Assembly: GCA_017615595.1 (NCBI GenBank) | Contig: JAFZZT010000029.1 | Span: forward strand, 1-43,460 | Reading direction: 5' to 3' | Length of the DNA stretch: 43,460 nt | DNA from: Bacteroidales bacterium | Lineage (GTDB): Bacteria; Bacteroidota; Bacteroidia; Bacteroidales; WCHB1-69 | Part shown: in pieces, positions 1-43,460 of the stretch | Position numbering within the stretch: position 1 is the stretch's first letter | How the letters are laid out: each line of letters begins with the position of its first letter | The notes under the pieces: generated by a model | What the model was told of the DNA's origin: nothing | The model's database searches: none | Seen by the model: the letters and a program-made list of their open reading frames with translations, nothing else | Made by a program: the position numbers and the translations under genes

Positions 1-1392
1 CTCGATGGCGTTGTTGAGAACAGTCTTGGCGCGCTCACGGCAGATGCCGCCTTCGCGGAATTCCATCTCCTCACCGATGCTGCGCATGTCGTTGAAGATG
101 TAGCGGGCGTTCTCGATGGAGAGGTAACGGTCGCTCATGAACGGCGTGTGGATGGCCTCGGTGGGCATACCCAGCAGCTGGATGCCTTGGTGCGTCCAGA
201 TGCCGATCATGTTAAAGAGGGCGTCTTGGATATGGCCGCGGAAGATGTTGCCGGTCATGAACTTGGTGGGCGGCATGTACTTCAGCGTAGCCTTGGGGAA
301 GATCTCGCGGGTCATCTGGGCCTGTGCCAGCTCCAGCAGGAAGCCGTTTTCCAGCATCGGGTCCATCTCGAAGGCGTGTCCGAGACCCATCTGCTCCTCC
401 GGCAGGGCTGCCATCAAAGCCAGCTGCTCGTTGATGAGGTCGGAGGCGAGCACCGTGTGGGCAGCCTCGACCGCATCGGCAGTGGTCAGGTAGTTGTCCT
501 CGCCCGTGTTGATGATGACGCCGGCATAGCCGTTGATGATACGGGAGAAGTACTGGTCGATGAGGGTACGCTGCGGATTGATGTCGCGGAACAAGATGCC
601 GTAGAGAGCATCGTTCAGCATCACATCGAGACGCTCGAGGGCGCCCATAGCGGCGATCTCCGGCATACAGAGTCCGGAGCAGTAGTTACAGAGACGGATG
701 TAGCGACCCACCTCTTCGCCCACCTCATCGAGGGCCTTACGCATGATGCGGAAGTTCTCCTGGGTGGCGAAAGTGCCGCCGAAACCTTCGGTCGTGGCGC
801 CGTAGGGCACATAGTCGAGCAGACTCTGGCCCGTGGTACGGATCACCGCGATGATGTCGGCACCCTGACGCGCGCCGGCCTGTGCCTGGACCACATCCTC
901 ATAGATGTTGCCGGTGGCCACGATGATGTAGAGATAGGGCTTCGGGCCCTCGCCGATGGTGCTGAGGTACTCATTACGCTTGGCCACATTGCCCTTGATA
1001 CGGGTCAGGCAGGCCTCGATGAAGGGTTGCACCGCCTTCTGGATGTCCGCCAGCGGATGCAGCGGCAACGTGGTGATGTCCAACGTGCCAGCAGCGATCT
1101 TCTCCGCGATGGCCTGCGGCTCCTCACCAGTCTCCAAGATGGCATTGCCTAAGAAGTAGAGCACGCCCTGACTGAGCACACCCTTCTCCAAGAGGGAGTC
1201 CACCACCCTGTTGGGCAGCGGCACCTCGTTCTCATCAATACCATCAATGCCCATCAGACGGCACAGGGTACGTTCCACCGTGACGGTTGTGTAGGAATCC
1301 ACAAACTGTTGGATCTGGTCCGCAATGTTCTTTGCCAACCGTTTGGCTTCATCCACTTGATCAAAATTTAATCCTAATTTACTCTTTCTCAT
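1..1392 (-). CDS. kamD: Lysine 5,6-aminomutase alpha subunit (partial, 3' end off window)
   Basis: The alpha subunit of the adenosylcobalamin- and PLP-dependent D-lysine/beta-lysine 5,6-aminomutase shifts an amino group to C5 in lysine fermentation to acetate and butyrate. Translating the minus strand from the ATG at 1392 gives an open frame with no stop to base 1 (464 residues). It begins MRKSKLGLNFDQVDEAKRL and contains long family-typical stretches such as DYVPYGATTEGFGGTFATQ, CNYCSGLCMPEIAAMGALER and LKYMPPTKFMTGNIFRGH. Known KamD proteins are about 510-520 residues, so roughly 50 C-terminal residues and the partner kamE probably lie beyond the left edge. The gene begins 17 nt after the stop of a glycosyltransferase gene and no own -7 box is visible, so it may be read from the promoter at 2194-2202. 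Identity is firm; operon membership is inference. Confidence 0.93.
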   Translation of the reverse strand, partial: MRKSKLGLNFDQVDEAKRLAKNIADQIQQFVDSYTTVTVERTLCRLMGIDGIDENEVPLPNRVVDSLLEKGVLSQGVLYFLGNAILETGEEPQAIAEKIAAGTLDITTLPLHPLADIQKAVQPFIEACLTRIKGNVAKRNEYLSTIGEGPKPYLYIIVATGNIYEDVVQAQAGARQGADIIAVIRTTGQSLLDYVPYGATTEGFGGTFATQENFRIMRKALDEVGEEVGRYIRLCNYCSGLCMPEIAAMGALERLDVMLNDALYGILFRDINPQRTLIDQYFSRIINGYAGVIINTGEDNYLTTADAVEAAHTVLASDLINEQLALMAALPEEQMGLGHAFEMDPMLENGFLLELAQAQMTREIFPKATLKYMPPTKFMTGNIFRGHIQDALFNMIGIWTHQGIQLLGMPTEAIHTPFMSDRYLSIENARYIFNDMRSIGEEMEFREGGICRERAKTVLNNAIE

Positions 1393-1409
1393 ATTGTTAA
1401 ATTGATTCT

Positions 1410-2156
1410 TTATTGTTTCTCAAATATCTTGAAATGGGCCAGATGCCATTTCTGCAAACGATACTGCATGGCGGTCCAAAGCACGCCAAAGCCATACTTC
1501 ATACTCCTTCTGAAGTTGATGGAAGATGCCTCCGGGAAGTATTTGGTCGGACAGGTGATCTCGGCGATCTCAGTGCCAGTGAAAAAAATCTGCGCCAGCA
1601 TCTGATTGTCGAAGACAAAGTCGTCGGAATTGGCCATATAGTTGATCTTCCGCAGCACATCGGCGGAGAAAGCCCGGTAGCCCGTATGGTATTCCGACAG
1701 CTTCTGGCTCATGATCAGGTTCTGCACGAAGGTGAGACAGCGGTTGAAGAAGTACTTGTAGCGCGGCATCCCTCCTTTGAGAGCCCCTTTGCCCAGGATA
1801 CGGGAACCGAGCACGACTGGATAGACCTCGTTCACGATGAGGTAGGCCATCGACTCGATGAGCTTGGGGGTGTATTGATAGTCGGGGTGCAGCATAATGA
1901 CCACATCGGCATCCAGCGCTAACGCTTGATTATAGCAGCTCTTCTGATTGGCACCGTACCCTTTGTTCTCAGAATGATGTATGATATGGCGAATGCCCAA
2001 CTCCCGAGCCACTTCCAAAGTGTCGTCCGAGGAGTGGTCGTCCACCAGAATGACCTCGTCCACAATATGCAACGGTATCTCTTCGTAGGTCTTACGAAGC
2101 GTCAGCGCCGCGTTATAGGCGGGAAGAACGACACATATTTTCCGATCTTTAAGCAT
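1410..2156 (-). CDS. Family 2 glycosyltransferase (DPM1-like)
   Basis: A 248-residue GT-A fold glycosyltransferase without obvious membrane segments. The N-terminus ICVVLPAYNAALTLRKTYEEI is the GT2 nucleotide-binding start. DDHSSDDT (about residues 39-46) supplies the first Asp motif and MLHPDYQY (about 93-100) fits the metal/sugar site. STHTGYR-type text appears as EYHTGYRAFS (about 158-167), as in dolichyl- or polyprenyl-phosphate mannosyltransferase-like enzymes. The likely reaction is transfer of a sugar from a nucleotide sugar to a lipid phosphate or glycan; the substrate cannot be read from sequence. It is preceded by a good -7 element and followed 17 nt later by kamD, with which it shares no obvious function. 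Confidence 0.85.
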   Translation of the reverse strand: MLKDRKICVVLPAYNAALTLRKTYEEIPLHIVDEVILVDDHSSDDTLEVARELGIRHIIHHSENKGYGANQKSCYNQALALDADVVIMLHPDYQYTPKLIESMAYLIVNEVYPVVLGSRILGKGALKGGMPRYKYFFNRCLTFVQNLIMSQKLSEYHTGYRAFSADVLRKINYMANSDDFVFDNQMLAQIFFTGTEIAEITCPTKYFPEASSINFRRSMKYGFGVLWTAMQYRLQKWHLAHFKIFEKQ

Positions 2157-2544
2157 AACTTATTAGAAGGAATAAAGCGCTAAATCACAGCCTGCAAAAA
2201 TAATAAAAAAAAACGCTTCGCTTAAAAAAATAACTTTTTTTTATGGGCGATACAATAAAACAGACAATTCATCGTTTCGTTCATGGAAAAATTTTTTATG
2301 TCAAGAACTAGAATACATACCAATAGCAGTCATATCTATCTGATAGCCAGTACGCTATTGATTCTTCTTGCATCATTTTTCCTATATAGCAAAGACTTCA
2401 AATCTTTGATATTTTTCCAGGATGAGACGATTGTCTCCGCTGACAATTGCTCTTTTCCGACTGACCAAGATGATATGTATGGTATGGACTTCGGTTCATG
2501 CCATCTTTTTTATACTATTTTGACCCTAGAACACTCCTTGTATC
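2157..2544 (+). other. 388-nt intergenic region with a doubtful 111-codon ORF
   Basis: Apart from the minus-strand promoter at 2194-2202 this stretch is AT-rich, with A/T homopolymers near 2200-2245. A plus-strand reading frame from 2283 to 2618 would encode 111 residues with one hydrophobic segment (IYLIASTLLILLASFFLYS). It runs 74 nt into the Na/Pi symporter gene in another frame, has no -7 box before it and resembles nothing I recognise. It could be a small membrane protein, but chance is more likely. No clear TAnnTTTG element for the downstream gene was found either. Confidence 0.4.
2194..2202 (-). promoter_or_regulatory. Bacteroidetes -7 promoter element before glycosyltransferase/kamD
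   Basis: Minus-strand TATTTTTGC, an exact match to TAnnTTTGC, lies 37 nt upstream of the glycosyltransferase ATG at 2156. Confidence 0.7.
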
Positions 2545-4224
2545 ATGAACATTATCAGCATTCTAACAGCAATCTTGATGCTCACAGCCGGCATTGGTGT
2601 CTTCTTAGTAGCATGTAAGGCCCTAAGTACCAACCTAGAGAATGCGAGCAGCCAGAAGTTGAAGGATCTTTTTGCCAAGACAGGAAAAAACAAATGGATA
2701 GGTGTAGGCATTGGCACCTTGGGCACGGCAGCCATACAGAGTTCCGGTGCCATCACGGTGATGGTGATCGGTTTTGTCAATGTGGGAATCATGTCCCTGG
2801 CACAAGCGGCGACCATCATTTACGGTGCCAACATCGGCACCACGATTACCGCACAGATTGTGGCTTTGGGTATGTTCGGCGGGAACGGCATCTCCGCCTC
2901 CATCATCTTCTCAGCCTTTGCGGGCATAGGAGTGTTCATCAGCATGGGAGCCCGCCATGAACGTTGGAAACTGATAGGCGGCATCTTGACTGGCTTCGGC
3001 TTACTATTTGTGGGTCTGCATATTATGTCCAATGCCATGGAGGATTTTGCATCCTTGGATTCTGTCAAAGACTTTCTCGCCAGCATCTCCAATCCGATAT
3101 TATTAGTGTTGATAGGCACTTTGCTGACAGCCCTCATCCAATCATCCTCCGTCCTCACCTCCATCGCCATCACGATGGTCTTCAGTGGACTTATCACCCT
3201 GGATCAAGGTATCTACATGACCATGGGTTCCAACATCGGTTCTTGTGTGGTGGCACTCCTCGCCGGTATGAGTAGCGGCACCAACGCCAAGCGCACCGCC
3301 CTCATCCACCTCTTATTCAATGTGATGGGTGTTGCATTGTTCCTCTTCATTGCTTTGATGCTGCACATTTTCTCGGGTGGACATTCCAGTTTCGGCACCG
3401 TCACCGACCACCTGTTCCCTTACGCCGCGCAGATGCAGCTGGCACTCTTCCACACCATCTTCAACGTCTGCACCACCCTGGTGGCACTCCCCATGACCAA
3501 CCTGTTGGTGAACACCGTCACGCGCATGATCCCCGAGGTCCCCTCGAAACAACAAGCCAGCCAGCCGCATCTGTACTACTTGGACGAGACCATGTTGCGC
3601 ACCCCTGTGGTTGCCGTGCGACAAGTCAAGGCTGAAATTGAGAACATGGCGGAATTGGCCATGGCGAATTTCAGAAGATCCATCCACATCGTCACCACCT
3701 TGGAATTTGACGACATGGATAATTTCAGGGCTACCGAAGACGAGCTCAACTTCCTGAACAGCGAGGTAACCCGCTATGTGGCAAAGCTTTCCAGCAAGCC
3801 GTTGAACAAGACGGACAACAAGTATCTGAACACGGCCATCAAGAGCGTGAGCGACATGGAACGTATCGGCGACTATGCCGAGAACATTGTGGAGTACGCC
3901 GTTAGTCTGAAAGCCCAGCACAGCACCTTCTCAGCACCCGCCATCATGGAAATCAAGGAGATGAAACAGCTGATTGAGAATCTCTACGGCCACATCCGGA
4001 AAGCATATAGCGAGATCAGCATCGCTGAACTGGAGAACGCCAACAATGTAGAGGAAGAGATCGACCGCTTCACGGAAACGATGGAAGCCCGTCATATAGA
4101 GCGACTGGTCTCCGGAGAATGTACGGCACAGGTGGGTGCCGAATACATCTCGCTGGCACAGAATGCCGAGCGTATCGCCGACCACTTGATCAACTTAGGC
4201 AAGAGTATCCGAAAGTTTGCGTAG
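2545..4224 (+). CDS. Na+/phosphate symporter with C-terminal PhoU-like domain
   Basis: An inner-membrane sodium-dependent phosphate cotransporter of the NptA/PF02690 family (559 residues, usual length for the bacterial PhoU-fused form). The two inverted Na/Pi repeats each carry the hallmark QSS: AAIQSSGAITVMVIGF (about residues 69-84) and ALIQSSSVLTSIAI (about 196-209), each followed by a GxNIG segment (YGANIGTT, MGSNIGSC). After residue about 345 the protein becomes soluble and helical with PhoU-like text (SVSDMERIGDYAENIVEYA and AQNAERIADHLINLGKS), which in relatives regulates transport. The ATG at 2545 is the first possible start after an in-frame TAG at 2527. The gene stands alone between divergent and convergent neighbours. 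Confidence 0.92.
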   Translation: MNIISILTAILMLTAGIGVFLVACKALSTNLENASSQKLKDLFAKTGKNKWIGVGIGTLGTAAIQSSGAITVMVIGFVNVGIMSLAQAATIIYGANIGTTITAQIVALGMFGGNGISASIIFSAFAGIGVFISMGARHERWKLIGGILTGFGLLFVGLHIMSNAMEDFASLDSVKDFLASISNPILLVLIGTLLTALIQSSSVLTSIAITMVFSGLITLDQGIYMTMGSNIGSCVVALLAGMSSGTNAKRTALIHLLFNVMGVALFLFIALMLHIFSGGHSSFGTVTDHLFPYAAQMQLALFHTIFNVCTTLVALPMTNLLVNTVTRMIPEVPSKQQASQPHLYYLDETMLRTPVVAVRQVKAEIENMAELAMANFRRSIHIVTTLEFDDMDNFRATEDELNFLNSEVTRYVAKLSSKPLNKTDNKYLNTAIKSVSDMERIGDYAENIVEYAVSLKAQHSTFSAPAIMEIKEMKQLIENLYGHIRKAYSEISIAELENANNVEEEIDRFTETMEARHIERLVSGECTAQVGAEYISLAQNAERIADHLINLGKSIRKFA

Positions 4225-4259
4225 CCGCAAACAGTGATTAGATCTGTTGCACGAAAGAA

Positions 4260-5654
4260 TTACGACCTTTTCAATTGTTCCACATATTCGTCAATGCGTT
4301 GCATCTCTGCGGGGATGTCGATGCTTTGCGGGCAGTGCGACACACACTGTCTGCAACCGATGCAATGGCTGGCCTGACGCAACTTGGGCACGCTTCGGTC
4401 ATAGCCAATCAGGAAAGTCCGTCTCGCCTTCTTGTAGGTAGCGGTAGGATGATCTGGATTGGGGACATTGCCTTCTGAGACGCACTTGTTGTAATGGGCG
4501 AAGATGGTCGGGATGTCGAGGCCGTACGGACAGGGCATACAATAGCAGCAAGTGGTGCAAGGGATATGCTTCAGGTTGTAGATCTCATCAGCCACCTGCA
4601 TCAGGAATTCATTCTCCTCTTCCGTGATAGGCCGTAGCGGAGAATAGGTGACCACATTCTGGACGAGATGCTCCATATAGGTCATGCCGCTCAGGACTGT
4701 CAATACGCCTTTGGGGGTGCCGGCGAAGCGGAAAGCCCAGCGGGCGGGAGGAGTCTCGGGCTCGCGCTCTTGCATACGCTTGACGATGAAGTCGGGCAAA
4801 TCAGCCAAGCGCCCGCCCAGTAACGGCTCCATGATGACCGAGGGGATGCCGCGCTTGTTCAGCTCGACATAGAGGTATTCCGCGTCTGTGTTGCGCGTGT
4901 TGATCTCGTCTGCATGATGCCAATCGAGATAGTTCAGCTCTATCTGGACAAAATCCCAATGGTAGCGGCCCTCATCATGCCAACGCAGCAGGGTGTCAAA
5001 GACGGTGACATCGCCATGATAGGAGAATCCGAGATTGCGGATCCTACCCTTCTTTTTCTGCTCCACCAGCCAGTCGAGGATGCCGTTGTCCATATAGCGT
5101 TTGTTAAAGACCTCCATGCCATCCAGCTCATCTGTCGTCATGCCGATACTATGCAGCAGCAGGTAATCGACATAGTTGGTCTTCAGTTCTTTCAGCGAGT
5201 TCTCGAACATCTCCATAGAGGCCTGGCGCGTCCAGGAGGCGGGACTGAAGTTGGAGAGCTTGGTGGCGAGATAATATTTGTCGCGGGGGTGGCGCGACAG
5301 GGCAATGCCCGTGCTGCGTTCAGACTTCCCCTGACAATAGGCGGGAGATGTGTCGAAGTAGTTGACGCCGCGCTCGATAGCAAAGTCGATCTGCTGGTTG
5401 ACCAGTTCCTGGTTGATGGGCGAGTCCGGGTGCTCGCGCATGGTGCCACCCGCCTCCACGGGCAGGCGCATCATGCCATAGCCCAGCAGGGAGACCCTGT
5501 CGCCAGTGTTGGGGTTGGTCCGGTAGGTCATGGATCCTTGGCCGTCCAAGGCCGTGACGCCGGGATCGGGTGTTTCGGGTTTGCGGCAGGCGGCCAGCAG
5601 GGAGGCTGCCACGGCGGCGCCGCCCAGATGTTTGATAAATTCTCTTCTATCCAT
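4260..5654 (-). CDS. Tat-signal lipoprotein: aldo/keto reductase with C-terminal ferredoxin domain
   Basis: A 464-residue protein predicted to be exported folded. The N-terminus MDRREFIKHLGGAAVAASLL has a twin-arginine motif (R3-R4, RREFIK) followed by a lipobox LAAC with Cys23, so it is probably a Tat-exported lipoprotein. An aldo/keto reductase barrel follows: GYGMMRLP, FDTSPAYCQGKSE with the candidate catalytic Tyr, ATKLS with the Lys, and YLLLHSIG with the His. The C-terminus has two cysteine clusters, CTTCCYCMPCPYGLDIP and CIGCRQCVSHCPQSIDIP, for [4Fe-4S] clusters. It is the last gene of the tat operon, 21 nt after the polyferredoxin, which may pass it electrons. The substrate is unknown. 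Confidence 0.88.
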   Translation of the reverse strand: MDRREFIKHLGGAAVAASLLAACRKPETPDPGVTALDGQGSMTYRTNPNTGDRVSLLGYGMMRLPVEAGGTMREHPDSPINQELVNQQIDFAIERGVNYFDTSPAYCQGKSERSTGIALSRHPRDKYYLATKLSNFSPASWTRQASMEMFENSLKELKTNYVDYLLLHSIGMTTDELDGMEVFNKRYMDNGILDWLVEQKKKGRIRNLGFSYHGDVTVFDTLLRWHDEGRYHWDFVQIELNYLDWHHADEINTRNTDAEYLYVELNKRGIPSVIMEPLLGGRLADLPDFIVKRMQEREPETPPARWAFRFAGTPKGVLTVLSGMTYMEHLVQNVVTYSPLRPITEEENEFLMQVADEIYNLKHIPCTTCCYCMPCPYGLDIPTIFAHYNKCVSEGNVPNPDHPTATYKKARRTFLIGYDRSVPKLRQASHCIGCRQCVSHCPQSIDIPAEMQRIDEYVEQLKRS

Positions 5655-5675
5655 AGTTTTGATGGGGTCTAAAGG

Positions 5676-7145
5676 TTACTGTAAATGATGCATGACGTTG
5701 CCTTCCACATAGATGGCGCTGAACGGGCGCGCGGGGCACAGGTGCTCGCAGGCGCCGCACCCGATGCACTTCTGCGTGTCGATGGAGGGTACCTTGACAC
5801 CCTCGCTGTCAACCATCTGAATGGCACCGGTGGGACAATGCCGTGCGCAGTTGCCACAGCTGACACCGTCCGTCAACGGGAGGCAGTTATCTTTCAGCCA
5901 TACCGCATAGCCGGCGTGCACTTCGGTCTTCTCTTCCGGCGTGATGCGGCGGATGGCACCCGTAGGACACACCTGGCTGCAGCGCGTGCATTCCGGACGG
6001 CAATAGCCACGCTCGAACGACATCTCCGGCTGCATGAAGGTCATCAGACTCTTGGAGGGGCGCAACACATTATTCGGACAGGCCGACACGCACAACTGGC
6101 AAGCTGTGCAGTGATGCCGCATGTTCTGTGCCGAGATGGAACCGGGAGGCGTGATGGGCGTCTTGCGCTCAGGCACCACCTTATCCTCAATCACGGCGAG
6201 ACCGCCATCCACTTTGATCTTGGGTTGGGCAGTCGCCACCGCGGCCGTCATGAGCCCAGCGCCAATCAAGAAGGAACGGCGACCCTCGTCCACCGGCTCC
6301 TCCTTTGGCTCCGGAGCCACCGCAGGCTTAGGCATACGGCCATAATGCAACGCATCAAAGCTGCACTTCTCCAGACAGTCGCCACAGACCACACAACGCG
6401 AGTAGTCCACCTTCATGTTCTTGAAATCGATGGCTGATGCCTTGCAGTTCTTCTCGCAAAGACCGCATTGCTTGCATTTGTCGGCATCGAAATGCACCTT
6501 CAGGAAGGAGAAACGGGCGAAGAAGCTGAGGAACGTGCCCACCGGACAGATAGTGTTGCAATAGGTTCTGCCGTGGCGCCACGCCAGCACGGCCAGGGCC
6601 AGCAAGGTGACGATAGCCACCACGAAGGTCGTCACACTTCGCATCCAGATCTCCGCCTCCGAGAAATGATAGAGGTCGTGACTGGCCTCGTAATGCGCCA
6701 ACCCATTGATGAGCATGTCATAAAGCGGCTTGAAGAGGCTATTGACGATTCTCCCGTAGGCGCTGTAGGGTGCCAAGAGGGTTGTCACGGGTGTCACGCC
6801 GATGATAAGCAGCACCACAAAGACGCCCAGCACGATATAGCGCAGCCATTTCTTCTCCGGAGAATAGGAAAAACGATTCTTCTTGAACCTGCCGTGAAGC
6901 CATGAAAAGCAGTCCTGCATGATACCCAGCGGACAGATGACGCTGCAATAGAGTCGTCCGAACAGCAGTGTCAGCAGCAAGAGCAGCAGCACGACTATGA
7001 CATTGAAAGAGAGCACGGCCGGCAAGAACTGAATCTTGGCCACGAAGCCGAACCAAAGGTTGATGCGCCAGCACACACCCAGGAAGAGCAGCGTGACCAG
7101 CACCAGCATCACTATGGCCATTATGGTTCTGATTTTTTTCAACAT
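5676..7145 (-). CDS. Membrane polyferredoxin, NapH-like half fused to a NapG-like half
   Basis: A 489-residue Fe-S membrane protein. Residues 1-270 resemble NapH/RdxA-type proteins: a TM segment near residue 10-25, a second at 45-62, YCSVICPLGIMQDCF (66-80), further TMs at 103-120 and 170-188, YCNTICPVGT (195-204), and two ferredoxin clusters at 224-234 and 251-261. Residues 289-310 read RRSFLIGAGLMTAAVATAQP, a twin-arginine motif and hydrophobic stretch like a Tat signal. After it come four more CxxCxxCxxxCP-type clusters, as in NapG-like periplasmic ferredoxins. The second half is therefore probably outside the membrane. It lies in the tat operon, 22 nt after tatC. Inferred role: carrying quinol or cytosolic electrons to the exported aldo/keto reductase. 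Confidence 0.85.
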   Translation of the reverse strand: MLKKIRTIMAIVMLVLVTLLFLGVCWRINLWFGFVAKIQFLPAVLSFNVIVVLLLLLLTLLFGRLYCSVICPLGIMQDCFSWLHGRFKKNRFSYSPEKKWLRYIVLGVFVVLLIIGVTPVTTLLAPYSAYGRIVNSLFKPLYDMLINGLAHYEASHDLYHFSEAEIWMRSVTTFVVAIVTLLALAVLAWRHGRTYCNTICPVGTFLSFFARFSFLKVHFDADKCKQCGLCEKNCKASAIDFKNMKVDYSRCVVCGDCLEKCSFDALHYGRMPKPAVAPEPKEEPVDEGRRSFLIGAGLMTAAVATAQPKIKVDGGLAVIEDKVVPERKTPITPPGSISAQNMRHHCTACQLCVSACPNNVLRPSKSLMTFMQPEMSFERGYCRPECTRCSQVCPTGAIRRITPEEKTEVHAGYAVWLKDNCLPLTDGVSCGNCARHCPTGAIQMVDSEGVKVPSIDTQKCIGCGACEHLCPARPFSAIYVEGNVMHHLQ

Positions 7146-7167
7146 ATTGATAAAGTTATGGTTATTG

Positions 7168-7968
7168 TTATTCGTTAAGATATTTCCGTTCCTGTCGCTT
7201 CACGATCCAGACGCTCAGTTCGTAGAGAAGCCAGATGGGCACAGAGACGAGCATCAGGGTGAAGGCGTCTCCTGTCGGGGTGATCACTGCCGCCAGGATC
7301 ACGATGATGATGATGGCATGACGACGATAGCGCCGAAGCATATCTGCCGTGATGACTCCCATGCGAGCCAGGAAATAGGCCAAGATGGGTATCTCGAACA
7401 GCAGTCCCATGATCAAGCTCATCGACAAGATAGCCCCGATATAGGATGGCAGTGAGATCTGGTTGACCACCCCCTCGTAAACCTGGTAGCTGCCGAGAAA
7501 ACGGAAGGTGAAAGGGAAGATGATGAAGTAGTTGAGCAGAATGCCACAGAGAAAAAGCAGGATGGCACTCACCAGCACAGAGCCCAGATAGCGACGTTCG
7601 CGAGCATACAGCGCAGGCAACACAAAGCCATAGAGCTTATACACGATATAGGGTGACGCCAGCACCAGTCCTCCCCAGAAGGCCGCCTGCATGTGCACGA
7701 TGAACTGCGCCGCCAGCTCCACATTGATGAACGACACATTCATAGCATCCGGGCAGAGCGATGGCCACCGCAACCATTCTGACAAACGACATATCAAGCG
7801 GTATGAAATGAAATCTGAGGATGAAGGGGCAAAGAGAACGGTGAAGAGATACTTTTTCAGGGAAAAGAGCACGACAAAACAGACCGCCCACACTATCAAT
7901 GACCGGATGAGGACTGAGCGAAGCTCGTCAAGGTGGTCCCAGAAGGAAGGCGACGAGTCAGCGGCCAT
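7168..7968 (-). CDS. tatC: Sec-independent protein translocase subunit TatC
   Basis: The 266-residue polytopic receptor of the twin-arginine translocase, which binds Tat signal peptides in the inner membrane. The N-terminal FWDHLDELRSVLIRS matches the conserved F-x-HL-x-ELR cytoplasmic motif. Conserved FEIPILAYFLARMGVI and ITPTGDAFTLMLVSVPIWLLYELS follow. Six hydrophobic segments can be drawn. The ATG at 7968 immediately follows the tatA stop (7971-7969), implying coupled translation. Both downstream genes carry twin-arginine motifs. Confidence 0.96.
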   Translation of the reverse strand: MAADSSPSFWDHLDELRSVLIRSLIVWAVCFVVLFSLKKYLFTVLFAPSSSDFISYRLICRLSEWLRWPSLCPDAMNVSFINVELAAQFIVHMQAAFWGGLVLASPYIVYKLYGFVLPALYARERRYLGSVLVSAILLFLCGILLNYFIIFPFTFRFLGSYQVYEGVVNQISLPSYIGAILSMSLIMGLLFEIPILAYFLARMGVITADMLRRYRRHAIIIIVILAAVITPTGDAFTLMLVSVPIWLLYELSVWIVKRQERKYLNE

Positions 7969-8193
7969 TTATTCGGGATTGTCGGTGGGCTTGGACATCT
8001 CGTCCTGCTTTGCGGACGTTTCTTTCACATCATCCGCTGTCTTCTCCACCTCATTCATCCCCTCTTTAAAACTGCGGACTCCCTTGCCGAGGCCTTTCAT
8101 CAATTCAGGGATCTTCTTGCCGCCAAAAAGCAGCAGCACCAGAAGAACAATCACAATGATTTCCGTTGTCCCAATTCGTAATAGTGTCATCAT
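7969..8193 (-). CDS. tatA: Twin-arginine translocase pore subunit TatA/E
   Basis: A 74-residue TatA-type protein: a short N-terminal TM helix ([22 protein letters not shown]) with the FGGKKIPEL hinge, the amphipathic helix [15 protein letters not shown], then a charged tail. Translation could start at Met1 or Met2. No separate tatB is visible, so this is a minimal TatAC system in which TatA is probably bifunctional. It is first in the operon, about 50 nt downstream of a -7 element, with a strong hairpin in the leader. Confidence 0.95.
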
Positions 8194-8225
8194 ATTGTAC
8201 GATTTTTTAGATTAATGCCATACCC

Positions 8226-8245
8226 TCTCGTTGCCCGCAACGAGA
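8226..8245 (-). promoter_or_regulatory. 5'-terminal hairpin in the tat operon leader
   Basis: TCTCGTTG (8226-8233) and CAACGAGA (8238-8245) form an 8-bp perfect stem with a 4-nt loop. From the -7 box at 8250-8258, transcription should start at about 8243-8246, so the hairpin would sit at the extreme 5' end of the mRNA. A stabilising role is inference. Confidence 0.55.
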
Positions 8246-8249
8246 AAAG

Positions 8250-8258
8250 GCAAAAATA
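8250..8258 (-). promoter_or_regulatory. -7 promoter element of the tat operon
   Basis: Minus-strand TATTTTTGC, 56 nt upstream of the tatA start. Confidence 0.7.
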
Positions 8259-8372
8259 AAAAAAATCATGTTTGTATTAACTGAAAACTAAAAATAATTG
8301 AATAGCGACAGAAGTGTAAGCCATTAGTGCTGGCTTGGTCTAATCTTACTACATGAACTATGGTAGCCTACA

Positions 8373-9027
8373 TCATTTCACTCTGACTAGATCTTGCCAC
8401 ATATCGTAAAGCAGAGTACCCTTATAGGTGAAGTACTGGTAACCATTATGTTCATTCGTACTACCCTTTCTCTTGTGATATTCATTCATATATCTTGAAA
8501 GAGTCATTTGTTTCCCCTCCACCAATATTCCGTTACCCTGAACTGTAAATGTTTCTCCATTTTCGGTGTTTTCAAGCTTTGCTCCGTCAAGAATCCCTAA
8601 CAAATCCAAACGACAGCTGGGAAGTTTGCATTGAACGACATGTCCACTTTTGTCTTTAAATCTTTTACCATCATAACACATTTCCGTATCTTTGAACAAA
8701 GTCAATGTTTCCTTGTAAATGGACAGCACTTCCGAGAATGGAGCTTTTATCCATTCTGTTCCACCCCCCTTCACCTTTCAGTAGATACCCCTTTTCTTGG
8801 AACTTTCCCCCAAGCCATTTTTCAATTTTCTTATATTGGGTAGAGAAAATGATGATTCTATAATAAAATGGATAAGTCGGTGGCGTTGAATTCTTTTGAA
8901 TTCTTTTCCGTTCAAATGGATTGATGGTGACACCATATTTGTATGTATTCTCTCTATCTAAATAGGAATTCGTGAACAAGTAAACAATTCCTTTGTTATC
9001 TTTTGTCGTCCGTTTACTTCTGCTCAT
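8373..9027 (-). pseudogene. GIY-YIG (T5orf172/MUG113-like) nuclease-like gene with a frameshift
   Basis: Two overlapping minus-strand frames together make one protein of about 217 residues. The first (ATG 9027) reads KGIVYLFTNSYLDRENTYKY then GVTINPFERKR and IEKWLGGKFQEKGYLLKGE, resembling T5orf172-type GIY-YIG domains. At a run of six G (complement of 8764-8769) the sense continues in the next frame as GGGTEWIKAPFSEVLSIYK and runs to the stop at 8373. Its tail includes LVEGKQMTLSRYMNEYHKRK and YQYFTYKGTLLYDMW, like a small C-terminal module of restriction-associated proteins. Removing one G would join the frames. In the written sequence the first frame ends at 8671, losing the tail. The region is visibly AT-richer than its neighbours. 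A sequencing error, true decay or phase variation are all possible. Confidence 0.7.
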
Positions 9028-9108
9028 AAGACATCAACCATATAGATTATCAATCAGGTATTCAAATAGTCACTCTGACAATAAAAATCAGCAGCATTCA
9101 TCATAAAA

Positions 9109-9642
9109 CTATAATTTCCCAACTTGCTTAACCACTTCCCAGAGCACCATGCCGGCGGCGATGGTGACATTCATCGAGTGCTTGGTGCCGAATTGGGGAA
9201 TCTCAATGGCCAAGTCGCAGAGCGGCAGCAGCTCGTCAGAGACGCCGAAGACTTCGTTGCCCACAATGAGGCAGAGCTTAGGATATTGCTTAAAATCGAC
9301 CTGTTGCAAGAAGACAGAGGTGTCGGTCTGTTCCACGATGGCAATGGTGTACTGCTCTTCGCGCAGACGCTGGACCAACGCTGCCGCATGCTCCACATAT
9401 TCCCACTCCACACTCTCGGTCGCGCCGAGGGCCGTCTTGGCAATCTCCTTCTGCGGCGGACAGGCCGTGATGCCGCAGAGGTAGAGCTTCTCCACATTCA
9501 TGGCATCGCAAGTACGGAAAATCGACCCCACATTGCTCATGCTGCGGATACTGTCCAACACCATCACAACAGGAAATTTCTCCTGATTTTTGAACTCCTC
9601 AGGGGTCACACGATGCAACTCCTCCATGGACAACTTCTTCAT
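9109..9642 (-). CDS. SpoU/TrmH-family RNA 2'-O-methyltransferase
   Basis: A 177-residue SPOUT-fold S-adenosylmethionine methyltransferase that likely methylates a ribose in tRNA or rRNA. All three SpoU motifs are present: SNVGSIFRTCDAM (about residues 36-48) with the catalytic Arg, LCLIVGNEVFGVS (about 121-133), and IEIPQFGTKHSMNVTIAAG (about 145-163). It lacks the N-terminal L30e-like substrate domain of longer TrmH/RlmB proteins. The length suits the short TrmH/TrmL-like class, but the target nucleotide cannot be told. It starts 27 nt after the dnaB stop and is probably co-transcribed with dnaB. Confidence 0.9.
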   Translation of the reverse strand: MKKLSMEELHRVTPEEFKNQEKFPVVMVLDSIRSMSNVGSIFRTCDAMNVEKLYLCGITACPPQKEIAKTALGATESVEWEYVEHAAALVQRLREEQYTIAIVEQTDTSVFLQQVDFKQYPKLCLIVGNEVFGVSDELLPLCDLAIEIPQFGTKHSMNVTIAAGMVLWEVVKQVGKL

Positions 9643-9669
9643 AAGCTCAAGTATTAGGATCGCAGACTG

Positions 9670-11271
9670 TTAATAGGGGAACTCTTCCGTAAAATTGGAA
9701 TTGGCATCCGGATTGGCGCCATCATCAGCCGGTTGGGAGGAACCGTTGATGGAAGACTCCACCACATCGAAGTTGGCATTCGGTCGGATAAGAGGCATCA
9801 GAGGCATATCGGCAGGTTTTGCTCCACCCTCTTCTCCCCCTTCAAAATATTCGGCATCGAGATCCAGGAATTTGGTGTACTGGGCCTGGAACCGCACGCG
9901 CAGAGCACCTGTGCTGCCGTGACGGTTCTTCTCGAACATGATCTCCGCCAAGCCATGTGACGGCGTGTTGTCCTCAAAAACATCCAACTTATAGTACTCT
10001 GGACGATAGATGAAGAGCACCATATCGGCATCCTGCTCGATAGCACCGGACTCACGAAGGTCTGAAAGCTGGGGACGCTTGGAGGTGGCACGGGTCTCGG
10101 GCTGACGGGACAGCTGAGACAATGCGATGACCGGCACATTCAGATCCTTGGCCAGGGCTTTCAACGAACGGGAGATGTAGCTGATCTCCTGCTCGCGGTT
10201 ACCACCCTTGGAGCTGTCGGAACCGACCGTCATCAACTGCAGATAGTCAACCACAATCATCTGGATATCATACTGGTGTTTCAACCGGCGGCACTTGGCA
10301 CGCAAGTCGAAAATAGAGATGGCGGGTGTATCGTCAATGATCAACTTGGAAGTTTCCAATTTACCGATGCTGTCCATGAGCTTAATCCACTCATCATCAC
10401 TCAAATCACCTTTCGCAATCTTCTCTGCATTGATACCGGATTCAAGAGCGAAGAGACGCTGCGCCAGCTGGTTGGAGGACATTTCCAAGGAGAAGAAAGC
10501 GACAGGCTTGTCGTACTGGATGGCAGCATTACGGGCCACTGACAACACGAAGGAGGTCTTACCCATACCGGGACGGGCAGCCAGGATGATGAGGTCGGTC
10601 TTTTGCCATCCGCCCGTCTTCTGGTCGATGGCGCGGATACCGGAAGGAACATCGTGCATATCGGAACCTGCATTGCGCAACTCATTGAGTTCCTTCAAGG
10701 TAGATTGCACTACCTGATGTAAGGGTTTACTATCTCTTTTGAAGTTTTGTTCAATGATGCTGAAGATCTTCGTCTCAGCAACATCCAACAGATCCAACAC
10801 ATCATTTGACTCATCGTATGCATCCTCGATAATGGAGTTGCAATTGCGGATCAGCTCTCTCAGCACATATTTCTCCATCACGATACGGGCGTGGTATTGG
10901 ATGTTGGCGGATGAGGTGATACGGTTAGTCAAAGAGGCCAAATAGGCAGCGCCCCCGACCACATCCAACAATTTATCCTTACGGAGCTGATTGGTCACCG
11001 TCAACAGATCCACGGGCTGTTCGGCACGATAGAGCTCCTCTATGGCATGGTATATATGCTGATGTGCCTCCTTGTAGAACATCTGAAAGGTAAGGGTCCC
11101 CAAAATGACGCTGACAGACTCCGAATCAATCATCAATCCACCCAGCACAGCCTCCTCAAATTCGATGGCTTGAGGGGTCAGTTTGCCGGTTGTTCCCATT
11201 ACATTTTCAATTCGGTTAAAGGATGCAGGCCTCTGCATCTTGGCATTTTCAGATGTACGTTCTTTCTCCAT
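9670..11271 (-). CDS. dnaB: Replicative DNA helicase DnaB
   Basis: The hexameric fork helicase (533 residues from this start). The N-terminal primase-interacting domain begins near AIEFEEAVLGGLMID. The RecA-like domain has Walker A ARPGMGKTSF, Walker B IVVDYLQLM, and the motif HGSTGALRVRF near the C-terminus. A low-complexity acidic/proline tail of about 55 residues follows. The frame is open further upstream, but the -7 box TACATTTGC at 11331-11339 places transcription start around 11325, and the only longer start (a TTG at 11334) would overlap that box. ATG at 11271 (MEKERTSENAK) is therefore chosen. Confidence 0.96.
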   Translation of the reverse strand: MEKERTSENAKMQRPASFNRIENVMGTTGKLTPQAIEFEEAVLGGLMIDSESVSVILGTLTFQMFYKEAHQHIYHAIEELYRAEQPVDLLTVTNQLRKDKLLDVVGGAAYLASLTNRITSSANIQYHARIVMEKYVLRELIRNCNSIIEDAYDESNDVLDLLDVAETKIFSIIEQNFKRDSKPLHQVVQSTLKELNELRNAGSDMHDVPSGIRAIDQKTGGWQKTDLIILAARPGMGKTSFVLSVARNAAIQYDKPVAFFSLEMSSNQLAQRLFALESGINAEKIAKGDLSDDEWIKLMDSIGKLETSKLIIDDTPAISIFDLRAKCRRLKHQYDIQMIVVDYLQLMTVGSDSSKGGNREQEISYISRSLKALAKDLNVPVIALSQLSRQPETRATSKRPQLSDLRESGAIEQDADMVLFIYRPEYYKLDVFEDNTPSHGLAEIMFEKNRHGSTGALRVRFQAQYTKFLDLDAEYFEGGEEGGAKPADMPLMPLIRPNANFDVVESSINGSSQPADDGANPDANSNFTEEFPY

Positions 11272-11330
11272 AGATAAAAATCTGTTCTTTTGACAATTAA
11301 ATAAAATACGGATGGCTTGTTTTCCGGACG

Positions 11331-11339
11331 GCAAATGTA
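11331..11339 (-). promoter_or_regulatory. -7 promoter element of dnaB
   Basis: Minus-strand TACATTTGC, 59 nt upstream of the chosen dnaB ATG; it excludes longer start choices. Confidence 0.65.
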
Positions 11340-11365
11340 TATAATTTTTGAAACACGCCGCCCTT

Positions 11366-12430
11366 TTACCGCAATTTTATTTTCTGTCCCAACGACAAAA
11401 TGCTATTCTCCTTGATATGGTTGATCTTACAGAGTTTGGCCACGGTGGTGTGATAGCGTTTCGCGATCGAATAGAGAGTGTCGCCTTTCTTGACCACATG
11501 CACGGCCGGCGTACCTTTGGAGCTGGGTTTGGTTGTGGTTTTGGCAGGCGTGGTGTTGGAAGTCGCCGACGTTGTCTTGACCGTATCGGGAGTGGTTTCC
11601 GCAACAGTCGTCACCTCGCCGCTTCGGTTATGGTTGACGACAGTAATCTTGTTGGCGGCGCGGTCGATATTCTGGTAGGCGGCATTCATATCCGTCACGG
11701 TGATGGAGATATCCTTGTTCACACTCCTGTTCTGTCTGTTGTGGCTCAGCAGCCAGCGGTAGGTGTCGGGGAGGTAGAACATCTTGGCCAGTTGAGAGTG
11801 GTTGATGCCTTTGAAGCGGTCGAAGCGCAGCATATTGGTGGGGCCGCAAGCCTTCATGGCCGCCACGATATTCTCCGACTGGCTGATGGGCACAGCGTTG
11901 TCGGCAGTGCCGTGGATGATCCAGAGGGGCAGCTTGTTAAGACCGCAGAACTCCCTGCGGGAACTGCCGCCGCACAGGGCCATCGCGGCCGAGAACTTGT
12001 CTGGATAGGTAGCCGCCACCTCGAACGTACCATAGCCACCGAGACTCATGCCCACGATGGAAATGCGGTTCGTGTCCATGCTGTAGTTGGCCTGCACATA
12101 CTCCACCACCTTCAACACCTTGTGGGCATTCCAGGGACCACCGGGGTTCTGCGGGGCGATGATCAACGCGTTGATGTCGCGGCCCATGGAGATGGCGTCC
12201 AGACATCCGTACTTGCGCACGCGGCTCAGATCCGTGCCGCACAGACTATGTCCATGCAGGAACACAATCACAGGCATGGTATCCTGATTCTCCACGTATG
12301 TATCGGGCACCGACACCCAGAAGTTGTATCCATCATTGATGACACCGCGATAGGCGTGAAAGGTATAGTTCTGTTGTGAAAACAGCGCAAAAGGAACTAA
12401 AACGAGTAATATCGTCCAAATTTTTCTCAT
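11366..12430 (-). CDS. Exported alpha/beta-hydrolase (esterase-like) with C-terminal LysM domain
   Basis: A 354-residue secreted protein. A signal peptide (MRKIWTILLVLVPFALFSQQ) leads into an esterase/polyhydroxybutyrate-depolymerase-like fold: oxyanion region VIVFLHGHS, nucleophile elbow GMSLGGYG (Ser129), HGTADNAVP (Asp177) and GINHSQ (His211). A Thr/Ser/Pro-rich linker (about 265-307) joins a LysM module from about residue 310 (HVVKKGDTLYSIAKRYHTT to the end). LysM normally binds peptidoglycan or chitin-type GlcNAc chains, so the esterase may act at the cell wall or on a glycan; this is inference. It lies 32 nt downstream of the MORN gene and is probably co-transcribed with it. Confidence 0.87.
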   Translation of the reverse strand: MRKIWTILLVLVPFALFSQQNYTFHAYRGVINDGYNFWVSVPDTYVENQDTMPVIVFLHGHSLCGTDLSRVRKYGCLDAISMGRDINALIIAPQNPGGPWNAHKVLKVVEYVQANYSMDTNRISIVGMSLGGYGTFEVAATYPDKFSAAMALCGGSSRREFCGLNKLPLWIIHGTADNAVPISQSENIVAAMKACGPTNMLRFDRFKGINHSQLAKMFYLPDTYRWLLSHNRQNRSVNKDISITVTDMNAAYQNIDRAANKITVVNHNRSGEVTTVAETTPDTVKTTSATSNTTPAKTTTKPSSKGTPAVHVVKKGDTLYSIAKRYHTTVAKLCKINHIKENSILSLGQKIKLR

Positions 12431-12462
12431 AAAAAGTCTTTTTTTCGAAGCTGGCAGATGTT

Positions 12463-13503
12463 TTACTCTTCCGGCATCGATGTGTTAAACAAATTCTTGA
12501 TCATCTTGGCATAGACACCTTCCGTGTAAACCTCCTCATCGGGAGCAGGCTTCAGTTTGACGATGACGGCATCTTCTTGACCTTTAATGGGTTTATAACC
12601 CACGATGGCTTCATTGGAGGCTATGATGCTGGGAGCTATTCGGGTGAAGACCATAAAGTCCGCCCACGTCTCCACATCCTCCAGCGTTTCATCGATCATC
12701 ATTTTCTTGCCATTATGCAGCACCACCAGAGTGCTCTGATCATTATATTTCATAAAATAGGCCACCAAGTCCTGATTGAGTTTCTGACTCGCCCCCATTC
12801 TATAAAGGTAGATATAGTTCTTGGGCTCCTTGTCCTTCTCATAGTGAATGGTGCTACGGATCTTGCCGTTAGAATCATAATAATCCCAATCTCCTATCCG
12901 GTGACCGTTCAGCAGTTCTCCCGTTGAGGAAATCTTTCCAGAGGGGTAATAGGCTGTACAGCGGCCGTTCTGTTTCCCTTCGATATAGCGTTCTTCCAGA
13001 CTGACCTTTCCATCCTCGTAATAGGTTTTATGGACCCCATCCAGATGACCATTCAGATAATGGCGTTCTTCCAAAAGGATACCCGTATGGGCAGCGTAGG
13101 TCTTCCAGTCGCCATTGCGGACGCCCCTGCGATAGTTCTCCTCGGTGATCAGGACCCCCTGGTTGGAGTAATAGAGCCATTGGCCGTCCTTCAGCTGATC
13201 CACGAACATACCTTCGGAGGCTTTCTTGCCGTTGGGATGATACATGACGGTGCGCACCTTGTGGACTCCCTCCACGAATTCAGACTTGCTCTTCAACGTG
13301 CCATTGGTGTGATAGTAGGAGAAAACTCCGTAAGGCACATCATTGCGGAACTGTCCCTCGTAGGCCAGCTTGCCCTTTTCATACTTGCGCCACACGCCCT
13401 GTTTGCGGCCGGAGGCATCCCGTTTGTTGATGCCAGCGGTATCCACCTGGGCATACAAAGTAATTGAGCATAAGGATAATATGATAAGCAGCAAATTTCT
13501 CAT
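12463..13503 (-). CDS. Exported MORN-repeat protein
   Basis: A 346-residue protein with a signal peptide (MRNLLLIILSLCSITLYAQ) and about eight MORN_2-type repeats between residues 30 and 225, for example GVWRKYEKGKLAYEGQF, GVFSYYHTNGTLKSKSEF and GDWDYYDSNGKIRSTIHYE. The C-terminal 120 residues are not repetitive. Such proteins are often labelled YwqK-family antitoxin by automatic pipelines, but no toxin gene is nearby and the signal peptide points to the envelope. Function is unknown. It is transcribed divergently from dnaN and is first in an operon with the LysM esterase. Confidence 0.85.
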   Translation of the reverse strand: MRNLLLIILSLCSITLYAQVDTAGINKRDASGRKQGVWRKYEKGKLAYEGQFRNDVPYGVFSYYHTNGTLKSKSEFVEGVHKVRTVMYHPNGKKASEGMFVDQLKDGQWLYYSNQGVLITEENYRRGVRNGDWKTYAAHTGILLEERHYLNGHLDGVHKTYYEDGKVSLEERYIEGKQNGRCTAYYPSGKISSTGELLNGHRIGDWDYYDSNGKIRSTIHYEKDKEPKNYIYLYRMGASQKLNQDLVAYFMKYNDQSTLVVLHNGKKMMIDETLEDVETWADFMVFTRIAPSIIASNEAIVGYKPIKGQEDAVIVKLKPAPDEEVYTEGVYAKMIKNLFNTSMPEE

Positions 13504-13523
13504 AGATCAACAATTTCAAAAAC

Positions 13524-13532
13524 GCAAAAATA
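13524..13532 (-). promoter_or_regulatory. -7 promoter element of the MORN/esterase operon
   Basis: Minus-strand TATTTTTGC, 20 nt upstream of the MORN gene start. Confidence 0.65.
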
Positions 13533-13581
13533 GAAAATTATAGTATATGACTTATATTTTTTTTTAAGACGAAAAAAAGTA

Positions 13582-13590
13582 TATCTTTGC
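13582..13590 (+). promoter_or_regulatory. -7 promoter element of dnaN
   Basis: Plus-strand TATCTTTGC, 26 nt before the dnaN ATG. Confidence 0.75.
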
Positions 13591-13616
13591 ACTTTCATTT
13601 TTAAAACAGAAAAACT

Positions 13617-14744
13617 ATGAAGTTTATCATTTCTAGAAATGTGTTATTTCACAATCTAAGTGCCATCAGCGGCGTGCTTGGCTCCAACAATTCGCTGCCT
13701 ATTCTGGACAACTTTCTCTTCACCATCAAGGATGAGAAATTGTTTTTGATGGCCTCAGACATGGACTCCACCATGACTGCCGTCATAGATCTTGACAATG
13801 TTGACGGGGAAGGCAGTGTGGCTGTTCCGTCCAAGATTCTTTTGGACACCTTGAAGCTGATACCGGAAACGCCGATCGTTTTCGCTATAGACCAGGAAAA
13901 GAGCATTTTCAAGTTCACGGCGGCCAACGGAGAATATGACGCACCCTGTTTCAACGGGGATGAGTTCCCACGTCCCAACGAGATCAAGGATCCCCACTTC
14001 TTCGACATTCCTTCGGCCGTGCTGCACCGCGCCATCAGCAAGACGCTGTTCGCCACTGGCACTGACGAGCTCCGCCCGACCATGATGGGCGTCTTCTGCG
14101 AACTGTCAGAGGAGGGCATCTCCTTCGTCTCCACGGATGCGCACAAGCTGGTACGCTATGTCAACCGCTCCGTCAACAACGACGAGTACGTTTCCTTCAT
14201 CCTGCCCAAGAAACCGCTGGGACACCTGAAGAACATCCTGCCGGGCATCAACGAAGACATCCATGTGACCTACTCCCAGGAGACCAACCACATCTGCTTC
14301 AGCTTCGGCAACTTCACCCTCTACTCTTCTCTGAAGGAAGGTAAATACCCCAACTACGAGAGTGTGATCCCGAAGAACAACAAGAATGTGCTGACCATCT
14401 CCCGCGAGGAGTTCCTGAAATCCATCCGAAGAGTGGGTATCTTCTCCAACCAGTCCACCTTCCAGATCCGCATCTCCCTCTCCGAGTCCTCCACCAACAT
14501 CAAGGCGGAAGACATGGACTTCTCCAACAAGGCAGAGGAGAGCATCAACGGGGAGTACGCTGGCGAGCCTATGGAGATCGGTTTCAACGCCAAGTTCTTG
14601 AGCGAAATGCTGGGCAACATCGACACCGCAGAGATCCGTCTGGAGATGTCAACCCCGAAGAGCGCCGCATTGCTCTTCCCGGCTGAGGAAGACACCGAGA
14701 AGGAGTCACTCCTGATGCTCATCATGCCTGTGATGTTGAACTAA
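13617..14744 (+). CDS. dnaN: DNA polymerase III beta subunit (sliding clamp)
   Basis: The ring-shaped processivity clamp of the replicase (375 residues, normal length). It starts MKFIISRNVLFHNLSAISGVLGSNNSLPILDNFLF, the typical first clamp domain, and contains FVSTDAHKLVRY in domain 2 and the C-terminal LMLIMPVMLN, the usual end of Bacteroidetes clamps. It is not next to dnaA here; dnaB lies about 2.3 kb away on the other strand. The RNase P RNA begins only 9 nt after its stop, so transcription probably continues into it. Confidence 0.97.
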   Translation: MKFIISRNVLFHNLSAISGVLGSNNSLPILDNFLFTIKDEKLFLMASDMDSTMTAVIDLDNVDGEGSVAVPSKILLDTLKLIPETPIVFAIDQEKSIFKFTAANGEYDAPCFNGDEFPRPNEIKDPHFFDIPSAVLHRAISKTLFATGTDELRPTMMGVFCELSEEGISFVSTDAHKLVRYVNRSVNNDEYVSFILPKKPLGHLKNILPGINEDIHVTYSQETNHICFSFGNFTLYSSLKEGKYPNYESVIPKNNKNVLTISREEFLKSIRRVGIFSNQSTFQIRISLSESSTNIKAEDMDFSNKAEESINGEYAGEPMEIGFNAKFLSEMLGNIDTAEIRLEMSTPKSAALLFPAEEDTEKESLLMLIMPVMLN

Positions 14745-14753
14745 CAGACACAA

Positions 14754-15091
14754 AAGGGACCTCGTTGTCGCTGCCATCTTCGGATGGGAGAGGAAAGTCC
14801 GGGCAACACAGAGCACCATACTTCCTAACGGGAAGGCATCCTCCGGATGACAGACAGTGCCACAGAAAAGATACCGCCGGTGCAAACCGGTAAGGGTGAA
14901 ATCGCGAGGTAAGAGCTCACGCCGATGTTCAGTGATGACATTCGAGGGTAAACCTTATGGGTTGAAAGACCAAATAAACCGAGGCTTGAGGGTTGCTCGC
15001 CCGACTCGGAGGGTAGGTTGATGGAGACGCAAGGTGACTTGCGCCCTAGATAAATGACAACATAGTACAGAACCCGGCTTATAGGTTCCTT
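14754..15091 (+). ncRNA. rnpB: RNase P RNA (bacterial type A)
   Basis: The catalytic RNA that removes tRNA 5' leaders. The conserved 5' core GAGGAAAGTCCGGGC is at 14790-14804 and the 3' core ACAGAACCCGGCTTA at 15067-15081. The ends are set by helix P1: AAGGGACCT (14754-14762) pairs with AGGTTCCTT (15083-15091), with one G-U pair. The size of about 340 nt fits type A. No promoter fits in the 9-nt gap after dnaN, so it is either co-transcribed with dnaN and processed or started from inside dnaN. A strong terminator follows. Confidence 0.96.
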
Positions 15092-15098
15092 TTTCACA

Positions 15099-15128
15099 AC
15101 GCGGTGTCGCACGCACCGCGTTTTTTTT
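15099..15128 (+). terminator. Rho-independent terminator after rnpB
   Basis: ACGCGGTG (15099-15106) pairs with CACCGCGT (15114-15121) around a 7-nt loop, followed by a run of T to 15128. Confidence 0.9.
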
Positions 15129-15134
15129 ATCCCT

Positions 15135-15500
15135 CTACCACCTCGGCTTGAAGGAGTCCTGGATATGCTTCACGCTCGACACCCCTTCATCCAGAATGAC
15201 GGAGACCACATCAAAGCGGACCTCCTTGCGAATGCCCATCTTCAACACATAGCCATTCGCCGCCCGGATCATGTTGCGCTGCTTCTGGAGCGTCACAAAG
15301 GTCTCGGGCTCCCCGAACATGTTGTTTTTGCGCGTCTTCACCTCTACAAAGACGATAAAGTCATCATTTTCCACCACGAGGTCTATCTCCAGATGCCCCC
15401 AATGCAGATTCCGTTCCAGCAATCGGTAGCCCTGGCTCTCCAAATATTCCCAAGCCAGATCTTCGCCTTTCTTGCCTTTTTCCAAATTTTCATTCTTCAT
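15135..15500 (-). CDS. yraN: YraN family (UPF0102) endonuclease-like protein
   Basis: A 121-residue protein with the restriction-endonuclease-like YraN fold: GKKGEDLAWEYLESQGY, then HLEIDLVVENDDFIVFVEVKT with the D-x(n)-E-x-K type motif, and a C-terminal FDVVSVILDE. Length is normal. The molecular role is not established; relatives are linked to DNA processing or housekeeping. It starts 12 nt after the stop of the DUF2851 gene and shares its promoter. Confidence 0.93.
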   Translation of the reverse strand: MKNENLEKGKKGEDLAWEYLESQGYRLLERNLHWGHLEIDLVVENDDFIVFVEVKTRKNNMFGEPETFVTLQKQRNMIRAANGYVLKMGIRKEVRFDVVSVILDEGVSSVKHIQDSFKPRW

Positions 15501-15512
15501 AGTTATCCTTAT

Positions 15513-16799
15513 TTATAAATGATTGATTGAAGACTTCACGATGCAGTCCCCGATGGCACACTCCAGGCAACGCCGGGGTCTGCAGTAGATGTTATATAGT
15601 TCTATCAACGCTTGCGAATCTGCGGCGTGTTGATGAGGAAATCCTGCACCGACAAGGCCTCGCGTGACCCGATTATCCTCGAATGGGATCTCCTCCAGCA
15701 TACCCATAGTCTCCTCCAGCAGTTCATCCTCGCCACGGAACTTGCGGTAGGCGAACAACAACGGCACAATCACATTGATAAAGAGCAGCGCAATCGTCAT
15801 CTCCCCTACCGCCGTGCCGTGATGGGTGGTCGGTTTGTTGAAATGATAGTGGGTGGCCCAGTAGTCGTCAGCGGAAACCGCGAAACGGCGCCACCAATAG
15901 GACATAGAAGTGTTGAGGGTCAGCTCGCCCCAAAGATCCGGGATCTCGTATAGCAGCCGTGCGAATTGAGAGAGTCGGACACAGGGGAAATTCTGCGGCC
16001 GCAGTCGTAATAGATTCCAATGATGCATCTCAATGGGCACCAGCTGGTACTTGTAGCGCAGATAGTCATACTCCGACTTCAGCGCTTTGTAGTATTCGTC
16101 TCCTTCCTGCGCTTCCAACATCCCCGCCTGGCCGAAGACCAGAGACTGCACCTGCAATGCGGAGGCGCTATGGCGTGCAATAATCTTATAGGGGAGGCTC
16201 TTGGCCATCCATTCAAAAGCATTGGCGTTGGCCTTCAGTCCAAAGCCACTTGCCAGACGCTGGTACAATGCCTCTTGCCAGTCGCCTCGGCACTGCCCTA
16301 CCGTTTCACGCACTTGCGATTGCTTGCGCAACAGCCGCTCCATCAGCACCGTCTCCATCTGTCCTCGGATCATCAAGTCGGAGATGTTCGGGAGAAAGGA
16401 GTGGCACGGGACCACCTCCATGGCACTCGTCAGGCGCAAATATTGGTCATACATCCCATCCAGGATCAGCTCTTTCAGCTCCAGTGTCGGGAAGAGTTCC
16501 CCTGGTAGTCGCTCCACCTCCCGATCATGCTCATAGACCACATGCAATGCCACCATCTTATATTTCTCATCCAGCTGATGATGATGACGATACCAGTCGG
16601 AGCTCCGCACATGGATCTCCACATCCCCCGCCCAAGTGATATTATCTATACGGATCACAGCACCCTTGAAGTCAGGACCCGCATCCCTGTTCAAGATTCC
16701 TGGCGACACAATCACCAGTTCCTCGCCCAACACCGTATGGAGATTCTCAGTGTCAAACAGCTGATACTGCCAGATATAATGCAAAAACGCCTCTTTCAT
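15513..16799 (-). CDS. DUF2851 family protein
   Basis: A 428-residue cytosolic protein of unknown function, conserved in Bacteroidetes/Chlorobi. It is recognised by the N-terminal text LHYIWQYQLFDTENLHTVLGE, then ILNRDAGPDFKGAVIRID and GDVEIHVRSSDWYRHHHQ, which contain conserved Asp, Glu and His residues reminiscent of a nuclease-type active site (inference). The C-terminus ends CRPRRCLECAIGDCIVKS, with four cysteines in CxxxxxCxxCxxxxC-like spacing that could bind metal. It is first in an operon with yraN. Confidence 0.85.
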   Translation of the reverse strand: MKEAFLHYIWQYQLFDTENLHTVLGEELVIVSPGILNRDAGPDFKGAVIRIDNITWAGDVEIHVRSSDWYRHHHQLDEKYKMVALHVVYEHDREVERLPGELFPTLELKELILDGMYDQYLRLTSAMEVVPCHSFLPNISDLMIRGQMETVLMERLLRKQSQVRETVGQCRGDWQEALYQRLASGFGLKANANAFEWMAKSLPYKIIARHSASALQVQSLVFGQAGMLEAQEGDEYYKALKSEYDYLRYKYQLVPIEMHHWNLLRLRPQNFPCVRLSQFARLLYEIPDLWGELTLNTSMSYWWRRFAVSADDYWATHYHFNKPTTHHGTAVGEMTIALLFINVIVPLLFAYRKFRGEDELLEETMGMLEEIPFEDNRVTRGLVGAGFPHQHAADSQALIELYNIYCRPRRCLECAIGDCIVKSSINHL

Positions 16800-16818
16800 G
16801 TCATCATCATTTAGAGGC

Positions 16819-16827
16819 GCAAAAATA
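16819..16827 (-). promoter_or_regulatory. -7 promoter element of the DUF2851/yraN operon
   Basis: Minus-strand TATTTTTGC, 19 nt upstream of the DUF2851 ATG. The rest of 16828-16958 is AT-rich with nothing further recognised. Confidence 0.65.
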
Positions 16828-16958
16828 AACTAATTACAAATATTTTGCAAGTATTATTTTAATTAATTCAAATATTTACAATGATTTGTTAAATATAAGG
16901 CCTGATACTTCATTAAGTTGCCGCATTATTTCCGTGTTTTCAGCGTTATTCTGTGATC

Positions 16959-17546
16959 TTAAACAAGGAGCTTCAGCATCTCCCACAGCAGACGGGTGGG
17001 CAAGCCCATCACGTTATAGAACGAGCCGTCAATGGCCTTGATGCCCACATAGCCGATCCATTCCTGGACACCGTATGCGCCGGCTTTATCATAAGGTTTA
17101 TAAACATTAATATAATGTGCAATCTCCTCTTCGGAAAGCTCGGCGAAGGTCACCTCGGTAGCACGGTAGTCGGTGAGCACCTGGGCAGGCGTAGCCACCG
17201 TAAGACCGCTATAGACAGTGTGCGTACATCCCGACAACGCCCGAATCATCTCGTGTGCCTCCTGCTCATCGGCCGGCTTGCCGATAATGTGTCCGTCCAC
17301 CACCACTATCGTGTCGCAGGCAATGAAGATGGACTTTTCTGGATATTGGGAGAAATCGACTGGGGACAATTTGAGACGTGAGAGATACTTCACCACCTCT
17401 GCCGGTGGGAGCTGAGGATCGTAGGATTCATCCACATCGGTAGAAAGAATCTCAAAATCAATGCCCATATCCTTCAGCAACTCTCTGCGGCGGGGAGACT
17501 TGGAGGCGAGATATATCTTGTAGTTTTTCAGTTCTTCTAATAACAT
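16959..17546 (-). CDS. maf: Maf/YhdE-type nucleotide pyrophosphatase
   Basis: A 195-residue house-cleaning enzyme that hydrolyses nucleoside triphosphates (dTTP/UTP or modified bases) to monophosphates. Motifs: IYLASKSPRRRELLKDMGID near the N-terminus, CDTIVVVDGHIIGKPADEQEA in the middle with the catalytic Asp, and KAGAYGVQEW then GSFYNVMGLPT near the end. The frame is open 17 codons further upstream, but the -7 box TACATTTGC at 17567-17575 lies between the two candidate starts, so ATG at 17546 (MLLEELKNYK) is chosen. It is a single gene, divergent from the sialidase. Confidence 0.94.
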   Translation of the reverse strand: MLLEELKNYKIYLASKSPRRRELLKDMGIDFEILSTDVDESYDPQLPPAEVVKYLSRLKLSPVDFSQYPEKSIFIACDTIVVVDGHIIGKPADEQEAHEMIRALSGCTHTVYSGLTVATPAQVLTDYRATEVTFAELSEEEIAHYINVYKPYDKAGAYGVQEWIGYVGIKAIDGSFYNVMGLPTRLLWEMLKLLV

Positions 17547-17566
17547 AGCCCTTGTTTTTAGCGCGG

Positions 17567-17575
17567 GCAAATGTA
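17567..17575 (-). promoter_or_regulatory. -7 promoter element of maf
   Basis: Minus-strand TACATTTGC, 20 nt upstream of the chosen maf start. Confidence 0.65.
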
Positions 17576-17606
17576 CGAAAAATACTATCGTCTTCAATCT
17601 TTTTAC

Positions 17607-17615
17607 TATTTTTGC
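17607..17615 (+). promoter_or_regulatory. -7 promoter element of the sialidase gene
   Basis: Plus-strand TATTTTTGC, 17 nt before the ATG at 17633. Confidence 0.7.
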
Positions 17616-17632
17616 CTTTTCTTTAGCACAAA

Positions 17633-19885
17633 ATGATAACCCGACCTTTATACACCAAGCAGACCATCCTCTGGCACATCTTGTCCATTTGGATACTCCT
17701 CTTGCCCCTCGGATTGATGGCGCAGTCTGGCAACACCTCCGACACGCTGAGACGCACCACCCTGTATCGTCCCGGCGACTACAACTCCAAAAACTACCGC
17801 ATCCCGGCCATCGTCACGGCGGGCGACGGCTCGTTGGTGGTGGCCACCGACAAGCGCAAATACAACGACGCTGACCTGCCGGAGGACATCGACATCCTTA
17901 TCAACCGAAGCACCGACGGTGGACGCACGTGGAGCGCTCCCTACACCTTGGCGGAGGGCACGGGCGTGGGCCATGGCTTTGGCGACTGCGCCTTGGTACG
18001 CACCAACGAAGAGGGCGGACTGCTGGCTGTCTTTGTGGGCGGAGTCGGTTTTTGGCAGTCGCGGCCCGACAACCCACTGCGTACCTACCTCTGCCGCAGT
18101 CGCGACAACGGCCAGACATGGAGCAAGCCCCAAGACATCACCCACTTCATCCTTGGTCCCGACTGCATCATCCCCGAGCATCGCAGCTGGTGGTCGTCGT
18201 TCTTCGCTTCCGGCGCGGGCCTCCGCACCTCATCAGGCCGCATCCTATTCACGGCCGCCGTGCGCGAGGACTCTCTCTGGATGGCTTGCAACTATGTCTT
18301 CTACTCCGATGACGACGGCGAGACCTGGCAATGCTCTCAGAAAGCATCGCCCAAAGGCGACGAGGCCAAGCTGGTGGAGCTCTCAGACGGGCGCATCCTG
18401 ATGAGCATCCGTGCGGATGGGCACCGGCTGTTTAACATCTCCGAAGACGGCGGCGTCACCTGGCGTGCCACCACCTCCGTATGGCCCCAGCTTGAAGCGC
18501 CCGCCTGCAACGGCGATATCCTCCGCTGCACCGCCCCTGACGGACGTCCGCTGCTGCTGCACTCGCTGCCCTACGGCCAAGAGCGCAAGGATGTCTCCAT
18601 CTTCGTCAGCTTCGACGAAGGGAAGACCTGGACCCTGCGCCGCACCATCGTCCCCTACCCTTCCGCATACTCTTCCCTCTGTCAGCTCCCAGACGGCACC
18701 ATCGGTCTCTATGTGGAGGAGGCCTACAACAACGGCGTCAACTACTCCATGGTCTTCTATAACTTCAGCCTCGAATGGCTGCTGCCGAAAAAACGCCCCA
18801 AGAGCTACGAGCCGACAACCCCTTACTACATCCAGGCGCGACAGAGCTTCGCCGACCACAACTATGATGCCGCTTATGACTATCTGGAGAAGGAATTGAT
18901 CGAGCATCCCAAAAACGGCTATGCCTGGTTTTATAAAGGATGGCTGGACATGTACTACAAAGAAGACCTGTCAAAATCCCTACATGCTTTCGACCAAGCC
19001 GCAAAACAAATCCCTCGCAAAGATAAAGCCTTCCTGTCGACAGCCTATTCCGGTCGTGGGGTGGCCAACCGCACTATCGGAAATCTCAACGCGGCATACG
19101 CTGATTACACCAAGGCCGTCAAACTCTACCCGAACTCCCAAGACTACATCAACCGCGGGGAATTGAACTACGGGATTGGAAAATACCTGGAAGCTGGAAA
19201 CGATTTTTTTGCCGCCCTGAAGTTGGATTCCACCAACAAGGATGCCTGGTACAGCGTGGGAAAGTATTATTATGCCACCAAAGACTATGAAAAATGTCTG
19301 AAGTGGCTTACAGACTGCATCGCCCGGCATCCAGACCATTCGGACTACTATCTGCTCCGGGCGTTCTGCTATCGGGACATGCACAACTACGACCAAGAGG
19401 CCAAGGATGTAGTCATGACTTTGTCTCTTGATGATAACGATAAGGCAGTCGCCATGTTGAGAGAGCTGGCGGGCGTCGCATACCATCAAACCATCACAGA
19501 ACTGGAAGCACGACACCAGGCCGATCCGGGCAACACAGGCTGGATCTATTACATCGGGGCCGTCCAAGAGTTGGCAGGAGAGTACGGCAAGGCACTGCTC
19601 ATGTACAAGAAGCTTTACGACATGGACGACAAGGGCAGCAGATCAAAGTCGGCCGCGGCCGAGCGGATTGCCGCCTGCTGGATGTTGTTAGGCGACAACG
19701 ACAACGCCATCCGGTTCCTGGAGGAGGCCATCGCATTGGAGGAAGACAAGGCAGAGAAGGACATATTGACCTCTGGGTTGGAATACATCCAGCAGCAAGC
19801 TCGTCAGAATGACCATAAGAAATCCCAAGTGAACGATAATGAGGAGCTGGAGATCATACGCAGGGCGTTCTTCGGAGAGCCGTAG
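17633..19885 (+). CDS. Exported exo-alpha-sialidase (GH33-like) fused to a TPR domain
   Basis: A 750-residue exported protein. The signal peptide ends near GLMAQSG (residue about 31). Residues 40-385 form a sialidase propeller: YRIPAIV with the first triad Arg (R56) and five Asp-boxes (STDGGRTW, SRDNGQTW, SDDDGETW, SEDGGVTW, SFDEGKTW). DEAKLVELSDGRILMSIRADG carries the Glu and second Arg, and YSSLCQLPDGTIGLYVE fits the region of the nucleophilic Tyr. From about 393 to 735 come roughly eight TPR-like units (for example AWFYKGWLDMYYKEDLSKSL and AYADYTKAVKLYPNSQDYI). It would release terminal sialic acid from host glycans. TPRs suggest protein binding in the periplasm or at the surface. No T9SS domain or lipobox is seen. 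Confidence 0.88.
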   Translation: MITRPLYTKQTILWHILSIWILLLPLGLMAQSGNTSDTLRRTTLYRPGDYNSKNYRIPAIVTAGDGSLVVATDKRKYNDADLPEDIDILINRSTDGGRTWSAPYTLAEGTGVGHGFGDCALVRTNEEGGLLAVFVGGVGFWQSRPDNPLRTYLCRSRDNGQTWSKPQDITHFILGPDCIIPEHRSWWSSFFASGAGLRTSSGRILFTAAVREDSLWMACNYVFYSDDDGETWQCSQKASPKGDEAKLVELSDGRILMSIRADGHRLFNISEDGGVTWRATTSVWPQLEAPACNGDILRCTAPDGRPLLLHSLPYGQERKDVSIFVSFDEGKTWTLRRTIVPYPSAYSSLCQLPDGTIGLYVEEAYNNGVNYSMVFYNFSLEWLLPKKRPKSYEPTTPYYIQARQSFADHNYDAAYDYLEKELIEHPKNGYAWFYKGWLDMYYKEDLSKSLHAFDQAAKQIPRKDKAFLSTAYSGRGVANRTIGNLNAAYADYTKAVKLYPNSQDYINRGELNYGIGKYLEAGNDFFAALKLDSTNKDAWYSVGKYYYATKDYEKCLKWLTDCIARHPDHSDYYLLRAFCYRDMHNYDQEAKDVVMTLSLDDNDKAVAMLRELAGVAYHQTITELEARHQADPGNTGWIYYIGAVQELAGEYGKALLMYKKLYDMDDKGSRSKSAAAERIAACWMLLGDNDNAIRFLEEAIALEEDKAEKDILTSGLEYIQQQARQNDHKKSQVNDNEELEIIRRAFFGEP

Positions 19886-19994
19886 TCGCAAGTCATAAAC
19901 TGGATGGAGAATCCCCTTTGCGCGGAAGATGGCGCATTATCCAGAAAGCCCTTAGAGAATTTCTTATGCTGGAGGAAGGGAATTATCACAGGAA

Positions 19995-22355
19995 TCACAA
20001 ACCTGTCCGAATCTTGCTTCTGTCCTCCCCTTCTGTCTTGCCCATTCCAGCCTTCTTGTAGGAGTTGAAGTTATAGCTGACGCCCAGCCAGAACATTCGG
20101 CTTTTTCCATGCAGCATATTGTCTAACCGATAGTACTGGTTGTCGGCAAAGATCTCCCACTTGCGGGTGTTGAAGACATCGGTGAGCTGCGCGGAGACGG
20201 TAAGTGCACCCTTCAGGAACTTCTGACTGATGCCGACATTCAGGTAGTGCGAGAGGCGCGTGGTGAACTGCGGGTAGTACTGCGGCGTGTTGAGAAAATA
20301 CTGCAGGTAGATGTTCATACCCTTGATCGGACGGAAATCAAGCCGAAGGTTGCTGTTGTTGACCCACCCGCCGTTCGAGATGTCCCAATCGTCGATGTTG
20401 CCAACCGAACGGAGATAGTAGGTGTTCGTGCCGAGCGTGGCTGTCATCCACTTCCATGGGTCGGTCTTCGCACTCAAGTCCAAGCCTGCCTTAGTCTGCG
20501 AAGTAGCGTTGATGTAAGTCATCAGCAGGATGTCGTCTTCAAAACGGACCACCTGTGTGATGTAGTTGTGGATATAGTTGCCGTAAACGCTAATATTCAC
20601 GGCCCATTTCGGCACCTTGTACTGGTAAAGCAGCTCCGCATTGTCGGCAGTCTCGGGCTGGAGGCGCATATTACCCTGCTCGAAGTTGTGTGGGTCGATC
20701 ATGCTCATGTAAGGGTTGAGTTGCGGATAGGTAGGCCGAGAGATGCGCCGCGAATAGGCGAACGACAGGATGTGCTTCTTGGAAATCATGTACTTGAATG
20801 ACAGCGAGGGGCCGAGAAAGAAATGCTGCGACCACTCGTCCAGCCCCTCTTTCTCGCTGTGCAGGTTCGTGTGGCTATACTCCGCACGGACACCAGCGCT
20901 CCATGAGAAACGGTCGCGCCAGGTCGTAGAGGTAAACTGCACATAGGCGGCCGGCACGTACTCCCGGTGCAGCAGATCGTTACTAAACTGATGGGAATAG
21001 TTCCAATCCAAGCTGTCGCGCACGAAGAAGTTGTGGTAGATGTCGTTCTGACGATAGGAAAACTTCACCCCAGCATCCCAGAAACCGTATTTCTTGATGA
21101 TGCGCCAGTCCGTTTGGACAGCGGAAAGCAGCGGACTGCCACCCGACACCGACTTGCTGACCGAATCACCCTCCAAGAAGTAGTAAGACGGACGGTGGCC
21201 CCAAATCTTGGAGACGTTCGCCTTGACGGAGAAAGTGAGTTTTCCGGGACGAATAGCGTGCCAATAGGCCAGCGTGCCGTCGAGATTTTCGCGATTCCAG
21301 GTCACATCGCTGCGGCGATTCTCGTGCGACAGGATGCCTTCATAGAACCAGTCGTTGGAGAGATCCTGCACGGTGTTGAAGCGGGGCAGGATTAGCCGAA
21401 TGTCGGCATCTATCTTGTTCCGCATATTGGGCTTGACCGTGACACCGAGAGAGACATTGTTGTTGAAGACTGTCCGCAAGGCGTGGATCTGCTGGTTGAG
21501 ACTATCGCCAGAAGTGCGGTAATAGCGGTAAAGGTAGCCATCATCAATGTTGTCCTCGTACTTCACCTGATAGTTGAAACGCAGGGCGAACTTGTTGCGG
21601 GTGTAGTTAAGCGCCAGGCTACCGTTTGTAAAATGGTTGAACCCATAGTTGAGAGCCACCATCCCACTGGGCCCTTTCTGCCAACCCTTTTTGGTGACGA
21701 TGTTGATAATGCCGCCAGTGCCTTCGGCGTCATAGCTGGCACTAGGGTTTGTGATGACGTCAATACTCGCCACATTGGAGGACGGGATAGCATTGACGGA
21801 GCCGAGGTTGGTGGGCACGCCATCAAGAAGAAGCAACACATTGCCGTTGCCGCGAATGGAGACGTTGCCGTCGGGGTCAACAGTCACAGAGGACTGCTGG
21901 CGCAGCAAATCGGCGACAGTACCACCCATCAAAGTCGTAGCGTCAGGGGGTAATATCGTTGTGTGTTCGCTAGTCACATATATTCGTGCATCATCTCTGA
22001 CAGAAACATTCACCGCTTCCAGCATCTGTGACGTAGCCTCCAACATGATCTCTCCCAAGGCGAACTCGTTCTTGTCTGCCGTAATGTCAAAATGTCTTGT
22101 CCCATAACCCATATAGAGAACTGTCAAGGTATAGGTTTTGGGCGACCGCGGCACCTTCACCGAAAATTGTCCTTTCTGGTCCGTCAAAGTGCCCGCCACC
22201 ACGCTGTCCTGCAAGGAGACATACACGGAAACATAAGGCATCTCGACATTATTCTTGTCAACCACTTTGCCCGTCATCGTGCACATGCTCACCTGTGCAA
22301 AGACAGGAAGGCTGATACATAATATAATGACAAAAAAGAGGAGTCTTCTACTCAT
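19995..22355 (-). CDS. Outer-membrane beta-barrel protein (TonB-dependent-receptor-like)
   Basis: A 786-residue outer-membrane protein. Signal peptide MSRRLLFFVIILCISLPVFA, then a carboxypeptidase-regulatory-like domain (MTGKVVDKNNVEMPYVSVYV, about 25-105). A plug-like domain follows (VADLLRQQSSVTVDPDGNVS, DVITNPSASYDAEGTGGIIN). A long barrel with alternating aromatic strands ends NSYKKAGMGKTEGEDRSKIRTGL; a terminal aromatic residue is lacking, so the last strand may be SRMFWLGVSYNF, with a short tail after it. This matches the OMP_b-brl_3 group rather than SusC. The frame is open 28 codons upstream, but the -7 box at 22380-22388 supports ATG 22355. Ligand unknown; the divergent GH89 gene suggests a glycan or oligosaccharide. 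Confidence 0.87.
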   Translation of the reverse strand: MSRRLLFFVIILCISLPVFAQVSMCTMTGKVVDKNNVEMPYVSVYVSLQDSVVAGTLTDQKGQFSVKVPRSPKTYTLTVLYMGYGTRHFDITADKNEFALGEIMLEATSQMLEAVNVSVRDDARIYVTSEHTTILPPDATTLMGGTVADLLRQQSSVTVDPDGNVSIRGNGNVLLLLDGVPTNLGSVNAIPSSNVASIDVITNPSASYDAEGTGGIINIVTKKGWQKGPSGMVALNYGFNHFTNGSLALNYTRNKFALRFNYQVKYEDNIDDGYLYRYYRTSGDSLNQQIHALRTVFNNNVSLGVTVKPNMRNKIDADIRLILPRFNTVQDLSNDWFYEGILSHENRRSDVTWNRENLDGTLAYWHAIRPGKLTFSVKANVSKIWGHRPSYYFLEGDSVSKSVSGGSPLLSAVQTDWRIIKKYGFWDAGVKFSYRQNDIYHNFFVRDSLDWNYSHQFSNDLLHREYVPAAYVQFTSTTWRDRFSWSAGVRAEYSHTNLHSEKEGLDEWSQHFFLGPSLSFKYMISKKHILSFAYSRRISRPTYPQLNPYMSMIDPHNFEQGNMRLQPETADNAELLYQYKVPKWAVNISVYGNYIHNYITQVVRFEDDILLMTYINATSQTKAGLDLSAKTDPWKWMTATLGTNTYYLRSVGNIDDWDISNGGWVNNSNLRLDFRPIKGMNIYLQYFLNTPQYYPQFTTRLSHYLNVGISQKFLKGALTVSAQLTDVFNTRKWEIFADNQYYRLDNMLHGKSRMFWLGVSYNFNSYKKAGMGKTEGEDRSKIRTGL

Positions 22356-22379
22356 AGTGTCTAAAACATTATATAAAAA

Positions 22380-22388
22380 GCAAAAATA
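22380..22388 (-). promoter_or_regulatory. -7 promoter element of the OMP barrel gene
   Basis: Minus-strand TATTTTTGC, 24 nt upstream of the chosen ATG at 22355. Confidence 0.65.
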
Positions 22389-22408
22389 CATTTTTTTGAA
22401 AGAATTCG

Positions 22409-22417
22409 TATTTTTGC
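22409..22417 (+). promoter_or_regulatory. -7 promoter element of the GH89 gene
   Basis: Plus-strand TATTTTTGC, 72 nt before the GH89 ATG and only 20 nt from the opposed -7 box at 22380-22388. Confidence 0.65.
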
Positions 22418-22489
22418 GGCTGAGAAACAACATTATCAACCTGTTTCATCTGTGGTAAACGTAGATTAAGCAAATAGTCCTCTTGACCC

Positions 22490-24709
22490 ATGAGCAATAA
22501 ACTTCTTCTATTATTATGCGCACTCCTGTCTGGCTATACCGTATCAGCACAACGTCCTATCGACGGACTGGCGCACCGAATCCTCGGCGATATGGACACT
22601 TGGTTTGTCTTTGATTACCAGCCCGATACGATTGACTATTTCCAGATAGAGCCGATCTCCGACAAACAAACCACTTTCAAAATCCACATCATCGGCAACA
22701 ACGACAATTCGCTCGCCGTGGGACTGAATTACTACCTCAAGCACATTGCGGGCGTACACGTCTCCTGGCTGTTGTGCGAACCTGTCGAGCTGCCTGTAAA
22801 GTTCCCGATTACCCTCAAAACCATCCGCAAGGAAGCCCTCGTGAAAGACCGTTTCTTCCTGAACTACTGCACCTACGGCTACACGATGCCGTGGTGGAAG
22901 TGGCCGCAGTGGGAGCGGTTCATCGACTGGATGGCGCTGAACGGCATCAACATGCCGTTGGCCATCACTGGGCAGGAGGCCGTCTGGTATGAGGTATGGA
23001 AGGAGTTCGGGATGACCGACGAGGAAATCCGAGGCTACTTCTCCGGGCCAGCGCACCTGCCGTGGCACCGCATGGCCAACTTGGACGGCTTCGGCGGTCC
23101 GCTGCCGATGTCGTGGCTGGAGGGACAGAAGGAGCTGCAACGGCAAATCGTTCAGCGCGAGCGGGAATTCAACATGACGCCGGTGCTGCCCGCCTTCGCC
23201 GGGCACGTGCCCAAACGGTTCGCCGAGATGCACCCCGACGCCGACATCCAGCAGCTGAGCGCGTGGTGCGGCTTCGAGCCCACCCACTTCCTCAACTCCT
23301 CCGACCCGCTCTTTGCCAAAATCCAGCAATCGTTTATGGAGAAGGAGATTGCCCTCTTCGGCACCGACCACATTTACGGCGTCGATCCCTTCAACGAGAT
23401 GGACCCGCCCAGCTGGGAGCCCGACTACCTCGCCAACGTGGCCCGCAACATCTACACCTCGCTGCAGCAGAGCGACCCCGACGCCCGCTGGCTGCAGATG
23501 ACCTGGGTCTTCTACTACAAACGCAAGTCGTGGACCCCCGAACGGCTCCGCGCCTACCTCACCGCCGTGCCCCAGGACAAACTCGTGCTGCTCGACTACT
23601 TCTGCGAGAAGACGGAGGTGTGGCGCACCACCGAGGGCTTCTACGGACAGCCCTTCATCTGGTGCTACCTCGGCAACTTCGGCGGCAACACCATGCTGGT
23701 GGGCAACATCAACGAATTGGAGAAGAAACTGAATGCCGCACTCAAGGAGGCCGGCCCGAATATGACCGGCATCGGCTCCACGTTGGAATCCTTCGACGTG
23801 AGTCCGCAAATCTACGAGTACCTCTTCGACCGCGCATGGGAGGGCCAACCCGATGTGCAGCAATGGATTGAGGACTGGAGCCACCTGCGTTCCGGCAACC
23901 GCAACCACCCCGAAACTTGGCAGTTGCTGAACGACAGCATTTATAAGGACTGGTCTTTCTACGGCCTTGGCACGCAGTCGGTGGCGCGGCCGTCGTTGGA
24001 GGGCCACGGCACATACTACACCAAACCATACTACTCGTATAGCAACGACACGTTGAAGCAGATCTGCAAGAGATTTCTCCGGGATTATCCCCACCTCATC
24101 GGTCTTTTTGAGATTTTTGATGGGACAAACGCCTACCGTTACGATCTCGTCAACCTTTTCTCGCAATGGATGGGCAACCATTTTATGGACATCCGCAACG
24201 ATTTTACGGTGGCATACAAGAACCGCAATATCAAGGAGATGAAGCGGCAGGTAAAGATGGCCAACCAGCTGTTTGACGATGTCGATGCGCTACTCAACAC
24301 GCATCCGGCCTTCATGTTGGGTCCGTGGATTGAGGCGGCCCGCGACTGGGGCACCAACAAAAAGGAGAAAGACTACTACGAGCGGCAGGCGCGCACAATC
24401 CTTACAATTTGGGGCGGACCGGTGCTCAACGACTACGCCAACCGGATGTGGGGAGGTTTAGTGAAAGACTATTACGCCAAGCGGTGGAATCTCTTCTTCG
24501 ACGCCGTCATCAAAGCGGCAAAGCAAGGCAAGGAGTTCGACGAGAAGGCATTTGGAGAGGAACTTTCCAAGTTCGAGCACGCCTGGACGGAGAGCCACAC
24601 GAAGTATCCTGTGAAGCCGCAGAAGGTGAAACAGAAAGACCGTCAAGGACCAAAAGACCCCACCTTCAATGCCGCCTGGGCGATTTACGACCGGTGGATG
24701 AAGGAGTGA
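22490..24709 (+). CDS. Alpha-N-acetylglucosaminidase (GH89, NAGLU-like)
   Basis: A 739-residue exported hydrolase releasing terminal alpha-linked GlcNAc from heparan-type chains or mucin O-glycans. Signal peptide LLLLLCALLSGYTVSAQ, then the NAGLU N-terminal domain. The catalytic barrel has LNYCTYGYTMPWWKWPQWER, DWMALNGINMPLAITGQEAV, GVDPFNEMDPPSW with candidate acid/base Glu303, and GIGSTLESFDVSPQIYEYLF with candidate nucleophile Glu433. The all-helical C-terminal domain follows (HPAFMLGPWIEAARDWG, ILTIWGGPVLNDYANRMWGG). Length fits bacterial GH89 enzymes without extra carbohydrate-binding modules. Residue assignments come from family knowledge, not alignment. Confidence 0.95.
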   Translation: MSNKLLLLLCALLSGYTVSAQRPIDGLAHRILGDMDTWFVFDYQPDTIDYFQIEPISDKQTTFKIHIIGNNDNSLAVGLNYYLKHIAGVHVSWLLCEPVELPVKFPITLKTIRKEALVKDRFFLNYCTYGYTMPWWKWPQWERFIDWMALNGINMPLAITGQEAVWYEVWKEFGMTDEEIRGYFSGPAHLPWHRMANLDGFGGPLPMSWLEGQKELQRQIVQREREFNMTPVLPAFAGHVPKRFAEMHPDADIQQLSAWCGFEPTHFLNSSDPLFAKIQQSFMEKEIALFGTDHIYGVDPFNEMDPPSWEPDYLANVARNIYTSLQQSDPDARWLQMTWVFYYKRKSWTPERLRAYLTAVPQDKLVLLDYFCEKTEVWRTTEGFYGQPFIWCYLGNFGGNTMLVGNINELEKKLNAALKEAGPNMTGIGSTLESFDVSPQIYEYLFDRAWEGQPDVQQWIEDWSHLRSGNRNHPETWQLLNDSIYKDWSFYGLGTQSVARPSLEGHGTYYTKPYYSYSNDTLKQICKRFLRDYPHLIGLFEIFDGTNAYRYDLVNLFSQWMGNHFMDIRNDFTVAYKNRNIKEMKRQVKMANQLFDDVDALLNTHPAFMLGPWIEAARDWGTNKKEKDYYERQARTILTIWGGPVLNDYANRMWGGLVKDYYAKRWNLFFDAVIKAAKQGKEFDEKAFGEELSKFEHAWTESHTKYPVKPQKVKQKDRQGPKDPTFNAAWAIYDRWMKE

Positions 24710-24752
24710 AAACGAAAAGTTGGGATTTTTTTATTGATGTGTGATTTTTTGT

Positions 24753-24761
24753 TATTTTTGC
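24753..24761 (+). promoter_or_regulatory. -7 promoter element of the T9SS cargo gene
   Basis: Plus-strand TATTTTTGC, 23 nt before the ATG at 24785. It lies downstream of an upstream in-frame ATG (24734) and so rules it out. Confidence 0.7.
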
Positions 24762-24784
24762 ATTTTCTTAAATACTTAATAAGT

Positions 24785-26557
24785 ATGAAACATTATTCTT
24801 TTCTTTTCATAGCATGGTGTCTTTTATTCTCCACCACCATGAAAGCCCAGACTCCCGACAGCACCATCGCCATCCCCAACCCCAGTTTTGAACAATGGTC
24901 CACAGGTAGCGGATACAGCGTCACCGTGCTCATTTTCCCGTTGACGGTGTACAGCAGCTACACCTACCCCACCGGCTGGAACTACCCCACCTATCCGGTC
25001 AACGAGAGCATCACCTACAGCGGCATGAACGTGAATGTGAACACCAACCTGCCGCTCCTGAAGGTGTCCAATGAGACCAGCGGCGTGCCCCACGGCAGCC
25101 ATGCCCTCAAGCTGCAGAGTTTCATGCTCTCCGACATCATCAGCTCCACCGTCTATAATCTCGCATCATCCGAGCTGGATCCTGCGCTGACCACCACCGT
25201 TTTCCCGACTGTTTTGTCCACTGGTGTGGTGGATATCGACCAGCTGATGCCCCTGATGTACGACATCACCGGCAATCTCGGCAGCCTGACGCAGATGTTG
25301 ACCGCCTTCTCGGGCACCGATATCAACACCATCATTGATGGCGGCATCGCGCTGAACGGAGCTGTGCCAGACCGCTTGACCGGCTACTACAAGTACACCT
25401 CGGCGGTAAGCGGCGACAATGGCGGCATCCTGATGATCGGCTCCAAATACAACACCACCACCCACAAGCGCGAGGTGGTGGGCGGCGGGTACACGACAGC
25501 CATGACGGACACGAATGCCTATACGCCGTTTGAGATAACCTACTCCCCACTCTCCGAAGTCAACCCCTCATACCCATACATAGAGGCCGACTCGCTGATC
25601 ATATTCCTGTTCTCCTCCGCCAACACTTCTCCCCAGCAAGGCTCCGCCCTCTATCTCGATGGTTTGCAGCTCTGGGCACAGCAGCCGGCCATTCCGGCAG
25701 ACACCTGCAGCGCCATCTTCAACCTGGCAGTCAACAGCGTGGACACCATGCACGCTACTATAGGCTGGACCTACGAGGGCACGCCCGACCATTTTGAAGC
25801 GGAATACGGCATCCAAGGATTCACCCAAGGCAATGGCACATCCGCCAATGCTGCCAGCAACAGCCTCTCCCTGTCCAGTCTGCAGCCCGACACCTACTAT
25901 GACGTCTATGTGCGCAGCGTATGCAGCAGCACGCTCACAGGCGAGTGGTCCATGGTCTCTTTCCATACCGACACGCTCGTGCCGCCGGCCATCCCTGAGC
26001 CCGACACCTGCAGCGCCGTCTTCAACCTGCATGTCATAGATGTGGACACCATGAGCGCCACTATCGGTTGGTCTTTTGAGGGTGACGTCCTCGATTTCGA
26101 AGCGGAATACGGCATTCAGGGATTCACGCAGGGCAATGGCACGACCATCCACCCCAGCGAGAGTTTCCTGCACCTGTCGAACCTGCAGCCCGACACCTAC
26201 TACGACCTCTATGTGCGTTGCGGGTGCGGCAACGACCTGTGGGGCGAATGGGCCAAGATCACCTTCCACACCGACACGCTCGTGCCGCCCGTCATCCCCG
26301 ATGACAGCACTGGCATACAGTCATTCAACACCGACAAGATGCTGGTTTACCCCAACCCTGCGCAAGGACGGTGCACCGTGCAGTTCAAACACGAAACGCC
26401 CAGCGTGGCAAGGCTCTTCACCATGGAAGGTGTCCTGGTAAAAGAGTTGACACCCACCGGCGAGTCTTTCGAGCTGACGCTGCCCGGCAGTGGCATCTTC
26501 CTCCTCGTCTGTGAGTTGAGAGAAGGAACGGTGATACAAAGGATCATAAGCCAGTAG
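24785..26557 (+). CDS. T9SS cargo protein with two Fn3-like repeats
   Basis: A 590-residue secreted protein. A signal peptide (ending TTMKAQTPDS) leads to an N-terminal domain of about 270 residues that looks like a PCMD-type or galactose-binding beta-sandwich (NPSFEQWSTG at its start, SALYLDGLQLWA at its end). Two near-identical Fn3-like repeats of about 100 residues follow, both starting DTCSA and ending FHTDTLVPP. A C-terminal type IX sorting domain (KMLVYPNPAQGRCTVQF ... GIFLLVCELREGTVIQRII) closes it. It should be exported by Sec, carried across the outer membrane by the Por machinery and anchored or released. No catalytic residues are recognised; it may be an adhesin or glycan-binding protein. 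Confidence 0.83.
   Translation: MKHYSFLFIAWCLLFSTTMKAQTPDSTIAIPNPSFEQWSTGSGYSVTVLIFPLTVYSSYTYPTGWNYPTYPVNESITYSGMNVNVNTNLPLLKVSNETSGVPHGSHALKLQSFMLSDIISSTVYNLASSELDPALTTTVFPTVLSTGVVDIDQLMPLMYDITGNLGSLTQMLTAFSGTDINTIIDGGIALNGAVPDRLTGYYKYTSAVSGDNGGILMIGSKYNTTTHKREVVGGGYTTAMTDTNAYTPFEITYSPLSEVNPSYPYIEADSLIIFLFSSANTSPQQGSALYLDGLQLWAQQPAIPADTCSAIFNLAVNSVDTMHATIGWTYEGTPDHFEAEYGIQGFTQGNGTSANAASNSLSLSSLQPDTYYDVYVRSVCSSTLTGEWSMVSFHTDTLVPPAIPEPDTCSAVFNLHVIDVDTMSATIGWSFEGDVLDFEAEYGIQGFTQGNGTTIHPSESFLHLSNLQPDTYYDLYVRCGCGNDLWGEWAKITFHTDTLVPPVIPDDSTGIQSFNTDKMLVYPNPAQGRCTVQFKHETPSVARLFTMEGVLVKELTPTGESFELTLPGSGIFLLVCELREGTVIQRIISQ
25700..26302 (+). repeat. Two tandem copies of a ~303-bp Fn3-coding unit
   Basis: The units start at 25700 and 26003 (both GACACCTGCAGCGCC) and end with ACCGACACGCTCGTGCCGCC. 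Protein identity is high, especially FEAEYGIQGFTQGNGT and LQPDTYYD. Confidence 0.85.
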
Positions 26558-26619
26558 CACGAAACGCTCCCTTATCTCTCTTTTGTGACAAGCCTATTGT
26601 CACCCATACGGATTTTATG

Positions 26620-26628
26620 TATTTTTGC
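26620..26628 (+). promoter_or_regulatory. -7 promoter element abutting the KDRWG repeat gene
   Basis: Plus-strand TATTTTTGC ends 4 nt before the first ATG (26633). With a start site about 5-7 nt downstream, the transcript would be leaderless or begin translation at the in-frame ATG at 26642. Confidence 0.6.
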
Positions 26629-26632
26629 CGAC

Positions 26633-27064
26633 ATGAAAAAAATGATACTACTTACGGGCATCATGATCGTCCTCGTCATGTCTGGCAACGCCCAGACCGT
26701 CTATCAGAAAGACCGGTGGGGTGCGAAGCTATACTATTTTGAAGATAACACCATGCGGTTGAAGGATCGCTGGGGAGATCGGCTGCTGTGGTTTGACGAG
26801 AGCACGCGGCAGGTGCGACAGAAAGACCGCTGGGGCCAGTCCCTGATTTTCATTGACGGCCAGACGGTGAGACAGAAAGACCGCTGGGGCGAGGCATTGC
26901 TCTATCTGGACGGTCAGACCATCCGGCAGAAGGACCGTTGGGGCACGCCGCTCTACTATCTGGACGGACAGACGCTACGCCTGAAAGACCGCTGGGGCGC
27001 ACCCGTCTATTGGTTCGACTTCACCCCGGAATGGTGGCAGATCGCGTGTGTAGTGCTGATGTAA
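26633..27064 (+). CDS. Small exported protein of KDRWG tandem repeats, function unknown
   Basis: A 143-residue protein: signal peptide ending VMSGNAQ (residue 21), then six repeats each starting KDRWG at residues 26, 44, 64, 82, 100 and 118 (spacings 18, 20, 18, 18, 18). The consensus is KDRWGxxLYYLDGQTxRQ. The alternating hydrophobic/aromatic pattern with a DGQT turn suggests stacked beta-hairpins. It ends in a short hydrophobic segment (EWWQIACVVLM). I do not recognise a named family; it differs from WG beta repeats, which have a longer period. It follows the T9SS cargo gene but has its own promoter, and nothing indicates a function beyond envelope location. The longer frame from 26585 is rejected because it begins upstream of the promoter. 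Confidence 0.75.
   Translation: MKKMILLTGIMIVLVMSGNAQTVYQKDRWGAKLYYFEDNTMRLKDRWGDRLLWFDESTRQVRQKDRWGQSLIFIDGQTVRQKDRWGEALLYLDGQTIRQKDRWGTPLYYLDGQTLRLKDRWGAPVYWFDFTPEWWQIACVVLM
26708..27022 (+). repeat. Six 54-60-bp coding repeats (KDRWG units)
   Basis: Near-identical AAAGACCGCTGGGG-type cores recur every 54 bp, once 60 bp. Confidence 0.85.
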
Positions 27065-27112
27065 AAAAATCAAAAAAGCCCTCAATAGTGTAAAAACGCA
27101 CCATTATTTTGC

Positions 27113-27121
27113 TATTTTTGC
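27113..27121 (+). promoter_or_regulatory. -7 promoter element of the exonuclease-helicase gene
   Basis: Plus-strand TATTTTTGC, 19 nt before the ATG at 27141; the AT-rich gene thus has a native-type promoter. Confidence 0.7.
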
Positions 27122-27140
27122 CCCGATTTATTGTCAACAC

Positions 27141-30100
27141 ATGGCTTTACGCGACCTGCTAAATCGGGCAACATCATACGAACTTGCCTTTATTGATATT
27201 GAGGCTAGTTCAGATGGGAAGAAAATATTGGATTTTGGAGCTCTTCAAAATTCCGGAAAAGAATTTCATCAGTCTTCCAAAAACGGCTTCCTCTTTTTTA
27301 TTAAAGGCGCTGAATATCTTTGCGGACACAATATCATCCATCATGATTTGGAGGTTTTAAAAGAGAATTCTCTAAATCACAAGAAAAGGATAGACACTCT
27401 GTACTTGTCGCCACTTCTTTTCCCAAAACGGCCCTATCACAAGCTACTTAAGGACGACAAGCTACAGACAGAAGAGCTAAACAATCCTTTGAATGACTGC
27501 AAAAAAGCAAAGGAATTGTTTGAGGAAGAAATCAACACTTTCAAGTCTCTTTCACCATATTTACAGAAAGTTTTTGTCAATTTGCTTTATCCTTTTGTGG
27601 AATTTAAAGACTTTTTCAACTATTTAGGAGTCGTTCCTGCCCAAATTGACTTAGAGAAACTGATTTCCTCTTTTTTTGAAGAAAGAATATGCAGACATGC
27701 TCCATTGTCTAAATTCATAGAGCACAGACCAATAGAATTAGCTTACGCATTGGCCCTTATCAACACCAATGACAACAAGTCCATCACACCGCCTTGGCTG
27801 TTGTACAACTTTCCTGCCATTGAGAATATCATGCAACAACTTTGCAGCACACCATGTCATGAAGCAGATTGTTCATACTGTCGAAGCAAACTCAATATTC
27901 ACAAAGGGTTGGAAGATATTTTCGGGTATTCGGAGTTTAGAACATTTGATGGCGAGCCAATGCAAGAGCGGGCGGTTCAAGCCGCCATTGATGGGAAATC
28001 ATTGCTGACAGTTTTCCCGACTGGCGGTGGAAAGTCACTCACTTTCCAACTCCCTGCCCTTATGTCTGGCAAGGCAGTCCATGGACTCACTGTTATCATC
28101 TCGCCTTTACAGTCTCTGATGAAAGACCAGGTGGACAACTTGTTAGAGAAAAACATCACTGAAGCTGTCACCATCAACGGACTTTTAGATCCAATTGCAC
28201 GGGCAAACGCTTTTGAACGCGTGGCTGATGGCAGTGCTACCCTACTCTATATTTCCCCTGAAATGCTGCGCTCAAAGACTATAGAAAAGCTGCTGCTATC
28301 ACGCAATGTAATCCGCTTTGTCATTGATGAAGCGCACTGCTTTTCTTCTTGGGGGCAGGATTTCCGCGTGGACTATCTCTACATTGGTGATTTCATAAAG
28401 CAACTGCAAGAAAAGAAAAGACTAGAAGCACCCATCCCTGTTTCCTGCTTTACCGCCACTGCCAAGCAGAAAGTCATTTCCGACATAAGAGACTATTTCA
28501 AACGCACCTTAGACATCGAGTTGCAATTATTTGCTTCCTCTGCCGATCGACAAAATCTGAAATATCAAGTGTATCATGCAGAAACAGAAGAAGAAAAATA
28601 CAATTTGATGCGTAAGCTTCTGATTGCTAATACCACACCCACTATCGTTTACGTCTCACGCACTAGAAAAACCATTGATCTTGCACAGAAACTGACCCGA
28701 GATGGTTTCCCCGCACTACCATTTAATGGAAAAATGGAAGCCAGCGATAAAATTGCGAACCAGAACGCATTTATCAACAACGAAGTGAAAGTCATGGTAG
28801 CCACATCCGCTTTCGGCATGGGAGTGGACAAAAAAGATGTGGGCATGGTTATCCACTACGACATTTCCGATTCTCTTGAAAACTATGTCCAAGAGGCTGG
28901 TCGTGCAGGACGCGATCCTGAAATGGAAGCCAAATGCTATGTATTGTACAGCGACCACGATCTTGACAAACACTTCATCCTCCTAAATCAAACAAAATTA
29001 AGTATTAGTGAGATACAACAAGTTTGGTCCGCCATAAAACGACTTACAAAGCAGTACAAGTCTGTCCAGTGTTCAGCATTAGAGATTGCCAGAGAAGCTG
29101 GCTGGAACGATGAAGTGACAGATATAGAAACCCGCGTCCGCACAGCGGTTTCCGCCCTTGAGCAAGCAGGTTATATTAAAAGAGGTAACAATGCACCCCA
29201 TGTTTTTGCGACCGGTATAACCGTGAAAAACATGGATGAAGCGAGAAAACGCATTGAAAGTTCAAATCTTTTTGATGACAAAAATCGGAAAAATGCCATT
29301 CGCATCATCAAATCATTGATTTCAAGCAAAAGCATCGCAAATGCGACACAGGGCCACGACGAAGATGCGGAGTCGCGCGTGGATTACCTAGCAGACATTC
29401 TCGGCATGAGCAAGGAACAAGTCATCAGCGCCGTCGGCCTAATGCGACAAGAGAAAATCCTTGCCGACACACGAGACATGAGCGCCTATCTACCTCCAAC
29501 AGACAACGAGCAAAAAACCATAAAAACCATAGAAAGATTCGCCAAGCTGGAACAATTTCTTTTGAAAACCATTTCACAATGCGACAAAGAAATATCTTAC
29601 AAAACATTAAACGAGGAAGCAAAGAAATTTGGACTTCACTCTACTGTAAAAGATATCCACACCTTATTGAACTTTCTCTCTATAAAATCCTACATTCACA
29701 GAAATGAACACATCAGGAGCAATAGTGTTCTTACAACTCTGCAACAAACAGTTGAACAGCTCAACCTAATATTAGACACCAGATTAAGTCTCTGTCGTTT
29801 TATCATTAGCGAATTGTATCGAATCAAACTGACGCAAAACAAGTCGTCTGATACCGAAGGACTTGTATTGTTTTCTCTCAACGAATTATTGAAATCTTAC
29901 AACGAACAACCCTTCGATTTACTCTCCCAAAACAAAACCGTTCAAATAAAAGAGATGGAAGACGCCCTACTCTATCTGTCAAAAATCGGCGCCTTGAAGT
30001 TGGAAGGTGGATTTCTTGTGATATACAACGCTATGCAAATTCGCAGAATCTCCGATTTGAAATACCGTTACAAGTTGGAAGATTATCGCATGTTGGACGA

Positions 30101-31979
30101 GTTCTACAAACAGAAAATCAGACAGATCCACATTGTTGGGGAATACGCCAACCTCATGGTGCAGGATTACAATGCAGCATTACAATTCGTACGAGACTAT
30201 TTTCAGATGGATCATAAGAAATTCATCGCCACCTATTTCAAAGGAGAGCGAGCTGTTGAGATCGAGAAGAACATCACTCCCGAAAAATACCGTCAACTCT
30301 TTGGAGAACTATCCGAGACTCAACGAAAAATCACCACTGACAATATATCCAAGCAGATTGTTGTGGCTGCAGGCCCTGGAAGCGGGAAAACACGTGTTCT
30401 GGTCCACAAACTGGCCTCCTTACTACTATTAGAGGATGTGAAGCATGAGCAATTATTGATGCTCACCTTCTCCAGAGCCGCAGCAACAGAATTCAAAGAA
30501 CGACTGATCAACCTCATAGGCAACTCAGCATATTTTGTCGAAATCAAAACATTTCACTCTTACAGCTTTGACTTATTGGGAGAAACCGGATCTCTGGAAG
30601 ATTCCGAAAAGGTGGTAGAACGAGCAACCCAAATGATTGAAGATGGACAAGTTGAGTCCAGCAAAATCAGCAAGACTGTCCTTGTTATTGATGAAGCCCA
30701 AGACATGGATGCGCATGAGTATGCATTAGTCAAAGCTATGATGAAACAGAATGAGGAGATGCGCGTGATTGCCGTTGGCGATGACGACCAAAACATTTAC
30801 AGTTTCCGTGGTTCCGATGCCAAATATATGCGGTCTCTCATTAGGGAATTTAATGCTGTAAAATACGAATTGACTGACAACTATCGAAGTTGCCAATCCA
30901 TCGTTCGTTTTGCAGAATCTTTTGTCAAGAAGTTACCCAAGCGCATGAAGACAGCATCGTGCTCTGCTGTCAATCAAGAATCTGGAACTGTAATAATCAC
31001 TGAATACCTTAGCGACAATCTCCTATTCCCCACTTGTCGGGACATAAAAAGGACATATAATGGTGAGAAAGCATGTCTGCTAACTAGCACCAACGATGAA
31101 GCGGCTCAAGCGACAGGGCTTTTAAACAAACTGGGAATACGAGCCCGTCTGATCCAGTCCACTGACGGATTTCATTTTTACAATCTCATGGAAATTAGAT
31201 ATTTCTTGAAACAGATTGAGAATAAAATCGCCTCGCCCCTCATCAGCAACGAATTGTGGGATGAGGCGAAACAAAAGACAATAGATAAATACAAAGACAG
31301 TTCCTGTTTGGAGTATGTCATTAATTTCTTTTCCACTTTTGAAAAGACTAACAAGATAAAGTATCGTAGCGATTTAAATGAATTTTTGTTTGAATCAAAA
31401 CTGGAAGACTTTTGCGGAGATGGCGATGCGACAATCTTTGTTTCTACAATCCACAAGGCAAAAGGTCGGGAATTTGATACCGTTTACATGTTGTTGAATC
31501 ATCAAGAGGCAGTCAGAGAAGAAGATATCCGAAAATTATATGTGGGTCTTACTCGTGCTAAAAACTCTCTTCACATTCATTATAACTCTTCATTTTTCAA
31601 TAATATTGGCAAGGATTCCATCACATATCATTATGACATGGAACAATATCCCGAGCCCGATGAAATCGCACTACAACTATCCATGCATGATGTCAATTTG
31701 GATTTTTTCAAAAGGATAAAGAATTCAATCGTTCAACTCCGTAGCGGTATGGCCTTGCATTATGACAATGGATTTCTTAGGACATCATCAGGAGAGAAAG
31801 TAGCATATTTGTCAAAATCAAAGCGCGAAGAACTTTTGGAGTGGAAAAATAAAGACTATTTTGTTTCATCTGCAAAAGTCAATTGTATTGTAGCCTGGAA
31901 AGGAGAAAATGACGAAAAAGAGTGTTGGGTGATACTTCCCGATTTACTGTTGAAAAAAACTGCCAACCATGATGACTAG
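27141..31979 (+). CDS. DEDD-exonuclease / RecQ-type helicase / UvrD-type helicase fusion
   Basis: A 1612-residue multidomain DNA-processing protein. Residues 14-130 resemble a DnaQ-like 3'-5' exonuclease: FIDIEAS (D19, E21), CGHNIIHHD (D69) and NNPLNDCKKA (D119); the usual catalytic His five residues before the last Asp is Asn114. C235, C239, C244 and C247 could bind zinc. A RecQ-type SF2 helicase follows: FPTGGGKS (292-299), FVIDEAHCFSSWGQDFR (about 394-410), YVQEAGRAGRDP (about 580), then a winged-helix-like segment (about 630-700). After a helical middle, a UvrD/PcrA-type SF1 helicase spans about 1060-1500: AAGPGSGKTR, VIDEAQDMD, VGDDDQNIYSFRGS, STIHKAKGREFD, YVGLTRAK. The gene is AT-rich compared with both sides, suggesting transfer. 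Repair or anti-phage/anti-plasmid function is inference. Confidence 0.9.
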   Translation: MALRDLLNRATSYELAFIDIEASSDGKKILDFGALQNSGKEFHQSSKNGFLFFIKGAEYLCGHNIIHHDLEVLKENSLNHKKRIDTLYLSPLLFPKRPYHKLLKDDKLQTEELNNPLNDCKKAKELFEEEINTFKSLSPYLQKVFVNLLYPFVEFKDFFNYLGVVPAQIDLEKLISSFFEERICRHAPLSKFIEHRPIELAYALALINTNDNKSITPPWLLYNFPAIENIMQQLCSTPCHEADCSYCRSKLNIHKGLEDIFGYSEFRTFDGEPMQERAVQAAIDGKSLLTVFPTGGGKSLTFQLPALMSGKAVHGLTVIISPLQSLMKDQVDNLLEKNITEAVTINGLLDPIARANAFERVADGSATLLYISPEMLRSKTIEKLLLSRNVIRFVIDEAHCFSSWGQDFRVDYLYIGDFIKQLQEKKRLEAPIPVSCFTATAKQKVISDIRDYFKRTLDIELQLFASSADRQNLKYQVYHAETEEEKYNLMRKLLIANTTPTIVYVSRTRKTIDLAQKLTRDGFPALPFNGKMEASDKIANQNAFINNEVKVMVATSAFGMGVDKKDVGMVIHYDISDSLENYVQEAGRAGRDPEMEAKCYVLYSDHDLDKHFILLNQTKLSISEIQQVWSAIKRLTKQYKSVQCSALEIAREAGWNDEVTDIETRVRTAVSALEQAGYIKRGNNAPHVFATGITVKNMDEARKRIESSNLFDDKNRKNAIRIIKSLISSKSIANATQGHDEDAESRVDYLADILGMSKEQVISAVGLMRQEKILADTRDMSAYLPPTDNEQKTIKTIERFAKLEQFLLKTISQCDKEISYKTLNEEAKKFGLHSTVKDIHTLLNFLSIKSYIHRNEHIRSNSVLTTLQQTVEQLNLILDTRLSLCRFIISELYRIKLTQNKSSDTEGLVLFSLNELLKSYNEQPFDLLSQNKTVQIKEMEDALLYLSKIGALKLEGGFLVIYNAMQIRRISDLKYRYKLEDYRMLDEFYKQKIRQIHIVGEYANLMVQDYNAALQFVRDYFQMDHKKFIATYFKGERAVEIEKNITPEKYRQLFGELSETQRKITTDNISKQIVVAAGPGSGKTRVLVHKLASLLLLEDVKHEQLLMLTFSRAAATEFKERLINLIGNSAYFVEIKTFHSYSFDLLGETGSLEDSEKVVERATQMIEDGQVESSKISKTVLVIDEAQDMDAHEYALVKAMMKQNEEMRVIAVGDDDQNIYSFRGSDAKYMRSLIREFNAVKYELTDNYRSCQSIVRFAESFVKKLPKRMKTASCSAVNQESGTVIITEYLSDNLLFPTCRDIKRTYNGEKACLLTSTNDEAAQATGLLNKLGIRARLIQSTDGFHFYNLMEIRYFLKQIENKIASPLISNELWDEAKQKTIDKYKDSSCLEYVINFFSTFEKTNKIKYRSDLNEFLFESKLEDFCGDGDATIFVSTIHKAKGREFDTVYMLLNHQEAVREEDIRKLYVGLTRAKNSLHIHYNSSFFNNIGKDSITYHYDMEQYPEPDEIALQLSMHDVNLDFFKRIKNSIVQLRSGMALHYDNGFLRTSSGEKVAYLSKSKREELLEWKNKDYFVSSAKVNCIVAWKGENDEKECWVILPDLLLKKTANHDD

Positions 31980-32040
31980 ACCATTTCACCACTTTCATTT
32001 TTTCCCACAACCTTCCTAGTATTATTTTCCTAAAATTTCG

Positions 32041-32049
32041 TATTTTTGC
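32041..32049 (+). promoter_or_regulatory. -7 promoter element of the MscS-type gene
   Basis: Plus-strand TATTTTTGC, 33 nt before the ATG at 32083. Confidence 0.7.
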
Positions 32050-32082
32050 AAACTTTAACATTCAATCTCAATTCACACCCTT

Positions 32083-34791
32083 ATGAAAAAGTTTTTCGTT
32101 CTCCTTATAATCAGTGTTCTGACCATCTTCCAGGCGCAGGCCGTCCTCAAAGAGAAGGACTTGGCGCAGACGCTCGGCGTGTTGCGTTCCGAGTTGGAGC
32201 TTGCCTACAACGAGCAGAAGGCCATGATGGCGCGCTATGAGAAGCGCTACGGCGAACAGCACGCACGCCTCATCCGCATGATGCAGGGCAGCAACCAGAT
32301 CGCCCTGATGCTCTACTCACAGAGCACCGACTTCACCTTCGACATGGCATACGCCTGCCAGGCGGCCACCGAGCAGTACCGCAACCTCAAGCAGTACCAC
32401 GCCCCCTACGACAAGATGATCTTGCGAATCAAAACGGAGATTGAACGTTATGACGCCTTAATCAAGACACTGGAGAACCTGCCTCCCCGCCTCATGCCCA
32501 ACGGCGAGATAGCCATGCTGCCCGACTCTATCCGCGAGATGATACCCAAGAGAGTCCTGGACACGGCGGCCAAGAGTCTCTACATCCTGGATGTGCAAGG
32601 TCTGGAGGACCGTGAGGCGTGCTTGGAGTACGCCACCGCCCTGCGCGACAACTATGTCACCATGCTGGAGAACATCGAGCTGGACCAAGAATACTACGAG
32701 CGCGTCACCAACCGCGCCAAAGAGCTCAACAAATTCGCCATGGCCAAGTATGACGGCATCCAGAAGAACATCTTCCAGAATGGCGGCGACAACTACTTCA
32801 AGACCCTCAAGCGCTTCAGATGGTACTATTTCGCAGCCAAGAAGGATGTGGACGACCGATACAAGCCTTTCACCCGCAAATCAGAATGGCGCGGACCTGT
32901 CATCTACGGCATCAGCATCTTCATGATCGTCTATATCCTCTTCGCCAGCATCCTCAGCTATGTCATCATGCGCTGGATCCTGCCAAAGAAATGGCGCATC
33001 CATTTCAAGGAGAACAACAAACGGCCCATCGTCACCATCGCCTGCGGCGTGGCCATCTTCGCCATCTCCATCACCATCGCCCGCTTCTTCGTCAAACAGA
33101 ACTTCGTGCTGATGGCCATCAATCTGATGACCTTCTTCGCCTGGCTCACGGAGGTGATCCTCGTCTCCCTGCTGATCCGCCTGGACGACAAGCAGATCCG
33201 GGCCGGCGTGCGCTCCTACATGCCGTTCGTCCTCATGGCCTTCATCGTGATTGCTTTCCGTATCATCCTGATACCCAACAATCTCGTCAACCTGATATAC
33301 CCGCCGGTGATGCTGGCCTTCACCATCTGGCAGTTCTTCGTGATGAAACGCAAGATCACCAAGCTGCCCGACAGCGACATGGTGTACACAGTCATCTCGC
33401 TTATCGTCATGATCATCTCCTGTGTGGCTTCCTGGCTTGGCTTCGTGCTGCTGGCCGTACAGATTATGATCTGGTGGATGATTCAGCTGGCGGCCATCCA
33501 GACCATCACCTGTTTCTACGACCTGGCCAAGATGTACGAACAGCGCCATCTGACCCGCAAGATCGCCCAAGACAAAGGGGAAATCATCAAAGACAAAAAC
33601 GAGTTAAAGAAATATTTCAAGAAGATACAGCCCAAGATGGTTAAGGGCGAATACATCGGCCGGACCTGGTTCTACGATTTCCTGTTCAAGGCGTTGCTAC
33701 CCATTTTGGCCATCCTCTCCATCCCGGCAAGTGTCTATTGGGCCACCAGCATCTTCGAGATGTCGTCCATCTGCCGCAAGATCTTCCTCTTCGTCTTCCT
33801 GAACAAGCCCGGCATCATCCAGCTGTCTCTCTTCAAGATCTGTCTGGTACTGGAGCTCTACTTCCTGTTCCGCTATCTGAACTATGCCATCAAGGCATTT
33901 TACAAGATGTTGCGGAAGCGCCGCAAAAAAGACACCCTGAGCCAAGGAAGCGGCAATGCCACCCTGGTCAACAACATCATCGGCATCCTGGTCTGGGGCT
34001 TCTACGTCATCGCAGCGCTGATGATCTTCGAGGTCTCCAGCAGCGGCATCTCCATCGTGATGGCCGGCTTGGCCACCGGTCTTGGTTTTGCCATGAAAGA
34101 CCTCTTGGAGAACTTCGTCTATGGCATCATCCTCATGACGGGCCGTCTGCGCGTGGGCGACTACATCGAATGTGACGGCATCCAAGGCAAGGTGGAGAGC
34201 ATCAACTACCAGAGCACGCAGATCGTCACGCTGGACGGCAGTGTGATCACCTTCCAGAATGCGACACTCTTCAGCAAGAACTTCAAAAACCTCACCCGCA
34301 ACCATGGCTATGTGCTGGTCAAAGTCCCTGTCGGGGTGGCCTACGGAGTGAATGTAGAGAAGGTTCGGAACATGCTGCTCAAGAGTCTGGAGCCGCTCAT
34401 CGCCAAGAACGAGGCCGGTAAATATGCGGTGGACAACAAGCAGGGCTTCAAGGTGGTATTCGACGACTTCGGCGACAGCAGTGTCGATCTGTTCGTCACC
34501 TGCTGGATCTTGGTCGAAGAGAAGGCCAGCGTGGTGGCCCGCATCAAGGAGATCATCTACAACACGTTGAACAAGAACCATATCGAGATACCGTTCCCGC
34601 AGCAAGACATCTACATCCGCCGTATGGAGATGCCCTCCACGAATGGCAAGAAAGCGGAAACGGAGCTTCCCGAAGCGGAAGTCGTGGAGTCGGACATGCC
34701 AACGACCGAGGAAAAACCTGCGAAGCCGAAGAAGAGAGGACGCCGAAAATCGGTGAAAAAGAGCGGGAATGACGAGGTAAAAGAGGCGTAA
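32083..34791 (+). CDS. Large MscS-family mechanosensitive channel (MscK/YnaI-like layout)
   Basis: A 902-residue inner-membrane channel that would open under membrane tension and release solutes. Signal peptide (KKFFVLLIISVLTIFQAQA), then a periplasmic helical domain to about residue 265. About ten hydrophobic segments follow between 270 and 680. The MscS core runs from about 623: pore-lining helix AGLATGLGFAMKDLLENFVYG, then the beta domain GRLRVGDYIECDGIQGKVE and IVTLDGSVITFQNATLFSK. The C-terminal vestibule domain is followed by a charged Lys/Glu/Pro tail (about 855-902, ending near KKRGRRKSVKKSGNDEVKEA). It is a single gene between the helicase and gdhA. Confidence in family is high; the gating stimulus is inferred. 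Confidence 0.92.
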   Translation: MKKFFVLLIISVLTIFQAQAVLKEKDLAQTLGVLRSELELAYNEQKAMMARYEKRYGEQHARLIRMMQGSNQIALMLYSQSTDFTFDMAYACQAATEQYRNLKQYHAPYDKMILRIKTEIERYDALIKTLENLPPRLMPNGEIAMLPDSIREMIPKRVLDTAAKSLYILDVQGLEDREACLEYATALRDNYVTMLENIELDQEYYERVTNRAKELNKFAMAKYDGIQKNIFQNGGDNYFKTLKRFRWYYFAAKKDVDDRYKPFTRKSEWRGPVIYGISIFMIVYILFASILSYVIMRWILPKKWRIHFKENNKRPIVTIACGVAIFAISITIARFFVKQNFVLMAINLMTFFAWLTEVILVSLLIRLDDKQIRAGVRSYMPFVLMAFIVIAFRIILIPNNLVNLIYPPVMLAFTIWQFFVMKRKITKLPDSDMVYTVISLIVMIISCVASWLGFVLLAVQIMIWWMIQLAAIQTITCFYDLAKMYEQRHLTRKIAQDKGEIIKDKNELKKYFKKIQPKMVKGEYIGRTWFYDFLFKALLPILAILSIPASVYWATSIFEMSSICRKIFLFVFLNKPGIIQLSLFKICLVLELYFLFRYLNYAIKAFYKMLRKRRKKDTLSQGSGNATLVNNIIGILVWGFYVIAALMIFEVSSSGISIVMAGLATGLGFAMKDLLENFVYGIILMTGRLRVGDYIECDGIQGKVESINYQSTQIVTLDGSVITFQNATLFSKNFKNLTRNHGYVLVKVPVGVAYGVNVEKVRNMLLKSLEPLIAKNEAGKYAVDNKQGFKVVFDDFGDSSVDLFVTCWILVEEKASVVARIKEIIYNTLNKNHIEIPFPQQDIYIRRMEMPSTNGKKAETELPEAEVVESDMPTTEEKPAKPKKRGRRKSVKKSGNDEVKEA

Positions 34792-34866
34792 AAACAAGCA
34801 AAACGGGATGGTGCCGTCAGGGCTCAGATAAAAAAAAATTCCCGTTGCGCGTATCAATAAATTTTA

Positions 34867-34875
34867 TACCTTTGC
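34867..34875 (+). promoter_or_regulatory. -7 promoter element of gdhA
   Basis: Plus-strand TACCTTTGC, 60 nt before the gdhA ATG. Confidence 0.7.
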
Positions 34876-34878
34876 ACC

Positions 34879-34892
34879 CGCTTTCAAAAGCG
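34879..34892 (+). promoter_or_regulatory. 5'-terminal hairpin of the gdhA leader
   Basis: CGCTT (34879-34883), loop TCAA, AAGCG (34888-34892); it begins right where the transcript is expected to start, as in the tat leader. Confidence 0.4.
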
Positions 34893-34935
34893 TAAATTGT
34901 ATTACTACAAAACCTAAATTTTAAATTTCAATAAT

Positions 34936-36279
34936 ATGAAAGTAAATGAAATCATGGCTAACCTGGAGGCCAAACATCCTGGTGAGAATGAGTATTTGCA
35001 GGCCGTTCGCGAGGTCCTGGAAACGATTGAAGAAGAATACAACAAGCACCCCGAATTCGAGGCTGCCAAGATCGTGGAGCGCATTGTAGAACCCGATCGT
35101 ATCTTCACGTTCCGCGTGACCTGGGTAAACGACAAGGGTGAGGTTTGCACGAACCTCGGCTACCGCGTTCAATTCAACGCTGCTCTTGGCGCATACAAAG
35201 GCGGTCTCCGTTTCCACAAGGCTGTTAACGTTTCCATGTTGAAGTTCTTAGGTTTCGAGCAGATCTTCAAAAACTCTCTGACCAACCTGCCTCTCGGCGG
35301 TGGTAAGGGTGGTTCCGATTTCGATCCCGTTGGCAAGAGCGACGCTGAAATCATGCGTTTCTGCCAAGCCTTCATGTATGAGCTTTGGCGCAACATCGGT
35401 CCGGATCAGGACAGCCCTGCTGGCGACGTGGGTGTTGGCGGTCGTGAGATCGGCTACCTCTACGGTGCTTACAAGAAACTGGCCCGCGAGCATTCTACCG
35501 GTGCCCTCACCGGCAAGAGCTATGGCTGGGGTGGTTCCCTCATCCGTCCGGAAGCTACCGGCTTCGGCGCTATCTACTATGTGGAGCGCATGGTGAAACA
35601 ACAGAATGACACGATGGAAGGCAAACGCATCGCCCTCTCCGGCTTCGGCAACGTGGCTTGGGGTGCTGCTACCAAGGCCCTCAAACTCGGTTCCAAGGTT
35701 GTCGCCATCTCCGGTCCCGACGGCGTCTGCGAACTTCCTGAAGGCATCGACAAAGAGATGTTCGACTACATGCTTGACATGCGTGCTTCCAACCGCAACA
35801 AAGTGCAAGACATGGCCGACAAATTCCCTGGCAAAGCCAAATTCACGGCTAACAAGAAAGCTTGGAGCGTGAAGTGCGACATCGCAATGCCGTGCGCTTT
35901 CCAGAATGAGTTGAGCGAAGAAGACGCTAAGGAACTCCTCGCCAACGGCGTGAAATACGTCGCTGAGGTTTCCAACATGGGTTGCCAACCCGGCGCTATC
36001 GCTGCTTTCCAAGCCGCTAAGGTTCCCTTCGGTCCTGGTAAAGCTGTCAACGCCGGTGGTGTTGCCACTTCCGGTCTCGAAATCTGCCAGAACGCCGGTC
36101 ACATCAACTGGACGGCTCCTGAGGTTGACGCCAAACTGCACAAGATCATGAACGACATTTACGACATGTGCGTTGAGCACGGTCGTGAGGCTGACGGTAC
36201 CATCAACTATGTGAAGGGTGCCAACATCGCCGGTTTCATGCGCGTTGCAAAAGCTATGTTAGCTCAAGGTATCATCTAA
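34936..36279 (+). CDS. gdhA: NADP-type glutamate dehydrogenase
   Basis: A 447-residue hexameric enzyme interconverting glutamate with 2-oxoglutarate and ammonia. Substrate/catalytic region: YKGGLRFHKAVN and NLPLGGGKGGSDFDPVGKSD, containing the catalytic Lys. Next comes PDQDSPAGDVGVGGREIGYL. The Rossmann fold has GFGNVAWGAATKALKLG and AEVSNMGCQPGA. Length and text fit the NADP-dependent family I enzyme used for ammonia assimilation. Codon choice differs from neighbours: GCT, GGT, GTT and TTC/AAC are favoured where neighbours prefer GCC/GGC, as expected for a very highly expressed gene. It has its own promoter and terminator. Confidence 0.97.
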   Translation: MKVNEIMANLEAKHPGENEYLQAVREVLETIEEEYNKHPEFEAAKIVERIVEPDRIFTFRVTWVNDKGEVCTNLGYRVQFNAALGAYKGGLRFHKAVNVSMLKFLGFEQIFKNSLTNLPLGGGKGGSDFDPVGKSDAEIMRFCQAFMYELWRNIGPDQDSPAGDVGVGGREIGYLYGAYKKLAREHSTGALTGKSYGWGGSLIRPEATGFGAIYYVERMVKQQNDTMEGKRIALSGFGNVAWGAATKALKLGSKVVAISGPDGVCELPEGIDKEMFDYMLDMRASNRNKVQDMADKFPGKAKFTANKKAWSVKCDIAMPCAFQNELSEEDAKELLANGVKYVAEVSNMGCQPGAIAAFQAAKVPFGPGKAVNAGGVATSGLEICQNAGHINWTAPEVDAKLHKIMNDIYDMCVEHGREADGTINYVKGANIAGFMRVAKAMLAQGII

Positions 36280-36299
36280 TCCTGCGCTATCAAGCAACG

Positions 36300-36334
36300 A
36301 AAAAACGGGAAGCTTCGGCCTCCCGTTTTTTTTT
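36300..36334 (+). terminator. Rho-independent terminator after gdhA
   Basis: ACGGGA and TCCCGT pair around AGC-TTCG-GCC, a UUCG tetraloop on a GC pair with one internal mismatch, followed by a T run to 36334. Confidence 0.92.
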
Positions 36335-36378
36335 GTATCCTTTTTTACTTTCCCGCACCTTGATTTGTAGAATAATTA

Positions 36379-36387
36379 TATCTTTGC
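36379..36387 (+). promoter_or_regulatory. -7 promoter element of the lipoprotein/rSAM operon
   Basis: Plus-strand TATCTTTGC, 25 nt before the lipoprotein ATG. Confidence 0.7.
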
Positions 36388-36412
36388 ACTTTCATTCATA
36401 ATTTTCACTGTC

Positions 36413-36811
36413 ATGAAAATCCTTGAACGTATCCGCAACAAGAAACAACGCATCCTGAGAGCTCTGTTCGGCACCTTCTCCGCCACCGCCCTCATGTTCA
36501 CCTTCCAAGCATGCTACGGCATGCCGCCGGGCATTTTCATTCAACCCAGAGGCCAAGTGCTAGATGCCGAGACCGGCGAGCCTGTGGAAGGACTTGAGGT
36601 CAATTTATGGATGACCCCCATTGACACTACCGACCACGAAGGCTACTTTGCTGGACAATACCAGGATTATTCAAACATCGAATATCGTGTGGATGTCATC
36701 GACATAGACAGCACAGAAAACGGCTTATATGAGAGAATGGACACCATGATTCCTGTCTCTCAATTGCAGGATATGGAGTTGAAAGTACAACGAATCCATG
36801 AAGACTCCTAA
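36413..36811 (+). CDS. Radical-SAM-associated putative lipoprotein
   Basis: A 132-residue lipoprotein. A charged N-terminus and hydrophobic segment end in a lipobox FQAC (Cys34), followed by YGMPPG. The mature part has a carboxypeptidase-regulatory-like start (GQVLDAETGEPVEGLEVNLW) and DTTDHEGYFAGQY. This matches the small lipoproteins that occur beside SPASM-type radical SAM enzymes in Bacteroidetes (rSAM/lipoprotein system). The next gene starts 14 nt before its stop, so translation is probably coupled. It may be the substrate or membrane partner of the radical SAM enzyme. Function unknown. Confidence 0.8.
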   Translation: MKILERIRNKKQRILRALFGTFSATALMFTFQACYGMPPGIFIQPRGQVLDAETGEPVEGLEVNLWMTPIDTTDHEGYFAGQYQDYSNIEYRVDVIDIDSTENGLYERMDTMIPVSQLQDMELKVQRIHEDS

Positions 36812-37859
36812 GAGGTCTCCCTTCAAGCGTTGGCTTTTCCGGATATTCAGAAAGAACGAGACCGCTATCCGCGAGCTCAACTATCTCTTTTGGGAGTGCA
36901 CCTGGCGCTGCAACCTCTCCTGCCGTCATTGCGGTTCCGACTGCCAATCGGAGGCCCATGTGCCCGACATGCCCTTCACCGACTTCCTCCACGCCCTTGA
37001 GCCGCTGGAGAAACGCTATCCCCGCGACACGGTCATCATCGCCATCACGGGTGGGGAGCCTTTGTTGCGCAAGGATCTGGCCGCCTGTGGCAAGGCGCTG
37101 CGGGAACACGGTTTCCGCTGGGGCATCGTCACCAACGGCATGCTGTACGACACCGCGCGCCACCAGGAACTCATCGCCGCGGGCTTGTCTTCCGTGACCG
37201 TCAGTCTGGACGGCCTGGAGGAGACCCACAACTGGCTGCGCGGCCATCCCGAGAGCTACCAACGGGCCATGAACGCCCTCCGTCTCATCGCGCACACACG
37301 CGGGCTCAGCTACGACGTGGTCACCTGCGTGCACCAGCGCAACATCGGCGAGCTGGCGCAACTCAAGGAGGAACTCCTCGCCAACGGCATCCGCAATTGG
37401 CGACTCTTCACCATCGCCCCCATCGGCCGGGCCGCCTGCAACGACACGCTGCAACTGACACGGACTCAGCTGGAAGAGATGCTGCAGTTCATCGCCGAGA
37501 CCCGCCAAGAGGGGCGCATCAACATCACCTTCAGCTGCGAAGCCTATACGGGAAAATATGAGGAAGGCATCCGCGACAGCTATTTCTTCTGCCGCGCCGG
37601 CATCAACATCGGCTCCGTCCTGATAGACGGGAGCATCTCCGCCTGCCCTAACATCAACCGTTCCTTTGTGCAGGGCAACATCTATCAAGACGACTTGATG
37701 GAGGTGTGGGACAACAAATTCCAAGTGATGCGCGACCGTGCGTGGATGCGCTGCGGTCCCTGCGCCAAATGTAAAGACTTTACACAATGCTTAGGGGGCG
37801 CCATGCACCTACACCCCGCACTAGGCCAACCCGTCCTCCGCTGTTACAAATTCAGCTAA
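36798..37859 (+). CDS. Radical SAM/SPASM protein of the rSAM/lipoprotein system
   Basis: A 353-residue radical S-adenosylmethionine enzyme. The cluster motif is CNLSCRHC (C38, C42, C45), preceded by ECTW and followed by GSDC. AITGGEPLL (the GGE motif), SLDGLEETHNWLRG and a TIM-barrel body follow. The C-terminal SPASM-type region has cysteines in SCEAYTG, FFCRAGINIG, GSISACPNI and RCGPCAKCKDFTQC, enough for auxiliary [4Fe-4S] clusters. The SPASM domain usually points to peptide or protein modification. The 14-nt overlap with the lipoprotein gene supports a two-gene functional unit. The chemistry is unknown. Confidence 0.88.
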   Translation: MKTPKRSPFKRWLFRIFRKNETAIRELNYLFWECTWRCNLSCRHCGSDCQSEAHVPDMPFTDFLHALEPLEKRYPRDTVIIAITGGEPLLRKDLAACGKALREHGFRWGIVTNGMLYDTARHQELIAAGLSSVTVSLDGLEETHNWLRGHPESYQRAMNALRLIAHTRGLSYDVVTCVHQRNIGELAQLKEELLANGIRNWRLFTIAPIGRAACNDTLQLTRTQLEEMLQFIAETRQEGRINITFSCEAYTGKYEEGIRDSYFFCRAGINIGSVLIDGSISACPNINRSFVQGNIYQDDLMEVWDNKFQVMRDRAWMRCGPCAKCKDFTQCLGGAMHLHPALGQPVLRCYKFS

Positions 37860-37876
37860 CGGCTAATGGCCAACGG

Positions 37877-39256
37877 TTACAGATTCAGATTCTTCGCTAT
37901 CGAGGAGCTCGTCTTCTTCGTTCCCCAGATCTTGGTCATCACCTTCATCGTTTCGGAGATGTCCATCTTGTCGCAGTGCTCAAGGATGCGCTGGATGAAG
38001 ATGCACTGCTCCACCTCTGCGTCACCCTTCACCGTCGCCTCGGAGAGGGCTTTGCACGACTGATAGCCGCAGATACGGCAATCCACCTGCGGCAGGTTCT
38101 GGTTGATCTCGAAGGCGCGTTTCATCTTCTGCATCGCAATTGCCAGGTCATCGTCCATCTTCTCCATGGAGCGGGGCTCCACATGACCGAGCACGCGTTT
38201 GTGTTGCGCCAGATAATCGGTGTAGTTGAGCAGGTCGTTGTCTTCCGAGTCCACCTCGTCTGGTGACTTCTGCATACGTTTGCGCTGGCGTTCCGTCATC
38301 AGGAATCGGTTGTTGGCCGTCAGGATGCCGCCGCAGCAGCTCTCGTCACAGGCGCGCAGCTCCAGGAAGTCGATATCCTGGATGTCCTCATCCTCCAGCT
38401 TCTCCAAGAACTCGGACACATTGTGGATGCCGTCGATGGCCAGGTTACGGCCTTCTTTCAGCATACTCGCTTCTCCGCCGGTCAGGGTGTAGTTAAGGCT
38501 GGCCTTGGAGAGGCGATGAAAACGGGTGCGCGCATCGTCACACAGCTGGTATTCGCCCTGCTTGATGACTCGCATCACCTTGCTATACAGGAAGTTCATA
38601 TTGACCACCTTCGTCACGGGAGACTCTTCCTCCGTGGCAGGACTCTTGATAGCGGCAATCTTGGCGGCGCAGGGCGTCACATAGAAAATGCCGATGTCCT
38701 CTTCTGGGATATTATCTTCTTCGGTCAACAGCTTACGGATATACAAGGCCGTGAGGTCCAACGGGGGCTTCATAAGGTAAAGATTCGGCACCAAGACGGG
38801 GAACTTCACCTGTATCAGTCGCACGATGGCGGGGCAGAAGGTGGAGATCAGCGGTTTGAGGCCGTCATTCTCATCCGAGGCTTTCTGCATCTCGCCTTTG
38901 AGGAAGTCCACGCTCTTCTCGCACTCGAAGACATGTTTGAATCCGATGTGGTACAAGGCCGACAGGATGGTCTTCTCCTTGATCTTGTCTTCAAACTGAG
39001 CCATGAAGATAGAGGGCATCAGCAGCACCGGGTATTTGCAGTCATATACCGTCTGGAAGTCGTCCTGTTCGATATAGATGGCATTGACGGGACAGGCGAT
39101 ATAGCAACGGCCGCAGTCCACGCAGCGGTTCGGGTCCAGGCGCGGGTGGCCGTCCTCAACATGGATGGCGCCAGTCGGGCACGCGCCGGTACAATGGGCG
39201 CAGCCAATACACAGGTCATATTTGAATTTCAGCGCGTGGTGGAAATCTTCTTGCAT
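37877..39256 (-). CDS. [FeFe]-hydrogenase-like iron-sulfur protein, probably sensory
   Basis: A 459-residue cytosolic protein. Two N-terminal [4Fe-4S] sites (C16, C19, C22, C26; C45, C48, C51, C55). The hydrogenase core keeps candidate H-cluster ligands: C141 in STFCPAIV, C196 in VTPCAAKI (with K199), and C303 and C307 in RACDESCCGG. The Cys that precedes the first ligand in catalytic enzymes, used for proton transfer, is Phe140. A C-terminal PF04060-like site has C393, C396, C401 and C418. The DRTGG and ATPase genes upstream match the setting of putative H2-sensing [FeFe]-hydrogenases. I infer redox or H2 sensing rather than bulk H2 production. The last gene of its operon. Confidence 0.85.
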   Translation of the reverse strand: MQEDFHHALKFKYDLCIGCAHCTGACPTGAIHVEDGHPRLDPNRCVDCGRCYIACPVNAIYIEQDDFQTVYDCKYPVLLMPSIFMAQFEDKIKEKTILSALYHIGFKHVFECEKSVDFLKGEMQKASDENDGLKPLISTFCPAIVRLIQVKFPVLVPNLYLMKPPLDLTALYIRKLLTEEDNIPEEDIGIFYVTPCAAKIAAIKSPATEEESPVTKVVNMNFLYSKVMRVIKQGEYQLCDDARTRFHRLSKASLNYTLTGGEASMLKEGRNLAIDGIHNVSEFLEKLEDEDIQDIDFLELRACDESCCGGILTANNRFLMTERQRKRMQKSPDEVDSEDNDLLNYTDYLAQHKRVLGHVEPRSMEKMDDDLAIAMQKMKRAFEINQNLPQVDCRICGYQSCKALSEATVKGDAEVEQCIFIQRILEHCDKMDISETMKVMTKIWGTKKTSSSIAKNLNL

Positions 39257-39305
39257 AGTAAGTTGTTGTTAATTAGCAAAATAATAGAAATAGCTTTGTC
39301 TCTGC

Positions 39306-39719
39306 TTATGCGAAATGGTTGACAAAGCTGATCGTGGTACCCACTCCAACCTCGGTGTCGATGTGCATCTCATCGGAGTTGTTTTGGATATTGGGGAGGC
39401 CCATGCCAGCGCCGAAGCCCATCTCGCGCACCTTGGGCGAGGCCGTGGAGTTGCCTTTTTGCATAGCCCACTCCACATTGGGAATCCCGGGGCCCTCATC
39501 CTTGAGGGTTATGCAGACCTTATCGGGTTCCAGATCCACGAAGATGTCGCCACGATAGGCATGCGCCACGATATTGACTTCTGCCTCGTACAAGGCCACG
39601 ACAGTCCGTTTTACGATATCCGGACGGACGCCCATTTTCTTCAGCATCCTCTTCACCTCGCTTGAAGTGGAGCCGGCATTGGTGAAATCACCACCTTCAA
39701 CATGGTATTGAAAATCCAT
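39306..39719 (-). CDS. Anti-sigma-factor-type serine kinase (HATPase_c, RsbW-like)
   Basis: A 137-residue GHKL ATPase. Motifs: EAEVNIVAHAYRG (N-box with Asn), DEGPGIPN (G1 box) and GFGAGMGLPNI (G2 box). It lacks any sensor or dimerisation domain, as in RsbW/SpoIIAB-type kinases. It lies between a DRTGG protein (14 nt) and the hydrogenase-like gene (49 nt); this trio recurs in anaerobes as a signalling module. Its phosphorylation target is not visible here. Confidence 0.87.
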   Translation of the reverse strand: MDFQYHVEGGDFTNAGSTSSEVKRMLKKMGVRPDIVKRTVVALYEAEVNIVAHAYRGDIFVDLEPDKVCITLKDEGPGIPNVEWAMQKGNSTASPKVREMGFGAGMGLPNIQNNSDEMHIDTEVGVGTTISFVNHFA

Positions 39720-39733
39720 ACACGTTTGTTTTA

Positions 39734-40081
39734 TTAGTAAATAGAAGGAAGATTAGCGTTGTATAAGATACCAGAGGTTTTATACATCGAATAAGGTGTT
39801 GAAAGCACCACAATGTCATTGTCTTCCGCGATCTCAATCATATCTTCGGTCACCACCTTGCCGCGGACCACCAGCACCATCTGGATGTCGGCCATCTCGC
39901 ATGTGCGCATGGACTGAAGATTGCAAAGGCCCGTCAACAGCAACAAGCCGTCATGATCTTTAATGGTTAGCACATCACTCATCAGATCAGAAGCAAACAC
40001 GCACTCCACTTCTCTGTCCAAAAAATCTTCTCCTGTAATCACCGTAGCCTGTATAAGGTCGGCAACCTCTTTTAATGTCAT
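39734..40081 (-). CDS. DRTGG-domain protein
   Basis: A 115-residue protein that is essentially one DRTGG domain: MTLKEVADLIQATVITGEDF, DREVECVFASDLMSDVLT, and VVLSTPYSMYKTSGILY. Such domains are found in phosphotransacetylase N-termini and CBS-type regulators and may bind a small ligand. First gene of the hydrogenase-like operon, with a -7 box 48 nt upstream. Confidence 0.82.
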   Translation of the reverse strand: MTLKEVADLIQATVITGEDFLDREVECVFASDLMSDVLTIKDHDGLLLLTGLCNLQSMRTCEMADIQMVLVVRGKVVTEDMIEIAEDNDIVVLSTPYSMYKTSGILYNANLPSIY

Positions 40082-40129
40082 GATTTAATCCAATATTTTA
40101 ATGTTAATAATAAAGAATGAATAGGGACT

Positions 40130-40138
40130 GCAAAGATA
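40130..40138 (-). promoter_or_regulatory. -7 promoter element of the DRTGG/ATPase/hydrogenase-like operon
   Basis: Minus-strand TATCTTTGC, 48 nt upstream of the DRTGG gene ATG (40081). Confidence 0.7.
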
Positions 40139-40150
40139 GAAAAAAAGCAG

Positions 40151-40159
40151 TATCTTTGC
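40151..40159 (+). promoter_or_regulatory. -7 promoter element of the TPR/dedA/aroE operon
   Basis: Plus-strand TATCTTTGC, 22 nt before the ATG at 40182 and 12 nt from the opposed -7 box at 40130-40138. Confidence 0.7.
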
Positions 40160-40181
40160 GCCTTCAAAAAAAAATTAATCC

Positions 40182-41690
40182 ATGCATACAGAAGACGAGG
40201 AAGAAGATTTGGAATTTGAAGCATTGCTGGAGAAATTCTCAGAAGCGGCGGCAAACGGATTTGAAGGGTTTTACATGGACAGTGAAGACCTTTTCGACAT
40301 CATCGCCTATTTTATTGACGAATTCTATATGGAGAGTGCTGAGCAAGGGTTCGAGGCAGCCTTCAAGCTGTACCCCGACAACCCAGTCTTCCTGCTTTTG
40401 CACTCTAAATTCTTGATGGCACAGGGACTGTTTCCAGAAGCTGAAAAGGAGCTGAAGTCTATAGAGAAGCGTTACCCCGATGTGCCGGAGGTATATGTGG
40501 AGAAGGTCATCATGTCTCAGATCACGCATCAGAAAGTCGATGCCGTGCAGTTGCTCAACAAAGCGATCTCCCTGAAGTACGAATTGCCGGAAGCCCACGC
40601 GCTCCTTGCCCTGGAGCACCTGCAGAAATCGGATCTCGACCAGGCATTCTCGCACATACTCACAGCCGTGAGTCAGGACAAATACACGCTGACGAACCTG
40701 GAGATGCTCATCTTCTCCAGTTTCAACTCTTTCAAGAGCAAGGACCTCATCACGCTCCTGACAAGACTGTCAGACGAGTACCCCATGCAAGAGGAGATGT
40801 GGCGTCTTCTCGGCATGACCTATTTCTGTCTCGGCAAAAACCAAGAAGCCCTGAACGCCTTCCTGTTCCAATACTCGCTGAACCCCGACAATCTGCACGT
40901 TCTCTTCAACTTGGCAGACTGCTACTATCGGATGGAGGATTTCGAGAACGCACTGAAACAGTATCAAGAATTCAAAAAATCCGACCTTTACCCTGTGGAC
41001 ATCTTGATTGGCCGCTGTCATTATCGGATGAAGCAGTATGACAAGGCCTTGCAGGACTTCGTACATGCCGACCCCACCGACCCGCTATACATCTTCAAGT
41101 TTGAGGAGATCATCAAAGTGTGCCGGGCCATTGACAATCTCCCTATGGCGCGGAGCATCCTGCGAGACCTTTGGAAGAAAGAGCAAGAGACGCCTGTCAT
41201 CATGGCCTTGGCGCCCAGACTGCTCTCCCTGCTCCACCCCATCAAGGACCAGCAAGAGATCTTCGATATCTTTGAGAGATTATTCTACCTGGACCAGTCG
41301 GAATACGACTTCTTCCGACTCCTTCTCCAGCTCACCTACTATTATGCCACACCCGAAGCGGTGGACCTGAGCATCCTCCTGGTGGAACACTTTCAGGACT
41401 CGGTCATCAACGACACATTCGTCCAGTACTCTCTTGGGGTGTTATATCTGGAGAAAGGATGGCATGACAAGGGCACCTTCCATCTGGAGAAGGCCTTCAG
41501 CGCCATGAACCAGGATGAATTCGAGGACTTCTTCTACATGTGCGGCGACCCCTCGCTCCTGCCGTCAGTCAGAGAGTTGGCAGAGCGCTACAGCCTGCAC
41601 TTCCCTGGCAACATCGATGATGTAATAGACCTTTTTGAAGAGGCGGACGAACTTTCTGAAGACTATTTTTTTGAATTTCCTAACGATTAG
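40182..41690 (+). CDS. Cytosolic TPR-repeat protein
   Basis: A 502-residue protein with an acidic N-terminus (HTEDEEEDLEFEALL) and TPR-like units over most of its length (AFKLYPDNPVFLLLHSKFL, EEMWRLLGMTYFCLGKNQEA, LHVLFNLADCYYRMEDFENA, DILIGRCHYRMKQYDKALQD). It has no signal peptide or membrane segment, and the C-terminus is again acidic (LFEEADELSEDYFFEFPND). Proteins of this layout are common in Bacteroidales, often near tRNA or aromatic-pathway genes; the function is not known. It is first in an operon with a DedA protein (8 nt gap) and aroE. Confidence 0.85.
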   Translation: MHTEDEEEDLEFEALLEKFSEAAANGFEGFYMDSEDLFDIIAYFIDEFYMESAEQGFEAAFKLYPDNPVFLLLHSKFLMAQGLFPEAEKELKSIEKRYPDVPEVYVEKVIMSQITHQKVDAVQLLNKAISLKYELPEAHALLALEHLQKSDLDQAFSHILTAVSQDKYTLTNLEMLIFSSFNSFKSKDLITLLTRLSDEYPMQEEMWRLLGMTYFCLGKNQEALNAFLFQYSLNPDNLHVLFNLADCYYRMEDFENALKQYQEFKKSDLYPVDILIGRCHYRMKQYDKALQDFVHADPTDPLYIFKFEEIIKVCRAIDNLPMARSILRDLWKKEQETPVIMALAPRLLSLLHPIKDQQEIFDIFERLFYLDQSEYDFFRLLLQLTYYYATPEAVDLSILLVEHFQDSVINDTFVQYSLGVLYLEKGWHDKGTFHLEKAFSAMNQDEFEDFFYMCGDPSLLPSVRELAERYSLHFPGNIDDVIDLFEEADELSEDYFFEFPND

Positions 41691-41698
41691 AATACACG

Positions 41699-42481
41699 AT
41701 GAAAAAGAAACTAACCCTGGCCATTTGCCTGCTCTGTTTTTTCCAAACCACCTTTGCACAAGCGGACTCGACAGTTACGACTGCAGAGAAAGCATCCGTC
41801 ACAGACCGAGTCATTGACTGGTACAATGGGCATCTGAACTATGGAACTGTCACGCTGCTGATGACCATCGAGAGTTCCTTCATTCCCTTCCCATCGGAGG
41901 TCATCGTGCCGCCGGCCGCCTATCAGGCCTGCAATGCCGACAACGAGGCGTTATTTACCACCTCATCTAAGGTTGTCAACGTCCTGTTTGTCATTTTGTT
42001 TGCCACGCTCGGTGCGTTGATCGGCGCCACCATCAACTACTTCCTAGCCTTGTGGCTCGGACGGCCCATCGTCTATTGGTTCGCCGACAGCAAAGTGGGA
42101 CATCTGTTGTTACTGAACAGCGCAAAGATCAAGAAGGCGGAGGACTACTTCATCGAGCATGGCAAGAGTTCCACCTTGATCGGGCGGTTGATTCCGGCCA
42201 TCCGCCAGCTCATCTCCATCCCGGCTGGTCTCGCCAAGATGAACTTCGGCATCTTCATCCTCTTCACAGCCATCGGTGCTTCCATCTGGAATACCGTCTT
42301 GGCCTTCTTAGGCTACTTCGCCCACGGTCAGCAAGACCTCATCGAGCGCTACAACGGAGAGCTGAAGATTGTCCTCTGGATACTCTGCTTTGCCTTTGTA
42401 GGCTATCTCATCTACAAGGGTGTCAAGAGCTCGCGCGCACAGAAAGTCACACCCGACAACACCGAAAACCTTTCCGAATGA
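41699..42481 (+). CDS. DedA (SNARE-associated/VTT) family membrane protein
   Basis: A 260-residue inner-membrane protein, possibly a phospholipid scramblase or undecaprenyl-phosphate flippase as proposed for DedA relatives. An extra N-terminal signal peptide (KKLTLAICLLCFFQTTFAQ) precedes the core. Family motifs: IESSFIPFPSEVIVPPAAYQ and the re-entrant loop region GRLIPAIRQLISIPAGLAKM. Four or five hydrophobic segments. Its stop TGA (42479-42481) overlaps the aroE start ATG (42478-42480). Confidence 0.92.
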   Translation: MKKKLTLAICLLCFFQTTFAQADSTVTTAEKASVTDRVIDWYNGHLNYGTVTLLMTIESSFIPFPSEVIVPPAAYQACNADNEALFTTSSKVVNVLFVILFATLGALIGATINYFLALWLGRPIVYWFADSKVGHLLLLNSAKIKKAEDYFIEHGKSSTLIGRLIPAIRQLISIPAGLAKMNFGIFILFTAIGASIWNTVLAFLGYFAHGQQDLIERYNGELKIVLWILCFAFVGYLIYKGVKSSRAQKVTPDNTENLSE

Positions 42482-43221
42482 AGACCATCGGGCTCATCGG
42501 TCGATCTCTGAAGCACAGTGCCTCGCAAGCCTATTTTGAAGAGAAGTTTCAGAAAGAGGGCATCCGCGACTGGTCCTACCATCTTTTTGAATTGCCATCT
42601 ATAGAGCAGTTGCCGGACTTTCTGTCCGCGCATCCTGATTTGGTTGGCTTCAACGTCACGTTTCCTTACAAAGAGCAGATCCTGCCTTTTCTGGATGCTC
42701 TTGATGAGGAGGCGCGTAGCATCGGGGCCGTCAACGTGGTGACCGTCCAGCATCAAGGCGGCAAATCCCATCTGACTGGCCATAACAGTGATGCCGCGGG
42801 TTTCGCCCGGATTTTGGACGGTGTCTCCTTGCCCCCACGGGCCCTCTTGTTGGGCACAGGCGGGGCGGCGCGCGCAGTCGCCTACGCCCTGCGCCAAAAG
42901 GGTGTCGCCTGTCAGCTCGTCTCCCGCAGCGGCAAAGCCGGCACCATCCGCTATCAGGATGTAGATGAAGCGCTATTGCGTGCCCACCCGCTCATCGTCA
43001 ACTGCACCCCGTTGGGCACGGCGGGGCTTCATGACGGCGAGATTCCACCCCTGCCCTATCACGCACTCACGCAGGACCATCTGCTCTACGACTTGGTCTA
43101 TAATCCGGCGACAACGCCATTTCTTCATCAAGGATTGGAACATGGGTGCCAAACCCAGAACGGGCTGGCCATGCTACACGCACAGGCCGACATCTCCTGG
43201 AAGCTATTCAACCTTCTTTAA
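42478..43221 (+). CDS. aroE: Shikimate dehydrogenase
   Basis: A 247-residue NADP-dependent enzyme reducing 3-dehydroshikimate to shikimate in aromatic amino acid synthesis. Motifs: LIGRSLKHSASQAYFEEKF (shikimate binding), FNVTFPYKEQI with the catalytic Lys, GHNSDAAGF (usually NTD) with the catalytic Asp, LLGTGGAARAVAYAL (nucleotide binding), NCTPLGT, YDLVYNPATTPFL and NGLAMLHAQA. The frame is open much further upstream inside dedA, but ATG 42478 in the ATGA overlap gives the family N-terminus and normal length. Its 3' end overlaps the beta-ketoacyl synthase remnant on the other strand. Confidence 0.95.
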   Translation: MKTIGLIGRSLKHSASQAYFEEKFQKEGIRDWSYHLFELPSIEQLPDFLSAHPDLVGFNVTFPYKEQILPFLDALDEEARSIGAVNVVTVQHQGGKSHLTGHNSDAAGFARILDGVSLPPRALLLGTGGAARAVAYALRQKGVACQLVSRSGKAGTIRYQDVDEALLRAHPLIVNCTPLGTAGLHDGEIPPLPYHALTQDHLLYDLVYNPATTPFLHQGLEHGCQTQNGLAMLHAQADISWKLFNLL

Positions 43222-43320
43222 GACGACAGCAGAGTTGGTGCCGCCAAAGCCAAAGCTGTTGCTTAAGACAGTATGGAGCGGTTTTTCCACCGTCTTGGTC
43301 ACGATATTCAGCGGGGCAGA
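43204..43320 (-). pseudogene. 3' remnant of a beta-ketoacyl-ACP synthase gene, cut by an insertion sequence
   Basis: Minus-strand reading ends LSNSFGFGGTNSAVVLKKVE then TAG at 43206-43204, the unmistakable C-terminus of FabF/FabB-type ketosynthases with the GFGGTN motif. About 39 codons are present. Going upstream the frame hits a TGA at 43332-43330, within sequence that looks like the end of a mobile element. The rest of the synthase gene, if it survives, should lie on the far side of the element beyond the window. Its last 18 bp overlap aroE tail to tail. Confidence 0.85.
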
Positions 43321-43356
43321 GATACTGTTTCAAAAAGTGTGTCTGAGAATAGAAAA

Positions 43357-43426
43357 AAGTTCGTGAATTTTATAGTTTTGTAAAGTGAAACAATAAAAAC
43401 ACAAACCTATAAAAAAGCACGAACTT
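43357..43426 (+). repeat. Imperfect inverted repeat before the transposase start
   Basis: AAGTTCGTG (43357-43365) and CACGAACTT (43418-43426) are exact complements, and pairing extends inwards through ATTTTATAG and CTATAAAAAAG. The distal arm ends directly at the ATG (43427). The -7 box lies partly inside the proximal arm, so only transcripts entering from outside would carry both arms. Confidence 0.65.
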
Positions 43427-43460
43427 ATGGAGTTTACAAAAGAACAAATTTTTGAGCTAA
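43427..43460 (+). CDS. Putative transposase, N-terminal fragment
   Basis: ATG at 43427 opens a frame reading MEFTKEQIFEL to the window end. The start resembles transposase N-termini, but 11 residues cannot prove a family. Confidence 0.45.
   Translation, partial: MEFTKEQIFEL

Follow-up and report, generated by a model that had tools for sequence, protein, structure and literature searches.

The window, i.e., the whole stretch of 43,460 nucleotides that was analysed, comes from a Bacteroidales genome and carries a single gene with three predicted DNA-processing domains. The reading frame starts with ATG, has zero internal stops, and encodes a putative DEDD exonuclease, a RecQ-type helicase core of superfamily 2 (SF2), and a UvrD-type helicase core of superfamily 1 (SF1) in one chain (Table 1). 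The whole chain is named by none of the Pfam, NCBIfam, or PADLOC matches listed. The gene is AT-richer than its surroundings, as had been noted from the sequence, with a GC content of 41.2% vs 52.6% for the rest of the window. The promoter box described earlier is also present; TATTTTTG fits the TAnnTTTG consensus, and we take it to be a Bacteroidota -7 promoter element. The term "AT-rich island" did not hold up, as the AT-rich insert is made up of one gene.

Table 1. Features of the fusion gene and its surroundings (window positions).
Feature	Position	Strand	Details
Exonuclease-RecQ-UvrD fusion gene	27141..31979	+	single gene, 1612 aa
Acquired segment	27069..32026	.	gene with ~70 bp upstream and 47 bp downstream; blastn of empty site, junction sequences
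Promoter box TATTTTTG	27113..27120	+	presumed Bacteroidota-type -7 element
Putative DEDD (DnaQ-like) exonuclease domain, residues ~12-235	27174..27845	+	D19, E21, D69, D119; Asn114 for His
CxxxxCxxC motif (C239, C244, C247), exonuclease-RecQ linker	27855..27881	+	conservation counts
Predicted RecQ-type SF2 core, residues 255-612	27903..28976	+	GGGKS, DEAHC, TAT, QEAGRAGRD
Middle region, residues 613-1050, putative winged-helix domains	28977..30290	+	profile matches
Predicted UvrD/PcrA-type SF1 core, residues 1056-1485	30306..31595	+	AGPGSGKT, DEAQD, GDDDQ, NYRS, HKAKGRE, YVGLTRA
C-terminal tail, residues 1486-1612	31596..31976	+	poor conservation in profile
Left neighbour, QKDRWG-repeat protein	26585..27064	+	adjoins MscS at empty site
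Right neighbour, MscS-type channel	32083..34791	+	Pfam; sister-genome comparison

Conservation was assessed on 100 loci (L001-L020 and L050-L129), 90 of which have an uninterrupted full-length reading frame and form the homologue set. Eighty of the loci are the best-scoring 80 of 581 found with the motif patterns AGPGSGKT and DEAHC. Conservation of these two motifs is thus partly by construction, since both were search patterns. The exonuclease residues lie outside the patterns and were counted independently of locus finding. All residue counts are indexed on the ungapped L001 reading frame. The fusion chain is under purifying selection in all of its domains. Whole-chain dN/dS is 0.05-0.09 in seven of eight pairs, with the L001/L002 pair saturated, and the exonuclease domain has values of 0.08-0.17 in all eight. 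The C-terminal tail has the highest dN/dS of five regions in 5 of the 7 computable pairs.

The exonuclease domain (residues 12-235) has a DnaQ-like arrangement composed of D19-x-E21, GHN-x4-D69, and N114-x4-D119. The window copy has no Pfam match in this domain. When 45 homologues were searched, DNA_pol_B_exo1 was matched in 7 (best 5e-4) and RNase_T in 2 (best 1e-3). A profile of the domain weakly matches four solved chains named exodeoxyribonuclease III (E 8e-4 to 2e-3), the best of which is 9mrc at 8e-4. The four metal-binding acids D19, E21, D69, and D119 are kept in 89 of the 90 full-length homologues; L096 is without the N-terminal part, and D119 alone is kept in all 90. The GHN motif is conserved, and H100 is found in 88/90.

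In DEDDh exonucleases, the catalytic His lies five positions ahead of the final Asp. In the fusion, this position (114) is an Asn in 89/90 homologues, and it aligns with the His of 9l8b and with that of a DnaQ-like exonuclease from L018. To our knowledge, no named DEDD subgroup has an Asn at the catalytic His position. The change of this fifth residue went unnoticed in the original prediction and could mean that nuclease activity is weak or absent. In the linker that follows, C239 is nearly invariant, and C244 and C247 are each found in 86/90 homologues; in Aliarcobacter and Nostoc copies, the linker cysteines have been lost or changed. They form a possible metal-binding knuckle between the exonuclease and RecQ domains.

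The predicted RecQ core matches the Pfam families DEAD (2e-28) and Helicase_C (1e-21) over residues 273-591. It also reaches 277 bits against the NCBIfam recQ_fam model TIGR00614, whose cut-off is 219.8. Among 25 of the 35 matching NCBIfam families, all equivalog models score below their own cut-offs, including those of UvrD, PcrA, and Rep. The core is closest to the bacterial RecQ 4tmu (4e-88), with the WRN helicase domain further away (5e-68). No CxxC occurs in residues 590-1056 of the window protein, which hold four scattered cysteines. Because this zinc-binding cluster is missing, the domain is considered a RecQ-like core and not a canonical RecQ. A second RecQ-like reading frame is found elsewhere in the window's genome (G000:C43).

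The middle region (residues 613-1050) matches HTH_Crp_2 in 10 of 45 members, and the window copy has a sub-threshold match there to wHTH-PRTase_assc (0.0045). The UvrD part matches UvrD-helicase PF00580 (2.6e-32, 113 bits) and UvrD_C PF13361 (6e-21, 75.7 bits) over residues 1058-1483. Both the N and C domains carry all motifs of a UvrD/PcrA SF1 helicase. The closest structures are those of UvrD/PcrA (1.5e-72), and the Gabija protein GajB (8jqb) is matched at 5e-36. The Walker lysines, the DEAH/DExQ acids, and the glutamines and arginines of motifs III and VI are kept in 90/90 homologues. Some positions next to catalytic ones are more variable, e.g., G296 (84/90), S299 (87/90), and D592 (83/90). 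A PADLOC scan of the whole chain gives partial matches among 25 of 58 matching families. On the RecQ part these are mainly to DpdF, but also to PsyrT and a Cas3-like model; on the UvrD part they are to GajB and a reverse transcriptase (RT)-associated helicase.

The domain folds assigned here come from sequence profiles. The Pfam and NCBIfam helicase matches and the retained exonuclease acids confirm the three-domain chain of the original prediction, and its Walker motifs are indeed intact. Loss of catalytic residues in most homologues, which would have counted against that prediction, was not seen.

The fusion gene is absent from the same site in close relatives. In the sister genome G005 (empty site L022), 13 bp replace 4958 bp of the window, as determined by blastn and from the junctions. 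The QKDRWG-repeat gene directly adjoins the MscS gene there, and the MscS is 90% identical to that of the window. In the sister G024, MscS lies beside an fn3 gene with no RecQ gene between them. Both sisters have the same 447-aa gene (98-99.6% identical) after MscS. A second pair of occupied and empty sites is made up of G028, where the gene lies in 4913 bp, and G018, where 39 bp are found instead; the flanks are 85-89% identical. The inserts of both pairs (G000/G005 and G028/G018) hold only the gene and short flanks.

No direct or inverted repeats of at least 14 bp were found at the two ends of the window insert, and Phage_integrase was matched in 2 of 130 genes near the loci. Carriage by a transposon or integron was rejected on these two observations. 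Site comparison alone leaves gain vs loss undirected, but the deviant GC content of the window copy favours gain there. AT-richness had been taken as a sign of mobility. This applies to the window copy but not to the family. Across the 74 loci compared, the gene differs from its flanks by a median of -0.2 GC points; 20 copies lie more than 3 points below their flanks and 19 more than 3 points above, and AT-richness was discarded as a family signature.

Genome G012 holds an intact copy and, in addition, a degenerate duplicate (L130; G012:C99:112500-121500). The latter is missing ~260 residues and has a frame change between the exonuclease-RecQ and UvrD parts. This split copy is a decayed duplicate and not a two-gene form of the architecture. 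On the Nostoc sp. ATCC 53789 plasmid NZ_CP046704.1 (99522-104932), a homologue is apparently interrupted by a transposase annotated as IS1634-family. The QKDRWG-repeat protein has a 54-nt repeat unit and no Pfam match, and is found in 25/32 genus genomes searched. Its gene adjoins the fusion in the window's genome, lies near it in G017 and G028, and is found elsewhere in other genomes.

Of the other genomes examined, at least 18 of 35 within the genus and at least 3 of 24 in the order's other families hold a copy of the fusion or fragments of one. An evenly sampled set of 197 further Bacteroidota genomes, all at least 90% complete, yielded full-length copies in at least 10. These counts are lower bounds, with two candidates scored per phylum genome and a maximum of eight per genus or order genome. 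Universal presence at a conserved core locus would have spoken against a mobile accessory gene. Presence is instead patchy and tied to no single locus, and together with the two empty sites this bears out the accessory behaviour that had been proposed.

The best 80 of 581 loci come from Bacteroidota, Bacillota, Pseudomonadota, Campylobacterota, and five more phyla. The latter (Thermodesulfobacteriota, Acidobacteriota, Spirochaetota, Nitrospinota, and Aminicenantes) are represented by one contig each, and such metagenome contigs may be misbinned. Plasmid searches add Cyanobacteria, so that relatives span about ten phyla. Nineteen plasmid records match the Pseudomonas copy at E<=1e-100, and in 16 the match extends over 80% or more of that copy. 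No E. coli copy was found by distant blastn with part of L129. In a FastTree phylogeny, the 90 proteins cluster by phylum, with 9 changes vs 28 after shuffling; 21 of the rows have no group assigned. Copies from Bacteroidales branch within those of Bacillota, and the window's genus has at least three lineages, one of which branches with a copy belonging to a different family.

Carriage as phage cargo was considered and rejected. Of 50,697 phage records, not one covers as much as 80% of the query, and none matches the Pseudomonas homologue at E<=1e-80. In IMG/VR, long copies are found at 14 of the best 80 of 226 relatives (L135-L148), on contigs that are filed as viral; some are cut by contig ends.

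Several copies lie next to known defence genes. Type I restriction-modification (RM) operons are found beside the copies at L015, L062, L078, and L106. This corresponds to 4 of 88 loci (1.25 Mb of flanks) vs 0.52 operons expected (Poisson P 0.002), a value that is indicative because three of the four positives (L015, L062, and L078) had themselves supplied the BLAST queries and no type I RM turned up in 13 IMG/VR loci that were searched as well. The background is made up of 85 hand-counted N6_Mtase matches (E<=1e-40) in 204.7 Mb of Bacteroidota only, and the 88 loci are mixed. Against the laxest background, all 147 N6_Mtase matches, P is 0.013.

Further examples come from ten neighbour proteins that were chosen for their defence-like look and searched for families (G092, L136, L142, and L143). 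In G092 (L215), the fusion gene is immediately followed, in the same orientation, by HsdM-HsdS-GmrSD-GmrSD-AlbA_2 (268-8778), with DUF7834 in one GmrSD; HsdR was not seen in this stretch. The fusion follows a type III mod/res pair in L142, which is cut by the contig end, and lies two reading frames before an Eco57I/ResIII protein in L136. In L143, a contig filed as viral, it precedes RhuM-family and TOTE primase-helicase-PLD proteins (10870-14827). A type I-D CRISPR locus is located ~4 kb from the copy on a Thiothrix plasmid (L018).

Among the genes that flank 70 loci, no family recurs at more than 6 of them. The two largest clusters (6 and 4 loci) resemble common multi-copy families, and a conserved operon partner was rejected. 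Four of five extra phylum loci (G150, G084, G171, and G233) are ordinary-looking when their reading frames are judged by eye. PADLOC models (E<=1e-40) match ~10 of 130 near genes vs 4 of 130 far genes (Fisher P 0.17), where the totals of 10 and 4 assume that overlapping models match the same proteins. The genes were drawn at random with a fixed seed from 227 near and 272 far candidates, and reading frames >900 aa were omitted. A strong defence-island signal over all loci was thus not found. Co-occurrence with defence loci, as anticipated in the original prediction, is seen for type I RM above a rough background but not in the near/far comparison or as a shared neighbour. The fusion behaves as a solitary single-gene factor that is only sometimes found in defence loci, which is also compatible with repair. 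By association, a defence role is likely.

Gabija is proposed to block the circularisation of DNA ends that are not occupied by RecBCD (PMC12407980). Like the fusion, it is composed of a UvrD-like SF1 helicase and a nuclease, and GajB is matched by both structure and PADLOC models. Unlike the fusion, the Gabija nuclease GajA is of the OLD family and on a separate chain (PMC10822852), and no RecQ is part of the system. The fusion chain has no OLD/TOPRIM Pfam match, and no recurrent neighbour takes the place of GajA. Hna is a single-chain 3'-5' ssDNA exonuclease that is activated by phage SSB and, like the fusion, joins a helicase to a nuclease (PMC13381803). Its SF2 helicase is followed by a C-terminal PD-(D/E)XK domain, with neither an SF1 motor nor a DEDD domain. 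The C-terminal part of the fusion is instead UvrD, with no PD-(D/E)XK Pfam match. Another nuclease-helicase, Hachiman, is a sensor of DNA damage (PMC12278908).

RqlH/PsyrT and DpdF share a RecQ core with the fusion, possibly followed by a winged helix. RqlH is different in having 698 aa, a PRTase domain, and the partner RqlI (PMC4670107). The fusion has no PRTase Pfam match at 1e-3 and no shared partner, and its score against the DpdF equivalog model is 211.7 vs the required 550 bits. DinG of the Bacillus subtilis type has a DEDD exonuclease fused to an SF2 helicase (PMC12525004), as in the fusion, but the helicase is XPD-type and the only motor.

The human RecQ helicase WRN possesses a 3'-5' exonuclease N-terminal to its RecQ helicase, as does the fusion, but no UvrD. 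The WRN exonuclease is of the DEDDy type. When solved chains are searched with the fusion exonuclease profile, 8 match at E values up to 10 and WRN is not one of them; the resemblance between the two proteins is probably convergent.

RecBCD and AddAB resemble the fusion in their helicase-nuclease logic and in having a UvrD-family motor. RecBCD uses two motors of opposite polarity and a PD-(D/E)XK nuclease. The fusion has a DEDD domain, RecQ as the second motor, and one gene, and its motors are probably of equal polarity, unlike RecB and RecD. No PD-(D/E)XK Pfam match is found in the chain at 1e-3, and PDDEXK_1 genes are located elsewhere in the window's genome. PDDEXK_1 proteins, judged from domain and length to be AddB/AddA, occur in 27/27 genus genomes searched, with or without the fusion; those of G018 and G033, both without it, are weak matches. 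Since they are present in carriers and non-carriers alike, the fusion looks additional to the standard end-processing enzyme, and a role as substitute for AddAB/RecBCD was rejected. The likeness to RecBCD/AddAB drawn in the original prediction stands for the general logic but not for the nuclease fold or, probably, the motor polarity, and AddAB-like genes are present anyway. Going by its predicted domains, the fusion is a single-chain helicase-nuclease that belongs to none of the defence or repair systems tested.

Helicases of the RecQ and UvrD families translocate 3' to 5', and DEDD exonucleases digest DNA 3' to 5'. On balance, we favour the reading of a one-gene nuclease-helicase that is accessory and moves horizontally, and that most likely defends against phages, plasmids, or other invading DNA. 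The mechanism that we infer covers the polarity, the substrate, the rule that separates self from non-self, and defence itself. The RecQ and UvrD motors would engage DNA at 3' single-stranded tails or at branches, and both would move 3' to 5', as is typical of their families. From the motors, the 3' strand would pass into the N-terminal DEDD exonuclease for 3' to 5' digestion. Invading linear genomes would thereby lose the ends on which their circularisation, recombination, or start of replication depends. The chromosome would be spared because it has no free ends, or because its ends are covered by AddAB/RecBCD-like complexes. A bolder version, offered tentatively, is a widespread one-gene immune family in which two 3'-5' motors drive an unrecognised "DEDD-N" exonuclease. 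The Asn would hold the nuclease at a low rate until it is activated at the 3' ends of invading DNA, either by the motors or by a phage factor (e.g., SSB, as in the case of Hna).

The fusion may instead be an accessory DNA-repair or replication-fork enzyme, i.e., a bacterial WRN counterpart with a UvrD motor that is kept for repair and not for defence. The position of the exonuclease N-terminal to RecQ and the match of the helicase part to WRN are consistent with this, as are the lack of a widely shared neighbour and the fact that many copies lie in ordinary-looking regions. Exonuclease-helicase fusions of the DinG type have a role in replication stress (PMC12525004). A repair enzyme would fit less well with a gene that is patchy, inserted singly, and decayed in one duplicate. 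Carriers and non-carriers alike have PDDEXK_1 (AddB/AddA-like) proteins, the window's genome has another RecQ-like reading frame, and RM co-location is above background. We consider repair rather improbable as the main role. The exonuclease domain could also be catalytically dead and act as a 3'-end sensor, leaving only a double helicase, which would fit either defence or repair. The His to Asn change, aligned to the His of known exonucleases, points in this direction, but the retained metal-ligand acids and the purifying selection on the domain do not, as dead domains usually lose the acids; we regard this as unlikely.

A selfish or plasmid-maintenance factor, or a toxin-like helicase as in RqlH/PsyrT, would benefit mainly its own spread. 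Single-gene mobility and plasmid copies would be expected of such an element, and the weak wHTH-PRTase_assc match and the PsyrT and DpdF matches of the RecQ part recall these systems. Set against this are the missing PRTase match and partner gene, strong purifying selection on all catalytic domains, and no long repeats at the insertion. This is a very unlikely explanation. The favoured reading remains that of a mobile defence factor.

The fusion was expected to be annotated only as RecQ, and the plasmid copies agree. All eight that were opened, chosen among annotated matches, are named "RecQ family ATP-dependent DNA helicase", and six of the 20 plasmid matches listed carry no annotation. The architecture is undescribed in open-access titles and abstract openings on RecQ/UvrD/exonuclease fusions; subscription papers and most preprints lie outside this set, and a prior description is possible. 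A paper on polyvalent proteins, in the portion available, places UvrD beside SWI2/SNF2 helicases and not in an exonuclease-RecQ-UvrD fusion (PMC5512222). In line with the original prediction, no functional study was found in the open-access literature searched. The fusion is real, intact, mobile, and apparently unstudied in that literature.

A nuclease joined to two motors of different superfamilies, found in about ten phyla and annotated as RecQ only in the copies opened, would represent a large blind spot in the annotation of defence and repair genes. The family-wide change of His to Asn offers a test of whether a DEDD exonuclease works, or is held back, without the usual general base. If the fusion is a repair enzyme, it would be a WRN-like architecture of probably independent bacterial origin. 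If it is defensive, it would provide a one-gene system in which to study how nuclease-helicases distinguish the ends of invading DNA from those of the host.
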